NCBI GenBank assembly: GCA_029204225.1
Contig: CM055100.1
Location: 24,313,106 to 24,377,105, forward strand
Direction of reading: 5' to 3'
DNA from: Diphasiastrum complanatum
Taxonomy: Eukaryota > Streptophyta > Lycopodiopsida > Lycopodiales > Lycopodiaceae
DNA length: 64,000 bases
This document shows, piece by piece, positions 1 through 64,000 of this stretch. Position numbers and translations under genes: made by a program. A model generated the notes under the pieces. That model searched no databases. It saw only the letters and a list, made by a program, of their open reading frames with translations, and was not told where the DNA came from. Within the stretch, counting starts at the first letter, position 1. The number at the start of each line of letters is the position of its first letter.

Positions 1-1230
1 AGGATGAAGATTCAGATGATGAGCCGAATGTCAATATGTTGCCTTATATAGCAGGGCAGACTACTACGACATCCACCACTATTGCATCAACGAATGCCAA
101 TGCTACTGCTAAAATGATGCTCAATGAGTTCGAGAAACTTGGGAAGACCCAGCAGAAACAAATGAAAAAGTTGTAGTTGCAATTTGATGAGAAGATCAAA
201 GCATTGGAAAATTTCCACGGAGAAGTGAACAAGGAACCTGAGAAGTTTGCAAAGACTTTTCCTACCAGGGAAAATGTCTGGTGTTCTATTTGTACAGGAA
301 ATCACACAGTGAACGAGTGTCCTCAATTGAAAAAACGAATGGAAATCAGTGTTTTCCATATGTGTAATTCACTTGACCATGAGACTGCCTTTTGCAACTT
401 CAACCCTCGGATAATTCAGCAACGGTATGTCCAGATGGGATATTGAGATCCACAATATGGAGGCAATCCAGCAGCAAGACTACGACAATCTACTCTTGGA
501 TACCCGGATCGTTTAGCTTTGCCTGTCCCACCAAAACACTCCGCTCCTCCTGCCAATTTGATGGAACCAGAACCTTACGGAAGTGCTGAGCAATGGAGCT
601 ATGGTAATGGTTAGGAAGGTGGATCTTCAAAACAGTATGCCATTTATGCTGCCGCTCAACAACAAGCTTTGAGAAATTGGGCCAGAGCACCACTTGGATG
701 CTTTGCATGTGGAGAAAATCACAGAGTTGCAGAATGCTCAAATAAAGGAAAATTTGTACCATTCTGTCGTGACTGTGGATATGGGCATTGCTATAAGACT
801 GTCTAGCAAGACCGAAGCCACCACCAGCTACAACACCTGTAAATTTGATAACAATCAAGCAATGATTGGTAGCTCATAATAAACCAAGTGCACCCTTGAT
901 GGTGGTCACCAGAGCACAAAAGCAAAAAGAACCAGTAGTGGATTCAATACCTGCTGATTCTATACCATTGAACGATACACCAACAACATCAGAAGTCTAT
1001 CCAAATCTTAATGCAAAAAAACGAAGATATCAGGATTTGAGACAGTGGATTAAACATCTGCAAGAAGAAGAGGAGCTTGAAGTTGCTAAAGTAACAGCTG
1101 AAGTTCGGTCTTCACCATTGCAGCCTCCAAGAAATTTACGTACGGATATGAATGATCAATTACATCATCACGAAGAACCCTTCAAGATGACTGAACAAGA
1201 AGCACCGCATACAGAATTACTCATGAATAT
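1..1230 (+). pseudogene. gag (nucleocapsid part) of gypsy copy A
   Basis: The capsid-nucleocapsid part of gag. Zinc-knuckle-like cysteine/histidine clusters are readable at 277-340 (CSICTGNHTVNECP, CX2CX4HX4C), 355-400 (a second Cys/His cluster) and 700-780 (CFACGENHRVAEC followed by CRDCGYGHC). These would bind the element's RNA. The frame is broken by stops at 174-176 (TAG), 444-446 (TGA), 612-614 (TAG) and about 804 (TAG). Two of these are sense codons in copy B (CGA and CAG). The last stop is shared by both copies and so predates their separation, or the frame changes there. The N-terminal capsid half lies outside the window but is present in copy B at 11,793. Confidence 0.85.
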
Positions 1231-1855
1231 TTGTCTAGCAAGATCAATATTTCATTGGGAGAGCTCCTAAAGTTGGTGCCAAAATCAAAAGAAGTCTTAG
1301 CGCAAAAATTAGCTCAAGAAGAATCAGAAGACCATCAGGAGCCGCTTTTTTGTGTTGGATTTGAAGAATCTAACGATGTACTCCATGTTGGAGCAGCTTG
1401 GGAAAGTGAACAAAAGAATATCACTCTGCCGATACAACATAGACAATTTTCTAAAGAAGCAGCCGTGATAGATGGCGGTTCAGGAGTTAACCTGATTTCG
1501 ACAAAGCTATGTACAAAATGGGGCCTTACAAAGATTAAGCCTGCTACTTTTGCTATTAAGCTAGCTGATCAGACGACGGTTCGTCCACCAGGACTGGTGG
1601 AAGATATACCTGTCAGGATTGCAGGAGTACAGTTCGTCATTACTTTCCTCGTGATGGACTTACCAGAAGCACCAAATGTCTACCGGGTTCTCTTAGGACG
1701 TCCATGGTTACGAGTTGCGCAAGTAATTCATAACTGGGGTACCAGCAAAATCACTTTTGAAAATCGTGAACATGCAGTTAAAATTGATCCTACGACTTGG
1801 ACTATCAAGCCAGTGGTTCAAAAAGTGGATGACAATTCATCAACAACGGATCACA
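1231..1855 (+). pseudogene. retropepsin-like aspartic protease of gypsy copy A
   Basis: An open frame of about 209 codons. It contains AAVIDGGSGVNLIS at about residues 76-89, the flap-like region, and VYRVLLGRPWLRVAQ at about residues 149-163. Together these are the signature of plant gypsy proteases, which cut the Gag-Pol polyprotein. The catalytic triplet reads D-G-G instead of D-S/T-G, a variant found in some plant gypsy proteases, so it is not by itself a sign of inactivation. The frame is cut at 1,855 by the solo LTR and continues in register at 2,515, which shows that the insertion came after the ORF formed. Confidence 0.82.
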
Positions 1856-2509
1856 TGTGAAGGATTTCAGATCATTCAAGATCCAATCCATGTCCCAAAT
1901 CTTTGGTTACAATAAGGAGCAGACTAACAATCTTGCCAATGTAGAAAAATCAGCATCTACACACAAAATGAGATGCAAACTCTAAGAGATATTGATCAAA
2001 CATGAACCAAAACATAAAATATGTTTGTTTTTCGTACAATTATAGTACCCTACTGTATTTCACATGTGTGGAACCGAAAATAGCAATAAATGATCATTCT
2101 ACACATACAATTGCAAGATAACACCAAGATAGTGCACCAATGAGTAGTAGAACCCAAAGAGAACCATGTATAATGATGAAATGAGAGATAGAAGAGAGAA
2201 GATATGTCTCTCCACGAGTTACATCCTTTTATAGAGTTTTCAAACCCTATTTGGCCACTTGGCTTTCCCTCCAAAATGTAAACCCTACTATCTTTGGGTC
2301 TAGATTCAATGTACCCAAAGTTCAAATTTGAATCTCTCTCAAACTCGACTACCAACTTTCCCACACTTTCCAAAAGTGTTTATTGAATGTATTTTAAACT
2401 AATATAACTTCAAAAAGTTTATCTCTAAGTCTAAAATGAGTTTTGGCCTCTTATTGACAATTTACCAAAATGTGACTAAACTAGACTAAACTAGTTGAAA
2501 TCTCTCACA
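1856..2509 (-). mobile_element. Solo LTR of a Copia family, inserted in gypsy copy A
   Basis: A 654-bp sequence that, read on the minus strand, begins TGTGAGAGATTTCAAC and ends GATCTGAAATCCTTCACA. The same sequence is found at 28,780-29,800, where it is followed immediately by TGGTATCAGAGC, which fixes it as a Copia LTR. It is flanked by the 5-bp direct repeat TCACA (1,851-1,855 and 2,510-2,514), the expected target-site duplication. No internal Copia sequence remains, so it is a solo LTR left by LTR-LTR recombination. Confidence 0.92.
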
Positions 2510-2514
2510 TCACA

Positions 2515-4814
2515 CTTGTGATCGACCAGAGAAAAAATTGGGAGTTCACTACGATTCTCAAACGGATACTGTCAATTGGAACGAAGCTCTTGCAACAATT
2601 GATTGTACAGCAGGATATATGTGTCAACAAGATATTCAATCAGAAATGAGCGAGATTTCCTTGTTAGATCGAACTTTGGATACGCCAATCACGTTTCCAC
2701 TAAATGTGCTGAATGTAGCCTGGATATCAACGGAACCTATACCAGATCCAATTGAGGATGATCTCATACCAATGAGCCATGCCTTAACTTATGATGGCAA
2801 TGCAGAACTTACGGATGAACAGATTTTACATCATATGGATCCGACCATATTTGGAGTGCGTAATATTCCTGATGAACCAACAATCAAATCGCCCAAAGCA
2901 GTTATATTGAAAGGAGATAGGATGACAGGTTCGATGACGAAGAAACAAGCAAAGCAACATTATAATACGGTCCTGAAATGGGAAAATCCCCCTCAAAAGA
3001 TCGATTTTAAGGAAGTGCCACCTCTATTGGATATAAGCAAAGAAAAAGTCAATAATGATTCTTCAAGTCAGATCTCCAACAAGACATCATCGTCTAGGAA
3101 GCTTCACCTGAGAAGAAAGATTTATCATCCCGAAAGTCATCACCTCCACGATCAATTCCTGCTAAGAAGACTAAACGAAGATCCAAGACAAGTTCTTTCG
3201 AAAAAGAACAAGCAAATGTAGTCCAGCATGATATGTCAAAGCAAACGTTATACACTGGATGATGTGGTTATCATGTTACCCAAAGCACATCATGAACCTG
3301 AAGAACACATGTCGGAATCTAAAGAGGTTTACGATGGCCCAGCTAGGACGCAGCCAATGAATCTTGCCGAACTAGGAGAACCGGAAAAGATTGTACAAGC
3401 GGGATCACAACTTACTCCTGAACAGTATCAAGCACTCCGTTTGCTACTTATTAAGTATCAAGATTGTTTTGCATGGACTTATCAAGATTTGAAGGGTATT
3501 CCGACATCAGTCATTGAACATACCATACCTTTAGTACCTGATGCAGTACCAAAGGTTACAATGTTCTATCGTTATAATCCTAATGCGGCAGATCTGATAA
3601 AGAAAGAACTTCAGAGATTGCTTGACGCCGATTTCATTTATGAGATCGAGCATACCAAATGGATTTCACTGATTGTCATTGTTCTCAAGAAAAATCAGAA
3701 ATTGCAAATTTGTGTGAATCTCAAAGCATTGAATAAAGTGACACGGAAGGATCACTTTTCGTTACCTTTTACTGAAAGCATTTTGGATGGCCTTGCTGGA
3801 GCAGAAGCTTATAGTTTCCTGGACGGATTTAGTGGTTACAACAAGGTTAAGATTGCACCTGCCGATCGCCACAAAACTGCTTTTGCAATAGAATGGGGCA
3901 CCTATGCTTACAAAGTAATGTCGTTTGGACTCTGTAATGCACCAAGTTCATTCCAAAGAGTAATGCAATTTGCCTTTAAAGATTATCTGCAGAAATTCCT
4001 TGAAATTTACTTGGACGACTTGGGAGTTCATAGTACAGATACAGACCACCTGGATCGATTGGAGAAAGTCTTTAAAAGATGCCGCAAATATCAGATTTCT
4101 CTAAATCCAAAAAAATGCCAGATATGGGTTTCTCACGGAGTGGTGCTTGGACATGTGATATCAAGACATGGTATTGCCACCGATTATTCTAAGATCAAAG
4201 TTATTGTGGAATTGCCACCGCCAGTAACAATTCGAGGAGTTTATGTGTTTATGGGTCATGCGAACTACTATCGAATTTTTATTATCTTCTTTGCGGATTT
4301 AGCACGACCTATATACAAACTAACTATTGTTTCTATTTGGACAATAGAGACATTAGAAGCCTTTGAAAAGTTAAAAAAAGCATTATCTTTAGCACCAATA
4401 CCGCGTTCTCCAGATTGGACATTAGAATTTCATGTTCATATAGATGCCTCAAAATATGCCATTGGATCCGTTTTGACGCAGCCAGATGACTATAAGAAGG
4501 ATTATCTTATACGATTTGCAAGCAGACAGCTTACAGATCCAGAGAAGAATGATTCAACAACAGAATGTGAAGCGCTAGCCATGATTTTTTCTGTTCGGAA
4601 ATTTCGTCACTATCTCATGGAAACGCACTTTGCATTTTATACGGATCATCAACCGTTACTTTACTTGGTAAATAAGACGTGTAATACTGGACGTATTGCA
4701 AGATGGTTACTATTATTGACTAAATTTGACTTTCGAATTGTGGTCTGAAAGGGGAGGCAACATTATCTAGCCGATCATGTTTCACGAATTGAATCTGCAC
4801 CAGTTGATACTGAA
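2515..4814 (+). pseudogene. Gypsy copy A reverse transcriptase and RNase H
   Basis: After a linker (2,515-3,227) comes the RT. LQICVNLKALNKVT, SFLDGFSGYNKVKI (first catalytic Asp), SFGLCNAPSSFQRVM and FLEIYLDDLGVHS (YLDD catalytic pair) appear in canonical order, followed by LNPKKCQ and a connection region. RNase H follows with FHVHIDASKYAIGSVL, STTECEALAM and FYTDHQPLLYL, so the D-E-D residues are all visible. These enzymes copy element RNA into DNA in the cytoplasmic particle. The frame is open from 3,228 to 4,745 and ends at a TGA just before KGRQHYLADHVSR, where CGA is the likely ancestral codon. The region from 2,538 to 3,221 is open but carries no recognised domain. Confidence 0.92.
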
Positions 4815-6070
4815 GTGGATGATGAACTGCCAGATGCTGCGTTGTTCTATGTTGAAGCAGTACCTGAGTGGGCGGCAGATATTGTTGAGTACTTGATGCT
4901 AGGACAACCGAATGACTCTTTGACAAAAGTACAGAAAAGACAATTGATTCATAAGGCTCAACCTTATCAATTAATTGCAGGACAATTATATCGTCGTGGA
5001 TCAGATAATATTTTACGAAGATGTATTTTACCGCATGAAGTACCAGATCTAATCATGTTTTCACATGATGACATGGGTGGAGGACACTTCTCTATAGATA
5101 TTACTATTCGCAAACTTTTGCAATCCGGTTGTTGGTGGCCTACGCTTCATAAGGACACAGAAAATTTTATTCAGACATGTGATGTCTGCCAGCGAGCACG
5201 ACGACCTACTCGACAGAATTATGAACCCTTACATCCGGTTTTATCGCAAGCACCGTTTGAAAAATGGGGACTGGATTATGTTGGTCCTACTGACCAAGTG
5301 GATTGAAGCCAAAGCTGTCAAAGTGGCTGATGCAAAATCTACGGCCAAGTTTCTATATGAAAATATTATAATCAGATTCGGATGTCCGATCGAAATGGTC
5401 GGGGTACACACTTTGTTAATCAAACAATAAAGTGTTTACTGGAAGATTTTTTTGTTATACACAGCTTTAGTACTCCCTATTATCCCAGAGAGAATGGCCA
5501 AGCTGAATCTTCCAATAAGATTCTCCGCATTATTATGACAAAGACAATTGAAGCGAGTCGGTCTGATTAGGAACATAAACTATATGCAACCTTATGGGCA
5601 TTCAGAACCGCTTACAAAAATAGTACAAATCAAACACCTTTTCAACTGGTTTATGGTCAAGATGTTGTTATGCCAATTGAATTTTTAATCCCATCTTTAC
5701 GCATAGCAGCAATGGAACGATTAAATGATGACCAGTCTTTACAACTTCGTCACGACGCGTTGCACAAATTGTGTGAAACCCGATTGATGGCTGTTCATGC
5801 CTTAGCAGCAGAGAAAGCCCGCCACAAGGCATGACACGATCGATTGCACAAGAAATATCTGAAAGCAGGAGATCTTGCATTGATGTACAAAACCAAGCTG
5901 ATCAAGGGTAAGTTGAAGTTTACTGGGGAAGGCCCGTATAAAGTGAAGGAAATCTTGAACTATGGCGTAGTAATTCTTGAGCACTTGGATGAAAACAATT
6001 TGATACTCCGCTAAATGGCAGCCGATTACGCAAGTTTCGGCAGCCTGCTCCGCCAGTTCAGCAAGCCTGA
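4815..6070 (+). pseudogene. Gypsy copy A integrase (inactivated)
   Basis: The H2C2 zinc finger is readable at 5,060-5,200 (HDDMGGGHF ... CDVCQRARR). The core begins KWGLDYVGP with the first catalytic Asp. The frame then jumps and resumes at TKWIEAKAVKVADAKS, implying loss of about 20 residues. At 5,395 a short deletion removes the S-D-R that normally precedes GTHF, so the second catalytic Asp is gone. The Glu segment (PYYPRENGQAESS) remains. Stops at 5,568 (W or similar to TAG) and about 5,832 (likely CGA to TGA), plus a frameshift near 6,000, break the C-terminal domain, which ends LNGSRLRKFRQPAP. The protein cannot have been active in this copy. Confidence 0.9.
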
Positions 6071-6869
6071 TCTCAATATATTTTTCATTTTAATTGTTTT
6101 CAATTTTTTTTTTCAGTAATTAATTTGCTGACTTCTTTTGAAAAAAGACAGTTAAAAAAAAAAAAAAAGACTGATGAGCAAAAGTCAGGAAGTCATCAAC
6201 ATAAGGAAAAGGAAACAGAGTGTTTTTATGAAAAATGACGTAGAAAACCTCTGTTTTGGGCAGATTTGGCCAATACAGTATCAGAAACCTTCGCTGAGCT
6301 CTCAAACTGTACATCCACCCTTGATTTATCTAAATTGAGGTGGGCGAAGGTTTCTGACAAGAGAAAATTCAATTTTTGAGTCAGGCGAATGTTCAGTGAT
6401 ATGCCATTTTGGGAACCTTTGCCGAGCATCATAATGTCATTATGAACCTTCACCGACCTGCTAGATGATCTTAAAATGTCAAAATTAGGCTGTCCACAGG
6501 TTCAGATTGTGAAAAAAAATATTTATGACAGTACTTGGGCGAAGGACCCTCCTGGGCGAAGGTTCATCCTTCGCCAGCCCTGGAAAACGTTCGCCTGATA
6601 GGTTCAGATCCCTAGAAACCTTCGCCGAGATTTTTATAGCCTATTTTTACAGTACTGTACATGCCTGCAAATTTTTGTTCAGAACTGATCAGCCCAACTA
6701 CTATTCAGTGTAATGGACCCACCAAATTCACCTATAAGTTGGTTGAATTCGATTCATTCCTTATTGTGCTAGTGAAGCTCTTGCGAATTTTTCTTGTGAC
6801 CAAAGCCTTCCAAATTTCTTGCATTGCCTTCTGATACACTCTCACGCGGTTATAATTCCTTTCTACATC
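6071..6869 (+). other. Post-pol spacer of gypsy copy A rich in a CCTTCGCC motif
   Basis: No coding domain is seen. The stretch has an A-run near 6,156-6,168 and about nine near-copies, in both orientations, of ACCTTCGCCGAG, for example at 6,536, 6,555, 6,568 and 6,617. The same motif is scattered through the element's 5' leader (10,880-11,545). The spacer ends at the start of the extra ORF at 6,870. It may hold a subgenomic promoter or splice acceptor for that ORF; this is inference. Confidence 0.6.
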
Positions 6870-9806
6870 ATGTCGTCTACTGATACTTTCCAGTCTCCGC
6901 GCTATACTATCCATCATGATGTCCCATCTGCAACGGACATCATGATTCTTCCTAGCACAAGCATGGTCACTCAGTGGATGACCCTTGCGGAGCCTCTACT
7001 TACTACAATGGGTATTCATGAGAGAGCCTTTTCGGGACACATCAATATGAATTTCATCACTCTTGCCTTCAGTACGTGGAAGGAAGAGAAATCCAAGTTT
7101 TATATCACCTTCCAAGGAGCCACACACAAGGTGCACGTACTGAGGCCGCACTTGCAGCTATAGGAATCTCATCCGGTACGCAAGCCTCACCCACTCACAA
7201 GCACGCCAAACAGGCCATCAAGCCATACATTGACCTCACCAACGATCCGCATTGGACTAATTATGGCTACCTTCTGGAAGCCATCACTGAGCCTTCCATC
7301 CACGCCGCTGCCCAATTGTTGAATCATTTCCTGATGGTTGGCAACCTTAGGAAAGACCGCATCACATCTCAAATCCTTCACAGGATAGTGGAGTCCCACA
7401 TAAAGTTGGCCAAAGCCCCTCTTGAACCATATAACTGGTTCAAGACTATTTCTGGTGAGCTCAAGCGAGCTATTAAGGCCAATACAAAGCAGCAGTTCGC
7501 CACTGGCTCTCTATTGTCCCTCTTAGCCGCTTCTCACTTAGAAAACAGAATCCATGGCTTTCACCTAGATTCTGTGCTCTCGGTTTACGAAGAAGCACCG
7601 GCTGAGTCATCTCACCAGGCCTCAAGTTCTCATAGTCGTCGTCGTCCACGCAGCGAGATCGTAATTCCTGACTCGCCTTCCGTGTCACGACAACGTACTA
7701 GGCATACCTCATCAGCTGCGCTTCCACCCCTTGCTGCTATTCGCACTGAACTTCCCATTCCCCTCATCTCTGATGCTTCCCTCGCCTCTGCTCCCATACA
7801 AGGATAGTTTGTGACCATTGGGCCTACCATTCCCATCACAGCTGCCCAAGCCACCTCACCCCCGCACACCGAAGCAACCTCACCCAACACACAATTCTTC
7901 ATGGATATGTTCGATGATTTCGACCCTCTTGGGGCCACCGAAATCTTTGAAATGCCCCAGATCCCAGCACCCTTTGAACCCCAATCCCCTGGAAGAGAAT
8001 TCGGACATATCCATGAAGCTATTGTTGGTGTCGAAGATGCCAGTCAGCAACCACCCACACAGGGTAGCCCAGCCACACTTCGGGTCGACATAGCTGTAAA
8101 GTCACCGAAGCAGTTCGACGGCATGGTGCCTGAAGGGTTTGAAGACGAGGATATTTTTGAAGAAGAAGAGACCTTGGCACCTATTCCACGCCTACCAAGG
8201 ACAGTACCATCAGGGTCTCCTGCTGCTACCACCTCCATGACTGTCGATTTTGGTGATGCTCTCGGGTTAGTTTCAAGCCTTGGGCAAGTGATCCAGTCTA
8301 TTCTGGATAAGAAGAAGGAAATGGAACAGAGGATCTCTGATTTAGAATCCGAAAACACTCTGATCAGCCAGAAAATTGTCCAGCTGGATCGAGAGGTGAA
8401 GATAGCCAAGCAACATGAAGAAAAGGCTGAAAGCGAAAAGTCATTGGCCCAGCAACAAGCTGATCACTTGCAAACCTACATCAGCTCTCTGCAAAATGCC
8501 CTGACAACCGCACAAGATCAGGTAGATAAGGCAGTGCAAGATGCCAAGCAACAGGTGCAGCTGCTGAAGGGGCAATTACAAATGGCCGAACAAGATCGCA
8601 CATGGCTTCAAGGTGAATTGGATGCGACCACCCTTGAGCGTGATGCATATCTGCAAACACAAATACCCGATCATCCGGTCACACCGACAGAGATTGCATA
8701 TTTATTCAAGAAAGTGGAAACATACAAAGTGGCCCTTCAAGAATTCCAAGGCCGCTTTGATAGGTTCAAAGGAGCAGCTTCAACCGAGTTGGCAAAGTCA
8801 AAAGAGACCATCAATGCCTATGAAAAAGCCGCCACTCAAGTGTTGGAAGCTGGACCACAAATCCCCATCCCGGTCATGCCTCAATTCTCCCCTTCGCACC
8901 AAGAAGCTGTACAGATGGATACAGAGGTTGATTCGAGCATGGACCAGGGGGGGAGCTCCAGATCTAGCAGATCAACCACCAATTATACCGGCAGTACAAG
9001 CGGGTCCATCCTCATCAAGGACAAGCCATTTATTCAGAAGGCTCATCAGCGTCGAGGACCAGATCCAGACCTTCTTAAAGCAGCATCCACATGAGTCCTC
9101 GCGTGGTGGACGGGTTCTCAAATTTAAGACCTTCGAGATTGAGGCCGGCAAAGAATTGGAGAAAATACCTGCACTAGGAGAGCAGCCAGCATGGAGAATC
9201 ACGGTTTTTGAGAAAACTCCGGAATCAATTAGGAGCTACGTCGTCAGCCCTCGCCAGTTGCGGGTAGATCCATATTACGTGCCAATGTCGCGAAGACAAA
9301 AATGGAAAGATTTGGGATTGGCTATGGATAAAATCACAATCCATATGCCCAATTGTTGGACAGTCATCCACCAGTCTTACAGCTGGAATATTTCAGTGGA
9401 TTTTCATCGGGCCTTACAAGCATATCAGAGAGAGTATGTCCACTCTCCGGATCCAACGGTGCGACAATCGGCAATGTTTGCAAAAGATCTAACTCTGTTG
9501 GCGTCAGTGGCAACCAAATGGAACGATTGCCTTCCTACCCTGACATTTGATCCAAATAAGCCGATGGCCTCAGAGCAAATCAAAGATCAGTTGCCAATTG
9601 CTCGACTGTATTTTCGTGCGGCTATGATGGGATGCTATTGGGAATTCCGCTTCACCTCATGGACAACTTCCAAGCGGATTGCCGGAGCCCACCGTTGTTT
9701 CTTGTCGCATAATTTGGATTTCAATACTGCACGCCTTGACTTTATGGAGAAGGTGCAGTATCATTTAATTAAGATTCGGCGCGAAGCCAATAAAAGTCCC
9801 CAATAA
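6870..9806 (+). pseudogene. Large extra ORF between pol and 3' LTR (function unknown)
   Basis: A sense-strand ORF of about 975 codons, starting MSSTDTFQ, lies where Tat/Athila-type elements carry an additional or envelope-like ORF. The frame shifts near 7,135, meets a TAG at 7,805-7,807 (possibly CAG before) and shifts again near 9,090, so it is decayed. Part 1 (to about 7,600) is helical and basic. Part 2 (7,640-8,230) is Ser/Pro/acid-rich. Part 3 (about 8,260-8,850) is a long heptad coiled coil (MEQRISDLESENTLISQK and on). Part 4 (9,100-9,790) is a compact domain with WRITVFEKTPESIRSYVV and YFRAAMMGCYWEFRFTSW. I see no signal peptide or membrane segment, so an envelope role is not supported. 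I do not recognise the family. Confidence 0.72.
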
Positions 9807-9840
9807 CTGCATATTGCAGGTGTTGTGGGACCGCCACCAG

Positions 9841-9856
9841 TTTTGGTGGGGGATAC
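9841..9856 (+). other. Polypurine tract of gypsy copy A
   Basis: TTTTGGTGGGGGATAC lies directly before the TG of the 3' LTR. A G-rich run in this position primes plus-strand DNA synthesis in LTR elements. Confidence 0.7.
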
Positions 9857-10617
9857 TGTTGGAGGGTTTGCGGATCCCAAGGCAACCCTTACCCTAGTTA
9901 ATAAGTGAGAGGGATTTGGCACCCTGCGTGTGTAAGTCCAACCCAATGACCACATAGTTATTTGATTGATTAGTTAAAAGTCAATAAAAGGACTTTAGGC
10001 CTTTTTGCGGGACTTTTAATGTCGCAGGGCCTAAATGTCAAGTTAGTGAAAAAAATTGGGTTTCCCTCCAATTTTGATGGTTCCCACACTTTTTTAAATT
10101 TGAATAAAAAGATATGCAAGACTGGACCAATAGGATTCAAAGGCCAGGGTCCTCCTCTCTACTATAAAAAGGGATTGACTCGAGTTGCTCCTCATGTTCA
10201 TTTTCTCATTTCAATAAAGCAGATTGGTTCTCTTTAGAAATGGATTGATGAATGTCCTTGCTCTTCCTTTCTTCTCCTCCATTTCTCATGCTTTCTTTGG
10301 ATTTTGCTAATTGTTGGATTTGATCGTTATTGGGATTGCTATTTCTTATGCTTTTTGTGAGAGAGAAAAGGAGAGAGAGAAGAGTAAGTTTCTATCATTG
10401 TTGTGGATTTAGGGTTAATGGAAGTAGGGTTAATGGATGTAGTGTTAATGCTTAGTGTTAATGGATGTTAGTGTTAGATCCTCCATTCATGTTGAAATCT
10501 AAACTATACTATCGCTTTCATGGGAACGAACCTACGCGTGACAACTAACTCCGTCTCTTTGATGCTAGATTGACTAGATCTTGGATTCAGGTTAGGCAAG
10601 GAAAGAAACCCACTACA
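9857..10617 (+). repeat. Gypsy LTR shared by copies A and B
   Basis: A 761-bp LTR starting TGTTGGAGGG and ending CCCACTACA, with a polypurine tract before it and a primer site after it. It therefore serves as 3' LTR for copy A and 5' LTR for copy B. A TATA box (ACTATAAAAAGGG) lies at 10,161-10,173, with probable transcription start near 10,195. A truncated reverse copy is found at 31,416-31,974. Confidence 0.88.
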
Positions 10618-10618
10618 A

Positions 10619-10640
10619 TTTTGGCGCCTTGCATTAGGCA
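10619..10640 (+). other. Primer-binding site of gypsy copy B
   Basis: TTTTGGCGCC starts one base after the LTR. TGGCGCC followed by a GC-rich stretch is the usual plant gypsy (Athila-like, tRNA-Asp type) primer site; the 3' part of the match has drifted. Confidence 0.65.
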
Positions 10641-11792
10641 TCTTGTCGTGGCATGAATAGTTAAAACTACATTGTAGGGTTAGTTTGGGATTGATTTTGC
10701 TAAATTTGGAGTGGATTTGCTTGTTTGAAATCTAATCTGATTATTAAACAGAGAAAGCTATTCAGATCACCAATCTTAAGATCCATTTGGATCTGAGATA
10801 TCAGAGAAAATAACAAAAATCGGTCAAATCTGTGAAATTTGGTCAAAAAGAGACAAAAAGCGTCATCAGAGCCCAGATCTTTTTACCCTCTTTCAGGAAA
10901 CCTTCGCCGAGTTGCAGACACCTTCAGTTTTGTTTACAAAACCTTCAGTTTGAAGGGCGAAGATTAATTCCCAACAGATTTCCAGAAACATCAGAAAAAC
11001 CACCAAAAAACACCAAAAATTATCAAAACCGTAAAAAAATACAGAAAAAGAACCTTCGCCCAATTCATTGTGCTTAGATGTGATTTAGATCTATCTACTG
11101 CCAGGTCGGCGAAGAATAATACCAAAAATAGAAAGGTTTCCAGAGGATCAGATGTCATATTGTCATATTTTTGCCAAAAAAAGTCACTTTTTTGCAAAAT
11201 CACCAGTATTACTCTTGATCCTTCGCCAGAACCTTCGCCGAGTTTTCAGAACATTCTATTTATATAAAAATACTATTCTTGAGTTCGGCAAAGATTTATC
11301 TTGATCATATCACAAAAAATCTTGATTCTTACCCTCGCCAGATCACAAAAACTGTATTTTCTTGTGTTAGAAACCTTCGTCCGGTTTTCCATAGTTTTAT
11401 CTGTGTCAGATCTTCCAACTGAAAAGTCAGCGAAGGTTATTTCCCAAGAAATTGCCAGAAAAGTGTTCAGAGAGTTTTTATCCCAAAATAGCACTGTTGA
11501 ACCTTCGCCGAGACAACCTTCGCCTGTAGAACCTTCGCCAATCCTATTTTTAGTTTCTGATTTTCCAGATCAAGTCTCTGTCGAAATTTGGATCAAATCT
11601 GATATATTTTGAATTGGACTCTGAGAGATTTATCATTTTTTGAGAAGTATCGATTGATCGAATTTTGGGTAGTTTTTAATCATATAGAATCAGATTCTTG
11701 AAAAGTGGAATAGAGCTAGCATATCTAATCTGAGATAGTTTTTGGAAAAATCTATATCCAATCACATTATCAATTTGATCTAAATTTGTAAG
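10641..11792 (+). other. Long 5' leader of gypsy copy B with dispersed CCTTCGCC motifs
   Basis: An AT-rich untranslated leader of about 1.15 kb between primer site and gag. It contains about a dozen near-copies of ACCTTCGCCGAG or its complement. Three sit in tandem at a 15-bp spacing (11,500-11,540). Short ORFs in it have no recognisable content. Confidence 0.65.
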
Positions 11793-13473
11793 ATGACTGC
11801 CCTTGGAGCTACTCCTGGAGTTGCTCCACAGGAGGTCAATCCAATTATTGTTAGAAGAGCACCCCGATTGGATCTACCCAAATATAATGGATTAACAGAT
11901 CCAGTTAGATTTCTTCAGATCTATGCTGAATCTTGTGAGGTCTATGGTGAGATCTATCCTCAAGATAAACTTAAGCTATTTCCTATGGCCTTAACAGGCG
12001 CACCACAAGATTGGTACTATAACCAAGATGAAACTGAGCGTACAGATTGGGAGGTTGTTAACGAGCCCTTATCACACGGTTCAAACCGCGGAAGTTTATG
12101 GAAGACCCTTTCCTACTTTTAAGTAAAATTAAAATGGGAAAGCGGGAAATGGTTCAAGATTACATTGAAAGGGTGAAACGTCTTAGATCTGAATGTGAGT
12201 CTGAACTGATTAATGAAAATGCCATGATTATGTGGTTTTTGTCAGGACTACCTAAACGGATCAGACGTGAACTGAAACGCCATAATGAGTACGCACTTTT
12301 GCAAAATGCGATGAACGATGCAATTCGGGAGGAGGATGAAGATTCAGATGATGAGCCGAATGCCAGTATGTTGCCTTATACAGCAGGGCAGACTACTACG
12401 ACATCCACCACTATTGCATTAACGAATGCCAATGCTACAGGCAAAGCTAGACGATCCGGGTATCCAAGAGTAGATTGTCGTAGTCTTGCTACTGGATTGC
12501 CTCCATATTGTGGATCTCGATATCCCATCTGGGCATACCGTTGCTGAATTATCCGAGGGTTGAAGTTGCAAAAGGCAGTCTCATGGTCTAGTGAATTACA
12601 CAGATGGCAAACATTGATTTCTATTCGTTTTTTCAATTGAGGACACTCGTTCACTATGTGATTTCCTGTACAAATAGAACACCAGACATTTTTCCTGGTA
12701 GGAAAAGTCTTTGAAAACTTCTCAGGTTCCTTGTTCGCTTCTCCATGGAAATTTTCCAATGCTTTGATCTTCTCATCAAATTGCAACTGCTCCTGCCAAT
12801 TTGATGGAACCAGAACCTTACGGAAGTGCTGAGCAATGGAGCTATGGTAATGGTCAGGAAGGTGGATCTTCAAAACAGTATGCCATTTATGCTGCCGCTC
12901 AATAACAAGCCTTGAGAAATTGGGCCAGAGCACCACTTGGATGCTTTGCATGTGGAGAAAATCACAGAGTTGCAGAATGCCCAAATAAAGGAAAATTTGT
13001 ACCATTCTGTCGTGACTGTGGATATGGGCATTGCTATAAGACTGTCTAGCAAGACCGAAGCCACCACCAGCTACAACACCTGTAAATTTGATAACAATCA
13101 AGCAAGGATCGGTAGCTCATAATAAACCAAGTGCACCCTTGATGGTGGTCACCAGAGCACAAAAGCAAAAAGAACCAGTAGTGGATTCAATACTTGCTGA
13201 TTCTATACCATTGAACGATACACCAACAGCATCAGAAGTCTATCCAAATATTAATGCAGAAAAACGAAGATATCAGGATATGAGACAGTGGATTAAACAT
13301 CTGCAAGAAGAAGAGGAGCTTGAAGTTGCTAAAGTAACAGCTGAAGTTCGGTCTTCACCATTGCAGCCTCGAAGAAATTTACGTACGGATATGAATGATC
13401 AATTACATCATCACGAAGAACCCTTCGAGATGACTGAACAAGAAGCACCGCATACAGAATTACTCATGAATAT
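11793..13473 (+). pseudogene. gag of gypsy copy B, with internal inversion and 3' truncation
   Basis: The gag start (MTALGATPGVAPQEV) and capsid core (Retrotrans_gag type; QDYIERVKRLRSECE, MWFLSGLPKRIRRELKR) are readable. A one-base change near 12,068 shifts the frame. From 12,334 it parallels window positions 1-107. It is then interrupted by an inverted segment (12,436-12,788), and from 12,789 it parallels 548-1,230 with few differences. It stops at about 13,473, exactly where Copia sequence begins, so protease, pol and the extra ORF are missing. A TAA at 12,903-12,905 is CAA in copy A. Confidence 0.85.
12436..12788 (-). other. Inverted gag segment within copy B
   Basis: About 350 bp is the reverse complement of copy A positions about 176-525, the zinc-knuckle region. 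Read on the minus strand it still encodes LQFDEKIKALENFHG, CSICTGNHIVNECP and CNSLDHETAFC without a stop. About 68 bp on one side and 20 bp on the other, present in copy A, are missing at the junctions, which points to a break-and-repair inversion. Confidence 0.88.
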
Positions 13474-14370
13474 TTCGTCTAGAAAATTCTCGAAGGTCAT
13501 CTATTTTCATGAGTTAAACCGTTTTAAAGACATCATCGTCTTTTTGAGGGCACTTTCAGCTTTTTGCGAAGAATGCGAAGAGAGAAAAATCCCGAAGATC
13601 GTCTAAAATAAACGAGGAACATTCCAGCGACGTCCTTGTCCGTGTCAACGATGCTAAATTATTGACCGTATATACTATGTATAGTTGTCACAAAAGCCAT
13701 ATACTTCCAAGTACAATGACTTTCCTAATTAGGTGACAAGCATTCAATGTAATTAATACACGAATGGAATCTATAAATAGATCATCCAAGCACAGATTAC
13801 GGGTTACTCCATCCATGAGACGCATTATTTGAGCCTCTCAATTACGTTGTCAATTTTTGTTGTAATTGCTATTTGTATTGTGCTTCAGTGTAATACAGCA
13901 GTAGCATGTTTCTATCTGTGTACAACGTAGATGAATGCTGGTTGTGATTGAATGCACTTTCATTGTTGTTTGATCGTGCTTGTTCACTCACTCTGATCAG
14001 AACACGGACGTCTACGACTCCTCAATTTCTGATAAGGCGATGACTGTCTTTGACGCCTGAGGAGCCCGCGATATCATACTGCTCTTCCATATATTTTAGA
14101 ACTATACTTCATGTTGAATTTGATTTAAGTAGTACCACATACAAACCATCTCTAATCTCTTCGGTGGACTGTACTCTTGTTTTAGAGTATGAATTAATTT
14201 TAAGATCCTGATGGGCAATCAGAACACATAAAGTTGTGATTATCTTGAGCATAGGCTGTCTATTAGACTATTTTTGCACCTAGCAGCTGATTAGAACGGG
14301 AGAGCTGTTCCACAATATTCCTACTCTCTTCTCCGTTCTCGTTCTTCCTATTTCCCTTGCCCCATCAGAT
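13474..14370 (+). other. Probable Copia-1 LTR and leader
   Basis: Non-coding stretch ending just before a Copia primer site. A TATA box (CTATAAATAG) lies at 13,771-13,780, as expected inside an LTR. The exact left LTR border is not clear; a short ORF at 13,474-13,606 is probably chance. Confidence 0.55.
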
Positions 14371-14383
14371 TGGTATCAGAGCC
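14371..14383 (+). other. Copia-1 primer-binding site
   Basis: TGGTATCAGAGCC, the canonical initiator-tRNA-Met complement of plant Copia elements, three bases after a CA that probably ends the LTR. Confidence 0.88.
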
Positions 14384-14434
14384 TAGTCCAAATAAACTGA
14401 GAGATTAAGTTTGTCCTATTTGTATACTGTTATC

Positions 14435-14620
14435 ATGTCTCATATAGGTAGCTCTTCGTCTTCATCACTCAGTGAAGCTAGAGTCATTGACAAGTTCAAT
14501 GGTTCTAACTTCTACATTTGGAAGTTGAAACTTAGAATGATGTTGATAGACAGATATCTTTGGGAATCAGTAGCAGAAATGAGCTTTGCCCAGATTGGTC
14601 ATGTCGAATTCGGACAATAG
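14435..14620 (+). pseudogene. Copia-1 gag, N-terminal fragment
   Basis: Starts MSHIGSSSSSSLSEARVIDKF, continuing NGSNFYIWKLKLRMMLID, typical of the N terminus of plant Copia Gag (DUF4219/UBN2 region). It ends abruptly at about 14,605-14,620, where the sequence switches to minus-strand pol. Confidence 0.75.
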
Positions 14621-14639
14621 CATTATCTTGGCTTCTTTT

Positions 14640-16330
14640 ATCAGATCGGTATTGTTGTTAAAAAGCAATGTATCATCCACGTACAAAGTGATAATGATGA
14701 AATAATGTTGCACTGCTTTGAAGTAAACGTTTGAATCTAAAGAGCTAGGTGTATACCGTGATCAACAAAAAAAGTATTGATCCTTTGAAACCCTTTTCGA
14801 ACAGATTGCTTCAAGCCATAAATTGCCCTATGGAGTTTACACACATGATTGTGTTTACCCTCGATAATATAACCTTCGGGTTGCACCATGTAGATGTTTT
14901 CTTCGATAACTCCATTGCGATATGTTGTCTGTACATCCATTTGATGTATTTTCAAATTGTCACAGCGGCAAATGATAGCAAGAGTCGAATAGAAGAATGC
15001 TTGACTACTGGACTGAAAGTCTTAATGTAATCGATGTTGTATACCTGAGAAAATCCTCTGGCTACAAGTCGTGTCTTTCTCTTGTTGATGCTTCCATCTG
15101 CGTTGTACTTGACTTTGAAAATCCATTTGCAATCAACTACGTTTCTGCAGGCAGGATTCGAGAATTGTCCACGTTTGGTTCTTGATAAGAAATAAATACT
15201 CTTTATCCATAGCTTCTTTCCAGAGATCTGAATCAGGCTGACTGAGTGCCTCTTGGACAGACGTTGATTCTCGAACAAGATAAGCTGCAGACTCGTCGAT
15301 ATACCGGTTAGGTGGTCTGCTAGTCCTTGAAGATCTTCTGGGTAATACATGAAGATGATTATTTCCATCATACTGTAGTTGCTGATCTGCAACATCATCA
15401 TCTTCTGATCCGTCATTGATTTGTTGTTTATCAGGAGTAGAGGAGTTTGGACCTTCAATAAGAATAGTCGATTGAGGAACTAGAAAGTTCAAAGCGTCAG
15501 GAGAATCGGATAGGTCGGCTACATGGGGACTGCCCTTTCCTTTGAGGTCTTGAAATTGATCTTCAATGAAGATGACATCCCGGCTAGTGAATATCTTTGA
15601 CTCGATGGGATCCAACAACTTGTAGGCTTGATCTGAAGTAGTGTAGCTGATGAAAACACACTTGATACTCTAGAAGTTGAGCTTCTTCCTGAGATCACGA
15701 GGTATCTGCGCAAAAACAGTACATCCAAAAACTCGTAAGTTTGATAAAGAAGGCTTGTTACTTGTCCAAACTTCGAATGGTGTTTTGTTTGAGAGGCCTT
15801 TAGTAGAACATCTATTCTAAATATAGGTTGTTGTTGAAACAGCTTTAGTCCAGAAGCACTTTGGAAGTGTCGCATGTGATAACATGCACTTTGCTGATTC
15901 AACTAAGGTTCTGTTCTTTCTCTCAACAAGACTATTTGACTGAGATGAATAGGAAGTGATGTATTGTTGCTCAATGTCGTTGTTAAGGCAATAGTCCTTG
16001 AATTCGTTGGAGATGTACTCTCCCCCGTTATCTGAACTCAGTGCTTTGATTCATTTGCCAGTTTGATTCTCAACATGCTCTTTGAATTGTATAAATTTGA
16101 TGAAAGCCTCCGATTTTTGTTTAATGAAATAAACAACTGTTCTTCTACAGAATTTGTCAATAAAGGTAATGAAGTACTTTGCATCTAGAAACGAGGGAGT
16201 TTGCATAGGTCCACATATATCTGTATGAACAGCTGCATGCATATGGTTTGATCTAATAGGAATCCTAGCCTGCTTTCCAAAGATTCAACTATGACAAACA
16301 AGGAGATCGACCTTACCAGAAAGATAGTCA
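14640..16330 (-). pseudogene. Copia-1 pol fragments (integrase and reverse transcriptase), inverted
   Basis: On the minus strand, in order: an integrase core (HAAVHTDICGPMQTPS, KYFITFIDKFCRRTVVYF), a linker with RRSSRTSRPPNRYID, and the RT start (WKEAMDKEYLFLIKNQTW, VVDCKWIFKVKYNADGS, TRLVARGFSQVYNIDYIKTF, KIHQMDVQTTYRNGVIEENI, MVQPEGY, HRAIYGLKQS). The RT ends before the YVDD region. Several stops and frameshifts separate the blocks. The fragment lacks RNase H and the 3' LTR. Confidence 0.85.
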
Positions 16331-16402
16331 AGATCAAGAACCATGGATTGTCTGGACATGTTCATAACAGATGCCATAGTAATGCTTTATTGACTAGAAT
16401 AG

Positions 16403-17143
16403 AGGTTTTCAATGAAGAAACAAAACGTTTCTAATTACAAAGCCTTGCTAGCTTTCAACCCTCAGCCCGACAAAGACATTCGCAAATTCGAAGATCTAGA
16501 GATACAAAGCACGAAAAGTTTCGCGAACACGAAAGTCAAAGGAAACAAAGACGAATGGTTTGCGAACACAAAAGTCAAAGCAGACAAAGATGAACGGTTC
16601 GCGAACACGAAAGATTCACGAACGAGAACCTTTTGTGATCCAAACCAAGACGAAATACAGACAACAAGTCCGCCTATGTGCGAGACAAGCTCTGTGATCA
16701 AGATCCATAGAGATCCAACTGTCCGCTAGTAAAGCGAGATAATTACTCGTGAGAGAACCGTGTTTCTCCCATGCCACGCACTGCGTGGATTTGCATGCAG
16801 CGCCTGAAGAATCAGAGAAGAAAATCAATAGATGATATCGTAACCTTTGCGCACATGTCAATTTGTGTTGTGTCTAATCTTGAATGCAAATGCTTCTGCT
16901 GTTAATCGTATGTCTGAGTTCTTTCTCGTTCATTTGAATTCTGCATCTTGGTTGAAACTATGTTGAATGCTGCATTAAATTTATGAACGTAGATTAGTAG
17001 TGTCTGACTACACTCTGGAGGACTGTAGGAGTGATTCAGCTGGCAGTGTCCAACGATCGCATCTGAACTCCATCCGAGTCGCAAGAGGGAATCGCGGTTT
17101 CTTCGTGACTGTTTCGCGAATTATTCTTCTCATTCTCCATCAG
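16403..17143 (+). other. Probable Copia-2 LTR and leader, with 39-bp tandem repeat
   Basis: Sequence preceding the Copia-2 primer site. At about 16,517-16,610 a 39-bp unit (core GCGAACACGAAAGTCAAAG) is present twice plus a partial third copy. The LTR's left border cannot be fixed. Confidence 0.5.
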
Positions 17144-17156
17144 TGGTATCAGAGCC
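17144..17156 (+). other. Copia-2 primer-binding site
   Basis: TGGTATCAGAGCC preceded by CCATCAG, the standard Copia tRNA-Met primer site just after the LTR. Confidence 0.88.
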
Positions 17157-17258
17157 GATCATTCTGTCATATTCTGACATAGCCAAGAAGCTAGCAGATC
17201 CAGGAGGCCAAGCATTCAAACAAACAACCATCAACAAGAGAAAAGACTCCAAGAAGCA

Positions 17259-18006
17259 ATGACTTCAATCAGCAGCATACAGAGCAAGATCTGCACAATA
17301 CTTGATTCCTCATGATCTAACTTTCTAGCCTGGAAAGTTAAGACATCTTTGATACTCAAGGGTGAAGGACTATTCCCCTGGGTGGACGGCACAGAAGAAA
17401 TGCCTACGACAACAGGCAAGGAGCTACGCAAATGGAGGGAGAAAAACGACAAGGCAGTAGCCTTGCTATCATCTTCCATCGAAGATAGTCTCACACTTGA
17501 CCTGGCTACACTCTCCAAAGCTAAGGAGATGTGGGATGCATTACTCACTAGAATTTAGACGAAGAAAGATTAAGGATCTATTTCTGTCACTACATAACTC
17601 TGGAGCAGAGAACGTTGTGTCAGCTGAGAAGCAACTCACGTACCTGTTGAGAGCCTTATCCAAATCATTCCAGACGACAAGAACCCTGCTCGTGAAAGAT
17701 CCCACCGTGAACTTCGAAAAGGCGATTGTCGAGATTCTAGAGGAAGTCGAGGCCAGAGAACATCTGGATCACAAAGATGGTTCTGACCAGGTCCTTTACG
17801 GCAACAAAGAAAAATCAAAGAAGCAATTTAAGCCTAAGAGAGAGTCCAATCAAAGGCAGGATTGTGACCAGCAAGCAGAGGGAACAAGCAAAGGCAACTG
17901 GAAGACCAAAGGGAGGTCGAAACAACAAGGAGCAGACATGAAGACTTGTGTGAGATGCAGAAGAGACGGACATACAGTAGATACCTACTTGCTCAATAGG
18001 GGTTAA
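17259..18006 (+). pseudogene. Copia-2 gag
   Basis: Starts MTSISSIQSKICTILD. A TGA follows, then SNFLAWKVKTSLILKGEGLF and EMWDALLTRI, the Copia Gag (UBN2) pattern. A frame change near 17,557 leads to the C-terminal half, and a degenerate knuckle CVRCRRDGHTVDTY lacks the last Cys. It is broken by at least one stop and one frameshift. Confidence 0.8.
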
Positions 18007-18046
18007 CATCTCAAATGCAACCAGTTCGACCACATGTGATGCATGT

Positions 18047-18760
18047 TTGAAGGGCAAAATGTCACGCACACCATTCATCAAAGACTCCAACAGAACGACA
18101 AAGATTCTAGAGCAAGTGCACTCTGACATCTGTGGACCATTCAACGTGATCTCAGTAGGAGGTTCAAAGTATTACATAACCTTCATTGATGATTATAGCA
18201 AATTTGCCAGAGTGTATTTCATTCAAAATAAATCTAAAACACTTGATAAATTCACTAAATATGTGAATTGGACTGAGAGATATACAAGCAACAAAGTGAA
18301 ACAGATCAGAACAGATCGAGGTGGCGAATACATCTCGAATCGCTTCACTGACTTCTGCAATAATCGTGGCATCATTCACAGAAGAACTACAGTGTACACA
18401 CTGTAGCACAATGGGGTTGCTGAACGAAAGAACAGGACCCTAATGGAAGCAGCCAGATGCATGATGGCCTGTTCGAAAGCTCCAAGGGCACTATGGGCTG
18501 AAGCAGTAGCTACAGCCGCATACATCCAGAACAGAACGGGCAAGTCTGGTGTTCCTCACACGACACCACATGAGCTGTGGTGGGGTAGAAAGCCCAACCT
18601 ATCTCACGTCATAATCTTTGGCTGTGCAGCTTATGCACATATTCCTAATAACTGGACTGAGCAGAGTAGACAAGGGCAAAGGCATAGTTGTTCCAGGAGG
18701 ATCTCCCAGAAGGTCGACAAGACCACGAAGAGCGCCAACAAGATATGTGCCAGGTAGCTC
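18047..18760 (+). pseudogene. Copia-2 integrase
   Basis: HSDICGPFNVISVGGSKYY with ITFIDDYSKFARVYF carries the first catalytic Asp. QIRTDRGGEYISNRF carries the second. A TAG at about 18,404 (likely Q) precedes HNGVAERKNRTLMEAAR with the catalytic Glu, so the D-D-E residues survive around one stop. After 18,660 the frame changes and the usual spacer to RT is shortened. Confidence 0.87.
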
Positions 18761-18844
18761 AACTTCCACATCAGAAGAGTTCTGCGGGTTCAGTGACGAA
18801 CCACAGACTTTCGAGGAGGCGATTGAAGGTCCAGAAAAGGACAG

Positions 18845-19669
18845 ATGAACGAAGAGATGGAGCCCATGAGGAAGAACCAGGTATGGACACTGGTGCCATT
18901 ACCACATAAGCGCAAGACTGTCAAATGCAAAAGGGTCTTTAAGCTCAAATACGGATCAGACGGGAATGTAACGAAATACAAGGCAAAATTGGTAGCGAAA
19001 GGTTTTTCTCATAGATACGGTATTGACTACTCTGAAACCTTCTCTCCTATCGTCAAACATTCGTCCCTACGTCTGTTATTTGCATATGCAGCAGCTTATG
19101 ACCTCAGGATCCACATTGTGGACGAGAAGACAGCCTTCTTGCATGGCAAATTAGACGAAGAGGTCTACATGGATCAACCCCCAGGATATGTCTTGAATTT
19201 ACTTCTTGACTATGCATGCAGAATGCATAGAAGCATCTACGATCTGAAACAATCAGTCCGACAATGGTACAAGAAGAAAGATCAAGCCCTGAAATCATTA
19301 GGATTCAAGTCTCTCTTGGCTGATTCCAATGTATACGTCAGAGTTACAGATGGGCAGATCATCATTGTGGCTGTGTATGTGGACGACACTCTGATACTTT
19401 CCAAGAGTGAGCAGCTAATTGCTGAAGTAAAGGCAGACATCTCGAAACATTTTGAGATCGTGGATCTGGGAGAAGCCACATGTTACCTAGGCTTGCAAAT
19501 TGAAAGGGACTATGAGGGAGGTAAGTTATACCTTCACCAGTCCAGATACACCCAGAAGATCCTAGAGGACTTTGGGATGCTGAACTGCAAAGGAGCGAAC
19601 ACTCCAATGCTCGTAGGGACGTTGCTAACGAATGATGACTGTCCAAAGACTGAGGAAGAGAGAGAATAG
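18845..19669 (+). pseudogene. Copia-2 reverse transcriptase
   Basis: An open frame of 274 codons: RVFKLKYGSDGNVTKYKAKL, VAKGFSHRYGIDYSETFSPI, IHIVDEKTAFLHGKLDEEVY, MDQPPGY, HRSIYDLKQSVRQWY and VAVYVDDTLILS (YVDD catalytic pair). The DVKTAF motif, usually with Asp, reads DEKTAF, so the first catalytic Asp context is altered. A TAG ends the block at 19,667 just before the RNase H segment. Confidence 0.9.
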
Positions 19670-20222
19670 ATGCAGCTCACACCTTACAGGAAGCTGATAG
19701 GATCACTGATGTACCTTGCTGACAATACACGTCCTGATATTGCTTATGCAGTATTCAGGATGAGCCAATTCTGCACGAATCCAGGCTCGACACGTTGGAA
19801 GATTGCAAAACAAATTTTGCAATATCTTCAATTAACGAGGGATTATGGCTTGTGTTATTGTCGTGGTGCAGGCTTTCCTACAACGACGCAAGCTGGGCAT
19901 CTCTCAAGGACGACTGTAAAAGCGTCTCGGGAGGATGCACCATCGCATCAGGAACAGCAGTTCTCTGGGTAAGCAAGAAGCAGACCGTTGTAGCCCAGTC
20001 ATCCTACGAATCAGAATATGTTGCAACAGCAAAGATGGCCAACAAAATAATCTGACTAAGGCAGTTCCTGGACGAATTGGACGAAACAAGGAACGAGCCC
20101 CTGGTCTTGCAGATGGACAACACCTCTGCAATACACCTGACGAAAGATCCCGTGTTCCATTCCAGAACAAAACACATTGAAGTGATTGACGAGAAAATAT
20201 TCACAATGCTTTGTACAAGGTA
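19670..20222 (+). pseudogene. Copia-2 RNase H, 3' truncated
   Basis: PYRKLIGSLMYLADNTRPDI, then after a frameshift SYNDASWASLKDDCKS, VAQSSYESEYVATA (Glu) and QMDNTSAIHL (Asp), ending near RTKHIEV. This is the Copia RNase H layout. Similarity stops at about 20,222 without a polypurine tract or 3' LTR. Confidence 0.85.
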
Positions 20223-20531
20223 GGGAGTATGTGCAAGGCCTTTAACGGGAGCTTAACGTTGCAAAATACTTGGTATATATGAAACAAATTCTTAGCCTGA
20301 GGGATCCGAGATCTTATTTTTCAATAGATAAGTGATTTGAAGGAGATGATCACAACACAATATTTATAGGAGGGATGTGATGTTAGCTAGATGAAATGGT
20401 ATATACAATTTGTGTGCAAATTCAATAAATTCACCTAGATAAATTATAGAGCATGCTCCCAACGATATTTGTTTCAAATGTGGAAGAATTCTTTTTTTCT
20501 TGTTACTATGAGTAGAAATACATACAAATGT
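20223..20531. other. Unassigned stretch
   Basis: AT-rich, no open frame of note and no recognisable repeat boundary; it follows the truncated Copia-2 element. Confidence 0.5.
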
Positions 20532-20758
20532 ACATAAAGCACTCCTAATATTTTTCCTTTGTTATTTAGGGTGTGTGTGTCTTAGGGTAGTAGAGGGGGG
20601 TAAAAATATTAGGAATACTTTATGTTAGGTGATGCATTCATTTTTGAGAGTTCCACCAAGGGGAGGCCCCGTTTCCCTTGGGCTATGCCTCGGGATCACG
20701 ACGGCCTCCCCTCTCTGGAACGCCATTAAATGAATGCATCACCTATTACATAAAGCAC
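20532..20758. repeat. Double-hairpin foldback (MITE-like)
   Basis: Hairpin 1 pairs 20,532-20,555 with 20,602-20,625 (24-nt arms, 2 mismatches; loop with GT repeats). Hairpin 2 pairs 20,626-20,643 (TAGGTGATGCATTCATTT) with 20,728-20,745 perfectly, with an inner 9-bp GGGGAGGCC/GGCCTCCCC pair. The core ACATAAAGCAC occurs three times, at 20,532, inverted at 20,615 and again at 20,748, so the two stems can exchange partners. No coding content. Confidence 0.75.
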
Positions 20759-20759
20759 A

Positions 20760-21640
20760 TTGTTCTTAACAAAAATATTTGAAAAGTCAAGAGACATATT
20801 ATTTGACATCTAAACTTCTACCTTTTTCTATGCAAATAGCATTAAAAAGATGGAATTAAGTTCCCTACCTTTCTTTCCAAATGACAGAGACAAAAGCTAT
20901 CCTGGATTTAGATCATGTCTATCTTTGTATTGGGGAAGAGAGGAGCCGATACCAATAGTCACCAAAAAGAAGATTTAATACTTTTTCTCCCATGTGTGGA
21001 TACACATCACACGATGTTGACCCAGCCTCCAATTAGGTTCATGACAATAGATGAGCATATGAGCATTATTTTCTAGAGTAGCGTCACAACATAGCAAAAT
21101 TGTGTAATCCATACACAAAAAGGGAATCAGAATGCTACCACAAACCAAGTGTTCATTAAGAAGTTCTAAGAGTCATACTTGACCTAATTTTGAAAGTTAA
21201 GACAAGAATTGGAGTTTGACTCCATCAACTCCAAGCTTTTTGGTCCTTATGATGAGCTTTCAAGGCATTCAGCAACTTTTGTGATAGCACTACAGCTCAT
21301 AAGGAACTTCCCAGACTTAAACTTGATTCCTTGTTAGCCAAATCAAGATTTACACATTTCTCGGTAATGTTGATATACTTTCCTGTGGGTTGATTATAAA
21401 TTTTTTCTTTTATGTCCTTATAAGTGCCATTGATTGACTTCAAGGAGAGGAAAAGTAAATAGCTTTCTAAATAGTAAAACTAATGAACGAGCATTCACAT
21501 CATCTATGTTACAAAGCAAATCAGCACACTGCACACATATCAGCCAGAAGACTTTAGATAACCGGCCATATTAGCCAACAGGAAGACTCAACCCAGGTTG
21601 AGATACAGTTTCTTTTTGCACTTATTAAATAGTTGCTACA
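20760..21640. other. Unassigned non-coding stretch
   Basis: About 0.9 kb downstream of the LTP-like gene (which is on the minus strand) with no ORF, LTR or tandem repeat recognised. Its 21,640 side is probably the 3' flank of that gene. Confidence 0.45.
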
Positions 21641-21770
21641 TCATTTATTGGTACTGGTTTGTAGATCAGGCATTCTATAAGGCAATAAGCTTTCAGCACA
21701 GGACATGAAGATAAGCACAGTATTCCAAAAATCTTCTTCTCTTCTTGTCTTTGTTCTGTAATTTCTTTGC

Positions 21771-22088
21771 TTAGCAGTTGGCTTTGCTGACCTTTTTTTT
21801 TCCCAACAGTTTCTCACACTTGTGCTTAACACTGTCCTGAGCCAAGAAGGTGCACACGCAACTATGAACCGGCACCGCCAAGATGGTCTTGCAGCAGGCC
21901 GGTTTCATGTGCTTGCCTTTTAATGTAGGAATTTGCGATCCGTGGTCATAGCTAATCTCGCAAGGCGGCGAGAGCGCACCGTAATTGCATGCATTCTGCT
22001 GCCCCAGAGCCGCAGGTGCCGCCTGTAAGGAAATGAGAAGTAGAAGAAGATATACGAGTGCAGGCACATAGACTTTACTTTGAGCCAT
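21771..22088 (-). CDS. Secreted eight-cysteine lipid-transfer-like protein
   Basis: A single open exon of 105 codons on the minus strand. Residues 1-29 form a signal peptide: MAQSKVYVP, a Leu-rich hydrophobic core, then AAPAALG. The mature part has exactly eight cysteines at 34, 43, 65, 66, 77, 79, 91 and 105, in the C-C-CC-CXC-C-C order of plant non-specific lipid-transfer/2S-albumin-type proteins, which bind lipids in the apoplast. Spacing is C-8-C-21-CC-10-CXC-11-C-13-C, unlike the textbook type 1 or type 2 spacings, and the C terminus ends on the last Cys. No stop or frameshift is seen, so it is one of the few apparently intact genes here. A start at M1 fits because the signal peptide follows directly. 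The lipid ligand cannot be inferred. Confidence 0.82.
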   Translation of the reverse strand: MAQSKVYVPALVYLLLLLISLQAAPAALGQQNACNYGALSPPCEISYDHGSQIPTLKGKHMKPACCKTILAVPVHSCVCTFLAQDSVKHKCEKLLGKKKVSKANC

Positions 22089-22210
22089 GCAACAAGTGAG
22101 AGCGAATCAGGGAAAGACCAGATTTCTGAAGTCTTCCTTGTGTTGCTCAACTCAGCTTGAACTTGAAATGCACTGCGCGTATTGCTTGAGATTAGTGAGA
22201 AATGGGTCTT

Positions 22211-22220
22211 ACTTAAATAC
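22211..22220 (-). promoter_or_regulatory. Likely TATA box of the LTP-like gene
   Basis: GTATTTAAGT on the minus strand, 123 bp upstream of the ATG, would place the transcription start near 22,185 and give a leader of about 95 nt. Confidence 0.45.
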
Positions 22221-22890
22221 ACAACTAAAGCTGTGGAGAAACGCAGCTGCTGGCAGCTGCAGAGATGGTACTGCTGATTGATCAGTATAGTGTTTTTTAT
22301 AGATAATACAGCTAGATATGTATTATGGATGAGGTCAAATCTTTTGACTGTTAAAGTGAAGGGTATGAATCATTTCAGTACAATGAATGAGAAATCGTTC
22401 TCGGTTCCACAATCAGTTGTGTAAGCTTCACATGGATCGAAGCTTGGCGACGGTTTCGAACTAAATTGTAGTAAAAGCTAAAGTATTGTCATTCTTCTTC
22501 TTCTCGTGGTTTCGAAGAAGAAGCCAATGAAAAGACATGTCCTAGTTTATGGTTACAACTAATGACAATGTTCATATGTTCAAAGGGTAGAAGCAATTGT
22601 CTTACAAGTTGGGCCATGAAATGAAATATACTGAATTTTAGGAGTGGACTCATCTCTGGAAAAAATGCATTGTTGCTTTGGTCATGAGCACATTGAACTT
22701 TGTGATCATGCCATAAAGATGTTCTTAAAGCTTTTTTAATCATAAAATATGTCATTAAAAAAAGTAAGTCTCAACTGGTCTACATGTGACGAGACATAGT
22801 ACTAAGTAGTCTTCATGTGAAAGGAAATATGGTCACATTGGGGAGTGGTCCCACAGGACTCCATGTGAAAAGATAAGAGTCATAGGTGGT

Positions 22891-22893
<3 letters not shown>
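22221..22893. other. Upstream flank of LTP-like gene, otherwise unassigned
   Basis: Contains the presumptive promoter region; no ORF with recognisable content and no repeat identified. Confidence 0.4.
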
Positions 22894-22961
<68 letters not shown>

Positions 22962-22969
22962 TGTGTGTG
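22894..22969. repeat. Compound (GT)n(GA)n(GT)n microsatellite
   Basis: About 22 GT units (22,894-22,937), 12 GA units, then 4-5 GT units. Confidence 0.97.
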
Positions 22970-23566
22970 ACGAGCTTGCAAATTTTCGCCACAAACGGGC
23001 CATGCATTGTAGCCACTAGTTAGGAACCCTACATTGAGACAAAACAATCAGCTTAATTTTGGGTCCAATGTTCGAATTAAAAGAAAATTTGTGAATGCAC
23101 ATAACATTTAATATAATACCATGAATTGAACCAATTCACATGTTATCATCTAGTCACCATGTGTCATTGGCAAAGTATGGCATGATATCTCACAACAGGA
23201 ATATCAAATAGTGTTACGCTCATATGGTTAGAACTCATTAATAAATATGATGGTGATCTATGGTAGTTTGACCAGGCGTCTCGATGTATAGATTCAAGAT
23301 AGGTCTATATCCCTCAGTGTTTGGAGCAAGGCCAACTGTAATCTTGTCATGATATCCAAGCCTATGTGTTTCATTACATGGCTAGCCTCTTAAATACTCC
23401 TAAACTAATGAAAACAACAGGGATCTGCTTGATCAGAATCTAATTTTGTACAGGCAATTGCAAAAGAGTACGTCATTTTGGATCTTTGTACGTAGGCTTT
23501 TATTACGATCAAAGTTCTAGCTAGTTCCATTACTATACATTGCCGGTTTAATTTTCCCGAGTAATC
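22970..23566. other. Unassigned non-coding stretch
   Basis: AT-rich sequence between the microsatellite and a Copia fragment; nothing recognised. Confidence 0.4.
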
Positions 23567-24331
23567 TTGGTTGCTAGGGCTAATAGACAAGGTAGACTTT
23601 TCAAGCTTGATGCTTTTGTTATGGCTACCAAATTGGATGAAATGAAAAAGGAGATTGGTCTCAACCTTCCAAAGTTCCCTTTTAGCATCAATAAGATTGG
23701 TAAATCTTATGCAAAGTCTAACAAGCTTCCTTATGCTAGGTCTAGGTCAAGATCTAATATGCTTCTTGGAGATGTTCATCTTTGTGCTAAAAGTGTCGAG
23801 CTACTTGGTGCCAATACTTGGAGATTGTCAATTTTTGGTAGATTCATGGACATTTTCTTGTGTCAAGTATATCTTGAAGATTGACTTTCCTAGTGATGGG
23901 CATGAGGATGCACAAGATACTACTACTCAACCTCAAGAGACGGGTTGGAGAGGTAGAGATAAGCCTTTTGGTGCCGAGAAGGATTGAAGTTGCAGGTGAT
24001 AAATGCAAGGAGAAAGATGTACCGTGGGATACATTTTCACCAGGAAGTTGGTCATCACTCACATTTATTGTTTGGTTGCTGTAATTTTTCAGGGAGTTCA
24101 AAGTTTGAAACATGAGGAATCATTTCATTTACATTCGATTTGGTTCTTCATGTTTTAGTTATATCTTGATGTGTAAAATTGATGTAAGAAATAGTGAAGC
24201 ATTCAATTTGGACACTATTCTCTATATCAATTAGGAAAACTACTTTAGAAGAAAAGAGATCTATACTTAGGATGGAGATCATTTTAAAGTTGGATCAAAG
24301 TAGTATGGTTAAAAGTATGCCAAAACTAGTT
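23567..24331 (+). pseudogene. Degenerate Copia internal fragment (pre-integrase/integrase start)
   Basis: GRLFKLDAFVMATKLDEM, IGLNLPKFPFSINKIGKSYA, PYARSRSRS and DVHLCAKSVELLGANTW parallel the GAG-pre-integrase to integrase entry of plant Copia (usual pattern LxxVHxDLCGPxxxxSLGGN). Most key Cys/His residues and the remainder of pol are lost. It lies directly upstream of a 3' LTR in the same orientation, which supports the assignment. Confidence 0.5.
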
Positions 24332-24341
24332 GAAGAGGGAG
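24332..24341 (+). other. Copia polypurine tract
   Basis: GAAGAGGGAG immediately before the LTR's TGTGAGAG. Confidence 0.65.
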
Positions 24342-24770
24342 TGTGAGAGATTTCAACAAGTTTAGTCATATTTTGTTAAATTGTCAATTGAGGCCAAAAC
24401 TTATTTTAGACTTAGAGATAAACTTTTTGAAGTTATATTAGTTTAAAATACATTCAATAAACACTTTTTGAAAGTGTGGGAAAGTTGGTAGTCGAGTTTG
24501 AGAGAGATTCAAATTTGAACTTTGGGTACATTGAATCTAGTCCCAAAATAGTAGGGTTTTTCATATTGGAGGAAAAGCCAAGTGCCAAAGTAGGGTTTCG
24601 ACCTGCTATATATTGTTGTAACTCATGGAGAGGGATCTTCTCTCTTCTTTCTCTCATTTCATCATTATACATGGTTCTCTCTGGGTTCTACTACTCATTG
24701 GTGCACTCTCATGATGTTATCTTGCAATTCTATGTGTAGAATAATCATTTATTGCTATTTTCGGTTTCAC
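24342..24770 (+). repeat. Partial 3' LTR of the solo-LTR Copia family
   Basis: Matches the LTR at 28,780 from its first base (TGTGAGAGATTTCAAC) through TTTTCGGTTTCAC, then is replaced at about 24,771 by the 570-bp tandem array. The last third of the LTR is missing. Confidence 0.88.
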
Positions 24771-24955
24771 AAAAAATCACCAAACCGTACAATTATATCC
24801 TATTAATGTTCGACATGCTCCCTCCCTGCGACGTTTGGGATTTCTTGTGAAACTTATCTTCCACCAAGAGACATTTGAACCACGCCTTTAACGGAAGAAA
24901 ACAAGGGCTACACACCTTCCTAGAATTGGGACTACGATTACCTTTAACTCTTTAT

Positions 24956-25070
<115 letters not shown>

Positions 25071-25248
25071 CTATCTCTCGCTCTCTATCTCTAAGCATGA
25101 AACATAACTAATATATAGCACATAAATTAAGATCCTATAAATTAGAGTACCATGAACTAGTAAGCATGAAACATAAATCAAGATACTACGAATTAGGGTA
25201 GCATGAACTAGTAAGCTTGCGACATAAACGAATGGCATCATACTTACA

Positions 25249-25250
25249 CG

Positions 25251-25281
<31 letters not shown>
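25249..25281. repeat. (CA)n microsatellite
   Basis: About 14 CA units with a CG-containing start, followed by CCCTAAA-like motifs. Confidence 0.95.
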
Positions 25282-25532
25282 CTGAAACCCTCAACCCTAA
25301 ACACACACGAAGAAAAAAAAAAGAACATAGTAAAGTGCTAATCAAAACTCCCAAATCGTACGATTATATCCTATTCTAGAATATCACCACATGCTCCCTC
25401 CCTACGACGTTTGGGCTTTCTTGTGAAACTTATCTTCCACCAAGAAACATTTGAACCATGTCTTTAACGGAAGAAAACAAGGGCTACACACCTTCCTAGA
25501 ATTGGGAGTGTTGGCTACCTTTAACTCTTTAT

Positions 25533-25671
<139 letters not shown>

Positions 25672-26115
25672 ATCCCTCGCTCTCTATCTCTAAGCATGAA
25701 ACATAACTAATATATGGCACATAAATTAAGATCCTACAAATTAGAGTAGCATGAACTAGTAAGCATGCAACATAAATCAAGATATACGAATTAGGGTAGC
25801 ATGAACTAGTAAGCTTTCAACATAAACTTGAATGACATCGTACTTACACGCACACGCATACACACACACCCTAAACCCTAAACACACATGAAGAGAAAAA
25901 AAAAAGAACATAGTAGAGTGGTAATCAAAACTCCCGAACTATACAATTATATCCTATTCCAAAATGTCACCACATGCTCCCTCCCTGCGGCATTTGAAAT
26001 TTCTTGTGAAACTTATCTTCCAACAAGAAACATTTGAACCATGCCTTTAACAGAAGAAAACAAGGGCTACACACCTTCCTAGAATTGGGAGTGTTGGTGA
26101 CCTTCAACTCTTTAT

Positions 26116-26188
<73 letters not shown>

Positions 26189-26309
26189 TCACATTATTGT
26201 TATTTTTTATGTCAAAACACTAAAAAAACCCTAACCCTAAAATGCCCGCTCTCTCTCACGTCCCTCTCTCTCCTCTCTCACCATCTCTCTCTTTCACCCT
26301 CCATCTGCG

Positions 26310-26311
<2 letters not shown>

Positions 26312-26367
<56 letters not shown>
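26312..26367. repeat. (CT)n microsatellite
   Basis: About 28 CT units followed by CCATCTGCG and a shorter CT run. Telomere-like ACCCTAACCCTAAAA lies 80 bp upstream, near 26,227. Confidence 0.96.
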
Positions 26368-26370
<3 letters not shown>

Positions 26371-26709
26371 TGCGCTCTCTCTCTCTCCAAAAAGCAAATC
26401 CAAGAAGTCCGCTGCATGTTTGCACAATTACGTAAAAAGACAACAGCTAAAGACCGTCTTTCCAACTTGCTATTGTTCTTGCCATGCCATCGTATCCTCC
26501 TACATCCACAATACCACGCTAATAATCTGACATTCAATTTGCACTGACAAGCCTCCGCCCAAGTCTGCCTTGTATAGGATTTTGCAAATTCTGCATCGAG
26601 ACAACAAGAACAAACAAACAAGGGCATACATGGATGGAGCTCTTGAGCAGCAACCAGAAACAATGCAGATTAAATTCAGATTCAGTTCCTTACGATCAAG
26701 GCAATAAAG

Positions 26710-26711
<2 letters not shown>

Positions 26712-26776
<65 letters not shown>
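26712..26776. repeat. (CT)n microsatellite
   Basis: About 32 CT units. Confidence 0.96.
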
Positions 26777-26780
<4 letters not shown>

Positions 26781-26960
26781 GCACTCACTCTCGAAAATTC
26801 TCTTTCCAAAAATTTCTAGAGGCACATGTTCTCTCTCTGAAATGAATGTGTCTGCATTTCAACTCCACTTCAGATGCCTTTCAACTGGCCATCAAATACG
26901 TTTTAGGAAAAATGTGGCCCAATCAAAATGCAAGAAACACTTTTTCTCCATCACTCCTGA

Positions 26961-26961
<1 letters not shown>

Positions 26962-27026
<65 letters not shown>
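26962..27026. repeat. (CT)n microsatellite
   Basis: About 32 CT units; sixth long CT tract within 2.1 kb, all with C and T on the plus strand. Confidence 0.96.
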
Positions 27027-27029
<3 letters not shown>

Positions 27030-27549
27030 TCTTTATTGTTTGCATTTGATTGTTTTTTGGATCCATTTGATGGTGGTTTTTATGTAATGTGCTAAAGTAA
27101 TTTTATTAATACGGTCACTTCCTAGGTCTTGCTAGACTGAGACTAACATTTGTTGATGGATTTGTTGGACTCAACTTGTATGTATTCTTTAAAAAGCCAA
27201 GTATACTACTACCAAGCCACTAAGATTGAGAAACCATATTCTCAACAAGACTATCAAGGCTCTCAAATCAAATAATGGTTGACAATTATTGGTCAGTCTA
27301 TACTTGAAGGACAAACGTATTTGTTGAGAGTGGGAATCAATTGTTTTCTTAGGCCAACTATGGAGTTCGCCAACGGGTTCATAAAAACATTTTCTAAAAA
27401 GTCCATCGAATCAAGGACAAACATAATAAGGGAGCAACAAGGCTTCAATGTGGTGAAAGATTATAAGAAATGTTGTAGTGTTGAGTCACATTTTGTTCAT
27501 TTTGATGTATCAACTGGGGCGAGAATTTTGTAATCTTGATATATCAGTT
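27027..27549. other. Unassigned stretch, possible retroelement remnant
   Basis: A short plus-strand frame (27,279-27,533) reads MTIIGQSILEGQTYLL and on; I do not recognise it. No LTR border seen. Confidence 0.35.
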
Positions 27550-28430
27550 GAGGTGGTAATAATCTAGCATTATTCAAGCACAACTTGCCAATGTTTATCA
27601 TAGATCTGTTTATGATATGTAAAAATGTATGAGCAGAGGTCGAAATGCACCTTTGAATAAGTGATGGTATACTGCCTTAAACAGATCCACATATTTCGAG
27701 GTCTGTTCTGACCTCCAGTAATTCCAACCCATTATCAACATTGGCACAACTTGCCAATGTTTACCAGATATTTGTTTATGAAATTTTTAATGAGCAGAGG
27801 TCGAAATGCACCTTTGAATAAGTGATGGTATACTGCCTTAAATAGATCCACATCTCGACCTTCACTGATTCCAACCCATTATCAACAGATTCATCAATAC
27901 AGGTAGAGAATTGTTTCTAAAATATTAGACCTCGGCCCCGACACTACGGCCTCTTCATGATTTGTCCTTCTGACCTCCTTAGCAAAACACGCTTTTTGGT
28001 GTTTTGCATCCCTTTGGTCTTTTGGCTGTTCGCTCTCTCTGATGGTGGTCACTGCTATATAACTACCACGTTGAGAAGCATTCATCAGTAGTTGGAGGAT
28101 TCTATTATTGCGTAGATCAGTCATCTAGAGTCTATTCTAAATCACCATTGTAACCCTTCTTCAGGGTGCACGAATTGGATAGCACCATCATATGTACTGG
28201 TTTAATTATCAGAATTTCAGTTTCATGTTTATTGTTTCTTGTCTATGCTAATTTAGTTGTCAATTATAATATACAATCTACCATTTATGAGGTGGTAACA
28301 ATCTAGCATTGTTCAGGCACAACTTGCCAATGTTTACTTGAGATCTGTTTATGAAATGTAAAAATGTATGAGCAGAGGTCGGAATGCACCTCGGAATAAG
28401 AGATGGTATACTACATTAAACATATCCATA
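27550..28430. repeat. Three copies of a 166-bp repeat unit, one displaced
   Basis: CACAACTTGCCAATGTTTA begins units at 27,579, 27,745 and 28,318. Each continues GAGCAGAGGTCG(A/G)AATGCACC and GATGGTATACT. The first two are adjacent (166-bp period). About 0.4 kb of different sequence separates the third, whose upstream flank (GAGGTGGTAA.AATCTAGCATT) also matches that of the first. So a larger duplication (period 739) includes the unit. Confidence 0.85.
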
Positions 28431-28433
28431 TAT

Positions 28434-28676
28434 TCACACTCTTGATGCAGACTTGGATTCATAAAGCTTCTTCAAAGCTTCCAAAGCCTCCAAAGATGAT
28501 GTGCAGTTACCAATCTCCTTGAGAAGTTCATTGGTAACATTCATCTTTATCATGTTTAGAGCCCTTTTGGCCCTCTTATCATACCTCATTTGATCTCGTT
28601 GAGTTGTTGGTCTCTCCTCCAAACCTATAACAATATTCAAAACATCATTCATCTCAAGAAGTGATTCCATATTCAC
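28434..28676 (-). pseudogene. Copia gag fragment
   Basis: On the minus strand MNDVLNIVIGLEERPTTQRD, YDKRAKRALNMIKMNVT and EALEALKKLYESKS follow the UBN2-type Copia Gag pattern (usually ...dvWevVeG...P..., ...d..Ak.aI...l...l...i....tA.e.W..L...Y). A short remnant with no knuckle. Confidence 0.7.
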
Positions 28677-28779
28677 TTTTCACAATGAATAGTTACTTGA
28701 GGTAAGCCTATCATCGCCTTATTGTGAAATGGATGCCAAAACTTTTATGTATACTAACTAATAGCTACAATGTCAATAC

Positions 28780-29800
28780 TATGAGAGATTTCAACAAGTT
28801 TAGTCATATTTTGTTAAATTGTCAATTGAGGCCAAAACTTATTTTAGACTTAGAGATAAACTTTTTGAAGTTATATTAGTTTAAAATACATTCAATAAAC
28901 ACTTTTTGAAAGTGTGGGAAAGTTGGTAGTCGAGTTTGAGAGAGATTCAAATTTGAACTTTGGGTACATTGAATCTAGTCCCAAAATAGTAGGGTTTTTC
29001 ATATTGGAGGAAAAGCCAAGTGGCAAAGTAGGGTTTGGACCTGTTATATTTTGTTGTAACTCATGGAGAAAGGGATCTTCTCTCTTCTCTCTCTCATTTC
29101 ATCATTATACATGGTTCTCTTTGGGTTCTACTACTCATTGGTGCACTCTCATGATGTTATCTTGCAATTCTATGTGTAGAATGATAATTTATTGTTATTT
29201 TCGGTTTCACACGTGTGAAATACAGTCATTAGAGGAGTTCTAAATCCAAAAAAGACCCTTTGTAAAGATTCTTTTTATATTTTTTCTCAATTTTTTTACA
29301 CATGGGCCAATCAAAACACTCAAATTTGAAATCTACGTAACATAACTTTTTGAGTCCACATTTTGATTTCACACTAAAAATGGCATAACTTTTTAGTGGT
29401 AAATCCAAATTTAGCGGAGTTTGGTGCATTGGAAAGCGCTCGACAAGGGCTTTCCAATGATTTGTTACATGACATACTTTTGAGCTACAATCAAAAAATT
29501 ATGGCAAGTAAAAAGTACTGAGTGTTATAATATTTTAATAATATAAACTACATCTTGCACGAATTTTTAAAGGGTCTTTTTGGAGCTCCAAACTCCTCTA
29601 TTGAGGATATTGTAATTGTACAAAAAGCAACTATATTTTATGTTTTGGTTCATATTTAATCAGTGTCTCTTAGAGTTTGCATCTCATTTTGTATGTAGAT
29701 GTTGATTTTTCTACATTGACAGGATTGTTGGTTTGCTCTTTTTTGTAACCAAAGATCAGGGACATAGATTTAGATCTTGAATGATCTGAAATCCTTCACA
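28780..29800 (+). repeat. Copia 5' LTR of the solo-LTR family, carrying a MITE
   Basis: Begins TATGAGAGATTTCAAC (first G mutated to A) and ends ATCCTTCACA, directly followed by the primer site. It is 1,021 bp because of a 371-bp insertion at 29,230-29,600; without it the length matches the 654-bp solo LTR at 1,856. Confidence 0.9.
29230..29600. mobile_element. Non-autonomous inverted-repeat element (MITE) inside the LTR
   Basis: A 371-bp insertion absent from the other LTR copies, with about 30-bp terminal inverted repeats. The left end is TAGAGGAGTTCTAAATCC... and the complement of the right end is TAGAGGAGTTTGGAGCTCC..., and both continue AAAAAGACCCTTT. An internal hairpin pairs CATTGGAAAG with CTTTCCAATG near 29,428-29,461. 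No ORF. A clean target duplication is not obvious. Confidence 0.8.
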
Positions 29801-29812
29801 TGGTATCAGAGC
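29801..29812 (+). other. Copia primer-binding site
   Basis: TGGTATCAGAGC directly abuts the LTR end; it identifies this LTR family as Copia. Confidence 0.9.
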
Positions 29813-30343
29813 TATTGTGTTTCAGGTTATGAAAGGATCAACCACATTTATTAAAGATTTGGAGGAATTACTAATGCTAGAGCATGCTAGATTGATTTCT
29901 ACTCAAAAATCAGCATTTTTGCATATGTAGGTTGGATCTTTTGTAGGTCAAAACTCAATATACGGTTATATATTTGATCAATTCCGATTTCAGACTTGGT
30001 TTACTAAAATTAGTCAATTTTTTGTGCATTAGGAAGGTCTCATTAGAGGCTACAAGATGATGTATCAAGTTTTTAGAGATTTATTTGAGATATTCAATTT
30101 TTTGTGATTGTGTCCAAACCCTAATTTTGATTGGATCTCTAGTTTGTGAGGCTACTGAACTTCATTTGAGTGTGTTTCAATTTTAGGAAGTGAAAAAAAT
30201 CATTAAATTGAGGATAGATCATAGGTTGATCAAGATTTCACTATTCTATGTATTGATTTTCTAGTTAGAAGTGCTAGAAGAGATTTGAGAGGTTCCATAT
30301 CTTTGTGATTTCTTCTTGAGTTCATTTGTCTATATTTTTAGCC

Positions 30344-30346
<3 letters not shown>
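29813..30346 (+). other. Copia leader remnant, non-coding
   Basis: AT-rich sequence after the primer site with no gag readable; it runs into a GA microsatellite and then a different (DNA-transposon-like) sequence. Confidence 0.5.

Positions 30347-30420
<74 letters not shown>
30347..30420. repeat. (GA)37 microsatellite
   Basis: About 74 nt of uninterrupted GA. Confidence 0.97.
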
Positions 30421-30422
<2 letters not shown>

Positions 30423-31104
30423 TGGTGATGGTTTTTTTACTATTTTTGAGACTCTCATTGGTTTTTTGCAGTATTCATCTCTCTTATTATGTTGCCAGAG
30501 GGTGGATCCCCTAGCTAGAGGTCAGGCCATAGTCAGGGGTCATCTCGTCTTTTCTCTATGAGTGAGACTGATCTCATTAGCTACCTTTATCAGTTGCTTT
30601 CCTTGCAGTAGGATAGGGTCTTAGAGCGATTGAGGGCTCGATGCGAGGCTCGTAGCTCCAACAGATTGGTTGAGGAGATTCAGTTGACTCCTCATGTAGA
30701 CTGGTCACATGTTTCCTTTTCTCGTGAGGGTCACTCGAACGAGGGTCACACCCCCACCCATGGCGCTACTGCCAGTGCTTCTTCCCGACACTCTCGGGAG
30801 AGGAGGAGGAGTCGCCTTGATGTTTCCTATTGTGGAGGATGTGGCGATGACCCTGATCTCCCTGATGTGGTCATGAGTCCTGCACGTCCACGTAGCACAT
30901 CTTGTCATGGGGAGTCCCTAATTTGAGAGACACTGACCCAGGAAGCTACATGTACGGGCACGTGAAAATGTGACTCCTACATCTGTCACACCTCAGCTCC
31001 CAGCTACATGTTTCAGCATGGAATTTTCAGCCCACTCCCTTCCAGTCCCCCCCTAGCTATTCTCCCATCCCGACGCCCCCTACTGGCTATTCTCCCCTCA
31101 ATAA

Positions 31105-31124
31105 CCCCCCCCCCCCCCCCCCCC
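31105..31124 (+). repeat. Poly-C run (20 nt)
   Basis: Homopolymer of 20 C within the Pro-rich linker; its complement is a G-run that could stack as a quadruplex. Confidence 0.95.
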
Positions 31125-31240
31125 ATTGCCTATTCTCCCCCCTAATACACCACATAACCCCACATCATCAGTATTCTCCCGTCAATGAGACATCTCCAAT
31201 ACCTGAGGCCACCCCCGCAGACACTCCCAAGGCCACATCT

Positions 31241-31415
31241 CCCATATAGGAGGCCACCCCCATAGACACTCCCATGGCCACAACTCCACCAGCTGCCATC
31301 CCGTCGTCGTATGACATAGATAGGAATGGTCACATCATTGAGATTAACCGTGATAAGAGGGTCATCACGCGCATGAGGAAGCTCATGTATGTACACTTTC
31401 CCAGAGATATTTTTC
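31241..31415 (+). repeat. Left copy of the 174-bp duplication flanking an LTR fragment
   Basis: CCCATATAGGAGGCCACCC through CCCAGAGATATTTTTC is repeated at 31,975-32,149 with about 13 mismatches. It encodes the start of the conserved block. Confidence 0.9.
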
Positions 31416-31974
31416 CTAGCCTATCCTCACCCAAGATCCAAGCAATCTAGCATCAAGGAGATGAAATTAGTTATCATGTGTAGGTTCGTTCCCATGAGAG
31501 CGATAGCATATCTCAGATTACAGCATGAATGGAAGATCTTCATCTAACTCTAACATCCATTAACCCTAAGCATTAACACTACAAGTATTACCACTACTCC
31601 ATTAACACTACAATCCACAACGAAGATAACTTGCTCTTTTTCTCTCTCCCTTTCTCTCTCACAAAAAGTATCAAAAATAGCAATTCCCATAACATTCAAA
31701 TCCAAAAATTAGCAAATGCAACAAAAGCATGAGAGATGGAGGAAAAGTGATAGAGAGCAAGGACATTCACAAATCCATTTCATAAGAGAACCAATCTTCT
31801 TGTATTGAAATGAGGATATGAACATGAGGAGCAACTCGAGTTGGCCCCTATTTATAGTGGAGAGGAGGGCCTTGGCCTCAAAATCCTATTGGCCCATTTC
31901 TACCTCCCTAACTATTCAAACTTAAGCAAGAGTGAGAACCCATTCAATAATTGGAGGGAATTTGAACCAATTCT
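31416..31974 (-). repeat. Internal fragment of the gypsy LTR
   Basis: The reverse complement of roughly 10,050-10,592 of the LTR at 9,857-10,617, including its TATA region (CTATTTATAGTGG here) and the GGGTTAATG-like repeats. Both LTR ends are missing (about 190 bp and 25 bp), so it did not arrive as a normal insertion or form as a solo LTR. Confidence 0.85.
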
Positions 31975-32149
31975 CCCATATAGGAGGCCACCCTCGTAGA
32001 CACTACCATGGCCACAACTCCACCAGCTGCCATCTCATCGTCGTATGGCATAGACATGAATGGTCACATCATTGAGAATAACCGTGGTAAGAGGGTCATT
32101 ACGCGCATGAGGAAGCTCATGTATGTACACTCTCCCAGAGATATTTTTC
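31975..32149 (+). repeat. Right copy of the 174-bp duplication
   Basis: Partner of 31,241-31,415; the gene continues from this copy. Confidence 0.9.
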
Positions 32150-32760
32150 ATGACTGGCGCGATGTCAGTGATGACCGCAAGAATCGCGTCATTGAACAAC
32201 TACGTAGTGAGCTCTTTGTCCCATTCCAGGACATGGAATTTGCACGAAATGGATGAGGAGCCGCATGGGATCTACGATGAGCCTTTGCAAATCGGCGATC
32301 CGAGATGCAATGAAAGCCGAGAGAGCCAAGCCTTCCTACGTGGAGAAAGAGGGCTAGAAGTATGCGAAGAAAGAGTATTGAGATAGTGCAGATTGCTTCA
32401 GGCAGCAGTGAGAGGCAGCCAGAGTCCCTGACTAGAGACCATGGGGGCTTCTCACTTGGGAAGTGGTAGCGAGGGATATTTTCGAGCCCACTTTGTAAGT
32501 CTACCCTATACCCATTTGTGTAATTTGACTATTGATTGTCTTTTCTTTTTTTTTTGCTCTTGGGGGTTTTTTTTAAGACGCATTGGAATAAAATGCTCTC
32601 TTTATATGATCAAAATTTTCAATGTTTGTGTAGTGATTCGTTGTGGGGCAGTCTCCCACACATGACGAGTACATGTATGGTATGCCCACAGTACGCAGGC
32701 AGTACTCGAGTTATTGGAGAGGCAGGGCATGTATATAAACTGGAATGCTGCTCCTCAGGT

Positions 32761-33968
32761 ACGACATTATATCCATTTTATGTTCGTTAAACTTGCTATT
32801 CTCTCCCACTCCCATACAATTTTTTGAAAGACTAATTCATGTGTCTTGCGCGTACAGGAATGTTAGATGATATTTTTGCACGAGAAATTGGGCTACTTTT
32901 AGAGCGATTTTCACAATTTTGTAAAAACCGACATGTCAAACCCGGATATTAATAGTAAAATTGGCACCAAGTTGCCTATAGTTAGGGGTCCCAGCCCATC
33001 CAAAATGTGGTTAGAGAGAATTTTGAGGCCTTAGAATTGGCCCATAAAATATTTTATGGCCTTAAAATTGGCCCGCTTATGCGAATTGTAATAGCCGACG
33101 ACGCCGTGCAAATTTTCAAATGTATTGTGACTTTTACTAATATAAAACCGAAGGATTGTGTTTCAGGTTGCTGCTCAGTAGGAAGAGGGGGCTCATTCAC
33201 CACAATTGCGGAATGGCGAGACAAAAAATCCAAAAGCAAGCAAAAAGGTCCACAAAGTGTGATGGCCAATATCAAGAAAAAGGGAAGATGGCTTTAGACC
33301 ACATAAGGGCTAAGGAAAATAGCCATGAAGCATTCTAATAGCCACATGGGAAAAAAGGCCAAATCAACAATTAATGTCAAAGGGGGCCTAACTCCATAAG
33401 TTGAGCAACAATCAAGAGGAAGAAAGGGTTGAAAAAAAACTAGCACCATTTAAGAGGCTAACTCTTGTGCAAAAAGAGCCAAGCAATTAATACAAAAGGA
33501 AGAAGAGGAGCATTTATGTTGGGGATGTGATACACAAAGATCCCAAAAGCCCAAATACAACTAAGCATGAGGGTTTTTTTTTTTTTGGCACATGGAGAAA
33601 GAGGGCAAATCAACATATAATGCTTGAAATTAAGTGTGCAACGCTGAGAAGGGTAATAAAAATGGCACAATGGCAATGTGAAGGAAAGAGAGCTGGGCCT
33701 CACCCCATAAAAGAGTCTGAACGTGCTGCATGGAGAGGGGTCAATTTTTTTTCAATGAGAACAATGAGTTTATTCTGCATGCTATGTCTTCCACGCTGAG
33801 CTCCCATCACTCCTGTGTGAACTAGCTATGGTGCTAAGGTTTCTTGTTAGGATCAAGGGTGTTGTCTCATGCTGATACTACCTTGTGAGCTATGATGATT
33901 TTTTATGTTGCTGCTTTACATATCTCACCATCAAGGCTAGTTTTTTACTGCCATCTCATGCTGAAATG
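32761..33968. other. Unassigned stretch downstream of locus I
   Basis: Probably includes 3' exons or flank of locus I (an acceptor-like TTTCAG at about 33,163). No domain recognised and no repeat found elsewhere in the window. Confidence 0.35.
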
Positions 33969-34408
33969 TTGGAGTTTCCTTTGAACTCTGAGAAATGGTG
34001 TTGAAGGTTGTGTTTTAGAAAATGTTGAGTGTGCTTAATGCTTAGCTCTCAGTGATCAAGGCTATCTTCTTTACTCTCAACATCAATCTCCATCTTGAGT
34101 CATGAGAGTCAGCTGGTTCTGAGAGAGCCATCCTTTTGCTTTGTGAGGAATGACAATACTTGTTGAATGCCAATGCATTGTAAGGAGACCCATTGCTCCA
34201 CCAAGCTTTGTAAACTATCCATGTTGTGACGTAGCCATTGTTTTGAGAGAAGCCAGGGCTGCAAGAAGCTATTGAAGTTGTGCTTTGAGAGAAGGCATGC
34301 TTTAAGAAACCAATTCACAACACTACTTGTGGTTAAATTATGAGGTAGAGCGTTGCCAGGCAGTGTAGCAGCAAGCAAGGCACGACCAGTAGCAGTGGCC
34401 GTGAGCAG

Positions 34409-37400
34409 TATCCATGATCCTACCTGCATGCGAGGGGGACATCCCATTCGTACAACTGAGGACCTCATCATCACTCATGGATGAAAAATGGGACGACCCA
34501 CGACTGCGGCCAGATCCGTGACTTGGAGATGTGTCACGAGACATTCAGGATACGATTGGGATAATTGCTGCAAGCAATAAAAGATATTTATAGAAAATAC
34601 AACCCTGTAGAGTTAATGAGTGCAAGAAATAAATTCAAATAATTGAGTTTAGGGTTTAGGGTCGAACAAAAAAAGTGACTCTTTGCATTCAACCATAGAT
34701 GAATAAATTACTAATACACCACAATAATCACAAATAACCACAATAATTACACTTTATAGCAAATAAACTAAATATTTCTACATGGTTTAGGGCCAAATAC
34801 AGTTCAATTACATAAGTAGTCAGGGTTCAAGATTACATAAAAACTAGCTACATCGAAAGATGGTTGGCAAATGTACGAATAAAAACGATAGATGTAAAAT
34901 CATATAGATAAGTATCTGTAAACATGGAAAGGCTAGCTATAGAGCCAAAACACTAGTTAGATCTATCTAATTCCTCCTCATCATCTCCGTCATGTGGAGC
35001 TTGTTGTTCCTTGTTAGGGGAAAAAGTGATTGGTCCTGCCAGAAAGCCCTACAGGGAAAGGACCCACACTGTCCTTACGTGAGTAATCAAGGCCTTGGCC
35101 ACTTCCAATCCTGGGGGCTCCACTGATTACCTCGTACTCCCGGGTCAATGAGAGTTTTTCAGGCTCTCAAATGTATGACCAATGGGAGAGTATGCTTACA
35201 CAAATCCAAGAGCTTCTAGTGAATTACGAATACGTAGTGTATAGTAAGCCTGTGCTACCCAATGATGATGATCACGGATGTGTACAAAGGCTAGAATCTG
35301 AAAACCATTTGCGTTAACTTCTATGGCGATGTCTCCAGGACAAACTTTTTTAGCTGTGGTGTCAAATGCTATTATTTCTATGTTGACATACTCTAAGACC
35401 CGTATAACTAACCGAAATCGGTGTGGGTCTCTAAAGTGTGCTCTATCCATGACATGACTCTAGGTATGCATCTAAAATTGCTGTATAAGTTTGTTGGAGT
35501 TTGTCTCACAGTATGGTGCTATACAATGGTACAAATTTCCATTCAGCCTTGGGTGGATGTTATAAGACTCTCTAGAAGATGTGGGTCTTTGCCGTCTAGA
35601 AACACTCATCATATATGTCATACATAACACATATACATGGACCACCTATCTCCACATCCGATGATACCTTTCAATGCAAAAGATGATCGACTTACACAAA
35701 GTTCTCTTGTCATTGACAGTCTTCTTGAGACAACTAGTGATTTCATCTGTTGTTATTTTGAAGTGTCTAAGAACATCCTCTTTGAGCCGAATATGACCTA
35801 ACTAAGGTGACTCCCTATAGAGTAGGTCTCTAGATCATTCAATCAATTACTGTGAAGTAGTTGTTTCAATGCTAACACACATCAAACCACAATAAAACTT
35901 CACAAGTGGTCACTTTCATCACAACTTCTCAATTCCTATCAAGGCATTGTCTCTGTGTCCCTATTTCTTAGATCTAATCTTAGCCTCTATAATGTCATGT
36001 GGGCATGTGTTTCCAGAGTCAAAAGTCTTTTACTGAATGTATAGCCGAGGCTTGGTAAGGGTGATGATCATTTGTGTAGGATGTCTATGGTACTTGACCG
36101 ATATTTTTAGGTGTACCAGGTGAGGCTAGTACATGCATGCAAAAATAAAACTAACACGTCATTTCCTAGTGACCTTTCGTGCAATGTGGGGGTGCCAGTT
36201 ATACGCGCCGCCTTGTTTGCTAGGCGGTAGTATTTTTTCAACAATTAGGCCTAGATATTTCGCTAAGCAATTCCAATGGTGGAGGTGACTAGATTGACTC
36301 TTAACCAAAGTGGTGTACTTCAACCACAGATGGTGGACAGCCCACTCTTCTATTTCAAAGCGGTCGGGTTATGAAAATCAACATGAACAAGACACAGATT
36401 AAGAAACTGATAGTAAAAACCATGTCACCTAATCATACTACGATGTTTATATTGATTGAGGCGCACACACATGATGCTAGAAAATTATCTCAAAACACGT
36501 ACACAAGACCATTGTGAGTTACTTTAAGTAAGACAGTTGCCTAAAAATTTATGCTAAGCATAAAAAAGCATGGTACGTGTATTTTCTTAACCATTCTTAA
36601 TGCTCACACATATCACCATCCTATGAGATGCGGTCATTTCACTAATTCACAACACAATGCACTCATTTTCTTTAAACAATAACAAATGGATTTGAGAAAA
36701 TGTATACCTTAGCACTGTGTTGGGATCAAGCTCAGTGGAAGGGGATCCAGTTACCAATCATTTAGATGAACCATCTTGTGTTGGTGTGAGGCCTCATAAA
36801 AATATATTGCCTTCAAAGCACTGGCCTGAGAGATAGAGAGCACGTCGCTCTAGCTTGCTGGCCCGTGGAAATCACTCTAAGAAGGTCGCGCTGGGGAAAG
36901 TGGAGGTGGGCACACTTTGCTGTAGCGAGATCGCACATATTCAGGTCTTCTTTGGAGTGGGATTACTTCACATAGTGATGAGAAAGTTACAGGGCCTTCA
37001 ACCAGGCTGTCAGACAGCGCCCTCTGCTATCTCTCTCTGCTCGCTCTTACTCTCGCCTTCTGCCTTGTTCGTGTCTACTGGCTTGAACTCTTCTGTTGCT
37101 CACTTCTGCGCTGCTCTTTTCCCTCAGGCTCGCTGCTACCTCTGCTCGCTCTTACTCCTCCTCGCTATCTGCTGCCTACTGCTCGTTCCTTCTTAAAAAT
37201 CTATTGTCAGGAGCTTTTGACATGCGGGAGTCACTCCATCTAAGCCTCTTGTAGCTGAAATATACTCTTGAATGCCCGACTTGCAAAAGCTGTGCTTTCA
37301 TGCAGTTGCAATAGCATCTTCTAAAGGATCGTGAGAAATACTGCAACATTCATAAGCGTTAAACTGAGACTGGCTCTGTGTGTAAAGAGCCTGATAAAAA

Positions 37401-37533
37401 TCTTCCTCTCGAGCATCAAAAGCATCTCTTCAAAGAAATGTGGTTTTGGGTGGAAGCGTTCCTTGCCCTCGCTCCTCTGTCTCGTTGAGCTACTCTTCTT
37501 ATCTGTTCACTTCTTGCTCTGACAAGGGTCTCA
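34409..37533 (-). other. Three-kb inverted segment of locus II
   Basis: The reverse complement of locus III 46,840-49,816, about 95% alike by eye in sampled blocks such as GCCGCCTTGTTTGCTAGGCG (36,210) and CATGCGAGGGGGACATCCC (34,427). It carries the family's presumptive promoter (telo-box TTTAGGGTTTAGGG at 34,646), several short frames without recognised domains, and the gene's first codons. No long inverted repeats are seen at the breakpoints. Confidence 0.85.
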
Positions 37534-38312
37534 CTTGTGCTCCACAACCCACAACCCTATGACGGAGGTGTTCCCCCTTTCCACAAGGGTCTATCCGACG
37601 AAAGTCCCTCTCCCACGCACCCTAATGCCAATGCCTCTTCCCAACATTCCGGCCGGGAAAAGAGAGATCGTAGGAGTCATCGCCTCAGCGCCGGCTCTTG
37701 TTGTGGTAGTGATGTCGATGATGTCGTGCTTCATGCGGCCTCGAGTCCAACACATCCATCTAGCAGGCCTCGTCGTAGGAATTTCTTACTTCTAGAAACC
37801 CTAACTCAGGAAGCAACGCGGATGGCGTGTGATACTTATGACTCTTGCATCTATCACACCTGATTATCCCGACACCCTCACACTCTCTCTTCACATTTTT
37901 TCTTTTTCAGTACCCACACCCCCTATGGGGTCTCCATGGCACCGTGATCCCTCTTGCCAGGCCACTCCACCCATTTTTTCTTCCACTCAAACCCCTGTTG
38001 GTTACACGCCCACTCTAACTCCTCCCAAACCTTCTCCTCTTCATACCCCTCCCCACTCTTCTCGTAATCGCCTTCAAACTCCTCCCCAAATTTCTCCTGT
38101 TGCAGTCAACTCCCCCACTCCTCTCGACACTCCCTTTGTCACCTCTCCATGAGCTGACGTCTTTCCATCCTATGACATAGATGCGGAGAAGCACATAGTG
38201 GAGGATGACCGCGGTGGTCGCATCATCACTTGCATGAGGCAACTCACGCATGTGGTCTTCAACAAGAACGTTTTCAAAGACTGGTGCAAACAAAGTGATG
38301 AGACCCGCACTG
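37534..38312 (+). pseudogene. Locus II gene body (Ptta/En/Spm-associated type), truncated
   Basis: Basic Ser/Arg-rich stretch (SGREKRDRRSHRLSAGSC, SSRPRRRNFLLLETLTQE), an intron-like gap with acceptor CTTTTTCAG at 37,902-37,910, a Pro/Thr-rich linker, then DIDAEKHIVEDDRGGRIITC and MRQLTHVVFNKNVFKDWCKQ. It is cut at about 38,312 by fusion to a promoter-region copy. N-terminal codons are lost to the inversion. Confidence 0.6.
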
Positions 38313-38665
38313 ATTCCGGTTGGTTATACGCGTCTTAGGGCATGTCAACATAGAAATCATTGCATTTGACACCACAGCTCGAAAAATTTGTCCTGGAGAC
38401 ATCACCATAGAAGTAAACGTAGATGGTTTTCAGATTCTAGCCATTGTACACATCTGTGATCATCATCGTTGGGTAGCACAGGTTGCCTATACACTATGTA
38501 TTCGTAATTCACTAGCAGCTCTTGGATTTGTGTAAGCATACTCTCCCGTTGGTCATACATCTGAGAGCTTGGAAAACTCTCATTGACACGTAAGGACAGT
38601 GTGGGTCCTTTCCCTGTAGGGATTTCTGGCTGGACCAATCCCCTGTCAGGAACTTTTTCCCCTAA

Positions 38666-39550
38666 CATTGGTGTGTTTGCCGGGAGATATCAAACCTGCA
38701 AAGAAAATATTGCTTGGAAGGTAGTTACCCATACATTTTTTTATTTCATGTTTATTGTTCGCAAGAGGTTATCTATTTCCATTGTTCCGATGAATAGCAA
38801 AGAGCCCAATCAAAGCCCACCATTGTTGAGCATCATCTGTCACGTTAGACGCTAACTTTGGTGCGTCTGCCGGGAGCTTGAATCCTTATCTGGAATATTG
38901 CTTGAAAGGAAATTATGATATCAATAGACTACGGAGTATACATTTTAGAACCTTGCTTTCTAGGTCATCTGATGCACCTTTTACTGCGAACTACTTGACA
39001 AGTGTCGGATGTTGTTTCGAAGGACAATTACTGGGTTATTAAAAGTCAAAGTGGTTAGCATCACACAGTGATGTGTGTTGATCCCACAAATAGCGTGACA
39101 AGAGTTGTGCACTTAGCCGACTCATTATCCATAGGATGAAATTTGATGTTGTTTCGATCTGAGGACCATACACACCCCTGACATATCTAATGAGGGCCTC
39201 ATACCTCAATATAATAAAATTCTTAGTTGGCTTGTGGAAACTCTTACGATACCTATTACTATAAGTGATTATGGTTTGACGCTTATGATAGTCTCACCCA
39301 AGCAATAGAGCCAGGGTCACTCGATAGGAGATCATATACTATCATTACAAAGGTGTTAGTTATGAGACTAATCTAGCGTGATTTTGCCATTCTTGGTATT
39401 CAACCAACCCAACCTTGCTATCATGGAGGGTTTTTACTTATTAGGCAGACGGTTCCTCTCGTGGATGTGGGAGTTATTGGTGGACGCCCCCAATGAAAAA
39501 GTTCACCTTGTTGAGCTAGGATCATCCCAAACTAGAGACAATGAAGGGTT
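38666..39550 (+). other. Retroelement leader with duplicated primer-site-like motif
   Basis: TTGGTGTGTTTGCCGGGAG (38,666) and TTGGTGCGTCTGCCGGGAG (38,858) lie 192 bp apart, and each is followed by AATATTGCTTGRAAGG. The motif resembles gypsy primer sites of the TGGYGCC...TGCCGGG type. The following 0.7 kb is non-coding until the acidic ORF. Confidence 0.45.
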
Positions 39551-41350
39551 ATGTACTGGCTGGTATTGGGCCGTAGGAATGATGAAATGCCCTCTCTAGA
39601 ATTAGAAGACCAAAAACCTCTCTATGAGCCTGATAGGTCGATAGATACATCTGAGATGATGACAGAAGAAGAACTAGTTGAAACCATAGACACATTTCTG
39701 GTGACCTTTGATCAAAATGTGAATAAAAGCAAAGAACTTACGTTGACAACACTAGATACGATAGACCCTGAAAATAAACACGTCATATTAAAAGACCACT
39801 TGATCGAACCAGAGGTTGAGCCACAACTAAAAGAGGACCCACAATTGGATCTACATGGATTCTCATACGCAGAGCCAGATCTAGCTATAGAAATTTTATT
39901 GCATGAGACTAGTCTACTCCCTAGAGGACCAAGTCCCACCATAGATGATGGGAGGAGAGCAACAAGAGATCCACTTCTCTTCCCATCAAAAGTTATGGAG
40001 ACTCGAGAACAGTTACCTCAAGACCTAGTGCAGCCGATTTGCAAATAGCAATAGCACTCTCACTGCAAGAGTGGAAAACAACCTTCAGATACCCACATAG
40101 ATGACATCCCATCAGAAGTGGAATTAGGAGAGTGCTCAACTCGATATGACAATGAAGGCGAGATATCTAATCCAGTTGAGAGTTATAGTGATGAATCTGA
40201 GTGGGAGACTATATCTGAAAAAGAAATTGAACCAATTTCCAATGACGTGGGAAGTGATAGAGCAATAAGTGATGAAGAGATAGTAGGTGATGACATAGTG
40301 TCAGAATGGAAAACAAGGACCGAAAGTGAGGTTGAGTCAAATCTGGACCTCGATCAAATAGATCATGATGGACAGAACATGAAAGAACAAAATTTAGCTG
40401 AAGTTAATGATCGAGCTCAAGCATCGATTATGCAAACACCTGACTATATATCTATCACACGGGTAATGAGGAGAGTCACTCAACCAATAGTTGTCCCAGA
40501 TCACACCGAGAGGATACCTAGTATAGTAAGCTCCCTACACAATTCCATGGAAACAATGATGAAGATGCTTCCAACAGATATAAATATAAGCCTATGGACT
40601 AAACATCCTGATAGACGAGCTGAGACCAGTGATCACAGGCCCCGTACACATTTCGAAAAATCACGCATACCCAGAGAGGCTAGGGCGAGTGTACTAACAA
40701 TAACCCGAAGTGAGTTACGACCAGACCACCCTAGAAAAGTGTGGATGCAAGAGAGTGATAGGCAAGTGAGTCTTGGGAAGGCCACTAAGTATGAGGAGGC
40801 AGCACCATCAATGTTTAGTGACCAACTTGATCAAGTTGTACCTCTAGACGAGGACAACAATAACACTTCAGAATGGGCAGAAATAGACAAATCCACATAG
40901 ATGGCCCCAATAGACTACCCTCTTCGATTACAACCACTAGATCTAGATGCACCAACTTTTGGTAGCGGAAATACTACACTCCCTATCCTTGATGGCATTA
41001 ATCAGGAAGAGTCATATGGTATACAGAACCTATTCGAAGATTATAACAATGTAGTGAGCAAGAATACATCGATACACACTAGCAAGGATGGGTACCAAAA
41101 CTATACCCAAGAAACTCAAGAGGTATTAAGTGACATACTCCATTGGGAAGAAGACATGTCAAGCTATATCTCCGAAGTTGATACCGAGAATAGAGGCCGG
41201 GAACCAAAAATTAGAGAGGAGATGAGGAATACTATACCTCCAACCATTAGAGGAGTTTTGAGCACCAAAAGAGACTTTTGTCAAGATGTTGTTTTTTACT
41301 TTTCAACTATTCGACGTACACTTGGCCCAGTTATATATTTACACATATGA
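39551..41350 (+). pseudogene. Long acidic ORF of unknown function, interrupted by three TAG codons
   Basis: One reading frame of 600 codons runs from 39,551 to the TGA at 41,348-41,350, broken only by TAG at 40,046, 40,052 and 40,898. The protein is rich in Asp, Glu, Ser and Thr: ELVETIDTFLVTFDQNVN, EVEPQLKEDPQLDLHGFS, SDESEWETISEKEIEPIS, then a more basic part (RAETSDHRPRTHFEKSRIPR). There is no zinc knuckle, protease, RT or membrane segment. Its position after a primer-site-like motif suggests the first ORF of a retroelement, or a gag-like structural protein, but I do not recognise it. CAG-to-TAG decay would explain all three stops. Confidence 0.5.
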
Positions 41351-41663
41351 AAGACCGTAAGGTTGTTTGACAGTCGAATTTTTTTTTGGAACTTTCCGGT
41401 CATATTTGTATACATTTCAAAACTCCTGCTGGACAGGGTCCGACTTGTGATTGGACAATAATTGCTGCCAGTGAGTTTCTTGAGTGTCCAGGACCTAACA
41501 CTTGTGGTTAACGTAAGTCTATTTTGATCCAACCGTAGCTAGAGTAACATATATGATTTACGAAAGACCGCCAACATTTATTACAAATTTGGTTTTTTAT
41601 TTTCATACTGATTCATCTACATTTTGTTTCAAACTCTATTGTTCATCTTCTTTTAGTTTTGCA

Positions 41664-43060
41664 ATGGCTTCCGGAAGTCATAGACCACGAAGCAATATTG
41701 TCTCAGTTTTTGTTTGTAATGAAAAAGACTCTGATGGCTCTTGGATACCACATATCTATAGAAAATTTCACCGAGTTCTCATGCATCCCTCATCAAGAAG
41801 TGTTTTTGGTAAAAAGAGAAAATCAAATATGGATTATAGGAGCTTTTTGAAAGGTAGAATTTTAGACTTCAAAGTTTTACCCGGTGGTCGATCCATTTCA
41901 AAGGTCTTGATTCAACATGTCTACATGCATAAAGAAATTAGAGTGGAAGGCGTAAGTTCAAATGACAGAGTGCAATTGTAAGTTTTAGAGAATTTTTTGC
42001 TTTGAGGGTTGCATTAATCATTTAGACGTGTGTCTGAGTATTTAAATGACATATAGTTTTATGGGTTTGTGCAGATTAATACATCAAGCATAATCGAATG
42101 ACAACCTATACAATCCGTTGTCGACATCATGAACATTATTCATTCTGATATTGGTCTTCTGCAATACAAGAACCGCTCCACGAGATCACTTTTGGATTTT
42201 TGTATTTTCTTCTATAATTCATTTTACACACCATCCAATTAGGTGAAAAATTAGAGGCGATATCATTACCCTCTTTCTCAAGCGAAGAATGGATTCCTCC
42301 AGATTCCACCATAGCAGAGAGCTTCCGATCAAGATTTTTTATGAACATTCAAAACTGTATGAAATGTAGCACAGGTTCAAAAAACAATAGATTGCACTAG
42401 TTTCTGCCTTTTGCAATATTTGTAAAAATGTTTGCTGAATGTAATATTCGTAGAACAGTGACAATGTCTATTTGTAGTGATTTAACAGACAATGTTATCA
42501 AACCTCCTTGATGATCATTGGAATAAAAAGAGTAATGGCAATATCGAGTGCATAGTTAATAGATCGTCAATGAAATTTAGATATCTTATGAAAAATCAAG
42601 TGCTTTCTTTAACTTTCTATTATAAAAGATGGTCCAAAGTTGGCAATGAATGGAAAGCATTGGGTCAGGATTTTACAATGAATCATCAAGATCAAATAGA
42701 AATCCAAGTGAAGCAAAATAATTCTACTATTACAACAATTGAGGTGGAGGAAGATTGGACACTCGATCACATTCGATCAGAGCTTACCTTGCTGCAATAT
42801 GATATTCCTAAACACTTCTGTTTTTTAATCAACAAGAGATTGGTAGGTGTATGTGTGTTTATTTCAATACACATTTGAAATGACTTTCAATGATTTAGAT
42901 ATATTTCAGTGTTTTCGGTATTGCAATATTTCATTTAAAATAATCTCAATGTTGATATTGTTTAACAAGTTTCTTTGATGTACAGGTAAGACCAAGACAA
43001 GAAAGTCGCATACAATGCAAGGACTTAAATAGAAGCGTAGAAATTGTCAAAACCGCATAA
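41664..43060 (+). CDS. Spliced gene with ubiquitin-like C-terminal segment (unknown)
   Basis: Exon 1 (41,664-41,980) starts MASGSHRPRSNIVSVFVCNE, contains YRSFLKGRILDFKVLPGGRS, and ends at a GTAAGT donor. A later exon (about 42,489-42,842) holds LSLTFYYKRWSKVGNEWKAL and ITTIEVEEDWTLDHIRSELT. It joins across a 143-bp intron (GTAGGT...TACAG) in phase to a last exon (42,986-43,060) reading VRPRQESRIQCKDLN and ending TAA. The order of beta-strand, TLDHIR helix, PKHFCFLIN and RQE..I.CKDL resembles a ubiquitin-like fold (inference from pattern only). The phase between exon 1 and the second exon does not match simply, so an exon is missing or the gene is damaged. Its last 36 nt overlap the 3' end of the convergent H3/protease gene. 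Confidence 0.45.
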
Positions 43061-44578
43061 ACATTGGAATGATAATAAGATTTTCAACATTTCGTGCCGA
43101 TACTGATGAATAGCATTTGTTGATACTTCAGGACATTGAAACTGCAAGATAAAACATCGAGTGTATGTATGTATTAGCCAATGTTTAAAAAAACATAAAT
43201 ACACCAAGCTAACATAATATCATCAGGATACTAAAACTTGAGAAAAATATCTCACGGATACTAGCATTTGGAGGTTGCACCCTATACCAATCCAAGAACG
43301 ATTTAACATTTCAGATGGAAAACCATCCACAGCTGAAAGCATCGTTTTGTTGCAAAGACTGAAAAATCACAACGAAAACTTGTTAAATTATAATTCAATA
43401 TAATTCTAAACTTCATGCCATCATGCAAGTAAAAAACGTGAATTTTTTTTTTTTTACTTTTGCATCAATAATCTCTATGTTAGTATCTACAATCACCCAT
43501 CCAGCATGGGCAATCGCTCCACCATCCTCTTGTACATGGACCCATGGAATGGGTGGCATGCAGCTTCCAGTAGAATCCACTTTCATAGATATGACGTGCA
43601 CACTCCAATGTTTGCTGCCAACAAATGACAAGCAATGAATTACTAGAATCTATAAGAGTTTTCAAAAAACAAATCTTATAGAAAACAAGTATTACAAAAA
43701 GAAATTATCTTACTTTGAACAGTATGGGATGATGAACGTTGACACCTCCACACCCGGATTCAACTACTGTGTCTAAGATATAGGAAGTCTTCTCTTTTAG
43801 CTCCCTACAATGCGGGTCTTTGATATGCATTGCAAAAAACCTCTCAGAATCAAAGAATGTGTCCTTAGGATCATTGGGAAGTCTGATGTGCAACTCTTTA
43901 TCAGTTGCATCAACATCAGTAACAATCATGTCCACCACTGTATTTAAGTCATCCGCATATATAGAAGGAGAATTGTGCATTTCAAGATCAGGAGTTAGGG
44001 GAGGACTCTCAACCCATGGAATTGCAGACGTGCTTGCCAAATCTTTTCTAATGCGAGGAGGCGAGGGTGAAGAGCTGGGAGACCTAGGCTTGGGTTGCGA
44101 ACGCTTGGGCTGTGCTTGCTTTCTCTTTTTTCGGGGTGGGACAGGCCCCCTTTCAAGAGGAACTTACCTCTGTGTGAAGCCAGACTTAAAAATGCTATCA
44201 TAGGTGTTTCGAAGCCTCATGACAAGAAGCATGTCCTTGGGCATCAGTGTCACTCTCTTGGCATGTATCGAGCACAACATCGAATCCTCAAACATTTTTG
44301 TTTGGAAGTCCTCGTATGCAGTATGGAGTGCCTCAAATGCAGTGATATTCCACCTCACTGAATAGGGCAGATGAGTGGTCATATCTTGTGTGACCTCCCT
44401 CATAGCCCGGTAGAAGGCTGCTTTCAAGATCTGAAGCTTGGTGCTGCAATGCCCTAATGTCCCTCAACCATGGACGGCTCGGTCTTCCACATCTTTGCAA
44501 ACGTACGGATTCAAAAGTCTGTAGACGGGATGGTTGAACAAAGCTGGTAAGCCTAGCGGTTTGCTTTGTCCGAGCCAT
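43025..44578 (-). pseudogene. CENH3-like histone fold joined to Ulp1/C48-type protease
   Basis: On the minus strand the gene starts MARTKQTAR, identical to the canonical histone H3 start, but position 9 is Leu rather than Lys and the tail is short. [10 protein letters not shown] fits the H3 alphaN helix. After a frameshift near 44,437 come [12 protein letters not shown] (alpha 1), a long loop 1 with VRW as in CENH3, [12 protein letters not shown] (alpha 2) and [20 protein letters not shown] (loop 2/alpha 3). A TAA (44,164) lies in frame. The same frame continues PTPKKRK, a nuclear-localisation-like stretch, and a Ser/Pro linker. Downstream exons (donor at 43,713, 43,458-43,614, then from 43,358) carry KHWSVHVI, IEIIDA and QQNDAFSCGW, which match the His, Asp and Gln/Cys positions of SUMO-type C48 proteases. 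The last exon is 43,025-43,141. Frameshift, stops and one phase mismatch indicate decay. Whether the two domains formed one protein is inference. Confidence 0.68.
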
Positions 44579-44649
44579 TGAGGCCGGATATCTATACCAC
44601 GCGAGGACAGAGGCACAGCAGTAGAGAAAGATAGATTCTCTCCCGTGAG

Positions 44650-44830
44650 GGCGATACTGGAAACTTTGAGGATGATATCGCTACGACGCGAGAGAGTAGC
44701 AGAGTTAGGCGGGAGGAGGAAGGCGCTCGCGTGATGGCGATATTGGGCACTCTGAGGCTGATATCGCTACGACACGAGAGAGTATAAGGGTCAGGCGGGG
44801 GGAAGAAGTCGCTCGCGTGATGGCGATATC
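44650..44830 (-). repeat. 86-bp tandem duplication in the H3/protease gene leader
   Basis: GGCGATA starts units at 44,650, 44,736 and 44,822 (partial). Each contains GATATCGCTACGACGCGAG-like and CTCGCGTGATGG motifs. The same two motifs occur in reverse orientation upstream of the divergent gene at 45,470-45,648. Confidence 0.88.
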
Positions 44831-44928
44831 AGGTAGGCAAGTCCTATGAGAGCATTCGAAGGAGAAAGCAAATTGAACGAAAACCTATACAATCATCAAG
44901 AATGGACTTATATAGGCAAAAAAGGTTC

Positions 44929-45300
44929 ACACGTGTGAAAACTTGCGACACGTGGCCCAATCAGTAACTGACGTGTAGAACAACATGTCTGTATATGCAC
45001 GTGTGAAACTGCACGTCTGGAGCAACATGTGTGGGATTTCACGTGTGGATATGTGGTCGAATGGTACAGTGATGTGTATTCTTGCACGTAGAAGCTCGCG
45101 CGTGTGGGCATGTGGGCCAATCAGTACCTGACGTGTGGAACTACACGTCTGTATCCGCACGTGTGAAACAACACGTCTGGGATTGCACGTGTGGACACGT
45201 GGTCGAATGGTGCAGTGACGTGTATTCTCGCACGTATTAGCTCGCATGTGTGGGCACGTGGCCGAATGGCAAATTGACGTGTATTGTAGCACATGTGGAC
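44929..45300. promoter_or_regulatory. ACGT-core array between divergent genes
   Basis: Seventeen ACGT cores in about 370 bp, mostly CACGTGTG, GACGTGT or GCACGTCT, within imperfect repeats of about 150-165 bp (for example CCAATCAGTAACTGACGTG at 44,958 and CCAATCAGTACCTGACGTG at 45,117). ACGT is the core of G-box/ABRE-type bZIP and bHLH sites. The array could equally be a subterminal transposase-binding array. Confidence 0.65.
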
Positions 45301-45469
45301 AGTTACATTACGCGTTAGAGATCTGATCTGTTGCTGGATCGACGCGTGTATGGCTTGGATTTTATTGGTTTTAGCTATATAAATATTCTTTGATCAGTTA
45401 AAATCTTTCGCTAATTTATCGATTTTCACTCCATGTAGCTCTTGGTATGTCAACAATTCTAGTTCTTTA

Positions 45470-45648
45470 CAGTATCGCTACCATGCGAGAATCTAATTCA
45501 GATTCTATACGAGCTGGCATCCCTCGCGCTGTTCCGATATCCGGTCATTCACCAATATTGCCATCACGCGAGGATTGTCTGATAGTCTTCTAACTTCCTG
45601 CCATCCCGCGTCGTAGCGATACTCGACCCTATTGTTCATACTTCAGAC
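45470..45648 (+). promoter_or_regulatory. Leader of the divergent gene sharing motifs with the H3/protease leader
   Basis: ATTGCCATCACGCGAG (45,555 region) and CCGCGTCGTAGCGATA (45,607 region) match, in mirror orientation, the leader motifs at 44,650-44,830. The two genes thus have homologous 5' regions pointing away from each other. Confidence 0.65.
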
Positions 45649-46119
45649 ATGGTCGCCTCATCTTCTAATACTTTTGATTCTGCGTTGCATGCTTTCCTCA
45701 TTGAGTCTGGTGTTGGTAACCACATAGGTCACTATAAGATGTATTTCAATATGTCTTTTGATATTGAGAGGTTTGGATCTGAACATAAATCATATTTTTC
45801 GGCGTTGTATAAAGAGTATTATGATAGTCTGAATCAGTCTATGTTGATAATGGATAATCTATGATTCATCCATTTCCATGACCTGGTACTTGCCCAACCA
45901 CCAAAGCAAGCCCACAACCGACGATTCACGAAAAATGTCCATTGTGACCAGCACAATCGCTTTTTGCAGGAGGGCATGGGCTTTGTGTTTTATCTTTTTG
46001 ATCCTGAAGAGGTAGGAACTTCGAGGCTAAGCATTGAGGGTGCCTCACCATCAATTGATTCTGTGATATCAGAGTCAGCTGTTGTTGATGACGTCTTGGG
46101 TGCTGGCGACATCAATTGA
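45649..46119 (+). pseudogene. Short gene of unknown function, divergent from the H3/protease gene
   Basis: A frame of about 156 codons starts MVASSSNTFDSALHAF and ends DDVLGAGDIN, with a single internal TGA at 45,862-45,864 (probably CGA before; the same frame continues FIHFHDLVLAQPPKQ). It has a helical first half (FGSEHKSYFSALYKEYYDSL) and an acidic tail. I do not recognise it. Shared leader motifs tie it to the neighbouring minus-strand gene. Confidence 0.5.
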
Positions 46120-46394
46120 GAGATCTGAATAATTTAGCCTCATATTTCATATATCACGATAGACCTACCACAGAAGGTGATACCCGAATAACAAGATTGA
46201 CGTTGGGTAAATGATACGATTACAGGCCATACCCTTATCCGTGATTTTACCAATGGGATAAGGAAAAAGCATTTCTTACACACAAAATTTTATTTAGATC
46301 CATTGGGATCAAAGCTTAGAGGCACAATTAGATCCTAGAATGTGTTCACAATATTGGATTTCCTTGAGTGACCTTCTAGATACATTAGATATTT
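46120..46394. other. Unassigned boundary stretch
   Basis: AT-rich, lies between the divergent gene and locus III; nothing recognised. Confidence 0.4.
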
Positions 46395-49300
46395 CATAGA
46401 TCTGGAGTTTCCTTTGAACTCTGAGAAATGGTGTTGAAGGTTATGTTTTAGAAAATGTGAAGTGTGCTTAATGCTGAGCTCTCAGTGATCAAGGCTGGTC
46501 TTCTTTACTCTCAACATCAATCTCCATCTTGAGTCATGAGAGTCAGCTGGTTCTGAGAGAGCCATCTTTTCGCTTTGTGAGGAATGACAATACTTGTTGA
46601 ATGCCAAAGCATTGTAAGGAGACCCATTGCTCCACCAAGCTTTGTGAACGATCCATGTGACATAGCCATTGTTTTGAGAGAAGCCAGGGCTGCAAGAAGC
46701 TATTGAAGTTGTGCTTTGAGAGAAGGCATGCTTTGAGAAACCAATTCACAATACTACTTGTGATTAAATTATGAGGTGGAGCGCTGCCAGGCAGTGTAGC
46801 AGCAAGCAAGGCACGACCAGTAGCAGTGGCCGTGAGCAGAAGTGAGAGCGTTGTGCAAGGAGTGAGCATATCAGAAGAGTAGCTCAACAAGCCAGAGCAG
46901 CGAGGGCAAGGAGCGCTTCCACCCAGAACCACATTTCTTCGAAGAGATGCTTCACACAGAGCCAGTCTCTGAATGTTGCAGTATTTGTCACGATCCTTTA
47001 GCAGCTGCTATTGCAGCTGCATGAAAGCACAGCTTTTGCAAGTCGTGCATTCAAGAGTATATTTCAGCTAAAGAGGCTCAGATGGAGTAACTCCCGCATG
47101 TCAAAAGCTCCTGACAATAGATTTTTAAGAAGGAACGAGCAATGGGCAGCAGACAGCGAGGAGGAGTAAGAGCGAGCAGAGGCAGCAGTGAGCCTGAGGG
47201 AAAAGAGCAGCGCAGAAGTGAGCAACGAAAGAGCTTAGGCTAGTAGCCACGAACAAGCAGAAGGCGAGAGTAAGAGTGAGCAGAGAGAGATAGCAGAGGG
47301 CACGCTGTCTGACAGCCTGGTTGAAGGCCTTGCAACTTCCTCATCACTCTGTGAAGTAATCCCACTCCAAAGACGACTGATATCTGTGCGATCTCGCTAC
47401 AGCATAGTGTGGCCACCTCCACTTTCCACAGCGCGAAAGTGATTTCCACGGGCCAGCAAACTAGAGCGACGCGCTCTCTGTCCCTCGGGCCAGTGCTTTG
47501 AAGGCAATATATTTTTATGAGGCCTCACACCAACACAAGATGGTTCATCGAATTGATTGGTACCTGAACCCCCTTTGTGAATTGGAGAAATGACCGCATT
47601 TCATAGGATGGTGATATGTGTGAACTTTAAAAATGGTTAAGAAAATACATGTACCATGCTTTTCGATGCTTAGCATAAATTGTTAAGCAACAACTGCCTT
47701 ACTTAAAGTAACTCACAATGGTCTTGTGTACGTGTTTTGAGATAATTTTCTAGCATCATGTGTATGCGCCTCAATTAATATAAACATCGTAGTATGATTA
47801 GGTGACATGGTTTTTACTATCGATTTCTTAATCTGTCTCTTGTTCATGTCGATTTTTATAACCCGACCTCTTTGAAATAGAAGAGCGGCTGTCCACCATC
47901 TGTGGTTGAAGTACACCACTTTGGTTAAGAGTCAATCTAGTCACCTCCACCATTGGAATTGCCTAGCGAAATATCTAGGCCTAATTGTTGAAAAAATACT
48001 ACCGCCTAGCAAACAAGGCGGCGCGTATAACTGGCACCCCCACATTGCACGAAAGGTCACTAGGAAATGACGTGTTAGTTTTATTTTTGCATGCATGTAC
48101 TAGCCTCACCTGGTACACCTAAAAATATCGGTCAAGTACCATAGACATCCTACACAAATGATCATCACCCTTACCAAGCCTCGGCTATACATTCAGTAAA
48201 AGACTTTTGACTCTGGAAACACATGCCCACATGACATTATAGAGGCTAAGGTTAGATCTAAGAAATAGGGACACGGAGACAATGCCTTGATGGGAAATGA
48301 GAAGTCGTGATAAAAGTGACCACTTGTGAAGTTTTATTGTAGTTTGATGTGTGTTAGCATTGAAACAACTACTTCACAGTAATTGATTGAATGATCTAGA
48401 GACCTACTCTATAGAGAGTCACCTTAGCTGGGTCATATTCAGCTCAAAGAGGATGTTCTTAGACACTTCAAAATAACAACAGATGTAATCACTAGTTGTC
48501 TCAAGAAGACTGTCAATGACAAGAGAACTTTGTGTAAGTCGATCATCTTTTGCATTGAAAGGTATCATCGGATGTGGAGATAGGTGGTCCATGTATACGT
48601 GTTATGTATGACATATAGGATGAGTGTTTCTAGACGGTGAAGACCCACATCTTCTAAAGAGTCTTATAACCTCCACTCGAGGCTGAATAGGAATTTGTGG
48701 CACAAGCATCCCCTAGGATATTACCACTGTATAGCACCATACTGTGAGACAAACTCCAACAAACGTATACAACAGTTGTAGATGCATACCTAGAGTCATG
48801 TCATGGATAGAGCACACTTTAGAGACCCACACCGATTCCGATTGGTTATACACGTCTTAGGGCATGTCAACATAGAAATAATAGCATTTGACACGTTCGA
48901 AAAGTTTGTCCCGGAGACATCGCCATAGAAGTAAACGCAAATGGTTTTCATATTCTAGCCATTGTACACATCTGTGATCATCAACGTTGGGTAGCACAGG
49001 CTGCCTATACACTATGTATTCGTAATTCACTAGCAGCTCTTGGATTTGTGTAAGCATACTCTCCCGTTGGTCATACATCTGAGAGCCTGGAAAACTCTCA
49101 TTGACCCGAAAGTATGGGGTAATCAGTGGAGCCCCTAGGATTGGAAGTGGCCAGGACCTTGATTAATCACGTAAGGACGGTGTGGGTCCTTTCCCTGTAG
49201 GACTTTCTGGCAAGACCAATCACTTTTTCCCCTAACAAGGAACAACAAGCTCCACATGACGGAGATGATGAGGAGGAATTAGATAGATCTAGCTAGTGTT

Positions 49301-49705
49301 TTGGCTCTATAGCTAACATTTCCATGTTTACAGATACTTATGTACATGTTTTTACATCTATCGTTTTTATTCGTACATTTGCCAACCATCTTTCAATGTA
49401 GCTAGTTTTTATGTAATCTTAAACCTTGACTAGTTATGTAATTGAACTATATTTAGCCCTAAACCATGTAGAAATATTTAATTTATTTGTTATAAAGTGT
49501 AATTATTGTGGTTATTTGTGATTATTGTGGTGTATTAGTAATTTATTCATCTATGGTTGAATGCAAAGAGTCACTTTTTTTGTTCGACCCTAAACCCTAA
49601 ACTCATTTATTTGAATTTATTTCTTGCACTCATTAACTCTACAGGGTTGTATTTTCTAAAAATATCTTTTATTTGCTTGCAGCAATTATCACAATCGTAT
49701 CCTGA

Positions 49706-51290
49706 ATGTCACATGACACATCTCCAAGTCACGGGTCATCCCATTTTTCATCCATGAGTGACGATGAGGTCCTTGGTAATATGGATGGGATGTCCCCCTC
49801 GCATGCAGGCAAGATCATGGAGAGACTACGGGCTCGTTGGGATGCACGGAGTTCCAGTAGGTTGTCCACATCATCTCGTTATGAGGAGATCCAGTCCCCA
49901 CAACCCTTCGACCGACGTGTTCCCCCCTTCCACAAGGGTCTATTCGGAGAGAGTCCCTCCCCCCCGCACCCTAATGTCAGTCCCTCTTCCCGACATTCCG
50001 GCCGGGAAAAGAGAGATCGTAGGAGTCGTCGCCTCAGCACCGGCTCTTGTTGTGGTAGTGACACCGATGATGTCGTGCTTCATGCGGCCTCGAGTCCAAC
50101 ACATCCATCTAGCAGGCCTCGTCGTAGGAATTTCTTACTTCGAGAAACCCTAACTCAGGAAGCAACGCGGATGGCGCGTGATACTTATGACTCGTGCATC
50201 TGTCACACCTGATTATCCCAACAACCCCACACTCTCTCGTCACATTTTTTTCTTTTTCAATACCCACACCCCCTATGGGGTCTCTATGGCACCGTGATCC
50301 CTCTTGTCAGGCCACTCCACCCATTTTTCCTCCAAACTCCTCCCCAAATTTCTCCTGTTGCAGTCAACTCCCCCACTCCTCTCGACACTCCTTTTGTCAC
50401 CTCTCCATGAGCTGCCGTCTTTCCATCCTATGACATAGATGCGGAAAAGCACATAGTGGAGGATGACCGCGGTGGTCGCATCATCACTTGCATGAGGCAA
50501 CTCACGCATGTGGTCTTCAACAAAAACATTTTCAAGGACTAGTGCAAACAAAGTGATGAGAAAAAGAATCATATCATTGACCAATTGTATAAAAAATTTC
50601 CAGTCTCCTCCCTTGATTTGGAATTTGAGTGAATCTGGATGGGACGACGCATAGGAGGCGTGATGAGCCACCGCAAATCGGAGATCCGAGATGCGGTGAG
50701 AGCTGGCAAATCTGGGCCATACAACATGCACAAGGACAATTGGAAGTTTGCAAAGAAAAAATTTCGAAAAAATCCAGATCGTTTCAAGTAACAAAGAGCG
50801 GCAGCTAAGAAGCGTCTGGAGACGGCACCTGGGCAGTGGTGGCCAAGGTTCTTTTCATGCCCATTTTGTAAGTCTCCCCACCCATAAGTTGAATTTGATA
50901 TTGTCGTAATTCATGTGTTATTTGTGAATTTGTTAAAATTAAATTACAATCACCGATTTGTCGGTTCATGCAAAAATATGTCGTACAACGGTCTCCCACA
51001 AAAGAGGAGTACAAGTATGCATATTCCAATAACATGCAATCATTACTCGAATTGTTGGAGAGACAAGGAGTGAGAATTGAGGATGGATATTCTGAGGTAT
51101 GTATTATGGTTTCAACATATATTTTGACTTCACCACATTCATTTGATCGGACACTCTAACAACATCACTTACAAAATTTACACATCTTCATTGAACGTAG
51201 GTTTCGCAATCCTAGTCTCATGCATTGCAGTCACGTGAGTCTGATAACCATAGCCAGGACGGGAATGACTCAGCTGGATCTAATAATTAG
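49706..51290 (+). pseudogene. Locus III gene, Ptta/En/Spm-associated (Transposase_24-like)
   Basis: Starts MSHDTSPSHGSSHFSSMSDD. Exon 1 is basic and Ser-rich, ending near SSRPRRRNFLLRETLTQEAT. An intron acceptor that is CTTTTTCAG in locus II reads CTTTTTCAA here (50,252-50,260), so it is lost. The conserved block HIVEDDRGGRIITCMRQLTH leads via a TAG (KD*CKQ) to SHRKSEIRDAVRAGKSG, AKKKFRKNPDRF and LETAPGQWWPRFFSCPF. The donor GTAAGTCTCCCC (50,868) is conserved with locus I. Later exons read EEYKYAYSNNMQSLLELLER and, at the end, SHALQSRESD...NDSAGSNN. The block resembles the transposase-associated domain of plant En/Spm-type elements; no catalytic domain is seen. Confidence 0.6.
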
Positions 51291-51435
51291 GCATTTCATT
51301 CCTATATATGTTTGTCATTGGAACATTTATGTATCAATATATATAATTTGTTTAAGTTAAGTCCTCTACATGGATCTTCAATTGCATGGAGTCCATTTTT
51401 AGGACAGAATGGAGCCATTTGATAGGGTTATAACG

Positions 51436-51590
51436 ATGTCCATGGGAGAACCTTGGCCACCTCTGCCAAAGGTGAAAAGGTCCCTAGAGTCTCCTTTTAT
51501 CTTCTTAGCCGCCTCTCGTTGTTGTTTGAAGCAATTTGGATTTTCACGGAATCTTTTTTTCACAAACTTCAAGTCTTCCTTGTGCCTTGA
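51436..51590 (-). repeat. Inverted copy of a locus III exon
   Basis: AACCTTGGCCACCTCTGCC ... CAAACTTCAAGTCTTCCTTG is the diverged reverse complement of 50,720-50,860 (the exon with KKKFRKNPDRF and GQWWPRFF). The two arms, about 150 bp each and some 570 bp apart, could pair in a transcript. Confidence 0.8.
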
Positions 51591-51910
51591 TTCGGATGGA
51601 TATTCTAGAGCTTAGTTATATATGGCTTCAAGATATACTTTAACTTCACTACATTCATGTGATCTGACTTTCACTCTCATCACATTTCTCATATAACTGA
51701 CTCATCTTCATTGGATACAGGTATCACACTCTCAATCCCATGCATTGCAATCACATGAGTCCGATTGCGACGTCAATGGCCAGGACGAGAACAACTCAGC
51801 TGGATCGAATTATAATTAGGTATTTCAATTATTCAATTTGTAACATATCTCTGTACTTGGAACATTTATGTATGAATATATATTCGTTGAAGTTAAGTTT
51901 CCTTCATCAA
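51588..51910 (+). repeat. Tandem second copy of the locus III terminal exon
   Basis: GGATGGATATTCT, an intron with TTCAACTTCAC-like sequence, CTTCATTGGATACAG and an exon reading SHSQSHALQSHESD, ending NNSAGSN, repeat 51,079-51,390 at a spacing of about 510 bp. The motif TGGAGTCCATTTTTAGG.CAGAATGGAGCCA also recurs at 51,390 and 52,030. Confidence 0.8.
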
Positions 51911-52493
51911 TATTTAAGTCCTTAAAATGTAACTCAAATAAATTTTGCGAATTTTTTTATTAACAATTATGAACAAATGATTTTGCTTACCAACTTCATA
52001 AGAAGTGGTGCTAAAGACTCCTGGGGTTGGATGGAGTCCATTTTTAGGGCAGAATGGAGCCAGTAAAATTATCAAAAAGATGGGTATTATAAAAACAATA
52101 TACCCACCGAACACTTGTATACTAATTTATCAAAACTGGTACACTGTATATTGCATTAAGGACTTATTTTGCCCAAATTACTCCCATTGCCTGACAGAAA
52201 CTGAATCACCGTACCATGAAAGAGGCTCTAGACTTAGAAGCATCTAAATAGAATGATCAGAATATGTGGGATATGCTCTGTAATATAGACACTTGCCAAA
52301 CTGTAATAACAAAATGGCACATTTCAGAGAATGATTTGAGAGTTCCCAGTTTAGATTCTTTGACTGACCTTACAAACGCCAATTGACCAAAGCATCATAC
52401 ATAGCCTTGCATTTTCATGAAAAGGCCAGCAAAGCTTTACAACGATGAAGTTTTGATTGGCCCATAACAAGGCTCAACAGTTGCCATTAATAG
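51911..52493. other. Unassigned stretch between locus III and the MYND-type gene
   Basis: No coding content recognised; includes the repeated TGGAGTCCATTTTTAGG motif at 52,030 and the 3' flank of the minus-strand gene. Confidence 0.4.
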
Positions 52494-55400
52494 CTAATTA
52501 ATTCCAAATAAGAAGCAATTAGAATACACAGGCAGATCGATGAGCTTGCCTTGAAGATTTAGTGGCTGTCTGAAAGGATTAATTTGTACCTGCAAACGCA
52601 ACAGAACTATACACTTTTCAGTTTCAGAAGCATTCCCAGATAGAATCCAAATAAAGAAATGCTGCACTTGCTGAAACTATCGTATGATAATCAGATTGGA
52701 TAGTTGAGAAATGTCATAAAAATTTAGCATGTTCTTGATAATGCTCCTAGATAATTCCTTTATACGGTTGAGAAAAATGCCTTCAATGCTATCTGACATT
52801 CATCAGATATGGCACATTGTTCTTGAAATGATTCACTGCGAAAAATGTTGGATAGGAGATTCATGTGTGAGTAGTATAAAGTAGTCAGATGACAGCAGAA
52901 AACTCTTTCAAAGCCATGCTTTTCATGGGTTCCGAACCTTGAAAGCCAAAGATGGGAAGTAGGATAATCAATATCCAGATGGGAAGCATTTCCTACACGT
53001 GGAAATTTTATTAGGTAGCAAAGAAACAAACAAGGTTTTCACAGAAATGTGTAAATGGATGAAAATGAGTTATAACCCTTCAAGAGATTACCAACAAAGA
53101 GTATCAACACGAGATTGACAATTTAAGAACTTACAGGATGGCTCAATGGACGACCATGAACTGTAGAAATACACTTGGTGGCAAGAATACAAGCTTCTCT
53201 ACAATAATCTGTCATTATTGTTGGCAAACGAGTCATAGATAAAAGTTCCTGCAAGATACACAGAATTCAATAACTTATCTTTCCACATCAGCTGATGCTC
53301 TAGGAATCTAGTTGGTTGCAAATCTAAAATTGAGGCATGTCTTTCTACCAAAACAGGAATCTTAACAGTCCATACAGAGTTAATGAAACATGATGTTCTG
53401 ATCACAAACCTGCTTTCTTTTGGGGATTTTCTGCTAACAATTCACAGCTCAGAAAGATTTTCTACAAAGAAAAAAGTGAAAAATAGAACATAATGGTAGC
53501 TCTCTTTATTCCTCGAGTCTAGATGAAATAAATCTAGCTGATGATTAAGCACAATGTGAGTCATGCACTATAAAAACACAAATTGCAGGGTTGGCCATAT
53601 GCATCTAGAGTCCTCAGTCGGTGCATCCTACACATACAGGTGTCCTTGCAACGTGACAACGTCTCATGATAGCCAAACAAAGTAGTTCATAACAAAAAGA
53701 ACAAAAGAACAAAAAAGTTCTTTTGAGAAAGTTGTCACAAAAGACTCAAGAAGATGACTTGTTGGGAAAATTTCAACCGCTTTCTACTATTTTCTGCAAA
53801 ACATGTTGAAGTCAGAAAAGCAGCAAAGTGATCAAAACAGTGAAACAGGAAGTAACAAGCTAAGCGATGGAACACTACGTACTACTGAAAGATCAGTGCT
53901 TTGATGGCTTCAAGCATATGGGGATAGTTATAGACCTGAAGACATTAATGACAATTCTTAGGGCTATTGATCACATTAAGCCCTAACTATAAGATCATTA
54001 TTTCATAACCATAGTTCTGCGCCATTTGGGTCCTTACTCTTAAATGCCAGTTAGTAATGGGTCCATGACCTGATTCTTTTGGTTTCTTTTTTCACTTTTG
54101 ACCTTAGACATGTGAACTTAAGTTTTGGAGGGTCAAACAAAGCCTGGATGACTGAGCTTATAAAAGCAAAAATATCAATCTATTTTCAATATACTGTGAG
54201 ATTTGACTTGCAAAAGCCATCATCTTTCATGCAAAAACGCCTTCTAATCATCTCATTATAGTGTATATCTCACGAACATTGTTACACACCTCCCCCACCC
54301 CCCTTTTACTAGGCCCATTTTGCAACTTTTAGGTCCCATTTGCCCTTTTTGTGGTCCAAAGGGAGCAAAACAAAACTTTGAAACATGGACATTTGATATG
54401 TCCAAGTCAACAAGTTTCTTGACACAAGAAAATGCATTTCATTGCTACTATGGGCACGAGTAGCCCCAATGGGACCAATGTTTTAATGGAATCATCTAGC
54501 ATGAAAGTTTTTAGAGCGGTTCCTGAAAAATATGAATAGGATCTCCACCGGTCATTCTACAATCAATATTCTAGTTCTCTGGAGTTCTCTACTGAGCATC
54601 AAAAAGATTCTAGTAGTGTTCATTTGTAGGACATTGCACATTGGAATAATTGTGCAGTGATCTTAGCCGGAGATTGCCATATGATGTCTGTTGATGTTGT
54701 TCATTATTTGGTATCATAAGAAAAAATTATGTCAAAAATCATCGATCACTTGTTCATCCCTGAAGAAAGAGACAGCATTATTTTTTGACAAGGCATTAGG
54801 TACTACGGTGGATTTCTCCATGTTAGCCTGTCTTGCGCAGTTGCTAATTGAGGCAAGATGCTAGGCCTAATTGACCTATTTTCATCTGTTTTTTGTGCCA
54901 TGCAGGCCTATTCACCCCACCTCTTTCCATCTGTTGCTGAATCCTTTATTCCCCTTCCTTCAGATATTACAAGGTGCTACAAGATGGTCGAAAAACCTCA
55001 GGCCTCCTTTTTATTCAGTTTTTGAGGTCCTCGACTGACCTGCAAGCCCTACTTTCAGCTCCATTGAGATATAGCAGGTGGATAAAGATCGCCTTTCTCA
55101 TAGGTTGCTACCACCCTTATCCGGCCCTGTCTTCATCAGGCACAGCTCTGCATCGAGCACCATATGTTTTTTATTATGCCCCTATCAGCTATGATCTGAT
55201 CACTTCAATTTTCCAGGAGGCCAAACATCAGGTTAGAGTTGACATCATCAGCGATCTACAACCCCATACACCATGACTATTCTTTGTGGTTCGAACTATT
55301 ATTCTTTGCAGGCAATTACGATATTTGAAAAAGGGTATACTCTTTGACAGGTTAATTGTTAGTCATTCCTACTCACAGTCGGCAATTCATTTCTTTCAGC

Positions 55401-57711
55401 CACCATCAATTTTACTTGTTCGTCTTGAAGCAAGTATTAGTGTTTAGCAAAAAAGTTAACTTATGCTACTGTATATATACACCACTACTTCTCATATTGG
55501 AACAAACTGGTTGACATTGAAACGTGATCTACAAACCATTTCATTTCATATTATGCAGGCTGCATCAGGCTCTCTTAGTACTCCATCTTTGGAGGAGCTA
55601 GCTTCCACACTGGATAGATCTGAGGAGATTATGTAACAGCTGCAGATTTCTATGCATCAGGTACAAGGCCCTAGGCAACAAATGCAGGATATTGTAACTT
55701 CTATAGGAGGCATTTATGATGGTTGGTTGCATCTTTGCAACCTTCTTAACAATAGCCTTTAAATATGATGGATTATGGTTCTATTTCTACTTCTCCTCTC
55801 ATTGTTCCTATTTCTCAAGCTCCTGCTATAGTTACACGTCCAGATAATCGCAAGTTATCACTTGTTCAGGATTCAAGCATAAGATCCAGCTTATTTGATT
55901 CTGACAGCACTAAATTGGATAACTTGATTGCTATGCTTGAGATTGATTTTGAGATGTATCACAAAAGCAATTAACAAATGAATTAGATTGTTGAAGAACC
56001 TATCAAAATAGTATACAGTAGATCCACGTCGATTGACTGGTTAGGAAACCTACAATCGATCCCCATTTAATTATGAGAGATTGATATACCTTTCAAAACT
56101 TACAGAAGGCAGGTATGGTTTGTGAGTACACCGACAGGTTTATTGTGTGGCCTTATCTCTTTCAAGGTCAGTATCTGTGTTTTAATTACCCTCACGGCTG
56201 TATATGATAATGAAGAGTAGCACTTCGATTTATCTACAAAGGTAACCGGATTCTGGAGAATCGTCAATAATGTGCACACTTGGTCATCATCAATGTGCGC
56301 ATATAACTTGTAAACAATGAACATGGCCATGAGCCTCCACCATACTACGAGCAATAATGGAACTAGGAGGCTGTGCATGATTTTTAGCCCAATAATTGGT
56401 GCCTTTGCACTTAAAGGATAACTTGCATTATGAATCTCAACTTTCGCTGCAGCTTGGGTCAAGATGGAAGCACTACTGAATCATTATACTTCTGATCTAA
56501 TAAGGTAGCAAGTGACAAAACCTGCACAAAGTTATCTAGTTAAAATGATGGAGGCATAATGGAGGCCGTAAACCTAGAGGTAACCTTGTAGAGAGCACAG
56601 TCATCTCTTTTGCCTTATGTCTCTTAAAAAACGTAGGATGAGATGCATGTGATGATCTACTAATAGTAGTAACAGCTGAAGATGTACTAAAAGTAGAATA
56701 TCAAGATGGAGCTGTTTGTACAACCTTAGGGGCTATAGGGACTGGCATATGCAAATCTGCATACTTATGGTCAAATGTGGCAGTAAGAGACATGGTCTTG
56801 GAAAGTGAAGATTGGAAAGAGGTAAAATCATACCAAATCTCCACCCTCTGATACATAACGTGAGATGATCTCACTATGAGGAAGACTTGGAGTTAAGTAA
56901 AACTTTAGCCGAGACCACTAGGTACTAAAAAGTTTATAGAATGACCTATACCAAACTCTCCATGTCATTTGATACAGAACTTGAGATGATATCACTATCA
57001 GGAAAACCTGATAATAAGTTAGAGAGCTTTATAAACTGATCTTTATACTGAATAAGGTCCCAATTTGTTGCAAGCTACACAAGGTATTCTTTTCAAGTGG
57101 AAGCCAGTGTGAATCAATCATAGCATTCCTAATATGTTGTTAAAAGTCCTCTGACCTCATCAAACAACGATGGTCTCTCTGTCGTCCACAGAGTAGAAGC
57201 CCTTCCATCTAAATGTGAAGCTGCCAACTGGACCTTCTGTACCTCACACTCTCAAGGTACATCTGGAAGTATATCTCAAGCTTAGCCAAAAAAATTTCAA
57301 TTCATTGACATCAAATGAACCAAAATACACAACGAGTTGTGTTTTTCCCTTGCGATCACTTATGTATCATGAAGTACCACTGCATTGTTATCAAGAACAA
57401 GTGGAGACTCAAACAATTATAAAGATAGAAGCTGGATTTTCAAGACGGGTCGGATGGAAGGCCCGAAATCGCCAGCGTCCCGAGCGCGCAGGTGCCCAAA
57501 GGCCCGCCACAAGTGGTGCACGCTTGCAGTCCCCGACAGGCGCCGCGGCATCGGCGGGGTCATCGCAACCCCGCTTTTGTCGCACCAAGCCTGCCCACGC
57601 TGACCAGCGCCCCGCATTGAGTGGCGGACCAGCTCTCGCCATTCCGCATCCACCCGGGGCTCACCTGCAGCCTCCATTCGCTTCCCTCCCAGCAATTTCA
57701 AGCACTTTTTA

Positions 57712-57768
<57 letters not shown>

Positions 57769-60700
57769 TCTTGCCTGTATTTAGCCTTGGATGGAATTTA
57801 CCACCCGCTTAGGGCTACCTTCCCAAACAGCCCGACTCGCAGACAGCGCCTCGTGGAGCAACAGGGTCCGAGCTCGACGGGGCTCTCACCCTCTCCGACG
57901 TCCCATTCCAGGGAACTTGGGCCCGGTCCGTTGCAGAGGACCCTTCTCCAGACTACAATTCGCAGGACAATGCCACGCGATTCTCAAGCTGGGCAATTTC
58001 CGGTTCGCTCGCCGTTACTAGGGAAATCTTGCTTAGTTTCTTCTCCTCCGCTTAGTGATATGCTTAAACTCAGCGGGTAGCCTTGCCTGATCTGAGGTCC
58101 AACCTTGGGGCACAAGGCCGGGTTGCAGGACCGCGGAGGCCCCGGGACACGAACCGTGTGCCGAGCTGTTGCGTTGGCGCTGGGAGCACGCGGCTCCGAC
58201 CGACAGGAGAATTCGCCCCGAGAGGGACAGACCACCTGGCCACGGCTTCTAGGGAGCAGCTCCCACGCGCACTCTGTATTTCGGCTGACCGCTGGCGCCG
58301 GGTCGACTTGTCGCGGAAGGCCAATTGCACTCCTTCGACGCCCGTAGAGGGGGCATGAGGGTGAGGGGGGGCGTTGACGCTCAGGCAGACATGCCCTCGG
58401 AACGAGCCTCAGGCGCAACTTGCGTTCAACAACTCGATGATTCACAGAATTCTGCAATTCACATTACGTATCGCATTTCGCTGCGTTCTTCATCGTTGCA
58501 AGAGCCAAGATATCCGTTGCTGAGAGTTGTTTCGGTTATGCATGTTTGGGACCGCCGTCCCGACTCGTCTCCCGACATAGAGAGAGAGAGGGTGGGCAGG
58601 CGGCGGCCATCGCCGAGAGTCGACGCCGAGCCGGAGGAGGGGTGTGTCGTGGGCGGCAGCCAGAGCGGTCGGGCGTCCCTGGACCGGACGAGCGCGGTGC
58701 AAATATTTTTGCATCGTATGCTTGCACGGAGTGGGGTTGTTTATGTTTTTTCTGTTCATTTTCAGTTTGAATTTGAGAACAAGCTGCATTGTGTGTACAT
58801 TAGTCCTCTTTTGTTATGCTTCCAGAGTGTTTTTTAAGTTTTGATTAATCTCCTACTTAGGTTGTCAATTTAAGGATAATGTCCAGCTTGTTAGCAAGCC
58901 TCCTGCAAAGGGAGGTATTTGGCCAAAATTGATATGCTGTTTGAATAATTTGAAGGCTGAAGCGCTTAACTTTGGACTCTTTGTCTGGCTCCTAGTTGTT
59001 GAGAAATCACTCCCAAAGGAATAGAAGGAAAGGTATTAATACAATGTTGCTTCGTTGTCCGTTCCGGAACGGAACGCGTTCTGGAACGCATTCCGTTCCG
59101 GAACGGGGGACCCTCACAAAAAAAATAAAAAAATACGTTTTTTTACAAAGGAAAAAAAAACCATATCTAAAGAAGCTTGAGGAGCATCTTGTGTGAGATA
59201 AGATTGAACACACAAACAGGATCGTCCACAAGGCTTCCTGCTTTCTTTCCGCAAGATCACCATTGCTGGAAACTCCTGGACTATCTCAGAGTAGCGATGG
59301 TTGAGTAGCTGTCATATCGCAGAGCATAAAATATGTCAGTCATCGATGTACAGAAAAGTCTGCTCAATTTCTAGAAGAATTGCCTTAGTAGGCTTCAATT
59401 TCCAGGAGTTTCTTTCCGCCACAATGAGAAATCTTGGACGCAAGCTCACCATCGCTGGAGCTCATCGCCTCCGTGAAGCTTCCTTCCAGAGTGCCTTATG
59501 GCTTCCATGGCACCTTCCTGTCCTCGTTAGAAGTATGACAACTCGCTATCTGAGAAATGCAGAATGCGTGGGCATTTTTTTTTTTTTACTTACACTAACT
59601 CGTTCTGACCCAGTACATTCCGGACGGTACGGAACGGACGGAACGGAACGTCCCAACCCATTTTGTTCGGAACGGGCTTCTAAGATGTTGTAAAGAAAAT
59701 AAAAAATTCTTTGCAATGTGATAGCAAAAGAAATACAACAGTTAAAGTGATTCTTATAGTCATTACATCATTGGGCCTATTCTGGACCCAAAGGCGTTAT
59801 TAGGCACAAGCTCGTTATTATATGGGCCCTCACTAGAATTTTCACTCAAATGCTACTTGAGAGGCACAGAAATAGGACTTGTAGGATGTCTATTCGAATG
59901 TGCCTTGGTGATGTTAGCACTCAGTTGAAAGCTTCTTGGGAGGTTCTCTTAAGAGCCTTTAGAGTAGTGTTGAGTAACTCAAGAGCATTATACAGTTTGT
60001 TTACCTATAAACTTGAGTCATTCATAGGAGGCTCCACTACAGTTCTTGGTATGAGATCTATAGCCATCCTTATCACTTTTTGCCATTCTGCTACACATGG
60101 ATGAAACAGGAACGGTACAATGTTTGGATCTCTAAGAACATGAATGTTTTTGAGGGAGGTGGGACATCACATCATCACCTATCTTTTTTCTTAAGAAAAA
60201 AATAAAGATTTCAAGATTTCGATTTTTGATAACAATGTTCAAGCACTCAATTTATAGACTATAAGTACCAAAGAGGAGAAAAACAGATCTAGCAAAAAAA
60301 AAAATTGGCCCAAAAATGGAAAGGGATTTTTGACCAAAGGTACAACATTGGTCCCAAACCTCAAGTCGCAATGGGAAGGATTGGGAATGCGTTGCCACCT
60401 GTTTCCCACATTCCCATGTTGGGGGACAAATGGGAACAACGTTCCCTAGTCCTAGGAGGCGGGAACTCATTTAATGATAAGTATGTTCAACTGTGATACT
60501 TTTGCAATTGATCAGCTTGGAGGGACAAAGCTTGCTATTCTAGCCTAGCATTGTGTGATTTTTGTCACTTAGCCATCCAAACACAATTTGATCCATAAGG
60601 CCTCAATACATCTAAGTATTGTCCATACATATCACTAGTCACATATAACTCTCAATAGTGATTACATCCCTTCTATGTGTGCCAAATTGTCCTCTATGGA

Positions 60701-61977
60701 TGATATTTCAACATGGTGGTTGCACAAATGAGAGGTTTACAATTCTCATGAGGTTCCAAGGCCCCCAGATTCGTAACATCATTCTGAGGAATCTACTGCA
60801 CTAGAATGTAAGAAAATCTCCTGCAGCCCTAGCAATGAAAACCTTCTTCATGTTTCCATGGCTAATGCTTTGCAACCTGTGAAATTATGTCAGTCCCTCC
60901 AATCTCTATACATGTGACATACAAATATAGAATGGAATCATTGAAGAATATTTTCACTATAATAAAAAGCACCTTGTTCCTTGTTTTTACCTAGCATTTG
61001 TAAATAAAACTCAGAAAGAGTTTTTAAACTCGAAAGGAACTAGCACTTTTGTGACCTTTTCGTGAGTTACAAAAGCAAAACACTAGAAGAATCTTGACAA
61101 TATTCTGATAGAACATATACTGCAAAGGAACCAACAATAAACTTAGGCAATTTCTCAAAGAGCTCCTTACAATTGTTTCTCGCCAGCTGGGAAAAGCAGC
61201 AACGCCAGCATTTGGTGCCAGAACCAAATCTGCTTTTCCTTTCTGCATTATGCAGCTTCCATTAATAAAAATAAAGAAGTGGTTCGATGCCAGAAATTGT
61301 GTCACTAAAGACCTTAATTAATTGTGCAGATGAACAAGCATTTGTAAACAGCATGGACGTTGCCCAAAAGAGTGACCAAGAACTGGCCAACTCAATAGAC
61401 AGCAAACATGCAAGAAGCTGGCTGAGAGAATCTCGTGTTTGGAAATCTTACATGTTCCAAAACTTAAGAAGACCGGACAGCTTCTATCACAAACATGAAA
61501 AACGAACCTTTAATCATGATGTCCTAGCCAAAAAACGCTACAACAACAAAATTGTGTTCACATGTAGTGACTGTCATTGATTGTTTGCTCAAGTTGAGGT
61601 TTTCAGTTGTTTAGCATATGAAAGAAATGCATCAATGAAATGGGTACCAAAAGCCAAGCTGGGCAAACATGCACTCTTTCTTCCATTTGACACTTTCAAG
61701 GTTCGTCTTGCAAACGAGACTTCATGTACAGCTTGGTGTGCAGATTAACATTAGATCCAAAGCTTGTTGAGTCACAATAAAAGATCATGGCCAAACCTTT
61801 GCAAGCTCTTCATATCTATCATGATAGAGACCCTTCCAAAATTGTATTGTGAGATTCCGATGGAAACGATCAGAATTTCCCTGTCTGATTTCTTCGTTTC
61901 TCAATGATGAAAACTTGCAATCACAGTCATCGTCCAAACATTTGGCATAACCACATAAGCTCACAATCTCTTGATCC
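52494..61977 (-). CDS. Host gene with MSS51/MYND-associated C-terminal domain (3' exons)
   Basis: Four phase-0-compatible exons are seen on the minus strand: 61,797-61,977 ([15 protein letters not shown] at its end), 61,171-61,242 ([16 protein letters not shown]), 53,135-53,248 ([13 protein letters not shown]) and 52,494-52,589 ([22 protein letters not shown], then TAG). All have AG acceptors and GT donors, with lengths of 181, 72, 114 and 96 nt. The motif series GLYHDRY - DLVxAPNAG - PSW - TDYCxEA - NPFRQP - SNCF is the C-terminal domain of MYND-finger/MSS51-type proteins, in plants uncharacterised. Exon 61,797-61,977 also has a Cys cluster (CGYAKC...CDC). Upstream exons, including any MYND finger, would lie beyond 62,000 and were not found. 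No stop or frameshift disrupts the exons, so the gene may be functional. The intron 53,249-61,170 is 7.9 kb. Confidence 0.66.
57440..58099 (-). rRNA. 28S rRNA, 5' fragment (D1-D2 region)
   Basis: Read on the minus strand the fragment begins GACCTCAGATCAGGCAAGG, then CTACCCGCTGAGTTTAAGC, the universal 5' end of plant 28S. It continues about 660 nt to CCGACCCGTCTTGAA, where similarity stops, 3' truncated. Confidence 0.95.
58100..58373 (-). other. rDNA internal transcribed spacer 2
   Basis: GC-rich 274-nt spacer between the 5.8S 3' end (GAGCGTCA) and the 28S 5' end, as in an intact rDNA unit. Confidence 0.9.
58374..58532 (-). rRNA. 5.8S rRNA (complete)
   Basis: On the minus strand: CAACTCTCAGCAACGGATAT, GATGAAGAACGCAGCGAAAT, GCGATACGTAATGTGAATTG and ATCATCGAGTTGTTGAACGC, ending CATGTCTGCCTGAGCGTCA. 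All conserved 5.8S blocks are present over about 159 nt. Confidence 0.95.
58533..58700 (-). other. ITS1, 3' part
   Basis: GC-rich spacer immediately upstream of 5.8S, including a short (CT)n; it ends near 58,700 in AT-rich sequence, so 18S and most of ITS1 are absent. Confidence 0.7.
59059..59680. repeat. GGAACG palindrome clusters bounding a 0.6-kb segment
   Basis: CCGTTCCGGAACGG, a perfect 14-bp palindrome, occurs at 59,059-59,072 and 59,093-59,106, with CGGAACG variants between. A second cluster (GGACGGTACGGAACGGACGG) is at 59,622-59,675. The segment between is non-coding. It could be a non-autonomous DNA transposon with repetitive ends. Confidence 0.55.
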
Positions 61978-62956
61978 CTGCGAAACCCAGAAAAAGTTCA
62001 GAGTTGATTTACCAGTGACTTGTTGCCCGAAATTTTCCTCCAACAAGATGGAAAAGCTCCTAGTAGGTGGCTTGAAAGCTTCAGTTAAAGATAAGGAAAA
62101 GCAGATTTTTAGGTTTAACAAGCTTATATGTGAGGAACTAACTCGCCAATGGGGTAAAGGTTTCATAATGTGTGTCAAAATTTAAGCAAATCTAGCCTTT
62201 AATAAATAAGAACTCTATACTGTTAACTACGAAGCATTGACATACAAAGTTTTGTATCCTCATGTAAGTTGAGCTACTGAATTGAGGACACATTGTTCGT
62301 CAACAAGATAGTTGGGTCGAAATGGTTCTATTGGACATATTTACACGAAGCTTTCAGTCAATGAGAAATACTATACCCTAAAGAACAACCTAAAATGGGC
62401 CCCATAACACAAGTCAAAGCCCAAGAAATTAGCTACATCCTGGACCAAAAACCACCAACTTTCACAATTCTGCAACTACAATAGCCTCAACGTAAGCAGA
62501 TATCAAACACATCTTCCTTTGTGATTCTTGGTATGATGAGGAATGTCATCATTTCCAGTATAATGAAAAAGCGAGAGAGGCAGCTATGTGAAAGGCAATG
62601 TGAAAGAAAATCTTTTTGTGTATAAACAGGGCTATCATGTAGCATATGGTTAGGAAGTGACTGGAAGGCCTCTTGATATACTAGGCATACTGAGGAGCAT
62701 GATTATTTGGAGAGAAGGTATGTGAAGAAGATGATTATGTAGTTATGGATCCTATGTGGAAAGAGAGAAAAGTAATTTGATAAAGTGGTGGGGATACGCA
62801 CTAAATCTAAGACATGTGAGATGAAGGCTAGTGGCCCCATGAGATAGTCCACCATCCCATGCCTTCGCTGTGCAGGTGACACATGAACTCTCCTGACATT
62901 GGCCATCTCAACATGCCAATAATCTATGACATCATGTGCCTCTCCTAGGTGCAGTA

Positions 62957-62958
<2 letters not shown>
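61978..62958. other. Upstream intron or flank of the MYND/MSS51-C gene
   Basis: Minus-strand open frames near 61,990-62,178 (SFSILLEENFGQQV) do not match the phase needed by the 61,977 acceptor, so no further exon is called. Otherwise non-coding. Confidence 0.4.
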
Positions 62959-63014
<56 letters not shown>

Positions 63015-63020
63015 AGAAAG
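62959..63020. repeat. (GA)n/(GAAA)n microsatellite at the LINE 3' end
   Basis: On the minus strand, AATAAAGC is followed by CTTT repeats and then (CT)n. This is exactly downstream of the LINE ORF, so the tract may be its 3' tail. Confidence 0.85.
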
Positions 63021-63226
63021 CTTTATTAATGTCTTTTGATGCCAAAAAGCATATAAGACAGAGTAGTACATCTCAAGTGTGTAGTAGTCGGGGAGCATAG
63101 TAACTCCACAAAACAACTAAAGAAATATAATCTGAAATAGAAATGCAAGCTGACATAATGTCTATCACTAAAGAAAATAACTAAAACAGACAGAAGTATA
63201 TCCAAGACAGAGCACTGCATGTGATA

Positions 63227-64000
63227 TCAGCTAAGACCACTGAAGAAGTCTGTAATACGAGGCCTCGAAGATGATACTGCAATAGAGGATGGACACCGAT
63301 GTCGTCTGTGACGTCTCTGTGGGTGCTGACTCTGTACAATATGGGACCTCTGAGGGCAAACTCTCCTAGTAACCGGAAGTGCTCGGATTATGGTAATACC
63401 TGAGGTCAAGCGTTGTCTCTAATCGCGATGAGCTAGGTCAATGTCGATGTCATCGTCTAAAGCTGAATCTGGTCGAGGACAGCGACTAGTGAAAAAGTCC
63501 GTAATTTGAGGCTGTGTATCACTATCCACTGAAGCACGCGCTTTCCATAACAAGGACATCTCGTATATCATAAGGGCGACACACCTAGGATCCACATGAG
63601 TGATAAGAGAGCATAAAGTGGGTGCATCTCTAAAAAGAAAACGGTAACGTCCTCGGATCTCATAGTAGGCCGAACATCTGAAAAGGAAATGCTCCTCTGA
63701 CTCGATCTCTCCCAAGGAACACATCTGACATGATTTGTCCTCACGTGGAGTACCCTGGTAACGACCAGTCTCAATATCAAGCTGGTGGGAAGAAACCCGA
63801 AACTGTCCAAGAGTAAACCGTAAACAATGTGAGAGTCCATAGTCAAGATAGTGTGCCCGTATAGGAAAACCTGCTCCATCAAACTCTAGAAAATGTGTCC
63901 GATAGAAATCTGACTTGACACTCAACTGCCCCTACCAAGTATGCTGGATATAAGCTCGTTAAATGAAACGTCTGATGTACTCATGAGTGCCTGTTAGGAG
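63227..64000 (-). pseudogene. Non-LTR retrotransposon ORF2 C terminus with two PCNA-box-like motifs
   Basis: On the minus strand the block FRVSSHQLDIETGRYQG, CQMC and HFLFRC is the C-terminal CCHC region (CX2C...HX4C) that follows RT in many LINE ORF2 proteins (pattern R.SSH.L.IE.GR...R.C..C...E.E.HFL..C). The frame enters from beyond the window edge with a few stops. It ends at a TAG (63,419-63,421) and continues in the same frame to a TGA at 63,227-63,229. QPQITDFF (63,491-63,514) lies 24 codons before the TAG, and RPRITDFF lies at the very end. Both fit the PCNA-interacting consensus with Thr-Asp inside, the second lacking the Gln. RT and endonuclease lie outside the window. Confidence 0.78.

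Follow-up and report, generated by a model that had tools for sequence, protein, structure and literature searches.

Introduction

Histone H3 genes and Ulp1-type protease domains have each been described as cargo of transposable elements. In the fungus Pyrenophora tritici-repentis, a multicopy hAT transposon with terminal inverted repeats (TIRs) and a shorter derivative carries, beside its own transposase gene, an H3-like gene, H3L, which is reported to fit neither H3 nor CenH3 (PMC3538342). In the Vandal transposons, KIU is placed in an anti-silencing context and contains a Ulp1 domain whose precise role is called unknown (PMC13317346), and VANC is an anti-silencing protein with tandem-repeat non-coding regions as its targets (PMC5735166). 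Ginger1 transposons carry a C-terminal Ulp1 domain (PMC2836005), and other epigenetic genes are also carried by transposons (PMC12730594). Among the matches listed in a search of the literature on histones, CENH3 and Ulp1 in transposons (subscription papers and Repbase lie outside its scope), no H3–C48 fusion was found; within that literature, transposon-borne H3 and transposon-borne Ulp1 are each already known separately.

Here, we analyzed a stretch of 64,000 nucleotides (hereafter, the window) from Diphasiastrum complanatum (assembly GCA_029204225.1, CM055100.1; C9:24313106-24377105). It holds one copy, now damaged, of a DNA transposon found dispersed in the genome, whose accessory gene very probably joins a histone fold, a basic, nuclear localization signal (NLS)-like linker and a C48-type domain. 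Like the fungal hAT, it is a multicopy TIR DNA transposon with a shorter derivative and an H3-like gene that appears to be neither H3 nor CenH3; the fungal element differs in its host and its hAT transposase, in having H3L as a separate gene and, in the available passages of the report, in the lack of any mention of a C48 domain (PMC3538342). Vandal resembles the present element in being a plant transposon that has a Ulp1 domain in an accessory protein (PMC13317346), and the tandem-repeat targets of VANC are paralleled by tandem repeats upstream of the H3-C48 gene (PMC5735166). In contrast to the element described here, which has TIRs and a transposase-like protein without a Pfam match over cut-off, Vandal is a non-TIR MULE, for which the available text mentions no histone fold (PMC13317346, PMC5735166). 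Ginger1 is similarly a DNA transposon with Ulp1, but there the domain belongs to the transposase, and the word 'histone' has no occurrence in the text available (PMC2836005).

Results

The window carries a damaged copy of the element

The features of the window copy are given below, with the evidence for each.

41246..46109, minus strand: transposon copy, oriented as the H3-C48 gene (collinear DNA matches with other copies; sharp common end)
41246..41267, plus strand: terminal inverted repeat CATTAGAGGAGTTTTGAGCACC (shared ends; count of its core in the genome)
41553..42878, plus strand: remnants of ORF C, a third element gene (window ORFs; homologous ORFs in the complete copy e; no Pfam match over cut-off)
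43028..43141, minus strand: exon 4 remnant, divergent after LKILLS
43251..43358, minus strand: exon 3, with QQNDAFSCGW (Gln and Cys); TGA after CGWFSI; donor AT in place of GT
43458..43614, minus strand: exon 2, with KHWSVHVI, which supplies the catalytic His; a deletion has removed the stretch that includes the Asp/Asn position
43714..44163, minus strand: basic linker (PPRKKRKQAQPKR), then the beginning of the C48 domain; internally deleted relative to paralogues
43714..44578, minus strand: exon 1 of the H3-C48 gene, damaged (donor AAA/GTAAGA at 43714/43713)
44164..44166, minus strand: TAA stop
44167..44463, minus strand: H3-type histone fold piece (Pfam PF00125, E = 3.4e-19; H3 in the PDB, about 2e-15)
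44440..44578, minus strand: MARTKQTARLTSF..., the histone tail, followed by the beginning of the fold, in another frame than the remainder (window translation; copy comparison)
44640..44829, no strand: 86-bp tandem repeat with inverted CTCGCGTGATGGCGATAT motifs (repeat search)
44907..44914, minus strand: TATATAAG, a possible TATA box of the H3-C48 gene, judging by its letters
45011..45292, no strand: ACGTG/CACGTG-rich tandem repeats upstream of the H3-C48 gene (repeat search)
45640..46109, plus strand: fragment of ORF B, a second, divergently transcribed element gene (collinear with copy e and its ORF, which has no Pfam match over cut-off)

The gene-downstream end of the copy is intact at 41246, inside a window ORF (40901-41350), and the gene-upstream part is absent beyond 46109. 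Read on the minus strand from 44578, the gene begins MARTKQTARLTSFVQPSRL..., which opens the protein with MARTKQTARLTSF; the frame shifts between 44440 and 44463, and the H3-type fold then continues to 44167. The TAA at 44166-44164 is a lesion, since this codon is Q in most other loci whose frame reads on there, and for the same reason a splice donor at this position (AG/GTAAGT) is excluded. An earlier note on this DNA had described a damaged gene with these two lesions and the TGA after CGWFSI, and all three are borne out here. Its start of the gene at 44578 also stands; the end that it gave, 43025, lies in what is left of exon 4.

The copy is flanked by 4.2-kb repeats (33970-38303 and 46403-50561), the ends of which are direct and the middle 3 kb inverted (34411-37542 versus 46834-49821). 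An LTR element bounded by these repeats is excluded, as the ends of the family lie elsewhere in other copies. Elsewhere in the window, a retroelement-like stretch (1-1241 and 12333-13485) has a direct-inverted-direct arrangement too (175-526 versus 12437-12788 inverted), positions 24344-29211 hold two copies of a 430-bp repeat, extended TC/TA runs and units that recur at a spacing of about 580 bp, and a piece of nuclear rDNA, with the 5.8S gene and the beginning of the LSU, lies at 57379-58528 on the minus strand.

A paralogue reads as a single gene

The genome of the window itself (1.745 Gb, 5176 contigs) was searched for further copies. The first look gave 5589 candidates, of which 150 were scored; the histone piece matched in all 150 (E 5e-57 to 5e-45), and at eight of these places a frame stays open, with no stop, for 350 residues or more, approximately the length of exon 1 (356 codons in locus L028). 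One set comprised 30 loci extended by 1.5 kb of flanking DNA, among them the window as L001, and another comprised ten copies extended by 10 kb in either direction; four copies belong to both sets (a = L019, b = L021, c = L028 and j = L016), which gives 36 copies in all. In untruncated copies the order of the parts is constant, from the tail through the histone fold and a basic PRKKRK-like linker to the second domain. The downstream exons, aligned in 24 rows (22 copies, with b and c entered twice), are separated by three introns with GT-AG ends in most rows.

When spliced accordingly, the four exons of L028 read as 517 residues with no stop. The earlier note had proposed one gene containing both an H3 fold and a C48-like domain, and had named an intact paralogue with the two regions in one frame as a check on it; L028 is such a paralogue, and the one-gene reading is upheld by it together with the Pfam C48 matches in two of five paralogues described below. 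A protein search with the window read-through (residues 140-355 scored) found no match at E 10. The paralogue alignment, used as the query, matched three H3 proteins, in none of which precomputed domains or Pfam indicated a C48 domain.

The element has inverted ends and a transposase-like gene

Copies e, j and h and the window copy share one end base, ...CTCCTCTAATG, beyond which their flanks differ. Copy e is a whole element of 9.98 kb, with inverted ends CATTATAGGAGTTCCAAGGCCCAAAAGGGC and CATTAGAGGAGTTTTGAGCACCAAAAGGGC that are alike at 24 of 30 bases. The 18-base core of the TIR has 843 + 860 exact occurrences in the genome (1703), compared with 0 + 0 for the reversed control. Inverted repeats at both ends of copy e and dispersed copies identify a TIR DNA transposon and support the mobile-element setting that had been suggested for the gene. 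No target-site duplication was observed at the two sites inspected, copy e and a MITE whose insertion site is empty in copy i. This MITE, 310 bp long and with similar inverted ends, lies in copy h (L045) at −3671 to −3362 from the histone start.

Copy e has pieces of a transposase-like gene, which lie on the strand of the H3-C48 gene and upstream of it; in copies a, b, c and e, the DNA that holds such pieces is collinear with that gene. Five relatives of the protein (P0004-P0008; E 8e-111 to 3e-48) share a conserved VEWHLAGDLKTLKCM...HPCLYC block (GDLKTLKCM..HPCLYC). Neither the tested ORFs of copy e nor four of the five relatives gave any Pfam match over cut-off, MULE transposase and VANC domains included, and the fold prediction for the transposase-like protein (mean pLDDT 38) was not used; from its context and motif, we infer that the conserved element protein is a transposase. 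Two more element genes are present on the opposite strand of copy e, also without a Pfam match over cut-off. Upstream of copy e and adjoining it, locus L039 has ORFs resembling ORF C (MASSKKLCSS..., VEVEEDWSLNYIRRELLLLQ), which perhaps belong to a second related element.

A viral origin for the gene was also considered; the C48 alignment and the transposase relative P0007 have no confirmed relative in IMG/VR, and the introns and dispersed inverted-end copies favor a plant transposon over a viral gene.

The histone fold and the C48 region appear constrained

The ratio of nonsynonymous to synonymous change (dN/dS) was estimated by the Nei-Gojobori method over pairs of 30 copies, a set without the window copy, four near-identical duplicates and copy f; pairs below 75% identity were skipped, and the pair numbers are those with a synonymous difference. 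Pooled dN/dS is 0.22 for the histone fold (432 pairs), as against 0.67 for the linker (155 pairs), with 0.34 for the portion of exon 1 that encodes C48 (76 pairs; another 12 copies, truncated or shifted there, were omitted) and 0.49 for the tail and first helix (208 pairs, 25 copies). The histone value may be lowered because the copies were chosen through protein similarity, and the linker is the sole internal contrast. With this reservation, the fused protein appears to have been kept by selection.

These values bear on the alternative of neutral transduplication, in which the transposon captured fragments of H3 and C48 genes and carries them along without function. Gene capture by plant transposons is well documented in the available text of PMC13317346, and many copies of the present gene are in poor condition: across 33 copies (the 30 loci with d, g and h), a splicing script found splice motifs and at most four stops in only nine, with zero stops in just two, L028 and copy h, the latter without exon 4. 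Against this stand the uninterrupted 517 residues of L028, an exon/intron structure common to most aligned copies and the difference in dN/dS between histone fold and linker. We consider functionless carriage somewhat unlikely.

The second domain is C48-like with an altered catalytic site

Pfam returned no C48 match for the window pieces, either singly or joined, so the C48 reading rests on the paralogues; nor was there a match when exon 1 of L019 was joined to the window exons. Among five spliced paralogue domains, two pass the PF02902 cut-off of 20.7 bits (24.6 and 22.4 bits) and three, including that of L028, have no Pfam C48 match, and a profile search of the PDB found no C48 structure. 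Both PF02902 matches start within exon 1, so that the histone and the beginning of the protease domain share this exon.

The catalytic positions were read from the 24-row DNA alignment, in which b and c are counted twice and the rows left out of each count are gapped or unalignable. His is present in 20 of 21 readable rows and Cys in 14 of 19, being replaced in the other five, while Asn occupies the position of the catalytic Asp in 19 of 20; the stretch concerned, MTMNSL in the copies, is the one deleted from the window. The His-Asp-Cys triad of C48 is consequently incomplete, with Asn standing for Asp. The catalytic layout in the earlier note was therefore correct in part: KHWSVHVI does supply the His and QQNDAFSCGW the Gln and Cys, but IEIIDA, taken there to hold the catalytic Asp, aligns with an IEVVDA just before the Gln/Cys motif.

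Given the Asn in place of the catalytic Asp and the rows that have lost Cys, the enzyme may be weak or dead, and the Asn in particular casts doubt on deSUMOylation. The same substitutions would be expected if the domain were a pseudo-enzyme, a SUMO-binding module tethering the histone part to SUMO-rich silencing bodies. Retention of His and of Cys in most readable rows, and of a Gln-x5-Cys motif in the readable copy L028, argues the other way, and this possibility is in our judgment unlikely.

The histone part is H3-like and, in sequence, not specifically centromeric

The assignment to the H3 family made in the earlier note is secure: the curated PF00125 cut-off is 26.4 bits, the scores are 69.7 bits for the window histone piece and 79.9 bits for a read-through that includes the L019 exon, and H3 chains in the PDB match the window piece, with a four-residue insertion in loop 1. 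A fold prediction for this piece without relatives was not used; its mean pLDDT is 58.7, it has three helices and no structure matches it at E 0.001.

The tail was found in 32 of the 36 copies, with K4 and L9 in all 32, R8 in 30 and A7 in 20; these counts lean toward the family form because the search pattern, in which one mismatch was allowed, contained the scored residues. Canonical H3 has K at position 9.

A centromeric H3 had been suspected from the residues and loop 1 of the window gene, and the family histone does share with plant CENH3 a longer loop 1 and several residues (LLIP, RW, SMLC and TLM). Local alignment scores for four family members are about equal for H3 (195-209), Arabidopsis CENH3 (178-202) and CENP-A (183-196), and lower for rice CENH3 (142-170); the same members score 198-222 against the near-canonical H3 P0002. 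A small tree (11 rows, few strong forks) places the family beside the divergent H3 P0001, with a warning of long branches, and no grouping with CENH3 is seen in it; the two plant CENH3 rows in scores and tree, Arabidopsis and rice, are provisional sequences. The family further differs from plant CENH3 in its canonical-type tail, ARTKQTAR, its many copies and its C48 fusion. The centromeric reading is thus not sustained and, as far as these sequence comparisons go, the H3 part is not specifically centromeric. That a CENH3-derived protein steers insertion or retention at centromeres is very unlikely: the CENH3-like residues (ED among them) and long loop 1 speak for it, and against it are the absence of a CENH3 grouping, CENH3 scores (with the provisional plant CENH3 sequences) not above those of H3, the H3-like tail and the scatter along C1 of the inverted-end matches listed (all on C1 and the first part of C2).

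P0001 is a divergent H3 of 407 residues that has an 11-residue stretch and a following ...DYDKYF in common with the family described here, and could be a further H3 carried by an element.

Discussion

That a readable copy encodes the two parts as a single protein suggests that the element acts on host chromatin. The full explanation that we prefer, an accessory H3-C48 gene of an approximately 10-kb inverted-end DNA transposon with a role in chromatin, has in our estimate an even chance of being right as a whole. From the anatomy of the protein, entry into chromatin by the H3 fold and NLS-like linker, and action there through the C48 domain, is the most likely course.

The steps can be set out as follows. 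The protein would be nuclear, and its histone part would pair with H4 or dock on chromatin, bringing the C48 domain to the element's own copies, where it would remove, or merely bind, SUMO on silencing or repair proteins. The Leu at position 9 of the family tail would make H3K9 methylation impossible there in any nucleosome containing the protein. The outcome would be a local relief of silencing, or a more accessible template for the transposase, similar to the action of VANC and KIU of Vandal transposons. Anti-silencing is, by analogy, the best-precedented role, and we infer anti-silencing or chromatin access to be the most likely function; the specific mechanism is tentative, and we would put it at somewhat less than even. 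Upstream of the gene, the tandem repeats of ACGTG and CGCGAG resemble the arrays of motifs to which VANC proteins bind, and are putative binding arrays only.

A stronger version would make the protein part of a selfish nucleosome, in which an H3 refractory to methylation at position 9, fused with a SUMO protease, is installed on the element's own copies, blocks heterochromatin and strips SUMO from silencing factors; this we regard as distinctly unlikely.

The element unites in one protein a histone fold and a SUMO-protease domain, within a plant transposon whose transposase-like protein is foreign to Pfam. If active on chromatin, the H3-C48 protein would be a compact natural device coupling nucleosome identity to SUMO removal, and how a transposon defeats heterochromatin would become a directly testable question.
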